DNA of 64,000 nt from Sipunculus nudus (Eukaryota; Annelida; Sipuncula; Golfingiida; Sipunculidae): the NCBI GenBank assembly GCA_026874595.1, contig CM049322.1, forward strand, positions 44,392,840-44,456,839. The letters run 5' to 3'. Shown here piece by piece: positions 1-64,000 of the stretch (its first letter is position 1; each line of letters starts with the position of its first letter). The translations under genes were made by a program, and so were the position numbers. The notes beneath the pieces are model-generated. The model was not told where the DNA came from, ran no database searches, and saw only the letters and a list, made by a program, of their open reading frames with translations.

Positions 1-545
1 TGCGGAGGGGTTGACAATATGTAGAGTTAAAACGGAACGCTTTTGCTCATTTTTTGACAATAATAGAAAATAAAGTAAAATACTAACGGTTAGTCTGGTC
101 TGTGTCAACTGACAGTGAACCTGTAGGCCATGGGGCATTGTAAAATACCGCAAATATATTTGCATTCGCATGGAGCCTTATAATTCGTACCTCGGACCTA
201 GATGTAAGGGCACTTCGACAGCCAGTAATCTGGTGGTAATGTTAGAGGGCCGATACTACCCAACAGTGACTGACCCAACAGACCGCTAAGCCGCATACGT
301 GTGCTCAAATTCATTGCTTTACCCCTACATGTCAATCTTTCGTTTTATTTTGATCTGATCAGCATATTTTTCATTTAAATTCCGATTACGTTTACGATTC
401 TGTTAATGAGTATGTCGCCATAACCACTTCCAAGCAGATTTTGAGCTTTCTTTTCTTGTTTTTGTGTGCCTGAAAATTACACAATAACAGTGCGGCGAAC
501 TTTGTACGACTCACTCATACTGGAATAATTAAGGATGAAAAATAA
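1..545. other. No gene seen; dispersed-repeat fragments
   Basis: I see no coding exon or RNA gene here. A stretch near 115-143 shares the words CTGTAGGCCAT and GGGCA or GAGCA with 2920-2940, so part of this interval belongs to a dispersed repeat. Confidence 0.4.
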
Positions 546-1145
546 ATGTCTCAATATTTTGTTACAGGTGTCTCTTTTATTGTATGCAGCAGTCTTTCAT
601 GTGTCTGTGTACTGCTAGCATTGTCCGTTGCCATGGGAGACGCGCCAGCCGGGCCGGCCAACGTGTGGTGCCTGACGTGTGAAACCGGCGCTCATGCTAA
701 TATGGAACTTTCTGGGCTGGTCGCGCTCTATGAGCGCGTGTCTTGTAATGTTCTTTGGGCGTGTCTCATGTATTGTTGGGTTCTCTTGATTGTTTGTGAA
801 ATAAAAGTTTCTAGAATTTTCAGATGAAAAGTTATAAATAGGGGCTGTGTTTTAGAGCCGAGAGGGAGGAGAGAAAAAAAATTTCAGCGTACACGGAAGA
901 GTGTGAGTCAGTTTGAGGACCTTTCCGATAATTGCAGCAGTTATAGATCTTCTTCGATATTTGTAACGGATTCTATATAGTCTTCAGTTTGCATTTGGGA
1001 TCACTACCCTAACCTCACTTTTCGATTACTACAAATTGATAATGTGATTGAATTGGACTGTTATTCTCTGAGAAGGTTTATGTGTGTTCATCTGGATTAT
1101 TCGTTTTAAAAGACTTGTTGTCGCTGTGACAGTGGTCGTATCCAG
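546..1145 (+). promoter_or_regulatory. TATA promoter plus untranslated exon, or solo LTR
   Basis: A locally GC-rich block (about 640-760) is followed by a strong TATA box (TATAAATAGGGGC from 833) and, 25-35 bases on, a purine-rich probable start region (from about 860). A transcript starting there would run through untranslated sequence to a good splice donor, ATCCAG|GTAATG, at 1145/1146. The layout (TGT start at 546, short GC-rich U3, AATAAA-like word near 800, TATA box) also resembles an LTR of a Gypsy-type retrotransposon, but I found no matching second LTR, primer-binding site or gag-pol in the window. The open frame at 546-827 has no recognisable product. Confidence 0.35.
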
Positions 1146-2758
1146 GTAATGTACACTTTATTTATTATAATGTGTAATTGTATTGATTTGCCGTTGTACT
1201 GTTGTTATACTGTGTAATTGTATTGATTTAGTGTATTGAAATGTTAGGATTGTTTTAATAATTTGTAAACAAAAAACATTAACTTCTTTATTCAGTCCGC
1301 TAGACAGTTCACGCTGCCTGGTGTTACAGAATCTGATTTTATTTTATCTCCATAACAAAATTTATGCTCGTCACGACTACGTGATCTGTTGTTATTAGGT
1401 TCCGTAACAATGTATAGCATTTTTGCAAACACTGTTCCGGTCGTTTTAACTTCTATGTTGACCTAGAAAAAAACAACGTGTTTTCAAAGTAAAGGTAGAA
1501 TTGCCCATGAAAGGCGACGGGAAAGCAGCCGATAGATATAAGAAATCTATGATGGGCAACACTTGGGTTCAAAGCATATTCTAGAGGAAGCGGCTTTTAT
1601 TGAATACTGTGGATTCAGAATTCCTCGTTATTTTTCGTGGAACTCGTGGGTAGCCTTTATACACGAAATTAAAACCCAACAATCATTAGGTTTTTTATAG
1701 AATTTTCGAAAATCTCTCGAACCCCTGCATTGAGTCAGACCTATGACATCGTGCTGGCTCGCTGTCACCGCAAATGGCACTGATTAATAAAACACAAAGA
1801 AAACGATATGTAGCCCATAAATTAAAAAAAAAATACTTATATCGTGAGGAAAGATATTCAGTACCTTCTTGGAGTGAGCCAACAAATCAGGATTTCATCA
1901 TATCAGACGAACAATTGACTGTTGAAAGTGCGTCTGCACTTACACTGGTATTATGACTTGTTCTTTCTCATATTAGCTCGTTAAAAGTCTTAGGTAAATG
2001 TCATTTTTTTCCTCCTAATCTAATATGATGTTCCTTTGAGATAACGTCATCTTTAAATAAAATAAGCAATCGTGCGGCAAATTAAATCTAGTTAATCCCT
2101 GGCCGGGTGATGAGTCAGGGTCAGCTGAGCACAATTAGATTATGGAGCCAAGTCTAACTGAGGCCTCGTTCCTTTTGAACGAACGACATGTCAACGCCTA
2201 ATGCCGTTACTTGATCTAATTAATTGTTATATATTCAGAGAGTCGTGTTTTCATTTGATAGAAACAGGTAGAATTGTCTTTGAGAAATCCATCGAGATGA
2301 ACCCAAACATGTTAGATGAGTCAGCCGATATTTTTTTTTTGTCATTTGTGTCATTGAGCCTGTCGCTTGTACCGGGACTTTGTGAAGTTCACATTTGATT
2401 CAAAGAGTTAGAGATTTGTAAACAATCAATGGAATTTGAACAAAGAGAAAACATTGATCTTTGGCTTATTTTCAGGTCTGTTCGCATATAATTTTTGATA
2501 CAAGGTATGACTAGGAACGATTAATCAACAACGGTTTAAGCCCAACGAATAGTGTTTCAGGTAAATACCACGAAAAATAAACACACGATATTTTCTGAAG
2601 CAACAGTAGTATGACGAAATCTCAGATATACTAATTCAAGTCTACATTTGCACTCATTGTTGGTATTAGTGCTAAACATAATTATACACACACACACACA
2701 TATATATACATATATTGGTAAGCATAACAATATATGCTGTTGATTGAAATGTATATAC

Positions 2759-2762
<4 letters not shown>
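1146..2762. other. No gene seen
   Basis: This is AT-rich sequence with scattered stops in all frames. Short open frames at 1774-1956 and 2201-2398 have no domain, no splice context and biased low-complexity composition. One dispersed-repeat copy lies at 2091-2121. Confidence 0.4.
2091..2121 (+). repeat. Dispersed repeat copy 1 (GGCCGGGTGATGA family)
   Basis: The words GTTAATCC and GGCCGGGTGATGA followed by CAGGGT recur at 2846-2878, with one insertion and two substitutions. The family is unidentified. Confidence 0.5.

Positions 2763-2825
<63 letters not shown>
2763..2825. repeat. (TA)n microsatellite
   Basis: An uninterrupted AT/TA dinucleotide tract of about 63 bases sits directly against the dispersed repeat that follows. 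Confidence 0.95.
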
Positions 2826-2826
<1 letters not shown>

Positions 2827-2961
2827 CTCTGAAGAAAAACAACACTGTTAATCCACTGGCCGGGTGATGAACCAGGGTTCCTTCAGAGTTTTTTCAGAGT
2901 TATACCGCTCTGGCCTTGTCTGTAGGCCATAGAGCACTATACATCGGAGGGTAACACTACC

Positions 2962-2964
<3 letters not shown>
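2826..2964 (+). repeat. Dispersed repeat copy 2 between two (TA)n tracts
   Basis: The interval lies exactly between two (TA)n tracts. It begins AACTCTGAAG and has the near-inverted copy TTTTTTCAGAGTT at about 2889-2903, then the CTGTAGGCCATAGAGCA word also seen near 115-140, and it includes the GGCCGGGTGATGA word of the 2091 copy. A small non-autonomous element inserted at TA would explain this; the family is unknown. Confidence 0.4.

Positions 2965-2996
<32 letters not shown>
2965..2996. repeat. (TA)n microsatellite
   Basis: A pure TA dinucleotide tract of about 32 bases. Confidence 0.95.
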
Positions 2997-2998
<2 letters not shown>

Positions 2999-3861
2999 CC
3001 GCTATCGTAGCTGCTGTGTAAACACGAAGTTTCTAATTAGGTAATGCTTTGCACCTTTGCACTCATGGGACCCGGCTTTCCTGTACTTAACCCATCTTGG
3101 CACTCAGCCAAAACTGTAAGCTCTGCCTATACTGTAGCAAAAGCCAAACGTGGTGTTTGATAGGTCGTTCTTGTGACAGAACTAAATTCCACTCGTTTTA
3201 AATCGTTTATAAAACAAAATGGTCTATTTATTCATGATATTATGTCATGTTTTTTTATAAGATCAACCGTCTTCTCCAAGTTCATATGTCTGTTTACATG
3301 TAATTTATGCTTAGTTAAGTCAGTTAACCAAATGAATTTAGTTTATGCCATTTTCTCTACCTATACACATTTTAGAGCGTTCTTCATCAGTTGATGTTTC
3401 AAGCAGCTGGGTAGGAAAACTTGTCTTCTAACAACATGCTGATTATTCGAGCATCTTGAGACGACTGCTATAACATGGTAACATGACAAAAATTTGAACG
3501 TCTTGAAGTCGATAATGAGACATAGTTAAATACTGATTAACAACTGGAGACCTTATACTTTATAAGAAATACAAAGCATGCGCTTACCCGAACAGCTGGG
3601 GATGTAAGCAAACTGCTGTCCAAGTGAAGATTCTCATCTTTTCATATAGCTAGGGGCAAAAAAAAAACAAACTTGAATATGGGTTGACCGGCAAAAAAAT
3701 CACTAAACAGCAACGAATGGAAATAATATTACATGCAGATAAATTTTCAAAAGACAATGAAAATAAGAATGATCTTATGAGAATACAATTATTGAGGTGT
3801 CGATGTTGATAAACCATGAATTACACCGTAACGGGTATAAAATATGGTGACCTAAAGAGAT

Positions 3862-3919
3862 TATATATATAAATATGTATATATATATAAATGTGTGTGT
3901 GTATATATATATATATATA
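3862..3919. repeat. (TA)n/(TG)n compound microsatellite
   Basis: Interrupted TA tracts around a short TGTGTGTG block. Confidence 0.9.
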
Positions 3920-5658
3920 ATATCACAGATCACAGGGCATATTCCATTCCTGTTATGTCTTTTTTTTTTACCAGCAGAACATGCCATTCTGCCTACATTT
4001 TATGACAACATTGACTAATTTACTGTGTTAAGCATTTGGTCCCTCTTAACAAAAAAAGCCCCAAACAGTAAATGTGACAATGTTTATTCTGCTGCGGCCG
4101 CAAATAACTTTTGGAACGTACTATTGTTGGCAAAGCTGAAGTAGTCCTGTAGGCAAAGGGAATAATATTTGCTTGTCCATTATTATGATGAAATTAGAAC
4201 AATTGCTCTCATTCCTGTTTAAATATTTTTAATTGCAATAATTGATTTAATAACTGTTGTACCAATATTAATAAATGTGGTACATTTTTAGTCCCCGTGT
4301 CCTTTATTTAATGTTAATGACACGTCTAGATAAGGTCGTGATTAATTCTTATTGCTAAATTGGATAAAGTGCGGTGAAATTGTAAAGTAATTCTTTTGAT
4401 TGTACTAAGGATTTTGTTTCGTGTTCTATCAAGCAATTAATTTCAAGCTACTAAATAGAACATATCTAAGGAGTAGAGACAAAAAGGAAGGCAGTGCATG
4501 CAGTAGCCCTCTAGCTAACATATAGGCCAAATTACCTAGCAGTGAATTATGAAGATTCAGAACCACTTGTTGGACCAATAACTGGCATTTGTGTGAATTA
4601 ACAAAAAGAAGGCTTGGTTTGTCATGACTGTTATCTTAATTCCATAATCAAGGGATCATGACACGAAACAACATTCGTATTACTAACATAGGAATTACTT
4701 TTTAGGAATTGCAATTTGACAACACTTTATCCAATGTATTAAGATAACATATTCGACTTACAGTTCATGGTGTTAACGGTGTAAAAAATATGGCAGAGGC
4801 ACAAACCAATAAGCTTAACTTGGAGTTAACTTTTTACTGCGCTGCTCCGTTTATCCGCTTAAACGCAGTGCAGGAATTTGATCGTGACCCATGCACCTGA
4901 CTGAACTAATGTCACTTGGTTGTCATCATGATGATATCTGTCGGTCCTCTTCAGTTATTCATGGCAGACTTTTTTTTATTTTCTTTCAGTGCCAGTCTTC
5001 CTGATAAAGTTCAATCACATTGCTGGGTATGGTGGTACAAAAAAGCAATATCAATACCTAGTGTTGCACCTGTTAGTTATAAACATGTTGATATGAGTTT
5101 TTTTTTAATTAAAATTGGTCTGTGAATCCCCCTTACCAGGTGCGTGTCCTGGCATTCTAATTGATAAACTGATATCAATACACCTCTTTTATACAAATGA
5201 AAATATAGAAAAAAAATGTAATCATCCATAGACTCCTAGCGATTAAAAGGCACAGGCCACTAAAGTGCATGCCATCTATTGTCAAAATAATAGATAAATA
5301 TGCCCGTTTTGTTGTCTGTTTTTATCAGTAGAAAGGGTCCCTGTGCGAACACTTCTGAACACATTAATAACGTACCAATGTAGCTGCAGTCATTGTGAAC
5401 TTTATTAACAAGATGACCGCGTTCAGCCATTCAGTGTACCTATATCTGTGCAAGGGCATCGTCCACTCGGCTGAAGGTTATTTAGAGTAAAAATGGAAAC
5501 TACTCGTCTCTCTTGATTCTAAGAAAGGAATCCTTTTTCGATAGCGTTAATATTACTAATATTATGACTATTACCATTTCAATTATTTTTTTAATCATTA
5601 CTTTAATATATATATTTATTAGACGTTAGAATGAATACTTTTCGTAAAAAAGAGTGTA

Positions 5659-5673
5659 GCGCCCCCTGGTGGT
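5659..5673 (-). promoter_or_regulatory. Candidate CTCF-type binding motif
   Basis: The minus strand reads ACCACCAGGGGGCGC, which fits the known 14-base CTCF core CCASYAGRKGGCRS at every position. CTCF is an 11-zinc-finger architectural protein of bilaterians. There is no functional evidence from the sequence, and a chance match remains possible. Confidence 0.35.
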
Positions 5674-6656
5674 ATATGATAAGGTTATTCCTAAAATAGC
5701 AATCATGTTATATACGTTTTAGGGATTCAGAAACCCTTCCATAATTATGATAAAGTAAAAATGACACCGATATTCTTATATCCTAAAGAACAAACCATGT
5801 GCACACTTTACTGCATGTACATAAATATATAAGAATACCATTCTTACTTGTTTATAGTGCATCTTTCCAGGATGAATTATTTTAAATCCTGAAACCTTGA
5901 GCTCGCATAAAAATGGAGTTTGTTTTTATAAAATATGAACATAGGAATGTGATGTAAAAATAAGCAGGGGATATTGACTAGATCTTTCAAACTTAACTTT
6001 GTTGGAAAATCCGTAGTACCGATCAGCCATCTGTACTTCACCTATTTTATTTATCGTTAACGTCTAGCCTCCCTGTCAAATTTCCATACAAATGAAGAAA
6101 TCCGGACCACTAAACCTACCACTGGTATAGAGCTTTTTTTTCACAATGACTATATGTTACATATATACACAAGGTGATGTTGTTTCCTGACAGGTAATTA
6201 TGCAGATTTAATTTGGTTTAGTTATTATGGACTAACCGAACAGTCACATACACATGACACAAACAGTAATAAAATATTGCTAAAACAGATATTAATAAAT
6301 AAGTTTAAAAATATATAACAACATGACATATTACACTTATGTGTAGTATAATAATATTAATAATAAGTATATAAATAGTTGTGATAATCTGTTGGGGAAA
6401 ACAAAAACAACACCAATAATAAGTATAATATTAACAAGATCAGCAGCAACAGCAATAGTAATAATAACAATGAATATTAATAATAAAAATAACCACAACA
6501 ATTCTAACCATGACATAATAATAATAAAAGTACAGATAATATAAATAATTGTTATAATAAAATAAGTGATAACAAAAACATTATTACTATTGCTATTTCT
6601 TCTACTACTAACATATAGTTTCATCATAATTATTATCATTGTTATTATTCAAAAAC

Positions 6657-6660
<4 letters not shown>

Positions 6661-6744
<84 letters not shown>

Positions 6745-6770
6745 TTCGGGGAGATGGAGAGAGAGAGAGA
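6661..6770. repeat. (TA)n followed by (GA)n
   Basis: A TA tract at 6661-6696 passes directly into GA repeats at 6697-6770 with a few interruptions. It produces spurious SLSLSL/YIYIYI open frames on the minus strand. Confidence 0.95.
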
Positions 6771-7142
6771 TGAATGAAGAGCCATGCAGGTTTGTTGTAC
6801 GAAGAAATGAAACATGAATACACAGAAAAGTCGGTAAAGCGAATTTTCTGTGTACAAGATCAGGGACCAAGCAGCACCAGAATGAAAAGTGAACATAATT
6901 ACGTACAGCCAATGTATTCGAAATTATGCATCTGAATTATTTATCATTTTATCCTGTAAACATGTGTTCACTGCTATAATATTTGTTTATACACATTAGA
7001 TACTGATATACTGACATGTCAGCTAACATACACCATGGAGTTACCACTTATGATATTAACATTATTTGCTGGTGAAATGTAATGACATGGTTCTCCTACA
7101 TTTTTGGCCAATTTTGGATAGGGCATTTCTTCTCAAGTGGCT

Positions 7143-7442
7143 TTCAGGGATTCCTCGTTGGTATGACCCAACAATGAGGACGATAACGCATCCAGGGCCC
7201 GCAGGTGCAGTAGTCACTGGGTCTGGTTTGAGAGCAGGACATAAACTGACTGAGCGACCCGATCCTTGCACAAAGCTTGACAAAAAATGTCATTGATGAG
7301 CATGCGAGCATCTCACTCACAAACGAATGCGCATTTCAGGTCTTCCTCTTTGGTATGACCCAACAATGGGGACGATTACGCATCCAGGGCCCGCAGGAGC
7401 AGTAGTCACTGGGCCTCGTTTGAGACCACGATATAAAATGAC
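7143..7442. repeat. Direct duplication of a ~105-bp unit
   Basis: The segment 7143-7250 is repeated at about 7334-7442 (offset about 192 bases) with scattered substitutions; both contain GTATGACCCAACAATG and GCATCCAGGGCCCGCAGG. On the minus strand both read as a short Gly/Pro-rich peptide with the word APAGPGCVIV. This may be two copies of a dispersed repeat; I do not recognise the family. Confidence 0.6.
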
Positions 7443-8392
7443 AGGGAATAAGTGATACTGCCCTTTCACATAAACCGAAACCAGAATGGAATACGGGAAA
7501 TCACTAATGCAGCTTTCGTGTGGATGGAGGAGATAAACGACTGGCCGATGCAGTCGGAAGCCCGTTGGTGCAGGCAAGCGTGATAAGACGGGACATTCAT
7601 TAACACGGATGAATCTGACTTTTCCCTCTTTGTTAAAGTATATACGCTATGGACTCAAATAAATTCATATGATCATCGAATTAAAACGAGGTAACAATAG
7701 TTTCGTACCAGAAGGTACGACACATTTGCAAAACTTAACGTTTTTTAATGACTGAAAGACCTTGTATACGTCTCCCTTGTATCATCCTACAAGCAGTTGA
7801 TTGAAGATAAAATTCTAATGCAGTCTGCGTCGAATGCACCTATTTCTGATGTATGTTCTCCAAACTGGCCCATAATAAACAACCTAGCTTAACTGCCAGC
7901 CAGCCACATAATCATCAAAGATAACTTAATGATAGCATCTCTTTATCTTTGATCACTGTCAAAATAAGAGGTGTTACATGTATTCTGTCATGGCCAACAA
8001 TAACTTAAGTCTTCCAAATGAATAAACCTTCAGTTAAACCTTTGAAACTAGAGACACCTGCTGGTTTTCTGCAAAAGATCATATTTATTTTTTTAAGAGA
8101 TGACGCTTGTTAATATAAGATAAAAGGAAAGAAAATTATAAAGTAGTTAGCATCTCAGAACATTTGTCTTCTCTATAGCGTATACAACTTTAATATATGT
8201 TAATTATTCAATAAAAAAAATATTCTTGATTTATAAAGTAAATAGCCTGCATAAAATAACTTGCGTAAAAACACTAAACGGTACAATCTAATCCCCCCAA
8301 AAAACTACCAAAGAGTAAAGAATATTTAATAATTAATTTTCCTCTCTTAAACACAGCTAATTTAACAGTGCCACATAATTTTTATTTATATG

Positions 8393-9666
8393 CAGTCAAG
8401 CCTGTTTAATGCGCCCACCCAGGGTCTGTTCACAAGTGGTCATAATTGACAGGTGGTCGTAATTAACAGGTTCTGAACATTAAGGAATTGCACAAATCTA
8501 GATGCCATGTATGGCGGAAATATACATATTTGAACATCTATGACTATAAATAAAAACACATTTGCAGAAGGGAACGATCTTGGTGTTACATGTCATTTTT
8601 AATTGCACACAAATGTACATGTACTTATAATTTGTCCCGCATGCGGGGAATTTTCCTTTGTTCTAACTGTACGTTCAAATCTGCTTGCATCACAGGCACA
8701 TGAAAAGTGACCATGCAAGTGAAGTTGCATAGCGACATTCCAAATATTGCAAAGAACTGGTGCGCTGCCAAACAAATGACACGCGTGACCTCTGACCAAG
8801 GAGGCGGAGCATGTGGGACAAATCAGTTATAGCCCAATAAAATCTAATGCAAGCCATGAGGTTTGCGAGGCTTGTGTCAACCATGGCAGGCTCGCCTAAA
8901 CGGCTCGCCTGCCATGTGACACAAGCCTCGCAAACCTAACGGCTTGCATAACATTTTATTGGGCTATAATCAATACATGTAATTTGATGTGTTAATAAAT
9001 AAAAGGAATTTGCACACAGTTGATTAGAAGGTACTCTACGTTCTTATATTATTGGAGGTTCTTTTGACACGATGAATGTACTCAAATGAACGACTCACAT
9101 TTGTTTGCTGACGTCACTGATTACTATTATCACTTGCTTGTTACAAACATCATAGATTATCCACTCTGCTATAAAGCTTTTCATAAGATGCACTGAATAG
9201 ATCAAAGACAGTTCACAGGGGCAAAGATAAAAAAATAACTATAAGGAGACCTCCATTCCTGTGGATTAATAGCTCGTGTGAGCCAGTCACGTTGCCCGTC
9301 TTCGGCTCAAGGCAAAGGGTAGGCCAAGGGTCCCAATAATCACCAGTTTGTGCTCCGTACACATGCACACCAGTAAATCAAACAGAGAGCGGTGCAACTT
9401 CAACTTCACGCATGGTCAATCAACTGACCGGTCAGCGCTGGACAGTGATTAGCACAAAGAGTGCACGCATTAGGCAATTAAATTAATAAGTAATATGCCA
9501 TTTTGGTCAGGATAAAACTGCCCTTAATCCGTAACAGCCAGGTGGTCGTATTTCACGGGTTTTATCTGTAGATAATATAACGGAAATTCAAAAGAGACAG
9601 ATATCTAGTGCTCGTAATAGCCAGGTGCCCACATTTCGCAGGTGGTCGTTCAAACAGGTTAGAGTG
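8393..9666. mobile_element. Non-autonomous DNA transposon, pogo/Tc1-like, diverged
   Basis: The termini are imperfect inverted repeats of about 27 bases: the left reads CAGTCAAGCCTGTTTAATGC and the right, read inward, CACTCTAACCTGTTTGAACG. Subterminal words of the GGTGGTCGTAATT type occur near both ends, as in the element at 12851-13965. No transposase is present. The right end is followed by TA; the left flank (TATG) is not a clean TA duplication. A nested hairpin lies at 8827-8969. Confidence 0.5.
8827..8969. repeat. Long imperfect palindrome (hairpin), ~63-base arms
   Basis: The left arm (8827-8891) begins TTATAGCCCAATAAAAT and contains GGTTTGCGAGGCTTGTGTC. The right arm (about 8907-8969) is its near-complete reverse complement. 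The loop is about 15 bases. It may be a foldback MITE inserted in the larger element, or an old inverted duplication. Confidence 0.8.
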
Positions 9667-11578
9667 TACTTAAATCAGAATATTCCAATACTGAACAAAA
9701 AATGTATACGAGTGTCAGTAGTGCTGCAACAAGTGCATGATTTTTCATATTGCCATTAAATCCGGAAATTAAGTCTAACGTGACTCCTGCTGACTGAGTG
9801 AATAAATCTGTCTATGCATGTCACATGAATGGAACTGCTCTAGTGGTTGAAACTGTTGGAGTTTGTCTTTGAGGTTGTAAGGATATGATAACCTATTACA
9901 TATAGGCAAAATAAAGCTTGAGAACCTAAAACTAAATACCTCTCACGCCACTTTATTAGCCATGACAAAATGCTAGGTTGCTAAGCACCAGATGGGATTG
10001 TCGGCTGTAATTTAAATGTTGTGAGGAATGCCTGCTTGAGGTCAAATGGCAGTTTATTTGCAAGGACACTATAATAGCATATTTATTGTGTTTGGTATGC
10101 AAAATGACGCTAAACAGTGAGAAAAATAAACCATAACTCCGACTGGTATTGTAGTGTAAATAGCTTTTCCGGTGCCTGCCGCAGCCCAGGTTTTTTCCTG
10201 ACATAGCACCATGTGTTCACTCACAGTTTCTATGACGTCATGATCGGATGTGTCTATATGTAGTTAAGGTAGCATTGAAAAAAAATTAAAAACAAGCTTT
10301 CCCATGCAGATCTTGGTAACCTCAAACTGCCTAGCTTCATTTTATATGTAAAATCTACGATCGATTAACCTTAGCTCCAATGGCACATACATATCTGGAG
10401 TCCTCAGAGGATTCTCTAGCACATCTTTGATATAAGAATTGTTAGAATACGCGTTATTCCCTACGACTTGCATATACAATATGCGTATTCCGTACACGCA
10501 AATATATGTACACATTTTTACTCTTTATGTATGTATAGCCAATTACATAGAAAAACTGATTTTTGACCTTGAAAGAACAAATCAGTGTTAGACCAAAAAA
10601 AACAATAAGAGGTATGGTTCTCAGGCACCGCCCGCGTCAATGTTATCCCATTGCATCAACAATTATTTTTTTTTTATTCTCATCTTTCAAGAAGATAAAA
10701 TAATACAATTGTGATCAAATTTCATATGTTACGTAGTGCTTTTACCATGTACCAAAACAATATATGTTATTGTCATGTTTTCCCTAATCAGATGGTTCAA
10801 TTTTTAGCTAAGTATTGAATTTTAAATTTCTACTTAACTAGTTAAGAACACTTGAAACATAATAACTTATTTGAAAAAAATTTATACAGTTCTTAAGTGT
10901 GATTACTTTAAACTTACACGCAATTAATTTTCAGCAGTGGTACTGTTACTAACCACAGTCAACGCTAAGCTATTTGGCGAACCGATAGTACGTAAGCTAG
11001 CTCGAGTTATATTCCATAACTGAAATATTCACCTAAAAGACACTCTATGTGGCATGACTGTTATTAACACATAATTTTTTTTTAGAAAAGTACAATGTTC
11101 GAGGGATCAAGAGGTCAGGAGGGCAATTCTGAATGAGAAAGGGTGGGTAGGAATTAAAAAAAAAATATTGTCACACTCTACTTTTATTTTCAATATTTCA
11201 CGAATAAAAAAAAATAAAATTATCAAAATTTCCCTGGTCAAAAAGCTGAAATTATCGTTATGTCTGGGAAAAGCTTCTTCATTTCAGGTGAATATGTTAG
11301 AACTAAATGAGCGTAGAGTGTCAAGTGAATAAGAAATGTCTTCTCAAAGGTGGATTAAGCAGAGCCTACTAATTATTAATTCTGAAGATTATATATATAT
11401 GCCAGTAACTTAAATGTGATAGTTCGTATGCATACATATGTATAAAAAAAATAAATAAACAGACATCCATTTGCAATTAAACACTTTTTTTTAACAAAAC
11501 ACAATACTTTTACATATTACATGCAAACGTTATACATAAACACTGTTACGTAAACATTTTGATTATTGGAAAATATTG
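9667..11578. other. No gene seen
   Basis: AT-rich sequence; no open frame longer than about 80 codons and no exon-like segment with good splice sites plus recognisable domain. Confidence 0.45.
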
Positions 11579-11660
11579 GGCAGATCTGGGATTTGAACTC
11601 ATGTCATCCCGTGTTCCAACCGCTTCACCAGAAAAGCAAGCTTTACTAGCGAGACAGATC
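11579..11660 (-). repeat. tRNA-derived SINE head, minus strand
   Basis: On the minus strand a box-A-like word (TGGTGAAGCGGTTGG) is followed about 30 bases later by a box-B-like word (GAGTTCAAATCCC). This is the spacing and wording of a tRNA-type internal RNA polymerase III promoter. No cloverleaf with paired acceptor stem was found, so I call a SINE or tRNA-derived repeat and not a tRNA gene. Confidence 0.5.
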
Positions 11661-11684
11661 AGTTTCACTTTTCTATGTACCCTG

Positions 11685-11688
<4 letters not shown>

Positions 11689-11745
<57 letters not shown>
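11689..11745. repeat. (TA)n microsatellite
   Basis: A pure TA tract of about 57 bases. Confidence 0.95.
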
Positions 11746-11749
<4 letters not shown>

Positions 11750-12154
11750 CAAGGATAGTATATATGAAGTTTCCTTAATATATATTATAATATGTTCCTC
11801 TTTTAAACCTTCATTATATTGAAAATTTGAAAACCTGACTTTGTAATACTCTCTGCTAATCACCAGGTATTGATGTTAATACGGATCTCCATTCGAGATA
11901 AAATTATATATTAATATATAGGTAGTGTTTAATATATCCATTCCATTTCGTATTTTTTTCCTTTCGTTGACACCACTTTTTTTCAAATTGTATTCAACAA
12001 GTATCCGTTGTTTTTAAGTACACTGAAAACCTATTGACCTTAATCCACCTATAATTCCAGAGAGGTTGTGGTTTTACATTGTTCTCTGCGTTTGAATCTT
12101 TTGAGGCAAACTGACACAAATCTTTCACACACACCCTCACACACACACATATAT

Positions 12155-12323
12155 ATTACCTCTGAATTAAGGACACTGATACGACCGATCATTTTACCCG
12201 CAAGAAAAGGTGCCCTTAGTAGAGAGGTTATAGACCTCGTGACCTAATTTCAAGGGACTGACCGTAAGTGGCCGTACAAAAGAGGTGTCTATAGTATGGA
12301 CATGCACGTAAGGAGAGGTTCCA

Positions 12324-12326
<3 letters not shown>
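12155..12326. mobile_element. Short pogo-like MITE (~170 bp)
   Basis: The right end reads GGAGAGGTTCCACTG against a (TA)n tract; its inward reading is CAGTGGAACCTCTCC. The left end, TACCTCTGAATTAAGGAC after a TA tract, is an eroded version of the same terminus. CAGT...ACCTC termini at TA targets are typical of pogo/Tigger members of the Tc1/mariner superfamily. No coding capacity. Confidence 0.5.
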
Positions 12327-12366
<40 letters not shown>

Positions 12367-12379
12367 CATACATACATAC
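12327..12379. repeat. (TA)n then (CATA)n
   Basis: A TA tract abuts the transposon end at 12326 and passes into CATA tetranucleotides. Confidence 0.95.
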
Positions 12380-12788
12380 GTTTTGTTATTTACTTGCGAA
12401 ACGTTTTGGTAAGTATGCATTTCAAATCAACAACGTTTCATCAGCATGTTTTGGTGTAAATCACTCTATAAATATAAAAAAACAAGTCTCTGCAGTGGTT
12501 GAATGTAATTTCGTCATTAAAGTTTGACAATAAAGTATCAACTTCAAAGTATAGGTATATAGAGAACAAACCATCTGTCAGTACAATTTTTTGTAGAAAT
12601 TCTCAGCCATTATGTTTGAACATTGATACCATTCTGTCTGTGTGCCTGTTTATTTGTTATAGTTTAAAGAATTATCGGTGTACCAGACATGTTCAATTGG
12701 ACTCAGGGACCCATGCAGGGAATATTAATACACTTCGCTTTTATTTTTTTAAAGCCACCAAACCACAGTACAAATGGATAGATTTATC

Positions 12789-12791
<3 letters not shown>

Positions 12792-12850
<59 letters not shown>
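12792..12850. repeat. (TA)n microsatellite abutting transposon left end
   Basis: About 59 bases of TA repeat end exactly where the CAGTGGAACC terminus of the next element begins. Confidence 0.95.
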
Positions 12851-12853
<3 letters not shown>

Positions 12854-13965
12854 TGGAACCCCACAATAACGACCAGACTTGGGACTGAGTAAAGTGGTCA
12901 TAATTTTGGGGGTGGTCGTATTCGTGAAACTCTTACCTTGGTCGCAAGCTGTTACGAAAACAAAATTGTATATTTATTCATGATAAAAAATAATTTTCAT
13001 ATAAACATACTGTAACTGTTGATTAAAACATAATTACAATACAAACAATACGAAGACTACCTACTGAAAACATATTGAACATAATACGTGACTGTCATAT
13101 ATTTAGCCTTCCGCTTGTGTATATATTGCGTGAACCTAAGTTTTACCGACGCTACAATCCTTAGCCAGTTGGCGCTGACTGAATCCTGGTGTTGTCGCCT
13201 TGATTAACGCCATTTTCTCCTTCAAGAAGAGTTCTTTCCGAGGCATTGCCGCACGACAGCAATCAATTTAAACGCAAACTGAACCAGCAGAGAAATAAAC
13301 TGACAACGGATCTATCTGATAAGGCAGGACAAGGGATTTGCCCCCATGCGAGCTTAATATGTATACATTTTACTTTCTGCTTAATACTCAGTGTAAGGTG
13401 TGGGCACATTTAGGAATAACTAGGTCTTTAATTTGACCAATGAGACTCGAACAATATGTGATGAGTAAAAATTTTAAGCTCTCACCCCGCACTTAGGGAA
13501 GCTCTAATACAGGTGATCCCTGTGGGGCAATTAGCATCGCTAGCTCCAGATCCACGGCAGTTAGCCAGGCACACCGACTATTTAAGTAATCAGGCAGATG
13601 GTAAGCCTCTTTGATCTATTACTTACGCTTCAACGTGTCTCAGCGCAGACACCGAGTCAGAAAGTTATGCGAGACCAGATTTACACTAGGGATGGGTACA
13701 AGTGTTACCCTGTTTGATCTTTCGTTAAGGCGCCCGTGAAAAGGCGCAGCCATTGACATTGACAAATGTTGTTTCATAACTTCTCGACGGTGATCACATT
13801 TGCGGGGTCGCAATAGCGCTGGAGCCAAGATATCTGGTCGAAATTCTGAATTCAGTCGTGGTCGTAAAAAGCATAAATAAACATAAAAAATTCTGGACCA
13901 AGCAAAGTGGGCGTAATTGTGGAGTGGTCACAATTGTTGGGTGGTCGCAAGGCGGGGTTCAACTG
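12851..13965. mobile_element. Pogo/Tigger-like non-autonomous transposon, 1,115 bp
   Basis: The terminal inverted repeats are clear: the left end reads CAGTGGAACCCCACAATAAC and the right end, read inward, CAGTTGAACCCCGCCTTGCG. Both ends are flanked by TA, the target duplicated by Tc1/mariner/pogo elements. Subterminal GTGGTCRTAATT words are repeated on both sides. The interior has no transposase, so it would have been mobilised in trans. Confidence 0.7.
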
Positions 13966-14020
13966 TATATATATATATATTTATATATATAAAGAGAGAG
14001 AGAGAGAGAGAAGGAGAGAG
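13966..14020. repeat. (TA)n then (GA)n
   Basis: The TA tract begins at the right end of the pogo-like element and passes into a GA tract. Confidence 0.95.
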
Positions 14021-14033
14021 ATGCATCGCTTGA

Positions 14034-14526
14034 AAGCTGCTGTGTATTGGTTCGAAGGATACCCCACCTTTAAGTCAGTGCGCATGCGCATAGGCTGGTT
14101 ACCGCGAGCACCCGGTAAAAGTAAAACGATGCGTGTTGCCTGACGTACCTTTCATTGTGGACGTTGAATACAGGCTTCTCTCTGACAACATAACAACAAC
14201 AAGGCAAAATAGTTTTTATTAAGGGAATAAGAACCATTTTCTGTTATTTGCGTGTACAAGTCATTTTATGGATTCACATCTAGCAAGAAGCGGCATCCTG
14301 GTTTTGACTTACAGCAGTGATCAGGGAAGCTGTCACCTCGGCTCAGGATCGTCTGGTCAGCGTCTGCACCCTGTAGCTACCGTGAAATTGAGTAATGTAG
14401 CAATAAAATGCTAGGATTAAAACTACTAGCACGGTATAAATCACGTTATCTAAGCTGATATAACTAACGTTAGAAATATGAAATCTAGCGGACTTTATAG
14501 AAGCGGCAGCTTGGCGATAATACGTG
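14034..14526 (+). repeat. Left arm of a large inverted repeat
   Basis: This arm, about 490 bases, matches the reverse complement of two blocks far downstream: 14034-14313 matches 22320-22604, and 14314-14526 matches 21476-21679. Shared words include GGTTACCGCGAGCACCCGG, GAAGCGG..ATCCTGGTTTTGAC and CAGGGAAGCTGTCAC. Many substitutions show that the duplication is not recent. The arm contains a perfect TGCGCATGCGCA palindrome at 14079-14090, resembling an NRF1 site. Confidence 0.8.
14079..14090. promoter_or_regulatory. NRF1-like palindrome
   Basis: TGCGCATGCGCA matches the known NRF1 consensus and is conserved in the opposite arm at 22547-22558 although neighbouring bases differ. Function is unproven. 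Confidence 0.3.
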
Positions 14527-17500
14527 AACTTTTGATTGTTTATTATTATATTTTTCATATGCAGGGTTTGCAAAGTACAGTCAGGTTTATTGCAGATACC
14601 AAATATCTGCAAATGTGTCGAATAATAGAATACATATTAATTACTCTAAATTTGCACGTACTGTTGACCATTTTATCCCAATTGTTGCCAGTTTTCAAAT
14701 ATAATTAAACCCATCAGTAAGCATAACTTTATAATATTTAGCCAAATCATGGATAAATGATGTGCCATTTAGAATTGTGAATTCTAAATCAAGTGTTTTT
14801 TTTTCAGGTATTATTGTTTTGTAGATTAAAGGTATATTTTATAAAAAAAAAGTAATGCATCTATGTGCATAATGTGACATTTCCTGACCAAATTAGCTAT
14901 AAATGTTGGGGCAATTTAGAATTATGAATCAACTTGAATATTTAGATATATATGTTATACTGTAAATGGTATTGTAAAAATTTACAAACATGAAAAAAAA
15001 AATGATAAAATAAAAAAATGAGAATCTAATGCAAACATTTGTTTATTATTTTCCTGCCTCAGTAAAATAGGAATGAAAGTAATTTGCTTTGTTTTTTTAT
15101 CTCTCTGCCTTCTTTTAAATATTTAATTATTATGAATAAACTTTTTCCTGTATGCACTGTTAAATTTCATATCCTGTATGTATGTGCAAGGGTGTTCCCA
15201 ATCCCCCTACCCCTGGGATTTTGTCCTTGCACCTGAGCTCTAGGGACAGTAGTTTTATTGCAACTGTATAAAATTTATTAAATAAAGAAAATATATACAG
15301 AATCCAGAGGCGGGTAACATGATTTAACCCTCCATCATGTCCTACCACCTGTGGAGTGGGAACTTTATGGCATCTGTATACATTTTATAAAATAGAAATC
15401 AAATTTGGTTTAATAAAAAAATGTGTAAACTGCTGAACTGTCAACAGCTTATCAAAAAGTCAACAGATGATCATAAGAATATTATAGATTTTATATTAAA
15501 AAACTACTTACATGCTTCAGTTTCAACAAGAGGAAACATGGTCAGGTCACAAAATATTATTTGCAACAATTTCTTGCTCATCAATATAAACCAATCATAT
15601 AAAACAAACAGTGGCTTATATTACCTCTTCCTCTTACACTTTATCTCCATTTGATTTTATTTTAGATTTTTACCTTCAAGGTCAACTTCAGCTGAGCACA
15701 TTCACCCATATGTCCCTTGTTTTTCATGTGTATGTTGTCAAATAGAACATGTGAATTACATACCTGCCAATTATATCTTATGGCTGCCAGTCAGAGATTT
15801 TCTTTTATGAACATTGACACTCATGTACATCTGTGCTCTCAAATTCAGAATCCTGTTAAATTCAATACAGCAGCCAGGTAAAAAGAGTTGTAATAAGGTC
15901 TCCAATTGTTTTCTTTAGTGAATTATATGATAAAAGCTTCACAAGAATTACATAAACTATATACATTGTTGAAGGTGATATAACCTTTGTTGGAAGATTG
16001 TTTCAAATGTTTCAAATGTTTTGCCACACAAATTTGATAATCAAATTAAGTTTTAATTTAACAATTTATTATATGAGGTACAGTACTGTTTTTCATTATT
16101 ACTGTTTGAATTCCATCCAAATTCTTTTACAGGAACCCCACAGCTATGGTCATTGGAAAGTGAAGTTGATTACCGGTACTACAGAATAATGATTCACAAG
16201 ATGACCATCATTCATCAAACCTATAGGATAGGTGTGATCAAATTTAATTATCATCTAGAAGCCTGTAAACTCTGAGAACTGCACGATAGTCACCGTCTAG
16301 GACTGCATGGGAAGCAATCTTGGATGCATCAGACCAGATAACTGCATTTCCCGCCGTGACACCACTGTGGAGGGCAGCCACTGGCTCAGCTGCCTCCTGA
16401 AGACTTCACTAACCACCACCTTGACAAGTATCACTACCGCATTTAGATATGCAGCAAGAGCCCATTTAGTGAACCTCTGCAGGCAGCAAGAAGAGCCCAG
16501 GCTGGGTAAAATAGGTTTTACCCATATCAAATGTGAACCCTGAGTGTCATGCAGCCTCATGATCAGTAGGTTAATGATCTGAAGGGTATTTTTTATAAAC
16601 AAGAAATGATGCCTCCCTGGTCTCATGACTGCCAAAGACAAATGGCCAAAATAAGATTAAGTTCTCTGGAAAAGAAGAGTGGTCATCTTAGAAATAAAAT
16701 AGAGTGAAAAGAATAACATTAGTAACAATTGCAGAATTTATTAATCAAAGATGTGCTTCATTTACTACAATTTCATTTCAATATGTATCTTCAAAAGTCA
16801 GTGACAATAAAATTACAATGAGACGGCACATGATAATAAATTGTACATGGAAACCCTGGTTAGAGAGTGGTTTGAAGTCTCTGTCTGAAATTTTGCATGT
16901 CCATTCAACTTCGATAGCCTGTTATACATGTGACTGGTGGTGCCACCGACAATAATTTTTGTGTTGTATACATCCAAGCCAGGAGTAATGTTTGTGCAGT
17001 TGGTGCTTGTACTTGGGTTCAAAATGTTTAGTATGTGTTCTTGCTCTGTACATATTACTTAACCAAGTATATATACTTTTAAAATAATGGTCAAGCATTT
17101 CATCATAGAAACATTACACCTGATGTATATCCAATTTTACAGGTTCGCATTAGACATGTAAGCATTGTCTTGAAATTTTGACATTCTGTACACATGTATT
17201 TAAAACAACTCATGATAATTTTAAAGACTCAAGTCAATTAAACCACTAAATGAGCAGAGGGTTGTGGGAATTTTGTGCCGGAAGTTTTGTTGTCGAAAAC
17301 AAGTAAATACATGACAGTAAGCCAAATTACGATTCACTAATTCATAGATCAGTCAGAATATTCCCCTAAACAATTTTTCATTTGCAAATGCTTGCTATTG
17401 CAAATATTCTATACTTAGAGCTTTTCTGCTTCTGGAACATTTTAATATTAATATTGATTGGCTTGTAGTCAAATTTAAAAATACAATTTATCTGTTCCAA

Positions 17501-20500
17501 GAGTGTTAGGGCAGAAATGTAAGTCTTCATGCCCTGGCTGGTAGGGCAAAAAGTACCCCCCCCCCAACCCCACCCCACCCCAACCCCCCAAAATAATAAG
17601 CAGTCTTCTCACAGTTCCATGAATATAAGCCATTATGACTCACTTGTAAATTTGCAAGATACCACCTGAATCATTCAGGATGTTGCGCAAGAACTACCTC
17701 AGTGAACAGAGGCAATGTGTTCCCTGCTAATAGCCTCCAGGAGTTAGTGTTGGACAATGGCAGATTGTTATAGCTGCTGAGCTCAATATCAAATTAATAT
17801 TTACCATAAAATTATTATTTCTATTCCAGATGAAATTAACTGTACATTGCCCTGAACTTAACTTGAACATGTTCTCTTGTAAGTTAAAGGAAACTTTAAA
17901 CTAGTGGCCCTTGAGCCATAGCATTCAGCTGAATTCTACAAAAAAATAGATGTTTGTGTTTTTTGTTAAAAGCCTGCCATACTGTCAGAAGACTGGGAAC
18001 ACTCAGCTTGTCAGTGATGACAGCCACTGGCCCACAGGATTACTCCATGACTAGAAAGCTTAAAACTTAGCAATTCCTATACTTTGTTGACCTAGTTGTT
18101 GGAAAAGAATAAATATTATGTTTATTGCTAGACTTCATTAATTTCTCAATACTGGCCAAGACATTACACATACATCAGCCAATCACATCAGTGCGCAGTC
18201 TCTGTTCTGGATGCAATAATGATGCCAAATCCATGAAGTAAACATGGTAAAATTCAGTCACCGATGGAGACAAATAAGCAATACAAACACAGTGATGATG
18301 ATGAAATTGACAATGTACAAGACAACACTGGTTTAAAGTACCATGTAAAATAACACATCACAATAACCTTGGGGGAAAATGTTGTTGAATGCAGGTGACT
18401 GTCTTTACAAAACTGAATGCCATAAGAATTTGATTACCATGAAGTTTTTAAATAATAACATATTAACTTAAATACTTTGATGTAATCATCACAGAAATAT
18501 TGACCATATTCTCTGTGAAGCAAGAATCATATGCAAGTTTTAAATTAATTTATTCAGGTCTCTAGCTCTGAATAATTGAATGTTCAGACATTTCTCTGCT
18601 GCTATATAAGCACTTTTGATTCAATATTACCTTCCATTTAGAAAACAGTTGCCTGTTGCTAGCTTACTGTGACATCATTTATGTCACAGATTCAAGCTGT
18701 TCAACAGTCAGAGTCTCAATTTATGATAATATCTTGTAGGTGTTTATGAGGACCATCTACACCGTCCCTTTTAAAATTTATAAACCATCTGCAGATACAG
18801 TATGGCTTATACAGTAATTATTAATTAAATATGTAATTATCCATTTTCTTCTGTCATCATTTGACATGGCTGATTTGGCTTGTATATTCTTCACTCTACT
18901 GACTTTTGTGGTCATCTATATCAGTAAGTTTCTGGTGGCCAAAAGAAAATTCTGACATCTGTTGTCCAAATTAAATCGTGAATTGTATCTGTTCTGTTAA
19001 TTGTTGTCTGTGGCAGGATGGTTGCTCAAAGGCACATTAGATAAAGCCTGAAACGAAAATTTGATTTTATCAGAACATGCTTACTAATACATTCAAACAT
19101 TAAAAAGAAGGCATTTTTTAATCAAGCATATCTTTGACAACATTTTTTATTTGATCTCTGAGAAGATATTACCCTAAAGATGATCAAAGTAATAGATCAG
19201 ATGTTATTTGTGTAATAAACTTATTTCTTATGGTAGAACATGCTGACTGATTTTAAAAATATCTTAAATAACTCATAGCCCATTGTGTTCATTGTGCCTC
19301 CCCTGGATGTATATACCCGTAGCCCTAGTCGCACATTTTGTAAAAAGAATATTTTCATAATGAGATTTTTTATAATCTCATATTTGGTTCATGTCATACC
19401 CCTTACCCCCCCCCCCCCCAACACACATGGGCACAAATGCCTGTTAATATATATTCTACAAAACAGCTGTGTCTGACATTTTAGAGAGACAGTTAATAAA
19501 CATTTCAACATATTAGTGTTTTACAAAACTTGACAGGTGATAACTATTTATCATGAGTGGCAGATCAGAACGCAAAAAAGACATAAGGGTTTACTGCATC
19601 AAGTATTATTTTGATCTAGTTTATGAAAAATATTAATTATTTTATATTAATATAGCAATAAGGTGCCCTCATTTCCTCCCTTGGATTGCATATTCTGACA
19701 AATTTGTGCAGATATCTATATGGGGATACCATATGTAGTCATCCATACACTTTACTGTATGGGTCTTATAAGAAAAGCCTCATATTTATATTGCCTAATG
19801 ATTTTAAAATAAAAAGACAGTTATTTTAATTGTATAAGTTACCAAGAGAATTGAAATTATGTTAAAATATTTACATATAGGAAGACAGAAAACAAATGTG
19901 GTGGCATCAAGCAAGACACGGGGAGAGATCACAGTTTTAGGAAAAGGAGGGGTCCAACCCAGGAGGACTAATGATAATCCATAAAAAAAGTCCAAGGGCC
20001 TGGAAAGGGAGAGTGGGGGAATGGGGGTCCTGGGTGCAAAAATTGGGCTATAACTCTGAAAAAAAAATATTGTGACAGTTTGAAAGGGGGACATATGGTC
20101 CGGAATCCCTGGACCCCACAACTGGATCCACTTCCAAACTTAGATATTTGAAAATTGTAAAGAGTTACTGCATGACTTCAAAAGAAGGTATTCCTTGCAT
20201 ATTTGGCAAAATATGCGTCAAATTTCTGCCATCAGAGTGATCAGACAGCAGATATTAAATACTAACGACAATTTTGGAGAGGGAATTCAAGGAACAGTCT
20301 CAGCTTATTACGACTAACTTTCATTTACAGGACTAACAGTACATTGCCAATGCATATGAATATTCAGATTATGTATGTAAATTTCATATATAATATAAAG
20401 AAAAAAAAACTAATATTTTGATCCCAACGTGCAAGTGTGGTTGCTTCCTCTGCCTATGCCAGGAGTTCTTACCTGTCAGGGTATACATGTCAGTTCACAC

Positions 20501-21475
20501 CGCCACTGTTGTTGTAACAAGCTGCTCTCAAGACAACAGGTATAGGTGACAAAATTAGTCCACCTTTATTGCTTCTTTACTGTCATCCTTTGGGTCCGCA
20601 TGAAATACACAATTGAACACACATATATACAAACATTACAAACTTACTATATATGTAAGGAAAAAACATATTTCTCTTGGTAAACAATTCAGTTGGATAT
20701 TCCTTTCATAGTCTGCACCTATTAACAGGAATGGAGACAGAAACATGAAAAATATTTAGTGCAACACACTGTGAAAAAAATTACAATGGTTTGATACTTT
20801 CTATTTTGGTTGGCGCTATATAAAATATATTAATTTTATGTATGACAGACCCTACTGTATAAACAACCCATATAAGTCGAAATATAATATATATACTAGT
20901 ATACAATACAAATTATTATAATATATTTTCTTTCAAATATAAATAATATTTATAAACTGAAACAAACACAAAAATATGTATAATTTTTAGATATTTTCTC
21001 ACCACAACTTTACCAAGTGGTTCATGGTAAGCACACATACATGCAGACACACATTTATATTAGTAGAATAAGCGATTCATAATGAACATGAAATACCATT
21101 TGTATGTTATAAACATGATGTAGTCAATAAACAGTTTACTGTATTTAATTAAAATCTATTTTTTTTTCTAAAAATGTATACAATTAAGTTAAACTATACA
21201 ATAATATTAGAAAAATTTGGTTTCATACAAATGAAATATTATTTATAGGAATAGTCTATTAGTATCACTTAATACTTTTAGTATTAGGCACGTCCTGTTC
21301 TAAAAACTTGATCCATCAGTTGGGATGAAATGATCAACAGTGCAAAAAATTTTTGAGTAATTAATATATTACTGTATTGTTGGACACATTTGCAGTTGTT
21401 TGGTATCTACATTAAACCTGAAGGAACTTTGCAAACCACCCATATAAAAAATATAATAATAAACAATAATAAATC
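14527..21475. other. Interior of the inverted repeat; no gene recognised
   Basis: This is about 6.9 kb of AT-rich sequence with few microsatellites, unlike its surroundings. All open frames are under about 115 codons (16297-16641 minus, 16307-16543 plus and 16704-16955 plus are the most prominent) and none shows a known domain. Poly-C runs occur near 17560 and 19408. A repeat shared with 53640-53712 lies at 19935-20000. It could be transposon interior, a noncoding transcript or intronic DNA; I cannot tell. Confidence 0.4.
19935..20000 (-). repeat. Dispersed repeat (GGACCCCTCCTTTTCCTAAA family), minus
   Basis: The reverse complement contains TTGGACCCCTCCTTTTCC and a preceding GACTTTTTT and TTATCATT..TCCT layout, which also occur in order at about 53645-53712 on the plus strand. 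Family unknown. Confidence 0.55.
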
Positions 21476-21679
21476 CACGTATTATTGCCCAACTGCCGCT
21501 TCTACAGTCCGCTAGATTTCATAATTCTAACGTTAATTTAAAATAAATCAGATAACGTGATTTTCATATGAATACCGTGCTGGAAGTTTTACTTGCTATA
21601 CTACTCACCTTCACGATAGCCACATGATTGCAGACGCTGACCAGGCGATCCTGAGCCGGGGTGACAGCTTCCCTGACCA
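21476..21679 (-). repeat. Right arm, inner block, of the large inverted repeat
   Basis: Reverse complement of 14314-14526, including the CTAGATTTC / AACTGCCGCTTCT region and GTGACAGCTTCCCTG. Confidence 0.8.
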
Positions 21680-22319
21680 TAGCCCTAGCACCCGTCCTCT
21701 CTTACTACGCTACGCTGTGCGAGAGCCCTAGAAGATGATTTGACAAAACTGGAGACATTCCACATGACAATTAAATTCTTATATTTCGTCTGAAAATGTC
21801 GTATTCGTTAAGAACAGATATTCTTATCAAATATGCATATAACATACCAATTAGACAGTGTTTGTCCACTTTAAATGTTGATTAGAAGAATATGTATTAT
21901 CCTAATAAACAGTGACACATGGGGAACGATGTCTGGTCTGGGTTTTCCCCAGCCACGGCTGGCCGGCAGCCGCCTGTGTAACCAGTGGTAACGGGCCGTG
22001 TTGGCTTAGCGAGCAAAGGTCACGCAGTTCATTGTTTCAGATTCTGAGACAGTTTCAAGCGCAAGGGTTGCAAAGTTTTAAAAGTGAGTCTTGTTTACAT
22101 ACTAAAACATAATATTTAGCTGAATATTTTGGTCATTCAATTAAAGAACTATATCTCCCTTAGATTACTTAAAGTTTCCTTGTCATAAACGCACTATTTG
22201 ATTTTACACGATCTTTTTTCGACAAGAGTTTGAAGTTCGCCAGTTTACTCTGAACCTTTTTATGCGGCGGTATCCAGGGTCCTGGATACCGCCGCATTTA
22301 ATGCAGTTACCCTAACCAC
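21680..22319. other. ~640-bp insertion splitting the right arm
   Basis: This segment has no counterpart in the left arm, where the two blocks are contiguous at about 14313/14314. It includes a GC-richer stretch at 21910-22020 and ends in a perfect palindrome (22262-22297). It is probably an insertion in the right arm or a deletion from the left. Confidence 0.6.
22262..22297. repeat. Perfect palindrome, 17-base arms, 2-base spacer
   Basis: ATGCGGCGGTATCCAGG and its exact reverse complement are separated by GT. The half-site CCAGGATACCGC recurs about 50 bases on, at 22337, within the outer arm block, so the palindrome is related to the inverted-repeat sequence. Confidence 0.95.
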
Positions 22320-22604
22320 AGCTGTGAGTCAAAACCAGGATACCGCTTCTCGCCAGATGTGAATCCACAAAATGACTAGTACACGCAAATAACAGAGAAT
22401 GGGTTCTTCTTACCTTAATAAAAATTATTTTGCCTTGTTGTTGTTATGTTGTCAGATAAAAGCCTGTATTAAACGTCCGTAATGAAGGGTACGTCAGGCA
22501 ACACGCATCGTTTTACTTTTACCGGGTGCTCGCGGTAACCAGCTTATGCGCATGCGCACTTACTTACAGGTGGGGTATCTTTCGAAGCAATACACAGCGG
22601 CTTT
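22320..22604 (-). repeat. Right arm, outer block, of the large inverted repeat
   Basis: Reverse complement of 14034-14313, ending in GCTGTGTATTG-type sequence. It carries the second TGCGCATGCGCA palindrome at 22547-22558. Confidence 0.8.
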
Positions 22605-24603
22605 AATATTGGGGCAGAATCTAAATAATCTCAACCAGGCCCAAGTGTACATTGTAAAGGGGAGAAAGTTTCACTGGCAGATCATGAACCGTTGATTAAC
22701 GCTTGACGCAAACTTTCATATAATAATTAAGGATTTATAATACGATACTAGTACCCCATCTTTGCTTGGAAAGGTCCGTAGGCCGATATTCTTACGTTCA
22801 TGGCGTCAGATATATTTCTTTTCCAATAGATGTCGCTGCGATTGTTGGATTAAGCGAACCGGATGTTAAAATACAGAAAATACCGCGCATCCTTCATTAT
22901 ATAAAAGAAGGGTCCTTGATGATTGTACTAAGAACTCACATGGACTTCAAGACCAAACATGTTAATTTTAAAGGTGTTTTCGAAGAGGAATTGCGCGACA
23001 AGGATTTAGTTTCACCACCCTCAGTTATAATATAGATAGTGAAATCATGTATATTTTTTTTGTATATTTATTTACTACCAATCACGTTTTTCGTAAAATG
23101 ATCAATTCTGTCTTAACAAAAACATGCTCAGTTACCAGCAACACTCGTAACACACGTAGAAGATAATTTGTGCTTTCGTTCAGACGTCTCGGCGTGAGGT
23201 CGGCCTGATTTTTGCGGGACGAGCTTGCGGGAGTGAGTTGACAGTGGGTTTGATCATTCGCATTATATTAAATAACGTCACAGAGCCCTGAGTTTGAAAA
23301 AGTTTCCCGCAGTTTGGCTAGCCCTTGTTGGCTTATGCCATAATGCCAGGTGTTTGCATCATCTAGACTTTTTTTTGGTTTCACAGCGTCCAGTCCAGAA
23401 TTGTGTGAAAAGAAGATGACGTGTGTATGAATCGGAATTTAACTAACAAATCAATACCAAAGTCCAGAAAACCTCAAATTTTAATAAACATTTTATAGAC
23501 ACATCTTGAGAGTGTCCGGTGTCCAGCAATATTGTAAGAGCTTAAAATGCAGTGCTGCCCTATAGTAGCGTACTAAGACTATATCTCGTACGGTAGAGGG
23601 CTCTGTCACCGGCCCATGCAATAACAACTTAAATATCTTAAGATTAAGGTAGAATATTGGAAATGGCCTCATTAGCATGTATTCGGCATCATTCTCGGCA
23701 GTTTAAGATAAAAAATGTAAATATCCGAGGTGCACCTTTGGAGGAGCTTTGTTCGGACATTTGAGTAGAGAGAGAGTCGACCCGTATGCCGGTGGTCGTG
23801 TTTCGTCATCAAATATTGGTGGCTGTTGGATGTGCTTAGTTTTCGATTTTCCTGACTCTTCTGGCGCTTGGATTGATTTGACATCTACAGCATCAAAAGC
23901 TTACAGTTATTACATTTTTATCTTTTCAAAATATAATTCTCCATACTTTTGGTCATTAAAAGCTGGATATGGCCATTATCTATGCAGGTTAACGCTGTTG
24001 AGGTAATTTCTCAGGAACATCCGGCCCCTCTTTAGCTTTAACCACAGTTTAGTCAATTTCTAGATTAAGACAAATTACACTTGTTTCTAGCAGAAACCTG
24101 TTCAGCAAAGTTCCATTTTTCCTAATACATAAAGGAAAACCCAAAATGGGCCACTTGGTGAAGTCTTCTCTGTGTGGTAGACGGTACTTTCTTTCTTCAT
24201 CAGAGTTGGTTACAGTAGATGACACGGTTTGTGTATCCTTCACGGCCTGGGAATCTGCACGTTTTCACATCGACCGAAAGAGGACACTGTTATGTGGGTA
24301 CTTCATTCTTTTGCATGAACATATCCATACATTTATATGTTTGTTTAGTATAAAAAGGAAGATGTATATGATTCGGCATAATTGTATTATATGTACAACA
24401 CAACAACGGGGGCCCAACAATCCCGAAGCCCAATCCTATTTCCCAAGTCTCCTGCCGTAAGTTCAAGTCAACAGCATATTTTGGTTTTCATAAACGTACG
24501 TTATTCGCTGTTGGGCAACGGACATATATGTGTTACCAACTACTAGAGTCCCATGTTCGGTTACTGGGGAATGTGTACATGTAGGCCTACGCACTATTTA
24601 TAG
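22605..24603. other. No gene supported
   Basis: An open frame at 22766-23035 (89 codons, no ATG at its start) is of ordinary amino-acid composition but has no domain I recognise and no clear splice sites. Other frames at 23749-24006 and 24146-24460 are also unrecognised. They might be gene relics. Confidence 0.3.
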
Positions 24604-24687
24604 GGAATCTGGTAGCTCAGTGGATTGAGCATCAAAATGCCCATGACATAATGGTTTGAGTTCCTGCAGGGCTGAGTCTATATTTTC

Positions 24688-24736
<49 letters not shown>
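24604..24736 (+). repeat. tRNA-derived SINE with (TC)n tail
   Basis: A box-A word (TAGCTCAGTGGATTGAG) and a box-B word (GGTTTGAGTTCC), about 30 bases apart, form a pol III internal promoter. The unit runs into a (TC)n tract at 24690-24736. A functional tRNA is unlikely because no matching 3' acceptor strand is visible. Confidence 0.55.
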
Positions 24737-24739
<3 letters not shown>

Positions 24740-26117
24740 CCGAGATTTCCAAACGAAAACACCAGAGTCCTCAGTAGTGTAAGTTTACCCCAACAGATGG
24801 CGCATTGGGTTTGGCCAGACGGAGAGGAGTGCGTACATCAATTTGAAATTATTTTTAATGGATACTGTTGCCTACACATTAAATGAATGTTCACAAACAG
24901 AGACGCTGATTTTTTTTACGCGAAACATACTTCGACCTTAAGGCATTTTACCTGCATAAAACAGGTATGGAAAAAAAGAACAATTTTATGCAGAAATTGA
25001 AAAATTCATTTTGATGACAAACACCGTCACACCAAGTAATTAGTTTTTTTTTCAGATAAACGAGGGAATCAGTTAAAGAATGCTACACTGTTGCCAGACT
25101 TATTCCAGGCTGAAACCTATCTTAGAGATCACATTAATTAAATGTATAATTTATACCACAGGGATCACATGACGTAACCCGCGAGAAACATTGATAGAAA
25201 GTATACTTTAACGGCCAGGATTCGTTTGAACCTAAACACGATTAACTTTGCTTATCAATCGCAGCGCGAATTAGTTCCAAGGTCAGTTGGTACAGCTATA
25301 AAGAGTTGGTGCACAAAGAGCTGGGGCAAGACTGAACACATTAATCAACTCTTCTTAAGAGTTTTTTTTTTTCCCTGGTCCCAAGAACATGTGTATTGGA
25401 TTTATTTTGTAATTAACTCAAGCTAGTCATGATAGAAATTATATGTCTATTACCAATTCATAATCTAATGAAGATCACCTGAAAAAGACAATAGCTGTAC
25501 TTGTATCGACATAATAAATTCTTAATAATTTCAATTCTTATAACAACTTCTTAATAATTTTGTTTTACGCAGAATATACTGTAAATTTAACAGATGAGGT
25601 GGGCATGTCTGAATGAGAGTGAGTTGAACAAAAATTGAGCCAGAAAAATTTCTACCTATATATTCAATGTTGTCCAAACCACGCATAACGCAAATATTTA
25701 TTATCGTTTTATTGCATTTTTATTTATGGGTATTTGGTCTATCAGTGGAAGATAAATCACGTTCGAAAGAAAGACTGAAGTGAGCCATTGGGTGTGACGA
25801 CTTCTTAAAAAAGTGTTTGTCCCCTTTAAATTGAGCACATGGCAGAGAACTTTAAGCAAGGTCTAAAAGTTCACCTTCACTTGGAAAGACAGCAGCTGTG
25901 GTGTGTGAAACCAGGTGAAGTTGTAATGATGCGGGTCTGAAACATATGCACTTTGGCAGGATGGATCATTGCTGATTGAAGGGGATGGATCATTTTGCAA
26001 CATTATAACAAATCTTTGGAAGCGCAGCAATTTCATTTTAAAAGCTTGGAACTGTTTTTATAATAACAAATATTACATTCGTAATATTTTATATACAAAA
26101 GCATATATATAAACAAG

Positions 26118-26120
<3 letters not shown>
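24737..26120. other. No gene seen
   Basis: No coding exon recognised. A near-CTCF motif (CCAACAGATGGCGC) lies at 24790-24803. Confidence 0.4.
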
Positions 26121-26409
<289 letters not shown>

Positions 26410-28560
26410 CATTATATACCTGATATTCTATATATATTCTATCCTTATACACTGTATCGATATCAGTTCCTTACATGTACAGCGGGAACCTGGTGCCCGT
26501 TCCCATTGTACTTTCTGTATTCATAGCATAGGTCCTATTTATAACACCAGCCTGATTGGAACATTCGTCTTCTGGCGTCTACATATATTACTAAGATATA
26601 ATGACGAAGGGGGTTTGAAACGTCGATGCCCTGTTATACCCTGGCGCCACCTGGATTAAATGGGAAGTACCATTCCTTACCACGTTCAACTCAACGCTGT
26701 CATAAGCCCTCCTGCTGACAAATGAAAAACAAGCTTCAGCGATGGTTGAAGATAATTCTTCCAAAAACACCGTACAATGAAGAATCAAACATCTCCCAAA
26801 ATGGAGGATTTACTTAGAAATAGTTTATTTCTAATTTTCCAGACCCCAGTTGTACACGATGATACCGTAATATTAATATGTTTCTTTGTTAATTTCAATG
26901 TGAGTATACCAGACAGTTTGATTGTTTTAAAGGCAAGAGCGAGAACATATTGACTGAACTCTCTGCCCGAATTTCTTATATTTTTTTTTTATAATCAAAT
27001 AATAACAGAAAATATCCATGCTCAGCAGAGAGCCTTCTTTTAATGGATTTATTTTTATGGTTACATTTTAATGAGTTAGGACGATAAATACATTGTCCTT
27101 TTAGGGAGTATGTGATAGAAAAAAGGTTTACAGAGAAATATTATTAAAACTATATAGACTTGCACATACAGAAGAACGCAAGAGAAAACACAACCTCCTG
27201 GCTGCAGTGATGCATATAGACAGAAGCATCATTAATCAAATATGTATATGGCAACATCTGTTTTAATAAGCAGTCACTGTATCAAGGTTTATCTCCAGAA
27301 TACACAAGCTGACTTCCCGTATGAAGGGGACAAAAGCGGAAACATTGTTTGTTCAAGATAAGATAAAGCCATGCTTCCAACGAAATATACATTATATTCG
27401 GAAGTAACTAAGCTCATTAGGACCGCTATCGAATGTATTAATACAGCAATCGTAACTTTGCATCATTGCTATTAATATTGAAACTAGATCAATATGTCTG
27501 TCCATACAGGGCATATGCATATATTTGATTCGTGTATTGTAACTGCTGCATGGAATTATTACATTTAAATGGAAATGATGAAAGGCTCATATGTATAAAC
27601 GCCAATAAAACTAAAATATCCTACAAACAAAATATATGTATGAATTTTTGTCATTGCATTAATGGTTTAAATACAGTAAAAGTAGCCGTGGGTGTCAGGA
27701 CAAAATACAAGCTACCTGAATTAAAGATAGGGAAAAAATAGCAATAACATCACACTCTTCAAATTCAGACCAGTTCGCTGGCAGGGACAGCCGTGCAATT
27801 TACCTACTTCTCGGCTGTCCAGCCACAGCAGATTATAAATCATGGATGTCAGGCAGTGATGGAAATTACAGTTGTTGATACTTATATATGCATAAGTGAG
27901 ATATTGATTATGGGGTTCATAACCGACTTGTTATTTTAGTCTTACCTAGGTGGCGCTACTGTTGGTTGCTTTATTATTTCAAGATGCATGGCTGAGACCG
28001 TTTGCTTTAAGCTTCACCCATGAGACATAATAGAACCCGAAATGTTGTTTACACTGTTCAGTATACCCTAAATTATGTAACCCCAACCCTAGCCTTAAAA
28101 ATAAGATTTTCTGGGAAGGTAAAATACAAACAAGTGTTTCAATTTAATTTATATGTTTGTTCACCAAAGATAGTTCCTGTCCACAGGTTCTTGCACTTAA
28201 CAAACTGCCTCGGAGTATCGACTGAAATGCCCACGTATAAATATACGCAATGTAAATAACTCTGAAATGGGAAACATGAACAAGTCTTGTCTACGTGTTA
28301 CAGAGTACCTTCATTCGCCACCAGAGGAGGCTAGAGTGATAGCCTGAGACAGCTGCGAACATTCATACCGACAGAAAGGTTACACACTCATACTTTCTTC
28401 ATCGTTAATATATCCAAATATTTAAAATTGTTTTGTTTAATAAATAAAAAGAAGAGAACATTATGATTAAGACTAATTGTGTTATAGTATATGATTACAT
28501 AACACAACAACATGGACCCAACACCACGAGGATACAAGCATATCAGCTATACATTAATGT
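26410..28560. other. No gene seen
   Basis: AT-rich sequence without recognisable exons. Short frames at 27532-27741 and 28020-28259 have no domain. Confidence 0.4.
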
Positions 28561-28562
28561 AG

Positions 28563-28695
28563 GACTCGAATCCGGGTTTTCGAGTCCGGACTTGGACTCG
28601 AATTCGGACTGACTTCACTCTTTTAAGGACTCGGACTTGGACTCAAGAGCCCTAGCCTTGAATTTGTACTATGACTCCCCGATGAAGACTCGAGA
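28563..28695. repeat. Degenerate GGACTCGAA/GGACTTGGACTC repeat
   Basis: Variants of GGACTCG, GGACTTG and GACTCGAA are spaced at about 6-12 bases across the interval, giving an imperfect short-period satellite. Confidence 0.7.
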
Positions 28696-29014
28696 AATCA
28701 GGCCGAGTGAAGTAGAAAGGAAAACTCTGTTACAAACTAGATAAAGATGGTACACTTGTTTGGACTAATGACAGAACATTACAAGAATTAAGATGATACG
28801 TACTGATTTTTAGCTCTGCATCATAATTTTCTCTTTCATTGATTCGAATGTTTTTTGTTCATCGAATCTGAGATAATTGTCCTCCGCTATTATGTTTACT
28901 GTTAAAACATACTTTCAGTAAAATATGTATTGTATTGCTTTGTATTATACGGTGGCTGATTTAGGACACAGAAAAAAATATTTATCTCGAGAACTCGAGA
29001 CAACATAGAATTTC

Positions 29015-29225
29015 GAAAAAAATTAGGAAGCCAAAAAAAAAAAATTAGGAAGCAAAAAAAAATTGTTTTAGGAAGCAAACAACAAAATTTAGGAAAACAA
29101 AATTAGGAAGCAAAAAGAGAAATTTTAAGAAGCAAAAAAAAAGATTAGGAAGCAACCAAAAAATTTGAGGAACCAAAAAAAAAAAAAATTTAAAAGAAAA
29201 AAAAAATTTAGGAAGCAAAAAAAAA
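29015..29225. repeat. A-rich minisatellite (TTAGGAAGCAAAAAAAA units)
   Basis: About ten degenerate copies of a 17-24 base unit, AATTAGGAAGC plus an A run, occur here. One unit recurs at 30280-30302, the junction of the tandem duplication that starts in this array. Confidence 0.85.
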
Positions 29226-30268
29226 GGTGACCCTAGCTGGGAATGGGTCTTATGACGCCCCTTTAACGTATAAACATTTTATCTACAGGCTACTTGTATA
29301 CAAGGCACTTGAGCAAGTGTTAACATAAAGATAAAAACATTTATTGATTTATTGAAAGATCACTAGTTGATATTCGTTAGAGCATGTGAAGCAATGCCGT
29401 ATTTGTCATTTACAGAACCCTGTAATCTCTGAAGATGTTTCTGCCGGACGTCTTTCTATTACGATCGGTGGCAATTTTTGCACCCGCCCCCCTCCCGACC
29501 CATGTTATAAAAACACATGGATTTAGACAAAGACACCTCCGTTACCCATGGCATTGGCTCATTTTTATGAAAAGTTTAACAGATTATGTTTATCTAGGTT
29601 ATATTTATGATTGCCTTCACTTCTTTAATATGTATATGCAGAGTTAGCCTGTATTACAAAGATTCTATGAATAAGGCAGGTGAATAGCGACTTTAAGACA
29701 AAAGCAGAGGGGTCGTATATGAGAGCCAGTAATGGTTATTGACTGCTACAGGGTAGTAAAGTCGGAAGTTCGCGCGTCCTTTGGACACCTTAACCCTCAT
29801 GACCGAGTGTCCGTAAGAGATTTCTAGCGTCAGAGAAGCCTACCCCAGCTTTCCTGAAAGCCCTAATTTATATATATGTGCGTGTGTGTGTGCCTGTGTG
29901 TTTATGTTCTTATGTTTATACAAGTATATGTGGTAGTTACTGATTTAACAAGAGTAATGGGTCTAAATCATATGTAACGCGGTGCTGATGAGGCAGTACC
30001 CTACTATCATTTCAACGTCAAATCAGTAATGTATAAGCAGAGATTTTGAAACCATGTCTATGATAGCCCACTAAGTAAACATTCAAACCACAATCAATTT
30101 ATGGGTTATACAAAATATTAAATGTACATAGCCACTGTAATATATCACAATATTTTGAAGAAAAAGAATTTTAAATATGAATTGGAAAAAAGGATGTTTT
30201 GTAAATGTTCGGGGTCTGGTAAGTTTTCAGCATTGCCTTACTATACTGTAGGATGGAAAATAATGTCA
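29196..30268 (+). repeat. Tandem duplication, copy 1 (1,077-bp period)
   Basis: Bases match copy 2 at an offset of 1,077 with only about four or five substitutions visible by eye, for example CAGAGAAGCC against CAGAGGAGCC and GGTAAGTTTT against GGTACGTTTT. No domain is encoded; the 70-codon frame at 29435-29647 is simply copied. Confidence 0.95.
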
Positions 30269-31345
30269 GTTAGGAAAAAAAAATTTAGGAAGCAAAAAAA
30301 AAGGTGACCCTAGCTGGGAATGGGTCTTATGACGCCCCTTTAACGTATAAACATTTTATCTACAGGCTACTTGTATACAAGGCACTTGAGCAAGTGTTAA
30401 CATAAAGATAAAATCATTTATTGATTTATTGAAAGATCACTAGTTGATATTCGTTAGAGCATGTGAAGCAATGCCGTATTTGTCATTTACAGAACCCTGT
30501 AATCTCTGAAGATGTTTCTGCCGGACGTCTTTCTATTACGATCGGTGGCAATTTTTGCACCCGCCCCCCTCCCGACCCATGTTATAAAAACACATGGATT
30601 TAGACAAAGACACCTCCGTTACCCATGGCATTGGCTCATTTTTATGAAAAGTTTAACAGATTATGTTTATCTAGGTTATATTTATGATTGCCTTCACTTC
30701 TTTAATATGTATATGCAGAGTTAGCCTGTATTACAAAGATTCTATGAATAAGGCAGGTGAATAGCGACTTTAAGACAAAAGCAGAGGGGTCGTATATGAG
30801 AGCCAGTAATGGTTATTGACTGCTACAGGGTAGTAAAGTCGGAAGTTCGCGCGTCCTTTGGACACCTTAACCCTCATGACCGAGTGTCCGTAAGAGATTT
30901 CTAGCGTCAGAGGAGCCTACCCCAGCTTTCCTGAAAGCCCTAATTTATATATATGTGCGTGTGTGTGTGCCTGTGTGTTTATGTTCTTATGTTTATACAA
31001 GTATATGTGGTAGTTACTGATTTAACAAGAGTAATGGGTCTAAATCATATGTAACGCGGTGCTGATGAGGCAGTACCCTACTATCATTTCAACGTCAAAT
31101 CAGTAATGTATAAGCAGAGTTTTTGAAACCATGTCTATGATAGCCCACTAAGTAAACATTCAAACCACAATCAATTTATGGGTTATACAAAATATTAAAT
31201 GTACATAGCCACTGTAATATATCACAATATTTTGAAGAAAAAGAATTTTAAATATGAATTGGAAAAAAGGATGTTTTGTAAATGTTCGGGGTCTGGTACG
31301 TTTTCAGCATTGCCTTACTATACTGTAGGATGGAAAATAATGTCA
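30269..31345 (+). repeat. Tandem duplication, copy 2
   Basis: Starts with a TTAGGAA(A)nTTTAGGAAGC unit from the minisatellite and ends at AATGTCA, where copy 1 had joined it. Near identity implies a recent event, or an unresolved haplotype artefact in the assembly. Confidence 0.95.
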
Positions 31346-31655
31346 ATTCGCGCTCTGGCAGATGCACCCCATACCCATGTACAATATACAGTTAAAGGCA
31401 TCTGGCAAATATAATGGTATTATGATAAAACATCATGAAACATCATGGTGACTACAACTCGGTTGCGCTTGATATTATGTATATTTTGATACGAATATTA
31501 CGACAAAACATAGAAAATCAGTGTAATATAAAGTATACTAAGTAATAGGGACTGAAACATGCATTCTTTTCGCTGAAAAGATTTCAATATTTTGCCAAGC
31601 TGCATTTCTATAATTTAAGCTTCCCTATTTTGTTGGCATTTCGTATTGAGCAAAG

Positions 31656-32742
31656 CTGGATATAGGTTTGATTAAATTTTCATGTCCCATGCCCATCCAA
31701 CTTTCTTACAAAATAGGATGGCTATTTATAATATCTAACCCAGTAAGTTAATTAACGTGGCATGCTACACTTTGGTGATATTTTTAACTACAACACTCAA
31801 AAAGTCTCAAATCATATGTTTATTTTAACTATGCTATCTTGTCCTGTACATCTCCGTATGATTTTTATTTATAAACGCAGGGGTGGACAGACAGACAGCT
31901 CAAAAGTAGTCTCATCTAAGCTAATCCTGAATTAAGAATTGGACAACTAAGATTGTTCAAGGCTAGTATTATTATAACTGTAAAAATTTGGACAAATATT
32001 CGTTCGCCTGAGATTGGCAAGATAGACTGTACTGAAAAATTATTTGTTTATTAATTTATAAGTAAGTATAGGATGTTAAAAGAGAAAATAAAGAGAACAA
32101 TATAACATGAACCTAATAGCATTTTTATACTGACATGAAGAGAGGAACAATTTGATTCTGTACAAGTGATGTATATATTAGATCAAATGCAATTCTACAG
32201 TATGAATGGTGTATCTAGAATGTGCCATGGGATGTATATGACTACCTGTTAAACATCATGCGAAGTCGGCCCAGGGTCGAATGTACGCTGCCGCTCCCCA
32301 GTGGCTACGTGTTCCAAATCACTATATACCTATTAATAAACCTACTTTTTTGCCGACATATGACTCTTTACTCATATTATCTGAAACACGTTTTAGTTTT
32401 TTAAGGCTAATCTAAATCATTTTTAGACAATATGTCATTAATATACGAGAGAATGAGGCCGCACATGTTACTTTTAGTTTTACAGTGGTATGTTGCAACA
32501 TAAACAATCCCTTTCAGTTCATGTCATATTCATAATCCATAAGTGATGTTACGGCTACTGAACGATTTTTTTTCTTGGCTATTCAGTTTTGCAACACATT
32601 ATTTCAAATATTATTTTTAAGTTTTGCATATAAACTGTGTCACTCAAAAAAATTAAACATTTCACGAATTACACCAACGGAAGGAGCTTTTATTAATTAG
32701 ACAAATGAGTAATTATATATAAATTAGTCATTTGCTTCTTAT
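31656..32742 (+). repeat. Older tandem duplication, copy 1 (~1,107-bp period)
   Basis: Aligns with 32765-33826 throughout, with many substitutions and small indels. Shared landmarks are CTGTACATCTCCGTATGATT, GGACAGACAGACAGCTC and TTTTTTGCCGACATATGACTC. Copy 1 has about 15 extra bases near 32290 compared with copy 2. Confidence 0.9.
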
Positions 32743-32764
32743 TTGGCTGATTTATCAACGACCG

Positions 32765-33826
32765 AGAAGTATATTGGTTTGATAGAATTTTCATGCCCCA
32801 GGCCCATTCAGCTTTCTTAGAAAATAGCATGGCTAATTAATATCTAACCTGGTTAGTTAATTAATGTGGCCTGCTACGCTTTGGTGAAATTTTTAATTAC
32901 AACGCTCAAAAACTCAAATTATATGTTTATTTTAACTATGCTATCTTGTTCTGTACATCTCCGTATGATTTTTATTTATAGACGCAGGGGTGGACAGACA
33001 GACAGCTCTAAAGTAGACTCATCTAAGCTAATCCTGAATTTAGAATTGGACAACTAAGAATTGTTCAAGGCTAGTATTATTATGATTGTAAAAATTTGGA
33101 CAAATATTCGTTCGCCCGAGATTGGCAAGATAGACTGTACTGAAAAATTATGTGTATAGTAATTTATAAGTAAGTATAGGATGTTAAAAGAAAAAATAAA
33201 GAGAACAATATAACATGAACCTAATAGCATTTTAATACTGACATGAAGAGAGTGAACAATTTGGTTTTGTACAAGCGATGTATATATTAGATCAAATGCA
33301 TTTCTGCAGTATGAATGGTGTATCTAGAATGTGTCATGGGATGTATATGACTACCTGTTAAACATCATGCGAAGTCGGTCCAAGGTCGAATGTACGCTGT
33401 GTTCCAAATAACTATATACCTATCAATAAACCTACTTTTTTGCCGACATATGACTCTTTACTCATATTATCTGAAACACGTTTTAGTTTTTTAAGGCTTA
33501 TCTAAATGATTTTAGACATTATGTCATTAATATACGAGGGAATGGGGCCGCAGATGTTACTTTTAGTTTTACAGTGGTATGTTGCAACATAAATAATCCC
33601 TTTCAGTTTATGTTATATCCATAATCCATAAGTGATGTTATGGCCACTTAACGAATTTTTCTCTAGGCTATTTAGTTTCGCAACACATTATTTCGAATAT
33701 TATTTTTAGGTTTAGCATATAAACTGGTTCAATCAACTAAACATTTCACGAATTTCATCAACTGAATAAGCTTTTATTAATTTGACAAATGAGTAATTTA
33801 ATGTAAAATAGTCATTTGCTTCTTAT
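32765..33826 (+). repeat. Older tandem duplication, copy 2
   Basis: The diverged second copy of the ~1.1-kb unit. No gene is seen in either copy. Confidence 0.9.
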
Positions 33827-34470
33827 CTTATTTTTTTTTATTTATCTCTCTCATATTATATATATTTATATTGAATAGGTTCTTTCGAATCCGGGCTTTT
33901 TGTTTATTTCTTAATTTTCATCCATATTTAAATTTGGGACTATCCACAAAAGTAAACTATACAATCAAAGTTTTATACATGGCGCTTTTCAAGGTACTTT
34001 TATTTGTACCTTGACTACTGTCATGCACAATCTTTTTTTTCAGAACCAAACCGTGAATTGATCAGTATTAACCAATGACATCTTAACGTAACACCGAATA
34101 ATGATGAATGGTTGTTTCATGTCGATCCAGCATATAATATTGGGTCTCAGATTATGAACATTGGTCTGCTTGTTCTTGCTTATACTCGTTCTTGCTTTTA
34201 CTTGTTTAACCATGTAATTTATTTACATTTTATATGCTAAAGACGCATGTGTCTGGAACCTCCGTGTCAACTACATATATATTGAGCGAGGTTATCAAAT
34301 GATACCCTCTGCGTGTGTGTGACATATTCAATGGCTTGTGTGTGCCTTTAAATCAATATTTCCAGTGATAACAATGTCATGCGATACGACAACGGGTTTC
34401 AGCTAAAAAAGGTCCGTTTCACATGTCTTGTATTGTCCGCTAGAACGTATAGAGAACGTAGTCATATATG

Positions 34471-34524
<54 letters not shown>

Positions 34525-35389
34525 TTAATATCATCTGGATCTGATGTAAATCGTATATATGTATCAGGAGTAAATAGTTTGTGATTGTTTTTTTTCTATG
34601 TTCATACACTTTCATGGACCCATCAGTTATTCAAAAGAGAAAACACAGATAAACATAATATATTACGTATTTTATTTCTTGATTGTTCAATATATGGATT
34701 CTCCCCATTTACAGCAAGTGTTAAAGGATCGAATAATATTCAGCCTGTGGTGTCGGTTGTTATATTTAATACAAATAGGAAAAATTAGGGCAGTATCATT
34801 AACTGCCCCCGAACGTAATTTTGTCTGTTTAAGGATATTGCTTCTTCCATCGTAGCCCTGATCAGACAAGTAAATTACTTATAATTAATAATACTCCTAT
34901 AAAACGTTCACATGATGTGGTAGTCGCGTGAAAGTAGAAACATGGACTACTTACACTATCCTCATTTTGATTTGCATACCTTTACATCTTATCATTATTA
35001 GGGTAATATAATTTTACATATCTTCACAATAACTATTATCTCATGACCAACATGCGTGTCTAACGTAAACAACTCAAAACACTTCATCCAGAACAGAACT
35101 ACTGCCGCAAGTTCATTTCGGAGGATGTATAATGTTCATATGGATATGCATTTACATGTTTTGGCATTTAACCCAATATAAAGATATATACATGTTACAT
35201 CATAAAACCGAACTTGTTTTAAAACAAATACAGGCTACAGAGAAATGGCAGTCATAGAATATGGTAATATTTCTGTACATATGTGAGCTACACATTAGTC
35301 TCCTGACTATGAAGGACACATGTATATCACATTACAAAAAACGGACTTGTCATCCACATCGTCTTAAAACACACAAACATGATATATGA
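33827..35389. other. Intergenic, downstream of gene A
   Basis: No exon seen. Contains a (TA)n tract at 34472-34519. The 3' untranslated region of gene A should lie in the right-hand part; I could not fix its polyadenylation site. Confidence 0.4.
34472..34519. repeat. (TA)n microsatellite
   Basis: A pure TA tract of about 48 bases. Confidence 0.95.
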
Positions 35390-38300
35390 TCAATTTATTA
35401 TATTAAATTTCTTTACATGGACGTTAGTTGATTTTATATTATTTAGTATGTCGATTAATCGATCTTTGCCTGCATGACAGTGTCTAACGTCGAGAAACTT
35501 CAGAGATTTCATGTCAGGTACCATTGATTTTAATGTTTCACATCCTTGTTTACTGAGGGTATTGCCCCTAATATTTAGGTAACACAAACCAAGGCAGTAT
35601 TGTTTAATTGTTTGTAAAAATTGCTTCGTTACGAGAGCGTCATCACAGAGCCAGTTTTCTATGTTTAAGTACTCGAGGATAGGCAGACCACCTATGACAG
35701 AGGACATTGCTTTTACACCCTGTGAACGCCCTTGTGTGCCGGACATATCAATATGCCGAAGTTTAACAAGAGTTCTAAAAGAATTCACCAAGGAAACATG
35801 AGCACTTGACTTTTCACACTTCCAGTTTGCGATCGAAATATATTCCAAATAGTGAAGACATGGCAATATTCTAGATAGCTCCATAAAGCCATCATATCCT
35901 ACGTTTATGTTACTCAAGTTTAACCTCTTTAAATAAACTACATTCTTTAAGTTTTGAATCATTATTAAATTGAATTCTTTGTCGCTGTTTTTTTCACTGT
36001 TAAGGTCAAGTTCTCTCAAATTTCCCCAGCGAAGAAGGGCCAAGCTTAAGCTATGCATACCATTACGACCGAGTTTGTTTGACGATAGTAGCAACTTCTC
36101 TAGCAATAAAGCATTTTTGAGCCCATGAATCAGCGAGGAGAGCGCAATGTGGGAATTGCACTTGCACCCTCTCAGTGATAAACATCTCAGTTTAGTCAGG
36201 CTCCCGATCCCACTTCCAAGAATTTTACATTCCCCCTCGGGTAAATAATTATTATCTAGACTCAAAATCTCGAGGTTTAGCAATGTGATTATTCCTTCAG
36301 CCAAGTCATTTGAAATGTTACATTTACAATTACTTATATTGAGAATTTTTATATTGTTACAGGTTGTGACAGCCGTTGTCAACGAAGCTATGCCCGTTCT
36401 ATCGAGAGGTATATGAGCCAAATTAATTTTTTCCAGTTCAGATGAGGAAAGAAGATTTGTTATGAAGCCTTCTGTTTGTAGAGAACTACTATTTGAACAT
36501 CGTCCTAATGCCAATACCTTCATCTTTTGTCTAGTCTTCACTAACTGCGATAATAACTTCATACCATTCTGACTTACGGCATTTTTTGTGAGGTCTATTG
36601 ATTTAATAAATGGTAGTTGCTGCACTGACTTCAATAAGTCTTCAATGGCCTTACTGTCGCTGCAATTATTATTTGACACATTGAGTTCATTCAAACGCAT
36701 AAGCTGTGGCAAAACTCGAGCCAATATAGCTATCCCTTCCTTTTTCAAATTATTGGAACTTATATTCAGGGACTCTAACTGCGTTACCTTTCCTAGTGTG
36801 TGAATAATTATTTGAGGGAATATACGCTCACTCCGGGTGCAATTACTGACGTTTAGTACACGTAGTTTCTGTAATTTAGCTAAAGTCTTGGCTAATGCAG
36901 AGTATCCGTCTCCGTCTATCACATTTCCACTTACCACTAATGTTTCAATATTTCGACACGTGCCAATACTTCGCAAAAACTGTGCCATAGACTCAGGATC
37001 TCTGCAGCGCCACCCTTTTAAATCAATTTCAGTAAGCTTTATGCTTTTACTTATAACTTCTGACAGCAATTTAACTCCGTTTGCTCCAAAGGGAACGCCA
37101 CCCACTTGAAATATCTCCAGCTCTGGTCTATCAGGAACACTTTGTAAATCGTATGTTTGCTTGTGCGAATCTATTACATCCAGCTGGATTTTAAGAACAC
37201 GCAAAAAATGAAAACCTGACAAAATTTTTCTCAGTTCTAAAACTGAATCTGCGCTTGAAACTACATCCGATAAAACTATTGATCTCAACAATGTTTTATC
37301 TTGCAATCGCTGAAATAGCTTCAGGGTTGATTCTAACTTTGAACAAGCACAGTTAGCAAGGCCTATTTCCGTTAAACGATGGAGGTGCTGAAGGATATCG
37401 GATACGGCACTCATTCCTTCTCCACCTGCTCTATTTCCAGAAAGAACTAATATTTCCAGGGCACTCGCATATTCCAGATGCTTAACTAGTTTGCAGAAGG
37501 CCTTTTCGTCTTCACAACCGCAGTTCTCTAGCTTCAAAACTTTAATATTGACACATTCGGGCATTACTGAAGCTAAAGCCAGAAAGCCTTTTGCGCCCAA
37601 TTTACTATTGCTTAAAACCAACTGGTTGATATGGACGGAATATTTCAAATTAGAGATCACGTCCAATAACATTGAAGTAGGAAAAATAAAATTGCTGACA
37701 TCAAGGTGATGAAACATTCTCCATTTTGGAATGAGATTTATTATTGCTTTCATTTCGTCATGGTTGAGACGGTTGACATCGCTCAAATCTAGAGTTAGCA
37801 TATCACGTACACAGAACAATCCGTCTAACAAATATTGTCCAGGTTGATTGCATGAAGGTAGTTTCAGGTGTTTCAGTTTCGAAAGCTTTGTAATGGCCTT
37901 ATTTAATAGTGATAACTCTTTCCTGTCGAATATACTTTCAACGAAATACAATGCCTCCAGATTTGTCAAATTGCTAAGCAGTTCAAGTAAGTCCCCAATG
38001 GACAGTTCAGGAATTCCTTGAATTAAAGTAACCAGTAGCTTTTTTAACTGGATTGTGCGTTGTAGGCACTCTATAAGTGCTACGATAGATTTGTTACCTA
38101 TACTGTTACCAGCGATGTTCAGACATTGTAATTCTTTGCTTACAGCTCTCAGAAAGCTGGCAAATCCCTCTTCACACTCATGCTCACAATATGCTACCTC
38201 CAGGTCTCGGAGATTAACTAAACTTGGAATAACATTTTTTAATGCGCAAAACCCCTTTTTTCCAAGCCTATTTTTGCTCAAGTTAATGCTTTTAAGGCTA

Positions 38301-41300
38301 ACAAGACCCTTCAGTTTATATATTATACTAGAAACTACTTCCGTATCTGCGTAGCCACAGTGTTCAATATTAAAATATTGTAACGCAGTAAATGATTCTG
38401 AAATTTCAATGAAAGTGGATATACTTTCTGACTGGACAGAAATATCTGAGAGATCAATGTCCTCCAAATGAATCATTTTTGATACTGTTTCTTTAAGAAG
38501 TACAGATGGTTTGAAGAACATTATCCATTCACAATTTGAAAATATTTGTTGCAGTTGTTTGCACACATGAGCCGTTATCATGTTTCCCCGTATATCAAGA
38601 TGAGTCAGACGGTAATTATGTGTTAGGCCCTTGAGGAGATTCAACATGGAATCATTATCTGAACACATGCTATATGCAACATCCAACACCCTGAGTTCAT
38701 GTAAACATGGCAATATGTCTCCAAGTTCTTTAAAACCACGATTACCAGATATATTTCCTGCCAGTAAGAGTTTTCTTAAATGCAAACATTCCTTTAAATT
38801 CTGAATCAAAGATACGTAACTGGTCTCCTCATTGCATTTACAATAATTCAATCCAAGTTCTTGTAGAAAATTCAGCTTTTGAACGACAACAGAAAGCTTC
38901 AAAAAGCCTTCGCCACCCAACGGTGTTCCATTTAAATGCAGATATTGCAAATAAATTGAATTTTGCAGATATCCAACAATCACGTGAAATGTACTTTGAT
39001 GAATAAAATGCAGATTTGACATATCAATCCGTCTTACGTTTATCCAATTTGCAGAATCTGCCAATGTTTTTTCGTCATTTCTACTTCCAGTAGATATATT
39101 GCCCATACAGAGAACCCGAATAGAGGATTTATTAGCCAAGGAATGTAACAAAAGTCGAAAATCAATATTTTGATTGCACTGAACGTTATCAAGATGTAAA
39201 TATGCTAGATGTTTAGAGCCTTCGATAATCTTACATAAGGTTATAAACATTATTGGATCTAGTTTATTATGACTTACATCCAGCTTTTCGAGACATTTAA
39301 CAGTTAATAACTGCTCAAATAAATTATTAATTGCCTCATTTTCTATGTATAAGCAGTGTGAAAGAGTTACTGATTTCAAATTTCGTAATGATGGAATAAC
39401 TTTCGCCAGAGCCATCGTCGATTCAATACCCAGATCATTTTGAACCAAGGAGATTGCTTCGAGAGAAGCATGATTTAAATGTTTGACCAAGTTTATGATC
39501 GATGATTGTCCAGTCATTCTGCAGTTTTCAAGTGAGAGCTCTTTTACACGTGATGGCTCAACAAAGCATATTAAAGAATCAACTGTTTTCATATCTTCAA
39601 ATGAACTCTCCTGTAAGATTATGTTAGTAAATTTCGGCAACGAACAGTACTGTGTCAATTTTTCAGGTGGCTCGAATAACTGCCAGTTAGACAGAGCAAG
39701 AAAGTTTAATGTTGTCCAACAACTTAGTGTTTCTGTGAGTGGCATATGCAATTCACGAGAAACGAGTAAACCTCTCATTTGAATACTTTCTATGCTTGAA
39801 AAGATTTGCATGTTTTCAATTAGATTTGCCGGTTCAGCCTCATCGAGGAAAAAACAATTATCAAGATTAAGGTACTTTAATCTTGGTAACGAGGGAATTA
39901 TTTTATCAAAACATCCAGAAAGGGTCTTAACAATTGGATTTTTACTGAGATTGAGACATTCTAAGCAAGGCATTTCTGTCAGATAACGAGCTAAGGTACT
40001 TACTGCATCATTGTATGTTTTCTCATCTTCAGTGCCTTGAAAAAAAGTAGTAGTAGGCGCGTTTTGCAATTTTACTGCAAGCTTCTTAACACGAATTGAG
40101 ATTTCCATCTTTGATTCATATTTCCTCTCAGAGTAACAATACTCCTGATACAATTCGCATTCGTACATATTTCTACATAAGCATGTCTCCAATGAAATAT
40201 GCTTCAGTTTTGCTGACGGTATCATAACTAGAGCATGTATTCCTTTTGGTGAAAGATAGTTACCATCAAGAATTAGTGACTCTAGAAGACTATTCTTCTT
40301 GAGACCATAGAGGAGTGAGGTAATAGGTACAGAGCTGTAACATCCCATAAATGATATGTCTAGAGAATTAAGCACTGAAAATCCTAATATTCTAGCAGAT
40401 AAAATATTGAAACCGCCATCTCCTAGTAAATTTCCTGCCAGGTTTAGGTTACGCAGGCGGCTTGTACTTTCTAAAGAATCGTACAGTATCTCAGAATGAG
40501 CAAGTCCGTGAATTCCGCTCCAGGAAAGCGCGAGTACTTCTAATTGCAATAACGCTTTCAGGGCACATCCAAGCTCCTGAATCCCTTGCTGTTCAATCTG
40601 AGTATGACTTAGATCAAGTACTTTTAAAAAAGGCATGATAGCAAAACATTTGGCTATTTTAGAGAAGCCTTGAACTACACAAAATTTTGTCAATCTTACC
40701 TCAATCAGATGTTTGAAACCAAGAAAGACATCAATAAATTTAGATAATGACCATTGGTCAGGGAGTATTTGGTCATCTATATTTATACATGTAACGTGTT
40801 TTAAGGATGCCATGTGCAAATTCATAATAAGCCTAGGCCAATGAGGATTTCCTGAAATTTCTAATTTGTCACTTTCACTAACGTTTTCCAGAGTCATTAA
40901 ATCTATTATCATCGCCTCGTCTGTGCCGCATGGATCTTTATTCGACATGTTTTTATTTTTCTTTATAGGATTAATTAAAACAATTAAGTCCGTTGATCTT
41001 AGGCGTAAAATGGATTTGAAGATGTTTTTGCTTTGGGCTATCCATCCTAATATGTTTCTAGCAATAATTGGATCAAACGACAAAGAAAGTAATGACATAA
41101 CCTTCGGTAAACAATTGAGGATATCAATAATGTCGTTGGCTGCATCAAAAGGATCATTTTGATTTAACAGCCGATTGAGTTCGTCTCTATTCTCGGGATG
41201 TAAAAGATGGAAAGCTGGAAGATAAATCGAAGTCGATCTCTCCTGTAAACTTTTCAATAGCAAGGACAGTCTAGTCTCTGTTTTAGAATTGTCCCTTATA

Positions 41301-42085
41301 TCCGCTGAATGTTTTTCGTAAACAGATAACCAGTATTTACCAGCTTTATCCATGTGGTCAGAGTATTTTATAATAAGGTCCACCAAGGTTATATTTGATA
41401 GAATACTCCTTTGATTCTCTGAATATTTCAAGCAAATATAGCCTAAATAATAAAGACCACACTCTTCCTTTGGGGTACAGGTAACAGAAAAACGATCAAG
41501 ACATATTAAAGCTAAATACACACAGTATTGTGGGGTAATAAATTGTTCTGAACTTTGGAATATGACTTGTGTTATTTTATCTAATTTATCTTCATGACTA
41601 CCTGGTTGAATGGAACGCATGAGAATGGCAATAAATGAGTAAGCTACTTCAGGACTAAAGCCTTGAACATGCAAGGACTTACTTCTGTCTAAATATGCAT
41701 TGTATTTTGGTGAAAATTGTGTAAAAATAAAATTGCATTTAGTATTGTTATCTACGATATACAACAAATCTGAAACATTGCAATTCTGCAAGCCATCAGA
41801 TCGATTCAGAATCAGCAGAAGGTCATCAGGATCCGTTAAAAGATAATCAGTTATTTTTGTAGCCTCAACCCCGGAAAGGCCACACTGGTGTTTTATAATG
41901 GTTGCAAGATCGTTATAAAAGAAATAATCAATGTTTAAAAAAATAACATATCGAAAGGTTTCTACTAAGCCTTCTTTTTTGGAATCATCAACTGATCTGG
42001 CCCATCGTAATGCGAGAATCTTCACCAGGGTTGACTTCCCACTGCCAGTGCAACCGTAGAGCAAGGTTCTCTTCAAGTCGGCTTT
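35390..42085 (-). CDS. Gene A exon 6: degenerate NACHT and ~60 LRRs
   Basis: A single 6,696-base exon begins after a good acceptor (TTTTTTCACACAG) and encodes 2,231 residues. The P-loop GCTGSGKST is at exon residues 11-19. The Walker B position reads LLLILNRSDG instead of the usual hydrophobic-DGxDE, and the sensor-1 segment reads FTQFSPK instead of TTRP. LRRs start near exon residue 455. Units of about 28 residues alternate between an L.LSgN...G...L type and an L.LsnC.c type, as in ribonuclease inhibitor, giving about 30 pairs. The open frame has no interruption, which argues for selection. An in-frame TTG at 42076 is not a start; coding continues to the acceptor. Confidence 0.93.
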   Translation of the reverse strand, partial: KADLKRTLLYGCTGSGKSTLVKILALRWARSVDDSKKEGLVETFRYVIFLNIDYFFYNDLATIIKHQCGLSGVEATKITDYLLTDPDDLLLILNRSDGLQNCNVSDLLYIVDNNTKCNFIFTQFSPKYNAYLDRSKSLHVQGFSPEVAYSFIAILMRSIQPGSHEDKLDKITQVIFQSSEQFITPQYCVYLALICLDRFSVTCTPKEECGLYYLGYICLKYSENQRSILSNITLVDLIIKYSDHMDKAGKYWLSVYEKHSADIRDNSKTETRLSLLLKSLQERSTSIYLPAFHLLHPENRDELNRLLNQNDPFDAANDIIDILNCLPKVMSLLSLSFDPIIARNILGWIAQSKNIFKSILRLRSTDLIVLINPIKKNKNMSNKDPCGTDEAMIIDLMTLENVSESDKLEISGNPHWPRLIMNLHMASLKHVTCINIDDQILPDQWSLSKFIDVFLGFKHLIEVRLTKFCVVQGFSKIAKCFAIMPFLKVLDLSHTQIEQQGIQELGCALKALLQLEVLALSWSGIHGLAHSEILYDSLESTSRLRNLNLAGNLLGDGGFNILSARILGFSVLNSLDISFMGCYSSVPITSLLYGLKKNSLLESLILDGNYLSPKGIHALVMIPSAKLKHISLETCLCRNMYECELYQEYCYSERKYESKMEISIRVKKLAVKLQNAPTTTFFQGTEDEKTYNDAVSTLARYLTEMPCLECLNLSKNPIVKTLSGCFDKIIPSLPRLKYLNLDNCFFLDEAEPANLIENMQIFSSIESIQMRGLLVSRELHMPLTETLSCWTTLNFLALSNWQLFEPPEKLTQYCSLPKFTNIILQESSFEDMKTVDSLICFVEPSRVKELSLENCRMTGQSSIINLVKHLNHASLEAISLVQNDLGIESTMALAKVIPSLRNLKSVTLSHCLYIENEAINNLFEQLLTVKCLEKLDVSHNKLDPIMFITLCKIIEGSKHLAYLHLDNVQCNQNIDFRLLLHSLANKSSIRVLCMGNISTGSRNDEKTLADSANWINVRRIDMSNLHFIHQSTFHVIVGYLQNSIYLQYLHLNGTPLGGEGFLKLSVVVQKLNFLQELGLNYCKCNEETSYVSLIQNLKECLHLRKLLLAGNISGNRGFKELGDILPCLHELRVLDVAYSMCSDNDSMLNLLKGLTHNYRLTHLDIRGNMITAHVCKQLQQIFSNCEWIMFFKPSVLLKETVSKMIHLEDIDLSDISVQSESISTFIEISESFTALQYFNIEHCGYADTEVVSSIIYKLKGLVSLKSINLSKNRLGKKGFCALKNVIPSLVNLRDLEVAYCEHECEEGFASFLRAVSKELQCLNIAGNSIGNKSIVALIECLQRTIQLKKLLVTLIQGIPELSIGDLLELLSNLTNLEALYFVESIFDRKELSLLNKAITKLSKLKHLKLPSCNQPGQYLLDGLFCVRDMLTLDLSDVNRLNHDEMKAIINLIPKWRMFHHLDVSNFIFPTSMLLDVISNLKYSVHINQLVLSNSKLGAKGFLALASVMPECVNIKVLKLENCGCEDEKAFCKLVKHLEYASALEILVLSGNRAGGEGMSAVSDILQHLHRLTEIGLANCACSKLESTLKLFQRLQDKTLLRSIVLSDVVSSADSVLELRKILSGFHFLRVLKIQLDVIDSHKQTYDLQSVPDRPELEIFQVGGVPFGANGVKLLSEVISKSIKLTEIDLKGWRCRDPESMAQFLRSIGTCRNIETLVVSGNVIDGDGYSALAKTLAKLQKLRVLNVSNCTRSERIFPQIIIHTLGKVTQLESLNISSNNLKKEGIAILARVLPQLMRLNELNVSNNNCSDSKAIEDLLKSVQQLPFIKSIDLTKNAVSQNGMKLLSQLVKTRQKMKVLALGRCSNSSSLQTEGFITNLLSSSELEKINLAHIPLDRTGIASLTTAVTTCNNIKILNISNCKCNISNDLAEGIITLLNLEILSLDNNYLPEGECKILGSGIGSLTKLRCLSLRGCKCNSHIALSSLIHGLKNALLLEKLLLSSNKLGRNGMHSLSLALLRWGNLRELDLNSEKNSDKEFNLIMIQNLKNVVYLKRLNLSNINVGYDGFMELSRILPCLHYLEYISIANWKCEKSSAHVSLVNSFRTLVKLRHIDMSGTQGRSQGVKAMSSVIGGLPILEYLNIENWLCDDALVTKQFLQTIKQYCLGLCYLNIRGNTLSKQGCETLKSMVPDMKSLKFLDVRHCHAGKDRLIDILNNIKSTNVHVKKFNIIN

Positions 42086-42190
42086 CTGTGTGAAAAAATT
42101 TGATAAAATATAAATATGAAAATAGGATATCTATAATTAACTTTATGACATTACATATAAAATTACTTGTATTCACTTTCTCTCTCGTTT

Positions 42191-42257
<67 letters not shown>

Positions 42258-45200
42258 TAACGTGTATGTATGTGTATATTGTCCTTATTATTTGCGTGTT
42301 TTATATTATCATAATCATCCTTTTAAGGAATACTGTTTTTAACATTACTGTTTTTTTAAGCTTGACTGAGGGAAACAAAGAGAACAGTTTTGCATCAATG
42401 TCTATAAATATCTATAAAGGGTATACTAATAGTAATTATAATAGCACCGATAATTGAAAAAGACAAAAAAATAAATCAATATTGATAACTATAAAATTAA
42501 ATAGAATCATACGGAATACGTTTCAGACTTTAATGATTTTGTGCCTTGCATATTTATAACATTTTTTTAAATGGTTAGGCTGTATAGAATAGAAAGCCGT
42601 AAAGTGATTTTGACTTTCATGAACAGTCATATTATATTCCTAAATAAAATGTTTCATGGATAATTAGCATAAACGTCATCATCTCAAATTGATTACGAGG
42701 AAATAAAAAAAGATGAATGGTTCTTACAGTTTCTGAAAAAAATGATTTCTCATGATAAAAGAATTGACCAAAAATACGATTTATTTTTCGTTGAATATCA
42801 TTTAAGATAGATCAGAACCGGGTAAGCAATATAAATCACTCTGACCAATTCATCTGTTGTGTCATGAATCCTGATATAATGATGGTTTGACGAAAAACTG
42901 TCGCTAATCTGACTATGTATTCAACACATAAGGGTTATGTATTGCCTGGTACACAGGCATGGTTTGTTGTGCCATATCTATATAATTAATACGGAGTTGG
43001 GTTTTTTCTAGACCACGGTTAACCAGCTTCCGATCTGATTTGAATCTCCAAATTCTGCAGACGTTTCAGTGGTGTACTCTTCTAGGACAAGTTTGTTTTA
43101 TTTTGCGGGATTATGCCCTATTAAGCTGAATAATTAATAATTTTAATATTTCCCCTTAAGGTGCCCCTATTTCTTTTGTGCTGCAAGTTCCTCCACGACG
43201 CTTTTTCAGGAGGCGCTTCGGGGATTTTCACTGGCTTGTTAAGACCGTTGCCAGAGCGCATGTCCTGTCCAAAAGGCACTCACTTCTAATGGTCCTCATT
43301 CTCTTGGTGACTTTGAAAACCCCGCCAGAATCTGCTGATCAGTCGTTCGTTCATACGTGCACGTTTCATGTAAAAAATTGTCATGGTTCAGAAACACGGG
43401 TTTACTAGGCGAGTGGCAAAACAACTGCATGCAAATGGGCGGCTTCTACTCGGGGACAAAGGAATAGCCCCTTATAATTAATTATTTCTTTGTGTGGTGA
43501 TTCCGATTACCGCCAAAAATGTAATGGATAACGGGTGCAGTTTTACTCTATCCCTCTACAAATTTTCAGCAAAATCTGTATATTACATTTTGCGTTAATT
43601 TGCCGAAAGACAATACAACGAACCAAGGCTCAAGTGGTTTCTTTGTTAAATGCTTTCTTCGAAATATATCAACCTGCTTTCTTTATATGAGGCAGAGTTG
43701 TCAATTTGGAATCAAATCTGCTTATTCTATGACAATTTACAGTACTTAAACGAAAAATTTAATACTGTTGGAATATATTTTCTGGGCCTGTCTTTTTCAC
43801 ATTGGCAGCTATAAGTTTCGCGTACAAGAGACTTCAACGACACATGCATGTGTATACAAATAACGCATGCGTCTGTTAACATGCCTTAGGCTATGCCCTC
43901 AACTTACTACACTGAATAAACATCGTGTTTCACGATATCGCCGGAGCTTTAACTAATACGAAGTATATTTCATATAATTTCATGGTAGAATGCTTCTTTT
44001 TACAATCGTTATATCTACGATATTTCCCAAGAAATGAAGAGCTTCCGCTAGATGGCGCAGAGGTAGGAAGCACTTTGTAGGAGCTCCGAAGTATTTTCCT
44101 AAATATAGGATAAAAGGAGTACATGAATACTCTGAAATGTGCCAAAACATTCATCTAGGAATATAACAATGGTGGACGAGTAAATTTAGCAAAACCAAGT
44201 ATTGCAAGAACTTTGGGTGGATATTTTTGTTTTGTCGAAAGAGCTACTGCCACGTCACAAGGCTGAGACTGGATAAATCCTGAATTACACGGCGGCCAAC
44301 ATGGACAGTCAAGGTAAACCAAATTTTGATATTAATTAACAAGTCGCTCCTTGTGAAGATTCAGCAACAATACCACAAGATTTATCTGATAGACAGCTCT
44401 TGGAATTAATTTGGACAAAAGTATCAAAAATTGACCAAATTGGCAGCCGTGTAGATGAATGCGTTAGAAAAATAAACTACCTCGAAAACAAACTTGATAA
44501 CTTAGAGACCAACTATAAAGAGCTGGAGGAAGGGACCTCTTATATAGAAGGAGAGTTTGAGGAGCAGAAAGCTACAATGGAAATTTTAAAGAAAAATATG
44601 GTGCAAAAGACGGACCTTGAAAAAGTTCAAAATGAAGTATCAGACCTAAGTAATTATACCAGAGGTAAAAATATACTACTTCATAATGTACCAGAAGGTA
44701 TGGAAGGTCAAAATACAACACAGTTTGTGGACCATTTTATTAAAGAAACCATTGCCGTTGATGACAGTCCAATAGAAGTTGCATACCGAATTCCTCAGTC
44801 TGGTGGTAATAAAACTAAGGTCCATGGGGCCAATGATGAAAAGAGATCACGAATAATATTGGTACGTTGCACCACAAAAACAAGCCGTGATCAAGTGTTA
44901 CGCGTGGCACCTAGTTCACTGAGTAAGAAAAAATTCAACGGCCAACAGATTTATGTAACGGATGATATACACAGTGATACACGCCAGATACACAAGAAAT
45001 TAGTACCAGCGATGCGAGAAATGCGAGCGAAGGGGTGGTTTGCTATTATCCCTTGGTCCGTCCCCAGAGTGATTCGTTACAGAGAAGGCCCAAAGGACTC
45101 AGGGTTACCTATGAAAACCTACAGGATTAAGTGACCCGTTTCAGCTTCAAATTTAATGGACTTGCATTAAAACAGCTACACACGTGGGGTATTTTCCTTT

Positions 45201-48200
45201 TTGATGCTTTTAAATTAAATGAATTGCAGACTGAGAGCTCCAGGTGCATGGTATTCCGTGTCTACCGGTGTTACTTGTGCATCCGACCGTGACGCCGGTG
45301 GTACATTCAAACGTTGCATGTGTTGTGTGCAGGGACTATCTTTGTGTGTATCCTTCATTTGCTATGTGTAACTTGGGTTTGTTGTGTTGGAGGTAAGGTA
45401 TTGTTTTTGTAATATATTTCTATTCTGAATGGAAAACTTGGTTAACTTTTCAGTTATTTCTCTTAATGTTAGAGGATAACGAAATTACGAAAAATGGCGG
45501 AAGTTGTTTAACTGGCTGGTGAAACACAGGGGGCGTAAGTCTGTCTGTTTCTTACAGGAAACACATTGTACACCTGAAATACAACAATCGTGGCGAAATC
45601 AATGGAGAGGCGAATCGTTTTTCTCTTTTGGTACAAGGGACAGCTGTGGTACAGTAACATTAATTGGAAGCGATTTAGAGTTTACAAAATTAGAAGAATT
45701 CAAAAGTGATGATGGACGTCTTATTATTTTTTACTGCCTGTTGCAAGGTTCTTATTTTCTCTTTATTAATTCATATTTTCCAAATATTGAAAAAAATCAA
45801 GTCCCCTTTTAATGCCAACTGCATAACCATTTACAGGATATTGATATTAATGATAATACAAATATCATTTGGGGCGGAGACTTTAATTGTGCCTTGTCAT
45901 TAAGGGATCAGGATTCGGATACTTCTCCTCTAAAAGTTCGCACAATAATGACGCTTGAAAATATTATTGAATCTCTTGACTTATGTGATTTCTGGAGACT
46001 GCGAAACCCGACTGTTCGTCAATTTACATGGAGGTCATTAACACCTCTACGACAAAGGAGACTTGATTACTATCTTGTGTCAAATAGTTTGCAACAATGT
46101 GTGACATCCACTGATATAATTCCAGCTGTGTCCACAGACCATTCGGCTGTTACCATTAGTCTTAATAATGAACATAGCCAAGGCCATGGTCCTGCACACT
46201 GGAAGTTCAACAATTCATTAACTCGGGATAATGATTATTGCCAACATTTATCAGAGAATGTTCCTTTATGGAAGCAAGAATTTTTTCAAAGTTACGAAAC
46301 GGTTGACCACAGAAAGTTGTGGGAATTCCTTAAATTTAAAATTCGCGAGTTTACTATTCGTTTCTCAAAGAAAAAAGCTAAAGTCAAGAGAGAAAAAATA
46401 CTTTGCCTTGAAAAAGAAATTAAGAAAATAGAGAGAAATATTAATTCTGAACCAGAGGCTATGGACAGATACATAAATCTTCGAAAACAACTTGATGATC
46501 ATTATAATTACATTACCGATGGCATGATTTTAAGGTCAAGAGCGCAATGGTATGAAGAAGGTGAAAGGAACAGTAAGTATTTTACAGGTCTTGAAAAAAG
46601 CAGAAAATCACAAACATTTTTGAGAAAACTTATTAATGAAAAAGGCAAAGAAATTACAGATCCACAGGATATAATCAGAGAATTACACTTGTATTATTAA
46701 AAAAAATATACTAGAATATCCAATTTAATCGACGATGATTGCCATAATTTTCTCAATTCCATTGACATCCCGGTGTTAACGGATACACAAAGATTGCACT
46801 GTGAAGGTGAATTTACAAGCCAGGAAATATATAAAACTTTGAGCGATATGTCTGGAAATAAAACGCCCGGAAATGACGGGTTAACTAAAGAGTTTTACAT
46901 TAAATATTTTTTTTCTGATAGGTCAAGAATTAACCAATTGTTTAAACGAGAACCATATTAAAGGCTAATTAACTAATAGCCAAAAGCAGGCTATTGTATC
47001 TCTTATTCCAAAGCAAGGTCGTGACTGTAGATATATAAAAAACTGGAGGCCTATAAGCCTTTTAAACGTAGATACCAAAATTATAAGTAGAATATTAGTT
47101 AATCGTATAAAGCCTTTATTGTCAACCCTAATTGGACCTGATCAATATGCGTTCGTACCAGGTAAATATATTGGGGAGCCAATAAGATTAATCGCGGATG
47201 CAATGCATTATTGTGATACTGAAAATACACCTGGCATTTTGGTAGGCGCGGATTATACAGCCGCTTTAGATTCGGTCGACCATACCTTTCTTTTCTCTGT
47301 TCTAAGAAGATTTGGCTTTTCTGAATGGTTTATAAAATGGGTCCGCGTGCTGCACACAAACATTGAGAGAAGTGTAGTGAATAACGGGTACGGTACCAAA
47401 TACTTTCCTTTTCAAAGGGGAACACGGCAAGGGGATCCTCTTGCTCCATATTTATTCATAATGGTTATGGAAATACTATGTCTTATGGTTAAGTATAATA
47501 AAAATATAGGGGGAATAAGGGTTGCCAAGTCAGAGATAAAAATGTGTTTATTTGCAGATGATTCGACATTTTTTATTAAAGACGAAAACTCTCTATTTCA
47601 CCTTGAGGAAGTACTTTGTAAATTTTCAAAATTTTCTTCTCTCAAAATTAACTTTGAGAAGTCTGATGCTTCATGGCTAGGCCCGTTAAAAACAGTGATA
47701 AGAAAATAGGCCACTTCAACTGGATAAATTTAACCAGAAATGCAATTAAAATTCTTGGAATTTATTTTACTTACAATAATACTATTAACCAGAAATGCAA
47801 TTTTGAAAAAGTTTTAACTTCCTTCACTACAAGTTTAGAGAGATGGAATCGTAGATCCTTGTCCTTTTTTGGACGAATAACAGTATTGAAAACATTTGCT
47901 ATACCAAAAATCATGTATCCTTGTATGATGCAATCTCCACCATCTTGCTTTCTCAAGGAGGTTCAAGATAAAATAAAGGGTTATTTCTGGAAGAATAAAA
48001 AACCAAAAATAAAACAAACGACACTCATTATGGATTATAAAGATCGGGGTTTAAAGTTACCTGACATTGAACTTGTTTTGAAGTGCCAAAAACTTATATG
48101 GGTCAACAAATTAATTAATTCTTCGGATACACCGTGGAAAATTATACCTAACTTTTATTTGAGAAAGATTGGTGGTATTAAAGGTGTAAATTGTAATTTT

Positions 48201-51200
48201 GATAGAGCACGGATCCCTAAATACTTACCAACATTTTATAAAGACTGTTTAAATGCTTGGGCAACCTCTATTCGCACGATACCCACTAATCGAGTTACAG
48301 TGTTGGCCCAGCCGCTCTGGAATAATTACTTACTAACTAGAGAAAGAGCTTCCTTCTATTTTAATACTATCTCTGGACACGGATATAACTTTTTAAAAGA
48401 CATTGTAGGAAATAATAATGAACTGATAAAATGGCAGGATTCAGGACTAGAGCTGAAGAAGTACATGAATTGGACCGCTGTCTTACATTCTATACCAAGA
48501 GAGTGGCTTAAACTGTTAAATCATGATATCCTAGAACAAAAAGATTCAACCAATGTACTTGACAAACCATGGTATTTAGAAAAGTTAAACGTCAGAACAA
48601 TGTACAGTAATTTAGTGAAAGAAAAAGGAATTCGCCCAACTGCACAAATACAGATACAAAAACTAGTAGGGACGGATATAGATTGGCAGTTAGTTTATGA
48701 GAGGCCCTTTAAAACCACAATTGAAACAAAAACTAGAGAGTTTCAGTATAAAGTTTTGAACGATACTTTACCATTAAACGAAAAATTATACAGATGGAAT
48801 CTTGTTGAAAATGATAGATGTTCATATTGTTCTATGAATGCTGAAACATCAGTTCATATTTTTTCAGAATGTGCTCAGAGTTGCTTAGTGTATAGTGAGA
48901 TTTGTAATTGGCTTATGGAATTCGATATAAAAATGCCAGAAAATACAAAAGAAAATATGTTGCTAGGAGTTATCATTGAGACAACAGAGGATGTATTAAT
49001 AAATCACTTGCTTCTTACATACAAAAATATGGTTTTTAATTGCGGGTTTCACCAAGTGAACTGTCTCTACAAAAATATGCAGCAATAATATTTAATTTGG
49101 AACGTATTGAATATAAAGTAGCAGAACAAAAAAATAAATTAGAAAACCATATTAAAAAGTCGGAGAAATTGAAGTCTTTCCTGTAATAGTACTGTAATAT
49201 TCGTATAAAAATTAATATACGATTATTTTCTTCTTGTACTACCTACAGATGTAGGAACTCTGATTGTTGTTATGTTTTTTTTTTTTTTTTCGTGGTTTGT
49301 AACGCGTATGTATCCTTTGATGTCTGTAAACTTCATGTATCGTCTTGTTAATTGTTTATATGTTATATTGTGTGATGTATTGTTGGTATTATATCAATAA
49401 ACCTATTAAAAAAAAAAAAGAAGCTGAGGAACCTATGTTGTCTATCTGAAAAAAAAATTTCACTTAAAAATTCGTACACCCCGTATATGCCTGACGTCTC
49501 TTTCCAATTTTTTTTTTTTTGGGTGCGATTTCTGGGTTAAAATATTTTTTTCTTTCTATGTAGATATTTTGGGGGAGGGTGTTCCTGGAGAATTCTAGCA
49601 GTAGTTATCTTTATATCATATAAGTGAAACACATGACACGGTTCCTGCAAAAAACCTTAGGATTAAAATATGCGTCGTTTAGTTCCAATCAACTCATTAC
49701 AAAAATATGCATCAGATAGAGCAGTGGATTTTCCACGGGTGCAGCTAGTATCAATAAAATATCTCATTGAATGCTAGATATTAGATACTGCAGGATAAAT
49801 ATATTTATTTTATTAGATTAATGGGATTTAACTTTTTTGCCTTAGATAATATATCAATGTTCTTTAACATAATTTGTTTAGCTATTCATTTTCTTCATAT
49901 ATTATGTATAACAAGGAGAGTGTATCCTTATAAGGCAATCCTCCGTTTTGTATTTGTACCAGATAATATTATGTACTATTAAAGTAATATCAGTTACCAA
50001 TGTAAAGTGTACGCTCGTTTCATTGTCAAATATCATTGAAACGTTTAAATGCACCATCACATGTAAAATCAGCTGTATAAAAGTAGTTTTCAAAATTCAA
50101 TATTAACCTGTCCTTAACAAATGGTATACAGATTAATTTAATACGGCTTTCAGGTACAAAATACTGAAAGGTATCATTATTAGCTCTAGTTTTAATTTTA
50201 CAATCTTAACATTTAATATTTTTATAGGTTTTTGTGCTAGATCGACTCATCCCGAAGCTATATTAGCAATATCAATGCATTTGGCAGGACACACTCGAAT
50301 GAACACTCACCGGGCCCATTTTGCTGCATATGTCAGTATAACTGCGCAGAAAATCTTTGTCTTCAGATATATTATTTTCTTGAAATATTTCCTCCAACGC
50401 CACTTCGTCTTCCTGTTCATTCTCTGATGTGATGATCATCCGTGAGAAGTCCTTGATATACCTCGTAGCCAGCGCTTTTTGCATATCATCATTAGCTCGT
50501 GCGAGTATCTCTACAAGAATGAGTCAGCTTTCACTAATTCGGTTCTCTGTTATAAATGTCAATATAACATAGATAAATTTGAAAGTAAAGAATTCTGAAC
50601 CATCTGGAAATGCTCACCACTTTTGTTGATCCTAAGAGCCAAGTCTTTTTTGTCTATTTTCTTCAAATATGAAAGAAACTTGTCAAACTGATCTTGAGTG
50701 CTAGACGCAAGATAATTGACTACCAATTCTGATTGCAACTCCTTCCTGTGTTTGAACTGAAAAAAAGTATGTAATTAATTATAGGAGTTGGGAGTTTTGC
50801 GGTATGAAAGTATTCCATTACTGATAATAAAGGACGCATCACATAATACACTCGCAAATACATATCATATAAGTACCCGATCTCCCCATTAGTCTTCTTT
50901 GAACGGCACTGTTGTTCACAGTAATTATTTTTTTTTAAATAAAATGTGTATAAAGTAACTAATCTGATTAATTATTTGATACAGATAAGTAGGTGGATAG
51001 ACACGTATGTATTTGTGTGCATCAGTGCAGCCCCTTGGGTAACTATAGCCCTAGAATAGTAATTATTTAACTGCTTTAACTTACCGCAAATCGTGCGGCA
51101 CGTCTGTTGAGTATAGAGCTGCTCAGCAGGTCACTTACAATCCGATCCTTTTCTTCGTTAAACATCCTTATCAATTCTGACTTGTGGCCATATATCGCTG

Positions 51201-52237
51201 CTTCAGTTGAGCATAGATATTCTTCTGTATATCCAGATTGCTCTCCGCTCGGGATGCCTATAATATCACCACATGTACATTGGTTTGATTCAATATTAGA
51301 ATAACGATGTATGACCATTTAAATTTGTCAACGCGTGATGGCTTTTATTCAAATTTCATAGATGAACACATCATTGATCACTTTAAATAGTAGGAGAAAC
51401 CTTGTGTTTACTTTGTCAGAACACAGGCCTTTTTTTATCATGGTGACTTGTTGAGTTTTATTCACTTGGCTGAGGAGGCTCAACACTGCGAATGGTCAGG
51501 CATTTCAATGTTCAGTTACATATGCATATGATATTTTTCCATTGTGTCTTGGTAAAACAACGGCCATGCCGTCGTATTTTATAGCGAATAATGTGTATTT
51601 ACGGTGTCACGCCCCTTGAGCTTCATAAAGGCTGCTTTACACAAAGAATATTGTAAGAGTGGTCAAATAACAGTGCTGGTAGAAGTATTACATCCATGCA
51701 AAACATGTTTAAAACAAGTTTATGAAAAAGCATTTTATAACTCTAGAAAAAGACCATCGGTCAGGGTACACACACGTAGAAGTGTAACTGCAATCTAAAT
51801 AAACGGGATCTTACTAGACAACATATTGCTGATCTTCTCGCTTCTGTTGTGTCTCAAGCATTCTAAAAAAGTATTGTACTGATCTTTTGTTTTCGAAGTT
51901 ATTCTGCAAAGCAGTTCAAAAGCTTGTTCCTTTTCATCAGTTGCCAATTTCTGTAAGAATCATGGAAATTGTATATGGTATTTTATTGTCAGTTTAAAAA
52001 TGATCCAAAATACATACGAAATCAAGAATAGTAAAACTTCAAAGAACAAATATGTACACGAAAAAAGAGAGAACGAAGGGGACAAACCTCTATTTCCTTC
52101 CGTTCCGCTATTGTAAAAACGGATTTTTCGATCAGCGATTTCCACAGTTTGGTGGATATTTTCAGATGAGAACACAAATTTTCAATGTTGCTTCCTATGT
52201 AGACTTCAGGTATTCCATATGATGTTTCTCCAGCCAT
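35390..52237 (-). CDS. Gene A: CARD-CARD-NACHT-like-giant LRR receptor (NOD2-like)
   Basis: Six coding exons join in phase: 52237-52088, 51950-51815, 51257-51085, 50756-50618, 50510-50311 and 42085-35390, totalling 7,494 bases (about 2,497 aa). Residues 17-95 and about 115-200 look like two CARDs, each split by an intron in its middle. A linker (about 200-266) precedes a P-loop domain (Walker A GCTGSGKST, residues 277-285), and LRRs fill about 720-2490. CARDs normally recruit CARD partners such as RIPK2-like kinases or caspases, and the layout matches the cytosolic sensor NOD2. Walker B and sensor 1 are degenerate. No signal peptide or membrane helix is seen, so it should be cytosolic. The start at 52237 is the first ATG in frame with CARD 1. 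The CARD calls rest on pattern only; another death-fold member is possible. Confidence 0.8.
42193..42253. repeat. (TA)n microsatellite, gene A intron 5
   Basis: A pure TA tract of about 60 bases, lying about 110 bases from the exon 6 acceptor on the intron side. Confidence 0.95.
42254..44159. other. Gene A intron 5 sequence, left of the LINE
   Basis: No exon with consistent phase was found. A moderately GC-rich stretch at 43178-43408 is open for 76 codons but has no domain. A CTCF-like motif is at 44045-44060. Confidence 0.4.
44045..44060 (+). promoter_or_regulatory. CTCF-like motif
   Basis: CCGCTAGATGGCGC fits 13 of 14 core positions of the CTCF consensus. Chance matches at this level are expected in 64 kb, so confidence is low. 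Confidence 0.2.
44301..45134 (+). pseudogene. LINE ORF1 (L1 ORF1p-like, transposase-22 family)
   Basis: Starts at ATG 44301 and is cut by an in-frame TAA at 44337, then stays open to 45134. The product has a long heptad-rich coiled coil (about 244 residues in all), a central RRM-like part with ILLHNVPEG and a C-terminal part ending near KTYRIK. This is the layout of L1 ORF1 RNA-binding proteins that package the LINE RNA. Confidence 0.8.
45429..49186 (+). pseudogene. LINE ORF2 (endonuclease-reverse transcriptase), broken
   Basis: The endonuclease part shows SLNVRG, LQETHC, WGGDFNC and STDHSAV. The reverse transcriptase shows GNDGLTKEFY, NWRPISLLN, QRGTRQGDPLAPYLF and CLFADDSTFF. The C-terminus has CSYC...H.F.EC. 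In-frame stops occur at 45477, 45810, 46698 and 46959. There is a frameshift between about 46960 and 47119, another at about 47690 and one near 49050, with the probable natural stop at 49184-49186. The catalytic FADD is retained, so decay is by interruption and not by loss of the active site. Confidence 0.88.
49422..50310. other. Gene A intron 5 sequence, right of the LINE
   Basis: AT-rich; no exon or RNA gene seen. A poly-T run lies near 49510. Confidence 0.5.
50311..50510 (-). CDS. Gene A exon 5: linker before NACHT
   Basis: Acceptor CATTCTTGTAG, donor CCCG|GTGAGT, entry phase 1, exit phase 0. It carries an acidic segment with ALEEIFQENN that resembles the ASLAMDDIFTDLEL segment of gene B exon 9, in the same place before the P-loop exon. 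Confidence 0.8.
50618..50756 (-). CDS. Gene A exon 4: second half of CARD 2
   Basis: Acceptor TTTTTTTCAG, donor AAAGTG|GTGAGC. The product carries FDKFLSYLKKIDKKDLALRI, the usual helix 4-6 pattern of a CARD. Confidence 0.8.
51085..51257 (-). CDS. Gene A exon 3: inter-CARD linker and first half of CARD 2
   Basis: Acceptor GATATTATAG, donor TTTGCG|GTAAGT, entry phase 1, exit phase 0. The product includes FNEEKDRIVSDLLSSSILN, like helices 1-3 of a CARD. Confidence 0.8.
51815..51950 (-). CDS. Gene A exon 2: second half of CARD 1
   Basis: Acceptor ATTCTTACAG, donor TTGTCTA|GTAAGA, entry phase 0, exit phase 1. The product has EQAFELLCRI and YNTFLECLRH, typical CARD helix 4-5 wording. Confidence 0.8.
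52088..52237 (-). CDS. Gene A exon 1: start and first half of CARD 1
   Basis: Begins at the ATG at 52237, reads MAGETSYGIP..., and ends at donor ATAGAG|GTTTGT, phase 0. The CARD-like part includes LWKSLIEKSVFTIAERKEIE. Upstream is AT-rich with no signal peptide possibility. Confidence 0.75.
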
Positions 52238-52581
52238 AATTATGTAAATAATATAATTACTCTAGAAAAAAGATTACAGCTTCCTGCGTACTGGATATGG
52301 CCACCTTACTTTCTCCTTTTAACAGTTCTCTGGAACGGAGGGTCAGAACGAATCAAGCTTCACTTGATGGCACCATCCGGCAAAGCGACAATTCATAAAT
52401 GTGGTTGAATATGTCTTCTCCTCAGGTGATCGACCCGGTTTTTTTTAGCTTTTTCTTATCACAAAAGCTGCTCTTGATAACATTTGTCCTTTGACATATT
52501 TGTCATAAAATAGGCTTGTTCATTATTGATCATCGTCCTCCTCTAATAAAATGCATTGCGTGTAGTACTGTTAAGATAAAG

Positions 52582-52583
<2 letters not shown>

Positions 52584-52636
<53 letters not shown>
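52584..52636. repeat. (TA)n microsatellite
   Basis: About 53 bases of pure TA, upstream of the gene A start. Confidence 0.95.
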
Positions 52637-52640
<4 letters not shown>

Positions 52641-53644
52641 GTTTGTCTATTGATCGATTGTGCGATACTCTACCGAAAAATGACAAATAAAACTTACTAT
52701 ATATGTGTATTTAGATTTCCATAAAATTACTCTCTATGTTACGCCTAACATTGGTCATTTAAATAATGTTGACAATGAAAATTGATCGCATTTAACAAAA
52801 CATTTTGTTTTTCAGTACAACGGTAAGCGTCCTTTTTTAAAGATCTGGCAAGAGTAGCGATATTGCGCGAAGTCGTCATGTTAGTCCTTCCAATCAACTG
52901 GGCTTTCACGCTAGCGTGTTGGCAATCTGTCCCGCAATGTTCCGATATTATTGCTGATTATTTATCGGCTGAACCATCTTGTATATACTTTACGAGCACA
53001 ACCTTAAAAGCACGCGTAGATGTATGTTGGCTTTGTGTCGTTCGGCGGTCTTGGTCATCTAGAATACTACTGTGACGATGGAAATCGATGATCCTTTACG
53101 TGCATCTATTCACTTTAATTATTTGCAACTCCTGGCATAGCAAATAGACTGTATGATGTTTAATATGTGTTTTTTTTTGTGCTGAATATTATGTTCTCAT
53201 CATTTCCTGTATGCAATGGTATAACGCGGATTATAAGGAGACTGTTCTCTGAAACTTCCGGTAAATTTTTCAAACAGACAGACACACTCACACACACACA
53301 CACATATATATATATATCACAACCCCGCTCAATTCTTTCTGTTATTATAACACAGAGATGTGAGGAAGTGTATTTGACCAACACAAATCCAAACATGCAA
53401 AATCAACAAGACTCAGGTTTTACTTTTACAGTATAATATCGAAATGTGCTCCATGCTTACATTGAATATGGACTGTCATTACAGATTGGTATTTTAATAA
53501 CAGAAGCGGATAATGGCAGAGGGTCCAAGGGTTTTAACCCCACCCACCCCCCGCTTTTTTTCAGCCGCCGTTCATTTCATAAGAGTTTTAGAGAAAATTC
53601 TGCGGCCTCGAACAACCCCCCCCCCCACCACCTCCTTTGCGGAC

Positions 53645-53712
53645 CTGGGGACTTTTTTCAGGTTTTGTCATTGGTTTCCTTGATTGGACCCCTCCTTTTC
53701 CTAAATCCCGAA
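53645..53712 (+). repeat. Dispersed repeat (GGACCCCTCCTTTTCCTAAA family), plus
   Basis: Contains TTGGACCCCTCCTTTTCC preceded by GACTTTTTTCAGG and GTCATTGGTTTCC. The same order occurs on the minus strand at 19935-20000. Confidence 0.55.
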
Positions 53713-54185
53713 ACGTCCCTGTATGGGGACCTACCGAGAGAACATAAGCCTCTGTAAGTAGGATGAATATGTTACACAACGAAAGACGCACACATGAAAT
53801 TGACATGAATCGAAATCTAAGTAATATACATGAATCTAGATGTAGATGTTACGAGTTTGGAATATTTTTTTTTTTCGCAGGAACAAAGTTAAAGCTTTCA
53901 TATGTGCATGGCAGTTTTCAGTTGATGGCGTTGTCAACAAAGTAACAAATGGAACAAACAAAACTGATAAAACCCATACATGAATTACATCCAACTCTCT
54001 GACTTTAATACATATTCAGTTCAAATCCTCTCAAGGAAAAGAAATGTCTCACTGGTGTGTGCATGCGTATTCTATTAAATATAACATAAATTATATATAA
54101 ATCTATATATATATATGCAATTATTATTATATGATATATAAAAAAATGCATCATACAAAGCATTTGAAGACATTGAACAGCTAAA

Positions 54186-54188
<3 letters not shown>

Positions 54189-54251
<63 letters not shown>
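54189..54251. repeat. (TA)n microsatellite
   Basis: About 62 bases of pure TA, downstream of gene B. Confidence 0.95.
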
Positions 54252-54255
<4 letters not shown>

Positions 54256-54621
54256 TTGCGTTGTGACCCAGAAAATGCATTATACATAGGCCCCAGTTTA
54301 GGTAACATGCCGAGTGCTAGGATTTCACTGACTGAACAGGAACATGTTAAGGGGCACAGTTTTACAAGACATGGTACAGACGACTTCTTGTACATAAGAT
54401 TAAGTTTCCAAATTTATAGCATAAATCAATGTCCTGTTTCTCTAATCTAAACACAAATAAGAAACCAATGAACGTAAATGGCAAGTTAATATCTATTAAA
54501 TCAATACTTCCCATTTCCTACTTTGATGAAGCTTATCCATTGCCTAATGACCACAGGCGAGAAAGGCGCTAAATGTATCTCTGTGATATAGAATACTGTC
54601 ATGTGTATGACCATTAACTCC

Positions 54622-57024
54622 TCAATGATCAAAAATTGACTGAATGTTTTCTTCCTTACATAACATTGCCTCAATATCAGGGTCCAAGCCACATTCGGAC
54701 AAATCTAATGTTTCCAATGACTGCGTCTGTTTCCAATACTCTGTTATAGAATCACCTAATGATGCAAAATTGTTGCCTGACAATATCAAATGTTTTATTG
54801 TTTGAGATTTTTGTACTGCGAGAAAAAAGGACTGAAGAGTATGAATGAGTTCAATTTTACAATCGGATAGATTGACATAATGTAAGTTATGTAAGTTTGC
54901 AAACTGTTTGATAAGTGTGCTTGTAACTGGGTCTCCAAATTTGTTTCCGCTGAAGTTGATTTTGAAAAGGTTGGTGCAGGTATGAAGAGACAAAACCAAT
55001 GCAGTCCACGTTTTCTCGTCATTGCAACTACTTTTGATTATTTCAACTGTCTCCAACTTTTTTAGATTACCTATTTGTTTTGTCAAATTTGTTAGACTAT
55101 TAAAACCAACTGTTTGTGACCCAAGTTTCAAAGAAACTATATTTGGGGTATACTGCAAGTTTAAAGTGATGCTTTCTACTAGATCACAGGTTCCTTCTCC
55201 TGCATCTGATAAAAACAAATGGGTTAATTTAGGTGTAAATTTCATTGAAGTTCCAATATATTTGTAACATATATCGGTGATTCTCCTGCCCGAAAAATCT
55301 AATCTCTTCAGGTTGCGGCAATTTTGCAGGGATTTGCAAATACCCTCAACATTCAGGGGTCCGCTTGTAGACATGTCGTTACAAATACAGAATGTTTCAA
55401 GATTTCGAAGATGAAGTAATGATGTAGAAACTAGGCTTATTAATTTATCTGATAAAAATGTGGAAGAAAAATCTAAGACCCGAAGCGAATTTTTTTCCTT
55501 CAAAAACTTCAGAGCTGTTAATAAATTGGTAGTATGATCATCAGGGAAATACTTGAAAGCGAGAATTTCCAAAGGGAACTGAGGTATCACCAGTGCTAGT
55601 CTATTTTGTTTTTCAGTCGTGTCATAATTACTTGCTGCTGATTGGAATCGTAATTCGAGCGAGTGCAATCCTGGGGCTTTCAAGCCTAACAACAGTTCTA
55701 ACTCTCTCACATTTGCCATTTCTAGTATTACAGATCTGACGTTTGATCCATCTAAGCTAAAGTACTTCTCCATAACGCACGATGTGTAGTCATGGTTAAA
55801 TGGAAGGTGTATACATTGTGGGAGTGAGAACTGGGCTTTTTTATTTTGAGAGAGATAATCAAGCTGAACTTTTGTAGCAGGCTCTGCAGTTTTGTCAGGT
55901 GATTTATTTATAATATCAATTATGCTGGAAGTGAAGGTTTCACCGCCAAGTGCACTTAGAAATCTTGTAAACAAGGATAAGTCTGTCAGGGCCCCACTTT
56001 TACTGTACATATTTACCAAAATTGTTTCCCTCTCTGTTTCGCAACAGTCTACCAGATAAAGGGCGGCAAAATATTCCTGTAAGCTTTTATGATAAAATTC
56101 GACACGTTGAAATGTTGTGCTAGAATCTAGAACTGCTTTGAATATTCCTAATTTCCACCCGCCTTCACCAATTTCTTGCAAAACCTCCTCCTTCGGAAAC
56201 CACAAGGTAAACGTTTCTGTCTGAAGTCCTTTAGACGCAAGGCGTCCGATTTTATGTAAACATGTCTTGTACTTTTGTAATATATTACCCTTACTGGAAC
56301 AGACTTGTTTTGGATAATACTTTTGCTCACACCTACCACATATGTGTTTAATTATCTCTTTGTACAAGTCAGCCAAGGTCTCAGCAAGAATACCGTACTC
56401 TCTCCACAGAATACACATCAGTAACAGTAAAGTTGGACAACGGCCGTAGCTTTTAAGATCTTCCGCGGAATTAATTTTTTCTTTCAGTTTTCCGCCTTCC
56501 TCTGTGTGGTTAAAGAAAGAATTTATAAAATTATCTCTGCTAGTATCTGTGAATCCCTTTAATAAATATACAGTATAAAGTTTTTCTGCCGCTGTATCAA
56601 GTGGATACATGGTTGAAGTGTGGAGCGGTCTGGTGGTGAGGAAAAGATTGATATCTGGCAATTCACCTCTGAGAATGCTGGTGACTTCTTCTGAGTTTTC
56701 TTCTTTGTATTCGTCGTATCCATCCAACACTAAAAGTACCTTTGATGGAGAACGCTTTAAAAATTCGTAAAGTTGTTTAGATTCCTCTACATTCAGCAAA
56801 AGCTGTGACTGAAAAATGTCTTCTAACCCCTGCCCAGGAGCAACATACCTGAGAAAAATTGGTATGATTAATTCAAATTGAAGTAACATTTTGGAGTCTA
56901 TGTCTGTTGAAAGTTTCTGTGCATTCTTACTCCAATCGATGGCAAGTCTTTGACACAGTGTAGTTTTTCCAGTACCAGCTTCCCCAATAACCTTAATTCT
57001 TAATCGCCGCTTTATTCCATAGGC
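54622..57024 (-). CDS. Gene B exon 10: NACHT and LRRs
   Basis: A 2,403-base exon starts after acceptor TTTTACTCCAACAG, phase 0. It holds a complete NACHT signature: GEAGTGKTT, then LLVLDGYDEY, then LFLTTRPL, then the LLKGF....R..F segment. A helical region follows and then ribonuclease-inhibitor-type LRRs of about 28 residues with LSGN and LSDC words. NACHT ATPases of the STAND class oligomerise on ligand sensing; LRRs usually restrain or sense. Confidence 0.95.
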   Translation of the reverse strand, partial: AYGIKRRLRIKVIGEAGTGKTTLCQRLAIDWSKNAQKLSTDIDSKMLLQFELIIPIFLRYVAPGQGLEDIFQSQLLLNVEESKQLYEFLKRSPSKVLLVLDGYDEYKEENSEEVTSILRGELPDINLFLTTRPLHTSTMYPLDTAAEKLYTVYLLKGFTDTSRDNFINSFFNHTEEGGKLKEKINSAEDLKSYGRCPTLLLLMCILWREYGILAETLADLYKEIIKHICGRCEQKYYPKQVCSSKGNILQKYKTCLHKIGRLASKGLQTETFTLWFPKEEVLQEIGEGGWKLGIFKAVLDSSTTFQRVEFYHKSLQEYFAALYLVDCCETERETILVNMYSKSGALTDLSLFTRFLSALGGETFTSSIIDIINKSPDKTAEPATKVQLDYLSQNKKAQFSLPQCIHLPFNHDYTSCVMEKYFSLDGSNVRSVILEMANVRELELLLGLKAPGLHSLELRFQSAASNYDTTEKQNRLALVIPQFPLEILAFKYFPDDHTTNLLTALKFLKEKNSLRVLDFSSTFLSDKLISLVSTSLLHLRNLETFCICNDMSTSGPLNVEGICKSLQNCRNLKRLDFSGRRITDICYKYIGTSMKFTPKLTHLFLSDAGEGTCDLVESITLNLQYTPNIVSLKLGSQTVGFNSLTNLTKQIGNLKKLETVEIIKSSCNDEKTWTALVLSLHTCTNLFKINFSGNKFGDPVTSTLIKQFANLHNLHYVNLSDCKIELIHTLQSFFLAVQKSQTIKHLILSGNNFASLGDSITEYWKQTQSLETLDLSECGLDPDIEAMLCKEENIQSIFDH

Positions 57025-60000
57025 CTGTTGGAGTAAAATAACATTATACACAAAGACAGAATTGCAAATGGATATAAATCCCCAACCCAACATGTCAAAA
57101 ACAATTTAAACAGTTATCATAAATTATGTTGCCTGGCTCGGTTTAGTGCTTAAGGTAAAAAAACATACCGGAATCGTTTTGTCCACAATAAATAGCTGTA
57201 CCTATAAGACAAAGTGTTTTTTTTTATATAATCTTTGTACATGTGTTCGTCATTATATAATCATTACATGCAGGAACTTTATGAATATCTTGCCCTACCT
57301 TTTCAAACATGACACAATAGTCAGAAATGCTTCCTTGGCGAAGACCACGCGTCGTTTGAGTGAGCTCTACAAGCTCCAGGTCAGTAAAGATGTCGTCCAT
57401 AGCCAATGATGCGTCGTCATCAAGCCAGCTCCAGCTTTCTATTTTTCCAAACATTTTTGTTATATTGTCAACTAGGCTTCGTTTCCCTTGATTCCATTTT
57501 AGTCGTTCTAAATTTGATTTAAACAGACGAAAACACATTTGTAACTATCTGGCATTACCTACTACTTGCGTATATCATTGCGTACCGGCAAATTAAAATC
57601 ACCTTGTTTCAAATTATAAAATGTTTATGTTATTGTACTTTGCCATTAATAAGGCTAAGTCAACAAAATAAATGGAAAAAAAGAAGTTCAGAAATAGACT
57701 AAAAGAATTAAATATACCTGTTTGTTTAGACATGAGCGGTATATCAGTGTCATCATTAATTCTTGTCGGGTGTCGCTTGTAAAATGCAGGTATGATCTAT
57801 AATAATCAAGATAATTTTATTCCGTTTTAATCCGTGACAGTGGCAATTGATTAGAGACCAAACTATTTGACATTAACTGAAATTACAACATAGACAAAGC
57901 ATATATTATTTCTACACCATGAAAATCATCTTTTGTCATTTTGATTTAAACTAAATCAATAACATTTAAAGCATATGACAAACTCTCACTTTTAAAAGAC
58001 TTACCTTCTTCTTAATGACGTAAATGAAAACGACTGATAACGTTAGGGCTAAAGACCCGAGAGTGGCTCCCATAATCAATTTTGTTCTATATCTGTTGCC
58101 GTTTTCAACTGAATATCCTAAATAAAAAAAACCTTATGGGCAAAATTCGGGAAATTAATTATATCATTTTAAAAAGTCAATATTTAAATATTAAGGCCTT
58201 GCTATAAAATGTAGAAAATAGTATTTGTTCACGATAGCAGAATTTTTTTTTCTTAAATTTCCTATCTTTTGTACATTTCATCACAGATAATATTCAAGCG
58301 CATATGTACCACTTTCTTTTGGTAGGTCAAAATAAAACATTCACAAGCGGTAGATTTCTTTTACATATATCCAAACAACAGTTGTTACAGTCAACTCCCG
58401 AACCTGAGGAATTCGTGACAGGCCATTCCAGTCCTTGTGTGGACGTGACTGGCAGGTTTGTGTAACTGCTTTCAGGCTCTTTAAAGTCGGGTACATTTTG
58501 CAGTCCTGCGGAATATTGTATACCATACTATAAATACACATTGGACAACATGGTATCTTTCTTGGGCTGGACTCTTAAGATATGCTATTACTTTGAATAT
58601 AAATATCATCCTGTGGTGATGCGGGTCAAATAGTAAGTTTTGACAGAGACAGAGAAAGAAAGAAAAGTACAGTATAATATGGATCAAAAGCTTTGTTTCA
58701 ATCACGTAACGTTGTGAACATTTAAGAAAAAAATCATTCTACCTGATGCCTGACAGATAAAATGTTTTTTGGCACTGCAGTCAGATGCTTTAAGGTAGGA
58801 TTCTTCTTTGTCGGAGTAAAATACAAGACAATCCCCCACATCAGATGGCTCTCCTTTACCCCAAATCCATATGGGCTCCACGCTTATGTTTGACACTATA
58901 AAAAAGGAAGCTACTGCGAAACGTTTCGGGTTATGTGACATTTCATGTAAGATCCGTTAGTTTCAACAAATTCAACAGCAGTTTTATAAACATTTATTAA
59001 GTAGTTACCCTTTGTGCTCCAATCTTCACTCCTTAAGCCAATCCAAAAATTTTCACATTTTGATTTGAGTTTAGTCAAAGATGTAACAGGTGACTTGTTC
59101 TTAAAAACGGCCAAATCATCTCCGTCTTCTTGACATGCGTAGCGAGCATTGTACCAACTATTCTTCTCACAGAAATACAAGAAACAAGTGTTTCCTATTT
59201 TCATACAAATGTTCGACTTCCATCCGAGAGATGCACATGACAAGCAATCTATAAACATAGAAACAATGTATTGATTAAACATGATGAATGTAAAAGGTAT
59301 ATATGTAACTAAATTATTGAGAATCATACATATCCGTTTTATTCATCGGAAGAAATATGAATTTACTAAGCCATAATGCTATCTACAATGAGTATCTACA
59401 GTGATGTAATACTTCAAATAGGAAATGCAAGCAGATTGTCGAACTATAGAATTATTTTTGAATAGGCATACTTCAATAGTTTGATGTTAATTGAAATTAG
59501 GTGACATGCTAATGTTACCTTGGATGTGGCACATATACCCAAATGTCAAATCAGAACATCGTGATTCATAAAGAGCTGGTTCGCTCCGATTATAGTAGGC
59601 ACATCTGTCTTCTCTGTCTCCATAATTACCTACATACGTTATTTTTAAGTACAAAACTATTTCACAGATGTTCTGATAGAAATCGAATCATGAATCAGAT
59701 ATTAAGGTACACGTTTTAGTGATGTTTCATGTTATATCAAAGCATTGTTTTTATTTATCAAAATGCTTTAGGCAAAACAGGATAGATGAATGAGTTTTTT
59801 TTTAATACTTATTTTAATTAAAAAAATAATTATCTAAAACTGAGGCCAAAAGTTAATGAAATTCTGCTACTGTGTGATATAACATCAGTTGTATGTACCA
59901 TACACAACTTTATATGTATATGATGGGCAATCATTATTCGTTAAGAGTAAAAGTTATCAGCATACCACAATATGTAAAATATGTCAAATTTACCAAACTT

Positions 60001-60390
60001 CTTTTCCTCTTGACCGTTAATCCAAGACCAAACTGATAGATTTTTCCTTTTTGGTGACATCCAGACCTCAGAAAATCTCGCCAGCCGCATCTGTCTTTCA
60101 TACTCGCTAAAATAGCTCCTATTAAACGAGATTGGAAGAGTTCCGTCCATGGTTCTACGACAACAATCGAGGGCGTTGTCCTGGTCTAATGGTTTCTGAG
60201 CACATATATCTTGCGGCATGCCGACAACTATAAATAAATGCAAATTCCAGTTAACTAGCTTTGGCATAAATATATAGTTATTGTGTTTGTTAAATCAATT
60301 CCGGTATAAATTTGATTATTTTACTTGGAGGAGTACACTACCTGCGTTATTAAGTAATAATAAAATTGATGGAAACATCGCATGTGTCAT
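54622..60390 (-). CDS. Gene B: transmembrane C-type lectin-NACHT-LRR receptor
   Basis: Ten coding exons join in phase: 60390-60342, 60227-59994, 59629-59519, 59248-59009, 58895-58743, 58505-58404, 58117-58005, 57796-57718, 57507-57299 and 57024-54622. The total is 3,693 bases (1,230 aa). Order: signal peptide (1 to about 18), lectin-like domain 1 (about 20-131), lectin-like domain 2 (132-262), Ser/Thr/Pro stalk (263-296), one transmembrane helix (about 310-330) followed by KKK, juxtamembrane segment (335-360), acidic linker (361-430), NACHT (Walker A GEAGTGKTT 444-452; Walker B DGYDEY 531-536; sensor 1 TTRP near 561) and about ten LRRs (942-1230). Introns after the transmembrane exon are only about 210-275 bases, so a split into two genes is unlikely. 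By inference it is a surface receptor with an NLR signalling tail. Transcript proof is lacking. Confidence 0.82.
57299..57507 (-). CDS. Gene B exon 9: cytoplasmic linker
   Basis: Acceptor AAATCAAATTTAG, donor TTTGAAAAG|GTAGGG, entry phase 1, exit phase 0. The product contains ASLAMDDIFTDLELVEL, like the segment before the P-loop in gene A exon 5 and in other NLRs. Confidence 0.82.
57718..57796 (-). CDS. Gene B exon 8: juxtamembrane segment
   Basis: Acceptor GATTATTATAG, donor ACAAACAG|GTATAT, phase 0 in and 1 out. It encodes 26 residues beginning IIPAFYKRHP. Only this frame joins both neighbours without a stop. No ITAM or other known signalling motif is seen. Confidence 0.72.
58005..58117 (-). 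CDS. Gene B exon 7: transmembrane helix
   Basis: Acceptor TTTTTATTTAG, donor AAGAAG|GTAAGT. The other two frames are closed by stops. The product has RYRTK, then about 21 hydrophobic residues (including LGSLALTLSVVFIYV), then IKKK, which places the C-terminal side in the cytosol by the positive-inside rule. Confidence 0.85.
58404..58505 (-). CDS. Gene B exon 6: extracellular stalk
   Basis: A symmetrical phase-1 exon of 102 bases, acceptor AATATTCCGCAG, donor CCTCAG|GTTCGG (weak). It is rich in Pro, Ser and Thr with an NSS glycosylation site. Read-through of the donor would add about 25 residues and stop at 58327. Confidence 0.65.
58743..58895 (-). CDS. Gene B exon 5: C-terminal half of lectin-like domain 2
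   Basis: A symmetrical phase-1 exon with good splice sites. It contains WIWGKGEPSDVGDC and DCSAKKHFICQ, the usual second half of a C-type lectin-like domain. EPS stands where mannose-type lectins have EPN, and no WND motif is present. Confidence 0.9.
59009..59248 (-). CDS. Gene B exon 4: N-terminal half of lectin-like domain 2
   Basis: A symmetrical phase-1 exon of 240 bases. It has the long-form N-terminal Cys pair, FCEKNSWYNARYACQ and the hallmark FWIGLRSEDW. Confidence 0.92.
59519..59629 (-). CDS. Gene B exon 3: C-terminal half of lectin-like domain 1
   Basis: A symmetrical phase-1 exon with product words RCAYYNRS and RCSDLTFGYMC, typical of the disulphide-bearing end of the fold. No calcium-site motif. 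Confidence 0.82.
59994..60227 (-). CDS. Gene B exon 2: N-terminal half of lectin-like domain 1
   Basis: A symmetrical phase-1 exon with ICAQKPLDQ, DCCRRTMDGTLP and VWMSPKRKNLSVWSWING. The WIGL core is replaced by VWMSP, so the domain is divergent. Confidence 0.78.
60342..60390 (-). CDS. Gene B exon 1: signal peptide
   Basis: Starts at ATG 60390 and reads MTHAMFPSILLLLNNA with a donor CGCAG|GTAGTG, phase 1. A hydrophobic core next to a small-residue end fits a short signal peptide. The in-frame sequence upstream is microsatellite. Confidence 0.75.
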
Positions 60391-60490
60391 TTTGGAACTA
60401 GTGGAATCTGAAATAGAAATGGACAAATTGAGAGACAGATGAACAGAGGAACATTTATCTTGTGTAAAAATATCAACATATCTTATCATA

Positions 60491-60492
<2 letters not shown>

Positions 60493-60536
<44 letters not shown>
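60493..60536. repeat. (TA)n microsatellite
   Basis: About 44 bases of pure TA, just upstream of gene B. Confidence 0.95.
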
Positions 60537-60539
<3 letters not shown>

Positions 60540-60736
60540 TGAATATGTTTACAAAATTTAAGCTTACTGCATAAATGAAGTCCTCCCAAATCCTGGCTTT
60601 AATAATGTTGTGTAATGCAAACGTGCATGGTCGGCCTGTCTTATCTCCTCACGTCAGACCCAGCTACAGTCAAGGTCCACTTTTTGATATAGATAACGGT
60701 TTCTAAGTGTGTTTGCATAATGGTATCATTCTTCAC

Positions 60737-60790
<54 letters not shown>

Positions 60791-60807
60791 AATATATATA
60801 TATATAT
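60737..60807. repeat. (TA)n microsatellite
   Basis: TA tract with two small interruptions, upstream of gene C. Confidence 0.95.
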
Positions 60808-60931
60808 TCGCAGTAACACGGCTGAAACATCTTGTTGTTATCATTTAAACATCAGAAAACGTCTTTTTGACCGGAAACTTTGCAATCGTAAGACAAGTTA
60901 CAATTACACAACCAGTCATTTTGTTTATGAT

Positions 60932-60992
60932 ATGGATTTTTTTATTTACCTATCTACCCTGTTGATTGCCAGTATTCATCGTGAATGTGCTG
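60932..60992 (+). CDS. Gene C exon 1: signal peptide
   Basis: ATG at 60932, product MDFFIYLSTLLIASIHRECA, donor GTGCTG|GTAAGT, phase 1. Hydrophobic core and small residues fit a signal peptide. Confidence 0.82.
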
Positions 60993-63836
60993 GTAAGTAC
61001 TGTTTGCATACCTTCCCGAACATGCTAATAATCATAAAGCTGTTATTTTATTCTGAATGTCTTTACTCTGATTCGAAACAGGTAGCGAGCAGGTACATTT
61101 ATGCCAATCGTGGAACGCAGTCACAAGCCAATGCGAAAATTGCAAAGACCGTTGCAGTCTCCCTGTTATTAAAGACATGGACGACTATAATAGAATAGCT
61201 AACACCATGCAATCGAATAACGTAAAAGCTGTCTGGTTGGGTATAAAAAGAACATCCCTCGACGAATTTTTGTGGCTTGACTGTACCAGGCCATGTGAGT
61301 ATCCCATTCATCAATGGAGACATGTTTAATACCATTTGAGTATATCGACAACTCTTTTGTCCCTTTTTGTAAGTGAATTAAAATTAACTTTCCCCGTTTG
61401 CATGAACGTGAGTAATTAACTCACCCTGAAATTCTATACCCTTACTCAATCATATCAACTATCATTGTTACAGCCAACGTGTTCACAAGACTGAGTACGA
61501 ACCAGTCAAAAAATTGCGCAGTTCTTGACACTAAAAATGCAGCAATTTTACCAGCCGATTGTACCGATGAAGACAAAGGAGTAATTTGTCAGAAAAACAA
61601 TAAGTATTCATTTCTCTTTCTGCATTCGTTTTGTGAGCAAGTATCAAGTTTTATTGTTTGACCTGTTTCATATATATTATGAGAGAAAGAAAGAGAGAGA
61701 AAAAGAGAAAGAGAGAGTGAAAGATAGAGAGAGAGTGAGAGAGAGTTAGAGGGTTATATTTTTAGTTAAGGTTTGCTTATTTGTATTTCATCGGCAATCT
61801 TTGATTATGACAATTACCGGGATATTCATTTCAAGGGACCTACTCTAGAGTAATATTTTGGATAATCTTTTATATTTTCAGTTAAGTTTAGTTTTTACAA
61901 CAGTTTCCCAGAAAAACTCACCACAATCTCACTTCCTTGCATACTGATCTTTAACACCTTGTTATGGTTATGGGTGTAGGTAAGCACGGTCCATGTGTGT
62001 TTTTTTTTTGTTCACCATAACAAGGCCTAATTCTGATTTTGGTCTGATTTTGCCTATGTACACCAGATCTGAAACAAGAACTCATCCATGCATGGACCTT
62101 CGTGCCCTTTGATATATCTTTGTTCGATGGACATTAAGGTCCAAGGGTTTAATGTTAATTCAGTGAAAAACCTATCGGGACAGATCTATACGATCGACCC
62201 AGGAGCATAAGCTTAAATAACACGCGTATGAAAGTGAGAGCCCCAGTTCGCATTGTTTCAACCAGCGGGAACATGTGTATCATTTTGTAGGCTAAGTCAG
62301 TGAGGGCATTACCTGAGTGACAGGTGTTGTGGCCCAGGTGATGCACGCGCTCTGTTTATGTGGACGCCTGTAATCGCGCCCGATCTACTTTTTTAACAAT
62401 TGTGTACAGGTGTAATGTTTTTGGGTTTAATGGTTTTAATGTGGGGAGGAGTTATATTTCGTGTTAATTCAACATACTTTATAGGCCCCTTTAGAAGAGT
62501 ACCTTCCCTCAAAATGTAATCAACTAATCAACTTATTTATAAGATATTAAATGATAGGTTTGTCATTATGGAGTGTTTTGATAACGCCTTAGTTTTTTTT
62601 TTGTCACCTGTAAATTTAAAACTGAAATAAATCAATAATATCATCATGTGCATGAAGAGAGCCCGCATCTTGCCCATGACATCACTCTGTATGTATGAAC
62701 AGGTTGTGTGGATGGTTGCAGCAGCGTTGGTCGTGATAATGAACAGTGTATTCATTTGGATGGAATGGATCGATGTTATATCAGAAGATATAATGACTTT
62801 AACTGGGAAAGAGGAAAGGCTTACTGTTTATTAAAAGGATGGACTATGGCGATAATGAGCGGCTCCAATGAACAAGATATAGTGCATGAATTATCTAGCA
62901 GATTTAAACCAAGTGGAATGGATGGTGATCAAGAAATGTACTGGATTGGCCTCAGAAGAGAGGAATGGCTAAGAATTCCTGCAGAACCCGGTTAGTATAA
63001 CACCTTGAGTCTTTGTAAAATTTCGTGAATGAACATTTTGTTGAACGGGGTATGGTTATATTATACAAGGATGCTAGTTTTTATTTTACTAATCTGATTT
63101 CAAGTGTTACATGTGTTTGTTAACGAATAATAACGGAAGGAAAGGTTATTTTTTTTGTAGTTGTGTACCTTGTGTTCGATTCATTTAATCGCATGCGTGT
63201 TAATACTCAATCTTGGAATAAAAAATGAGTCATAGATGATTTAATTATATTTTAATAAACAGAATTAATAAGCTGCGTATTTGGCAATTCCGCTATCTAT
63301 AATCTACTCACAATATGTACTTCAGGTAGAAAATATGTCTCTTTTTGGGTCAGAGGTGAACCATCTAGTAACGGAAACTGTTCCGTCATGGTTAAGGGTT
63401 CCACGGGATATGGGTGGAAGGCCGTGGCGTGTTCATCAAAGCACCATGCAATATGTAGCACTGCTGGTATGTATTTCTACATTTTTGTAAAACTTAACGG
63501 TTTGCTTCAGATTATGATTATATTACAAAAGCAACTCTTAAAATTTGTTTTAAATGTTGTAGTTTTGATCCTTTGATTTAGCGGTTGAACCCGAAGACCA
63601 TTAGGAATGAAATATTAATCTACAGAAAAATGGAAATCAACCACTGGTAAAACCCAATAATAAAAATTATTAAGTTATTCAATCCTGTAGACATTCGTTT
63701 AAACATTTGTTGAACCGTTTCCCAGAAACAAAAGAAAGTCACACCAAGTCAAAACAATGCCCTACAGTTATAACAGAAAGATCTGATGCTGGTCCTAGAA
63801 CAATAACGGCGGCTAGGACTGAACATCCGAATATAG
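60932..63836 (+). CDS. Gene C (partial): signal peptide, two C-type lectin-like domains, stalk
   Basis: Six exons are seen: 60932-60992, 61082-61294, 61474-61632, 62703-62990, 63326-63466 and 63726-63836, all joining in phase 1 (about 324 residues so far). The order and intron phases repeat the ectodomain of gene B. Domain 2 has YWIGLRREEW and GEPSSNGNC, close to FWIGLRSEDW and GEPSDVGDC in gene B, so the two are paralogues. The stalk exon ends at donor ATATAG|GTATGT and the gene runs out of the window. A transmembrane exon and perhaps NACHT-LRR exons are expected next, by analogy only. The exon 3 end is uncertain. Confidence 0.8.
61082..61294 (+). CDS. Gene C exon 2: N-terminal half of lectin-like domain 1
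   Basis: Acceptor GATTCGAAACAG, donor GGCCAT|GTGAGT, phase 1 in and out. Several Cys residues, then VWLGIKRTSLDEFLWLDC, the WIGL-type core. Confidence 0.88.
61474..61632 (+). CDS. Gene C exon 3: C-terminal half of lectin-like domain 1
   Basis: Acceptor TTGTTACAG. The product has NCAVLDTKNAAIL and DCTDEDKGVICQ. The domain would naturally end near 61603, where a GTATTC donor exists but leaves the wrong phase. A GTGAGC donor at 61633 keeps phase 1 with exon 4 and adds about ten residues. Confidence 0.72.
61633..62702. other. Gene C intron 3
   Basis: A GA-rich tract lies at 61680-61750; the rest is AT-rich. No further lectin-like exon was seen. Confidence 0.5.
62703..62990 (+). CDS. Gene C exon 4: N-terminal half of lectin-like domain 2
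   Basis: Acceptor TATGAACAG, donor AACCCG|GTTAGT, phase 1 in and out. Contains WERGKAYCLLKGWTMAIM and YWIGLRREEW. Confidence 0.9.
63326..63466 (+). CDS. Gene C exon 5: C-terminal half of lectin-like domain 2
   Basis: Acceptor TGTACTTCAG, donor CTGCTG|GTATGT, phase 1 in and out. Contains FWVRGEPSSNGNC and ACSSKHHAIC. EPS is at the calcium-site position, as in gene B. Confidence 0.9.
63726..63836 (+). CDS. Gene C exon 6: stalk
   Basis: A phase-1 exon of 111 bases rich in Thr, Ser and charged residues, matching the stalk exon of gene B in place and size. Acceptor CGTTTCCCAG. Confidence 0.75.
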
Positions 63837-64000
63837 GTATGTTCCACATGTAATTGTTACTATGAATTCTTCTTCTCTGATCACAAATAATAAATAATAA
63901 GTAGAGAAACACGCAGTACGTCACGTAAGTTCTTTTTTCTCTAAAGTATTGTTATATTAGTTATGTCTATATACAAACACCTATGCATATATTTCATATC
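63837..64000. other. Gene C intron, continues past the window
   Basis: Intronic AT-rich sequence following donor GTATGT; no exon before the window end. Confidence 0.6.

What the first reader, a model, noticed from the sequence alone, without database searches (positions are those of the whole stretch)
54622..60390. A surface receptor that fuses C-type lectin ectodomain, transmembrane helix and a complete NLR
Ten exons with matching phases give signal peptide, two C-type lectin-like domains, stalk, membrane helix, linker, intact NACHT and LRRs in one protein. NLRs of the NOD/NLRP families are cytosolic sensors without an ectodomain, and animal transmembrane lectins usually signal through short ITAM-type tails or partners. 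Here an extracellular lectin could drive a STAND ATPase directly. The transmembrane-to-NACHT introns are all under 300 bases and every other frame is closed.
Basis: partly seen in the sequence, partly recalled or inferred. Interest (0 to 1): 0.95.

Follow-up and report, generated by a model that had tools for sequence, protein, structure and literature searches.

The report
Lectin-domain surface receptors with NLR tails
This gene appears to encode a cell-surface receptor with two C-type lectin-like domains outside the cell and an NLR immune sensor inside it, and it has relatives at several places in the same animal genome, one of which seems to carry a different immune enzyme in place of the NLR.

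Summary
Ten minus-strand exons (60390-54622) join without a stop into 1230 residues: moderate signal peptide, a weak and a clear C-type lectin-like domain (CTLD), stalk, membrane helix, juxtamembrane and pre-NACHT exons, NACHT, LRRs. Two adjacent genes are unlikely: CTLD exons, a membrane segment and NACHT recur in this order on one strand in ten divergent relatives on five chromosomes. Strict phase 1-to-0 membrane exons occur in 7 of 9 lectin-bearing loci, 0 of 15 lectin-less NLR loci (many of them close copies) and 0 of 24 antisense stretches. With phases left free, 33 of 44 other matched exons in relatives have the expected phases. Another relative, L034, joins the same kind of lectin-membrane module to a guanylate-binding-protein GTPase, so the module may be interchangeable. 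That animal NLRs lack ectodomains is out of date: sea-cucumber Ig-TM-NACHT receptors work at the surface (PMC8699970), and oysters join one ectodomain-TM module to variable cytosolic domains (PMC8195603). Sugar-binding residues are not conserved. No transcript evidence. I judge it a new variant of a known kind, most likely signalling from outside in.

The parts
60342..60390 (-). exon 1: start codon and moderate signal peptide (phase 0 to 1)
   Evidence: core hydropathy 2.44, weak donor; relatives L009, L010, L029 show stronger candidates
59994..60227 (-). exon 2: first half of CTLD 1 (phase 1 to 1)
   Evidence: homologous 1a exons in L009, L010, L012, L025, L029, L030
59519..59629 (-). exon 3: second half of CTLD 1 (phase 1 to 1)
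59009..59248 (-). exon 4: first half of CTLD 2 (phase 1 to 1)
   Evidence: (Lectin_C 3.5e-13)
58743..58895 (-). exon 5: second half of CTLD 2 (phase 1 to 1)
58404..58505 (-). exon 6: stalk (phase 1 to 1)
   Evidence: donor fixed by reading frame
58005..58117 (-). exon 7: membrane helix LIMGATLGSLALTLSVVFI and basic stop-transfer (phase 1 to 0)
   Evidence: phase 1-to-0 membrane exon in 7 of 9 lectin-bearing loci at the strict setting
57718..57796 (-). exon 8: juxtamembrane linker ending in IPLMSKQT (phase 0 to 1)
   Evidence: phases imposed
57299..57507 (-). exon 9: pre-NACHT exon with MDDIFTDLELVE motif (phase 1 to 0)
54622..57024 (-). exon 10: NACHT (Walker A GEAGTGKTT, Walker B LLVLDGYDE, winged-helix FYHKSLQEYF), HD2-like region, LRRs, stop
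   Evidence: motif names recalled

Best explanation
A single gene encodes a type I membrane receptor: two tandem C-type lectin-like domains and a stalk outside, one helix, and a cytosolic NLR (pre-NACHT, NACHT, winged helix/HD2, LRR) with no death-fold effector found. It belongs to a multicopy family in this genome, probably built by joining a CTLD-CTLD-TM-juxtamembrane exon cassette, across a phase-1 intron, to an NLR cassette. Most likely mode of action (inferred): a microbial surface or other multivalent ligand clusters the ectodomains; clustering brings the NACHT modules together and shifts them to the ATP-bound oligomer; the oligomer then recruits cytoskeletal, endocytic or helper NLR partners, so that binding is coupled to uptake and inflammatory signalling, as reported for the sea-cucumber Ig-TM-NACHT receptor AjNLRC4. 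Shown here: gene architecture, frame, recurrence, motifs. Inferred: transcription as one mRNA, surface location, ligand, oligomerisation, output.
For: Open 1230-residue frame over ten exons. Lectin_C and NACHT over Pfam cut-offs. NLR core aligns with NOD2 and NLRC4 chains; the modelled exon 10 (pLDDT 67.8) finds NLRs, e.g. NLRC4 E 1.1e-24 and NLRP9 TM-score 0.56. Ten relatives with CTLD exons upstream of NACHT on the same strand: L009, L010, L012, L018, L025 (5 of the 20 best NACHT hits), L029, L030, L031 (chosen because CTLD and NACHT hits lay close), L033 and L036 (2 of 5 chosen by CTLD similarity). Membrane exon 7 of 9 against 0 of 15 and 0 of 24, and at the same strict setting in L033, L036 and L037. 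With phases left free, the best-scoring exon has the expected phases in relatives for 6 of 6 (1a), 5 of 6 (1b), 8 of 11 (2a), 7 of 11 (2b) and 7 of 10 (pre-NACHT). Precedent for the mode of action: AjNLRC4 binds microbes through its ectodomain, oligomerises, and its NACHT part binds actin; it is internalised and recruits caspase-1.
Against: No RNA evidence. The signal exon has a weak donor. A polyadenylation signal in intron 7 would allow a short-tailed form. No CARD, DEATH or other output domain was found in the protein, so the output step is a guess. Calcium/sugar ligands are not conserved, so the ligand may not be a sugar. L018 lacks a detectable first CTLD. In L012 and L030 the best-scoring membrane exon is phase 1 to 1, and the 1-to-0 version scores lower and misses the strict setting. 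Eleven of 44 free-phase exon matches in relatives take another phase, L033 with none of three as expected; in the window itself the free scoring, swayed by self-alignment, prefers other borders for four of five exons. Exon phases were imposed, not found. L035 (with L038) shows CTLD exons but no NACHT within 9.2 kb. The CTLD-bearing NACHTs are not one clade, so a single origin is not shown.
Confidence: 0.67

Rival explanations
1. Two neighbouring genes: a membrane lectin gene ending after exon 7 or 8, followed by an ordinary cytosolic NLR gene. Expansion of tandem pairs carries the two along together.
For: AATAAA and ATTAAA in intron 7. An in-frame Met in exon 9 could start a cytosolic form. 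L034 and L035 show that the CTLD module can occur without a NACHT found nearby.
Against: The juxtamembrane exon has no stop and ends at a phase-1 donor matching the phase-1 pre-NACHT exon; only 210 bases separate them. The arrangement recurs on five chromosomes in relatives whose best CTLD and NACHT matches are about 24-46% identical. None of 15 lectin-less NLR loci has a phase 1-to-0 membrane exon, though 3 have a candidate in another phase.
Confidence: 0.09
2. Inside-out or anchored NLR: the LRRs sense a cytosolic ligand, and the membrane part is the anchor or effector; NACHT oligomerisation clusters the ectodomains or helices, as N-terminal membrane segments are thought to do in some bacterial STAND proteins (recalled).
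For: The N-terminal slot is usually the effector of an NLR (recalled). The LRR part is modelled as repeats. The membrane part stands where a death-fold domain would. Bacterial NACHT proteins with N-terminal membrane helices are described in PMC13133943.
Against: The ectodomain has two cysteine-rich CTLDs with glycosylation sequons, and CTLD exons are kept over many relatives, which suggests recognition outside. AjNLRC4 works outside-in.
Confidence: 0.15
3. A scavenger/endocytic receptor in which the NLR part is only a scaffold for uptake and the ATPase is dispensable.
For: AjNLRC4 NACHT binds actin. Several juxtamembrane exon candidates end in PL[LIM], and some fit [DE]xxxL[LI] sorting signals (candidates were ranked by likeness to the window exon, so this is biased).
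Against: Walker A, Walker B and the winged-helix His motif are all present, which argues for selection on the switch.
Confidence: 0.15
4. Assembly or pseudogene artefact.
For: Large, duplicated family in a repeat-rich region.
Against: No stop or frameshift over 1230 codons; recurrence at ten other places on five chromosomes.
Confidence: 0.02

Closest known systems
AjNLRC4 and related Ig-TM-NACHT receptors of sea cucumber (PMC8699970, PMC13133943; passages read)
   Same: extracellular recognition domains, membrane helix, intracellular NACHT; surface location and pathogen binding shown there by experiment
   Different: Ig instead of CTLD ectodomain; AjNLRC4 has two predicted helices and no LRR, here one helix and LRRs
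Crassostrea virginica receptor-like TRADD-N family (PMC8195603; passages read)
   Same: constant ectodomain-TM module joined to variable cytosolic parts, including STAND NTPases and AIG GTPases
   Different: cysteine-rich ectodomain and DED/TRADD-N core there; CTLDs and direct NACHT or GBP here; no DED or TRADD-N found by Pfam
Membrane-bound NLRs of sponges and sea anemones (PMC12909245, PMC5094078; passages read)
   Same: predicted membrane-bound NLR proteins
   Different: no CTLD ectodomain mentioned in the passages seen
Vertebrate NLRs (NOD2, NLRC4)
   Same: NACHT, winged helix and HD2-like region, LRRs
   Different: those have death-fold N-termini and no signal peptide or ectodomain (recalled)
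C-type lectin-like receptors of vertebrates (CLEC12A, CD69, selectins)
   Same: CTLD by sequence
   Different: those signal by short tails or partners (recalled); here an NLR tail

Membership tests
NLR (NACHT-LRR) family | NACHT with Walker A and extended Walker B | tested here: met
NLR (NACHT-LRR) family | winged-helix/HD2 region with conserved His, then LRRs | tested here: met
   NLRC4_HD2 E 1e-4 but below its cut-off; LRR_1 24.6 bits over its cut-off of 20.6, other LRR models below theirs; model of moderate quality finds NLR chains, TM-scores 0.24-0.56
NLR (NACHT-LRR) family | N-terminal death-fold effector | tested here: not met
   none in Pfam at E up to 10; slot taken by CTLD-TM
NLR (NACHT-LRR) family | cytosolic, no ectodomain | tested here: not met
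   predicted helix and ectodomain; location not measured
C-type lectin-like receptors | CTLD | tested here: met
C-type lectin-like receptors | EPN/QPD and WND residues for calcium-dependent sugar binding | tested here: not met
   EPS and ASD at those places in the alignment of CTLD 2 with L-selectin; motif identity recalled; CTLD 1 not tested
C-type lectin-like receptors | ITAM/hemITAM-type tail | tested here: not met
   no YxxL in juxtamembrane exon 8 (read; exons 9-10 not considered)
Ig-TM-NACHT receptors (AjNLRC4 type) | ectodomain, helix, cytosolic NACHT in one chain | tested here: met
   gene model; not shown on RNA or protein
Ig-TM-NACHT receptors (AjNLRC4 type) | Ig ectodomain | tested here: not met
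   Lectin_C, no Ig family in Pfam at E up to 10
Ig-TM-NACHT receptors (AjNLRC4 type) | pathogen binding, internalisation | not testable with these tools
   needs experiment
Receptor-like TRADD-N family | DED and TRADD-N domain after the helix | tested here: not met
   none in Pfam at E up to 10

The most novel reading that the evidence does not exclude
The genome carries a combinatorial surface-receptor system: one CTLD-CTLD-TM-juxtamembrane cassette, ending at a phase-1 intron, is joined to alternative cytosolic immune NTPases (NACHT at eleven places seen, the window included; a guanylate-binding-protein GTPase at one), with a second CTLD gene or CTLD exon on the opposite strand upstream at three of these places. 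Extracellular recognition would thus be wired to different intracellular defence switches by exon shuffling.
Probability: 0.5. Interest if true: 0.78.

Novelty: new variant of a known kind. Interest (0 to 1): 0.65.

Why it matters
If transcribed as predicted, these receptors let an extracellular binding event address an NLR switch directly, without an adaptor, and show the same kind of ectodomain wired to different cytosolic NTPases. That makes testable whether NACHT modules can be gated from outside the cell, and gives a natural series of domain swaps for asking what the cytosolic part decides. It also suggests how an animal without antibodies may diversify recognition and response separately.

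Tried and rejected
The two-gene reading was tested by recurrence and judged unlikely. A search of 5.8 billion predicted proteins with residues 1-700 gave 2 hits among 7995 scored candidates. Both carry NACHT/LRR labels and no Lectin_C label, so no cross-species relative of the fusion was found there; I did not check how well that database covers animals. Genome-wide counts of GBP genes and of NACHTs closest to this one failed because the tool did not complete. A phase control for the pre-NACHT exon was uninformative, since the best score in other phase combinations equalled the 1-to-0 score in ten of eleven loci; L033 scored only in another combination. One search replaced it, with splice scores counted in. 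The half-CARD exons upstream of lectin-less NLRs L013 and L017 stay below the Pfam cut-off, and an L028 piece matches Death at E 0.077 only. A scan for signal exons had a control that was not clean: antisense candidates in L010 (3) and L030 (5), none on the sense strand in L012, L025 and L030. Ten paper searches showed no CTLD-TM-NACHT or CTLD-TM-GBP protein in their listings or in the passages I read; the library holds open-licence PMC papers only, and no paper was read whole.
Full report
What is there. On the minus strand, ten exons from 60390 to 54622 join in frame into 1230 residues. Phases run 1-1-1-1-1-1-0-1-0. Exon 6 must end at 58404, since the longer donor first tried gives an in-frame TGA. 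Pfam finds NACHT (441-603, E 3.3e-16) and Lectin_C (160-260, E 3.5e-13). The first CTLD alone reaches E 1.3e-4, just over its cut-off. The only strong hydrophobic segment is 310-328 (2.15; next elsewhere 1.45). Residues 1-305 hold six N-glycosylation sequons and 16 cysteines; a basic stretch follows the helix inside. The NLR core keeps Walker A, Walker B and the winged-helix His motif, and aligns with NOD2 and NLRC4 chains (the NOD2 name comes). An AlphaFold2 model of exon 10 from a three-sequence alignment is of moderate quality (mean pLDDT 67.8). The 50 Foldseek rows shown are NLR chains or oocyte complexes that contain NLRPs (partly recalled), with E down to 7.6e-25 but TM-scores (per query) of only 0.24-0.56.

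Weak points of the gene model. The signal exon has a core hydropathy of 2.44 and a weak donor. L009, L010 and L029 have stronger candidates, but the same scan found none in L012, L025 and L030 and gave antisense candidates in two loci. Exons 6 and 8 each have one further open frame. Intron 7 holds one AATAAA and one ATTAAA. There is no RNA evidence.

Is it one gene? The window lies in a 1.43 Gb genome with no name given (G000, C17:44392840-44456839); that it is an animal is inferred. The NACHT search lists 99 rows, a lower bound. I fetched the first 20 of them with about 9 kb upstream and three more chosen because CTLD hits lay near. CTLD exons lie upstream on the same strand in 5 of the 20 (L009, L010, L012, L018, L025) and in the 3 chosen ones (L029, L030, L031). 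A strict scan for membrane exons over 4 kb upstream of NACHT, phases free, found a phase 1-to-0 exon in 7 of 9 lectin-bearing loci (window included), in 0 of 15 lectin-less loci and in 0 of 24 antisense stretches (Fisher 1.0e-4 and 8.4e-6). In any phase the counts are 9 of 9, 3 of 15 and 4 of 24. Within the 20 unselected loci it is 4 of 5 against 0 of 15. In L012 and L030 the best-scoring membrane exon is 1 to 1, and the 1-to-0 form scores lower. The criterion was set, which favours the lectin-bearing loci somewhat. The lectin-less loci are not independent: 11 form one clade and several are nearly identical.

Other exons. With the window's phases imposed, exons 2a and 2b were found in all 9, first-domain exons 1a and 1b in 7 of 9 (window included). 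They were not found in L018, and of L031 only about 830 bases upstream of exon 2a were held. Juxtamembrane and pre-NACHT candidates exist in all nine, the pre-NACHT ones weak in L018, L025 and L029. With phases left free and splice scores counted, the best exon in relatives has the expected phases for 6 of 6 (1a), 5 of 6 (1b), 8 of 11 (2a), 7 of 11 (2b) and 7 of 10 (pre-NACHT): 33 of 44. L033 fits in none of three. The window itself is scored against its own exons, which rewards longer borders, and takes other phases for four of five. Against antisense, the pre-NACHT score was higher in 10 of 11 loci; L033 gave no 1-to-0 candidate.

Reverse test. Of five loci chosen by CTLD similarity (L033-L037), two run on through a phase 1-to-0 membrane exon into pre-NACHT and NACHT (L033, L036). 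One reaches a pre-NACHT exon, with no NACHT before the end of the stretch (L037). One carries a GBP GTPase (L034). One shows no known cytosolic domain in 9.2 kb (L035 with L038). Lectin-membrane-NACHT arrangements seen: 11 with the window, on C17, C6, C13, C9 and C12. LRRs were looked at and seen in the window, L033 and L036; the other stretches end inside the NACHT exon.

The swapped tail. In L034 the CTLD exons (193-441 and 598-741, phase 1 to 1; a shorter 598-708 form scores a little higher) and a membrane exon (1431-1519, phase 1 to 0) are followed by GBP exons at 2552-2748 (phase 1 to 0; other phase-1 acceptors score alike) and 2919-3062 (0 to 0). Pfam GBP on these two: E 1.1e-14. Between them lie two juxtamembrane candidates: 1636-1678 (0 to 1), which fits, and 1803-1877 (0 to 0), which scores slightly higher and would not fit. 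The membrane exon was missed by the strict scan. Later GBP exons were not traced. A genome-wide GBP search did not complete, so how common this is stays open. If the fitting exon is right, the junction falls at the same phase-1 intron as in the NLR members.

History. In a tree of 25 NACHT sequences (10 lectin-bearing, 15 not), lectin-bearing ones are clustered but not one clade: 4 changes, at least 3 forced by well-supported branches. Several branches are long. Loss, repeated fusion or recombination would all fit. By eye, 12 of 14 lectin-less loci examined carry a similar pre-NACHT exon (L024 was not in that list), and two (L013, L017) have sub-threshold half-CARD exons upstream. So CTLD-TM may stand where other NLRs carry a death-fold effector.

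How it most likely works. Outside-in: ligand clusters CTLDs, NACHTs oligomerise, and the complex couples to uptake or to helper NLRs. The best precedent is AjNLRC4: extracellular Ig domains bind microbes, the receptor oligomerises, its NACHT binds actin (PMC8699970, passages), and after internalisation it joins caspase-1 through its Ig domains (PMC11932488, passages). No output domain is visible in this protein, so the last step is inference. Sugar binding is not predicted for CTLD 2: EPS and ASD stand where L-selectin has EPN and WND.

Novelty. Membrane NLRs are in print: sea cucumber, sponge, anemone. A constant ectodomain-TM joined to variable cytosolic modules is in print for oysters (PMC8195603). 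A CTLD ectodomain on an NLR, in many copies, and the same kind of module on a GBP were not seen in ten searches of an open-licence library. I file it as a new variant of a known kind.

Noticed in passing
window 60932-63466 (+), membrane exon 64077-64213 just past the window (L032): Head-to-head neighbour: signal exon with start codon 541 bases from that of the main gene, four CTLD exons found with phase 1 to 1 imposed, and a phase 1-to-0 membrane exon; no NACHT or pre-NACHT exon found in the next 10 kb.
   Followed up: partly
L009 1368-1625 and L010 829-1062 (antisense, in the orientation with NACHT on the + strand): An antisense CTLD exon upstream of two further lectin-NACHT genes, so divergent receptor pairs may recur.
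   Followed up: no
L034 1-3062: CTLD-TM module followed by guanylate-binding-protein GTPase exons.
   Followed up: partly
window 35390-42130 (-): One open frame of 2246 residues with a P-loop (GCTGSGKST) and a very long run of LRR-like sequence (by eye): a second, intron-poor NLR-like gene.
   Followed up: no
window 44340-49088 (+): Open frames resembling a LINE-type retrotransposon (recognised by eye).
   Followed up: no
own genome, e.g. C8:80201999-80202793 and C17:7549082-7549876: 43 of the 100 rows are dispersed open frames of 329-382 residues, 22-27% identical to the tandem-CTLD ectodomain and not split by introns there: possibly a mobile-element-borne CTLD protein.
   Followed up: no
window 57718-57796 and juxtamembrane exons of relatives: Several juxtamembrane exon candidates end in PL[LIM]; some fit a [DE]xxxL[LI] sorting signal. 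Selection of candidates was biased.
   Followed up: partly
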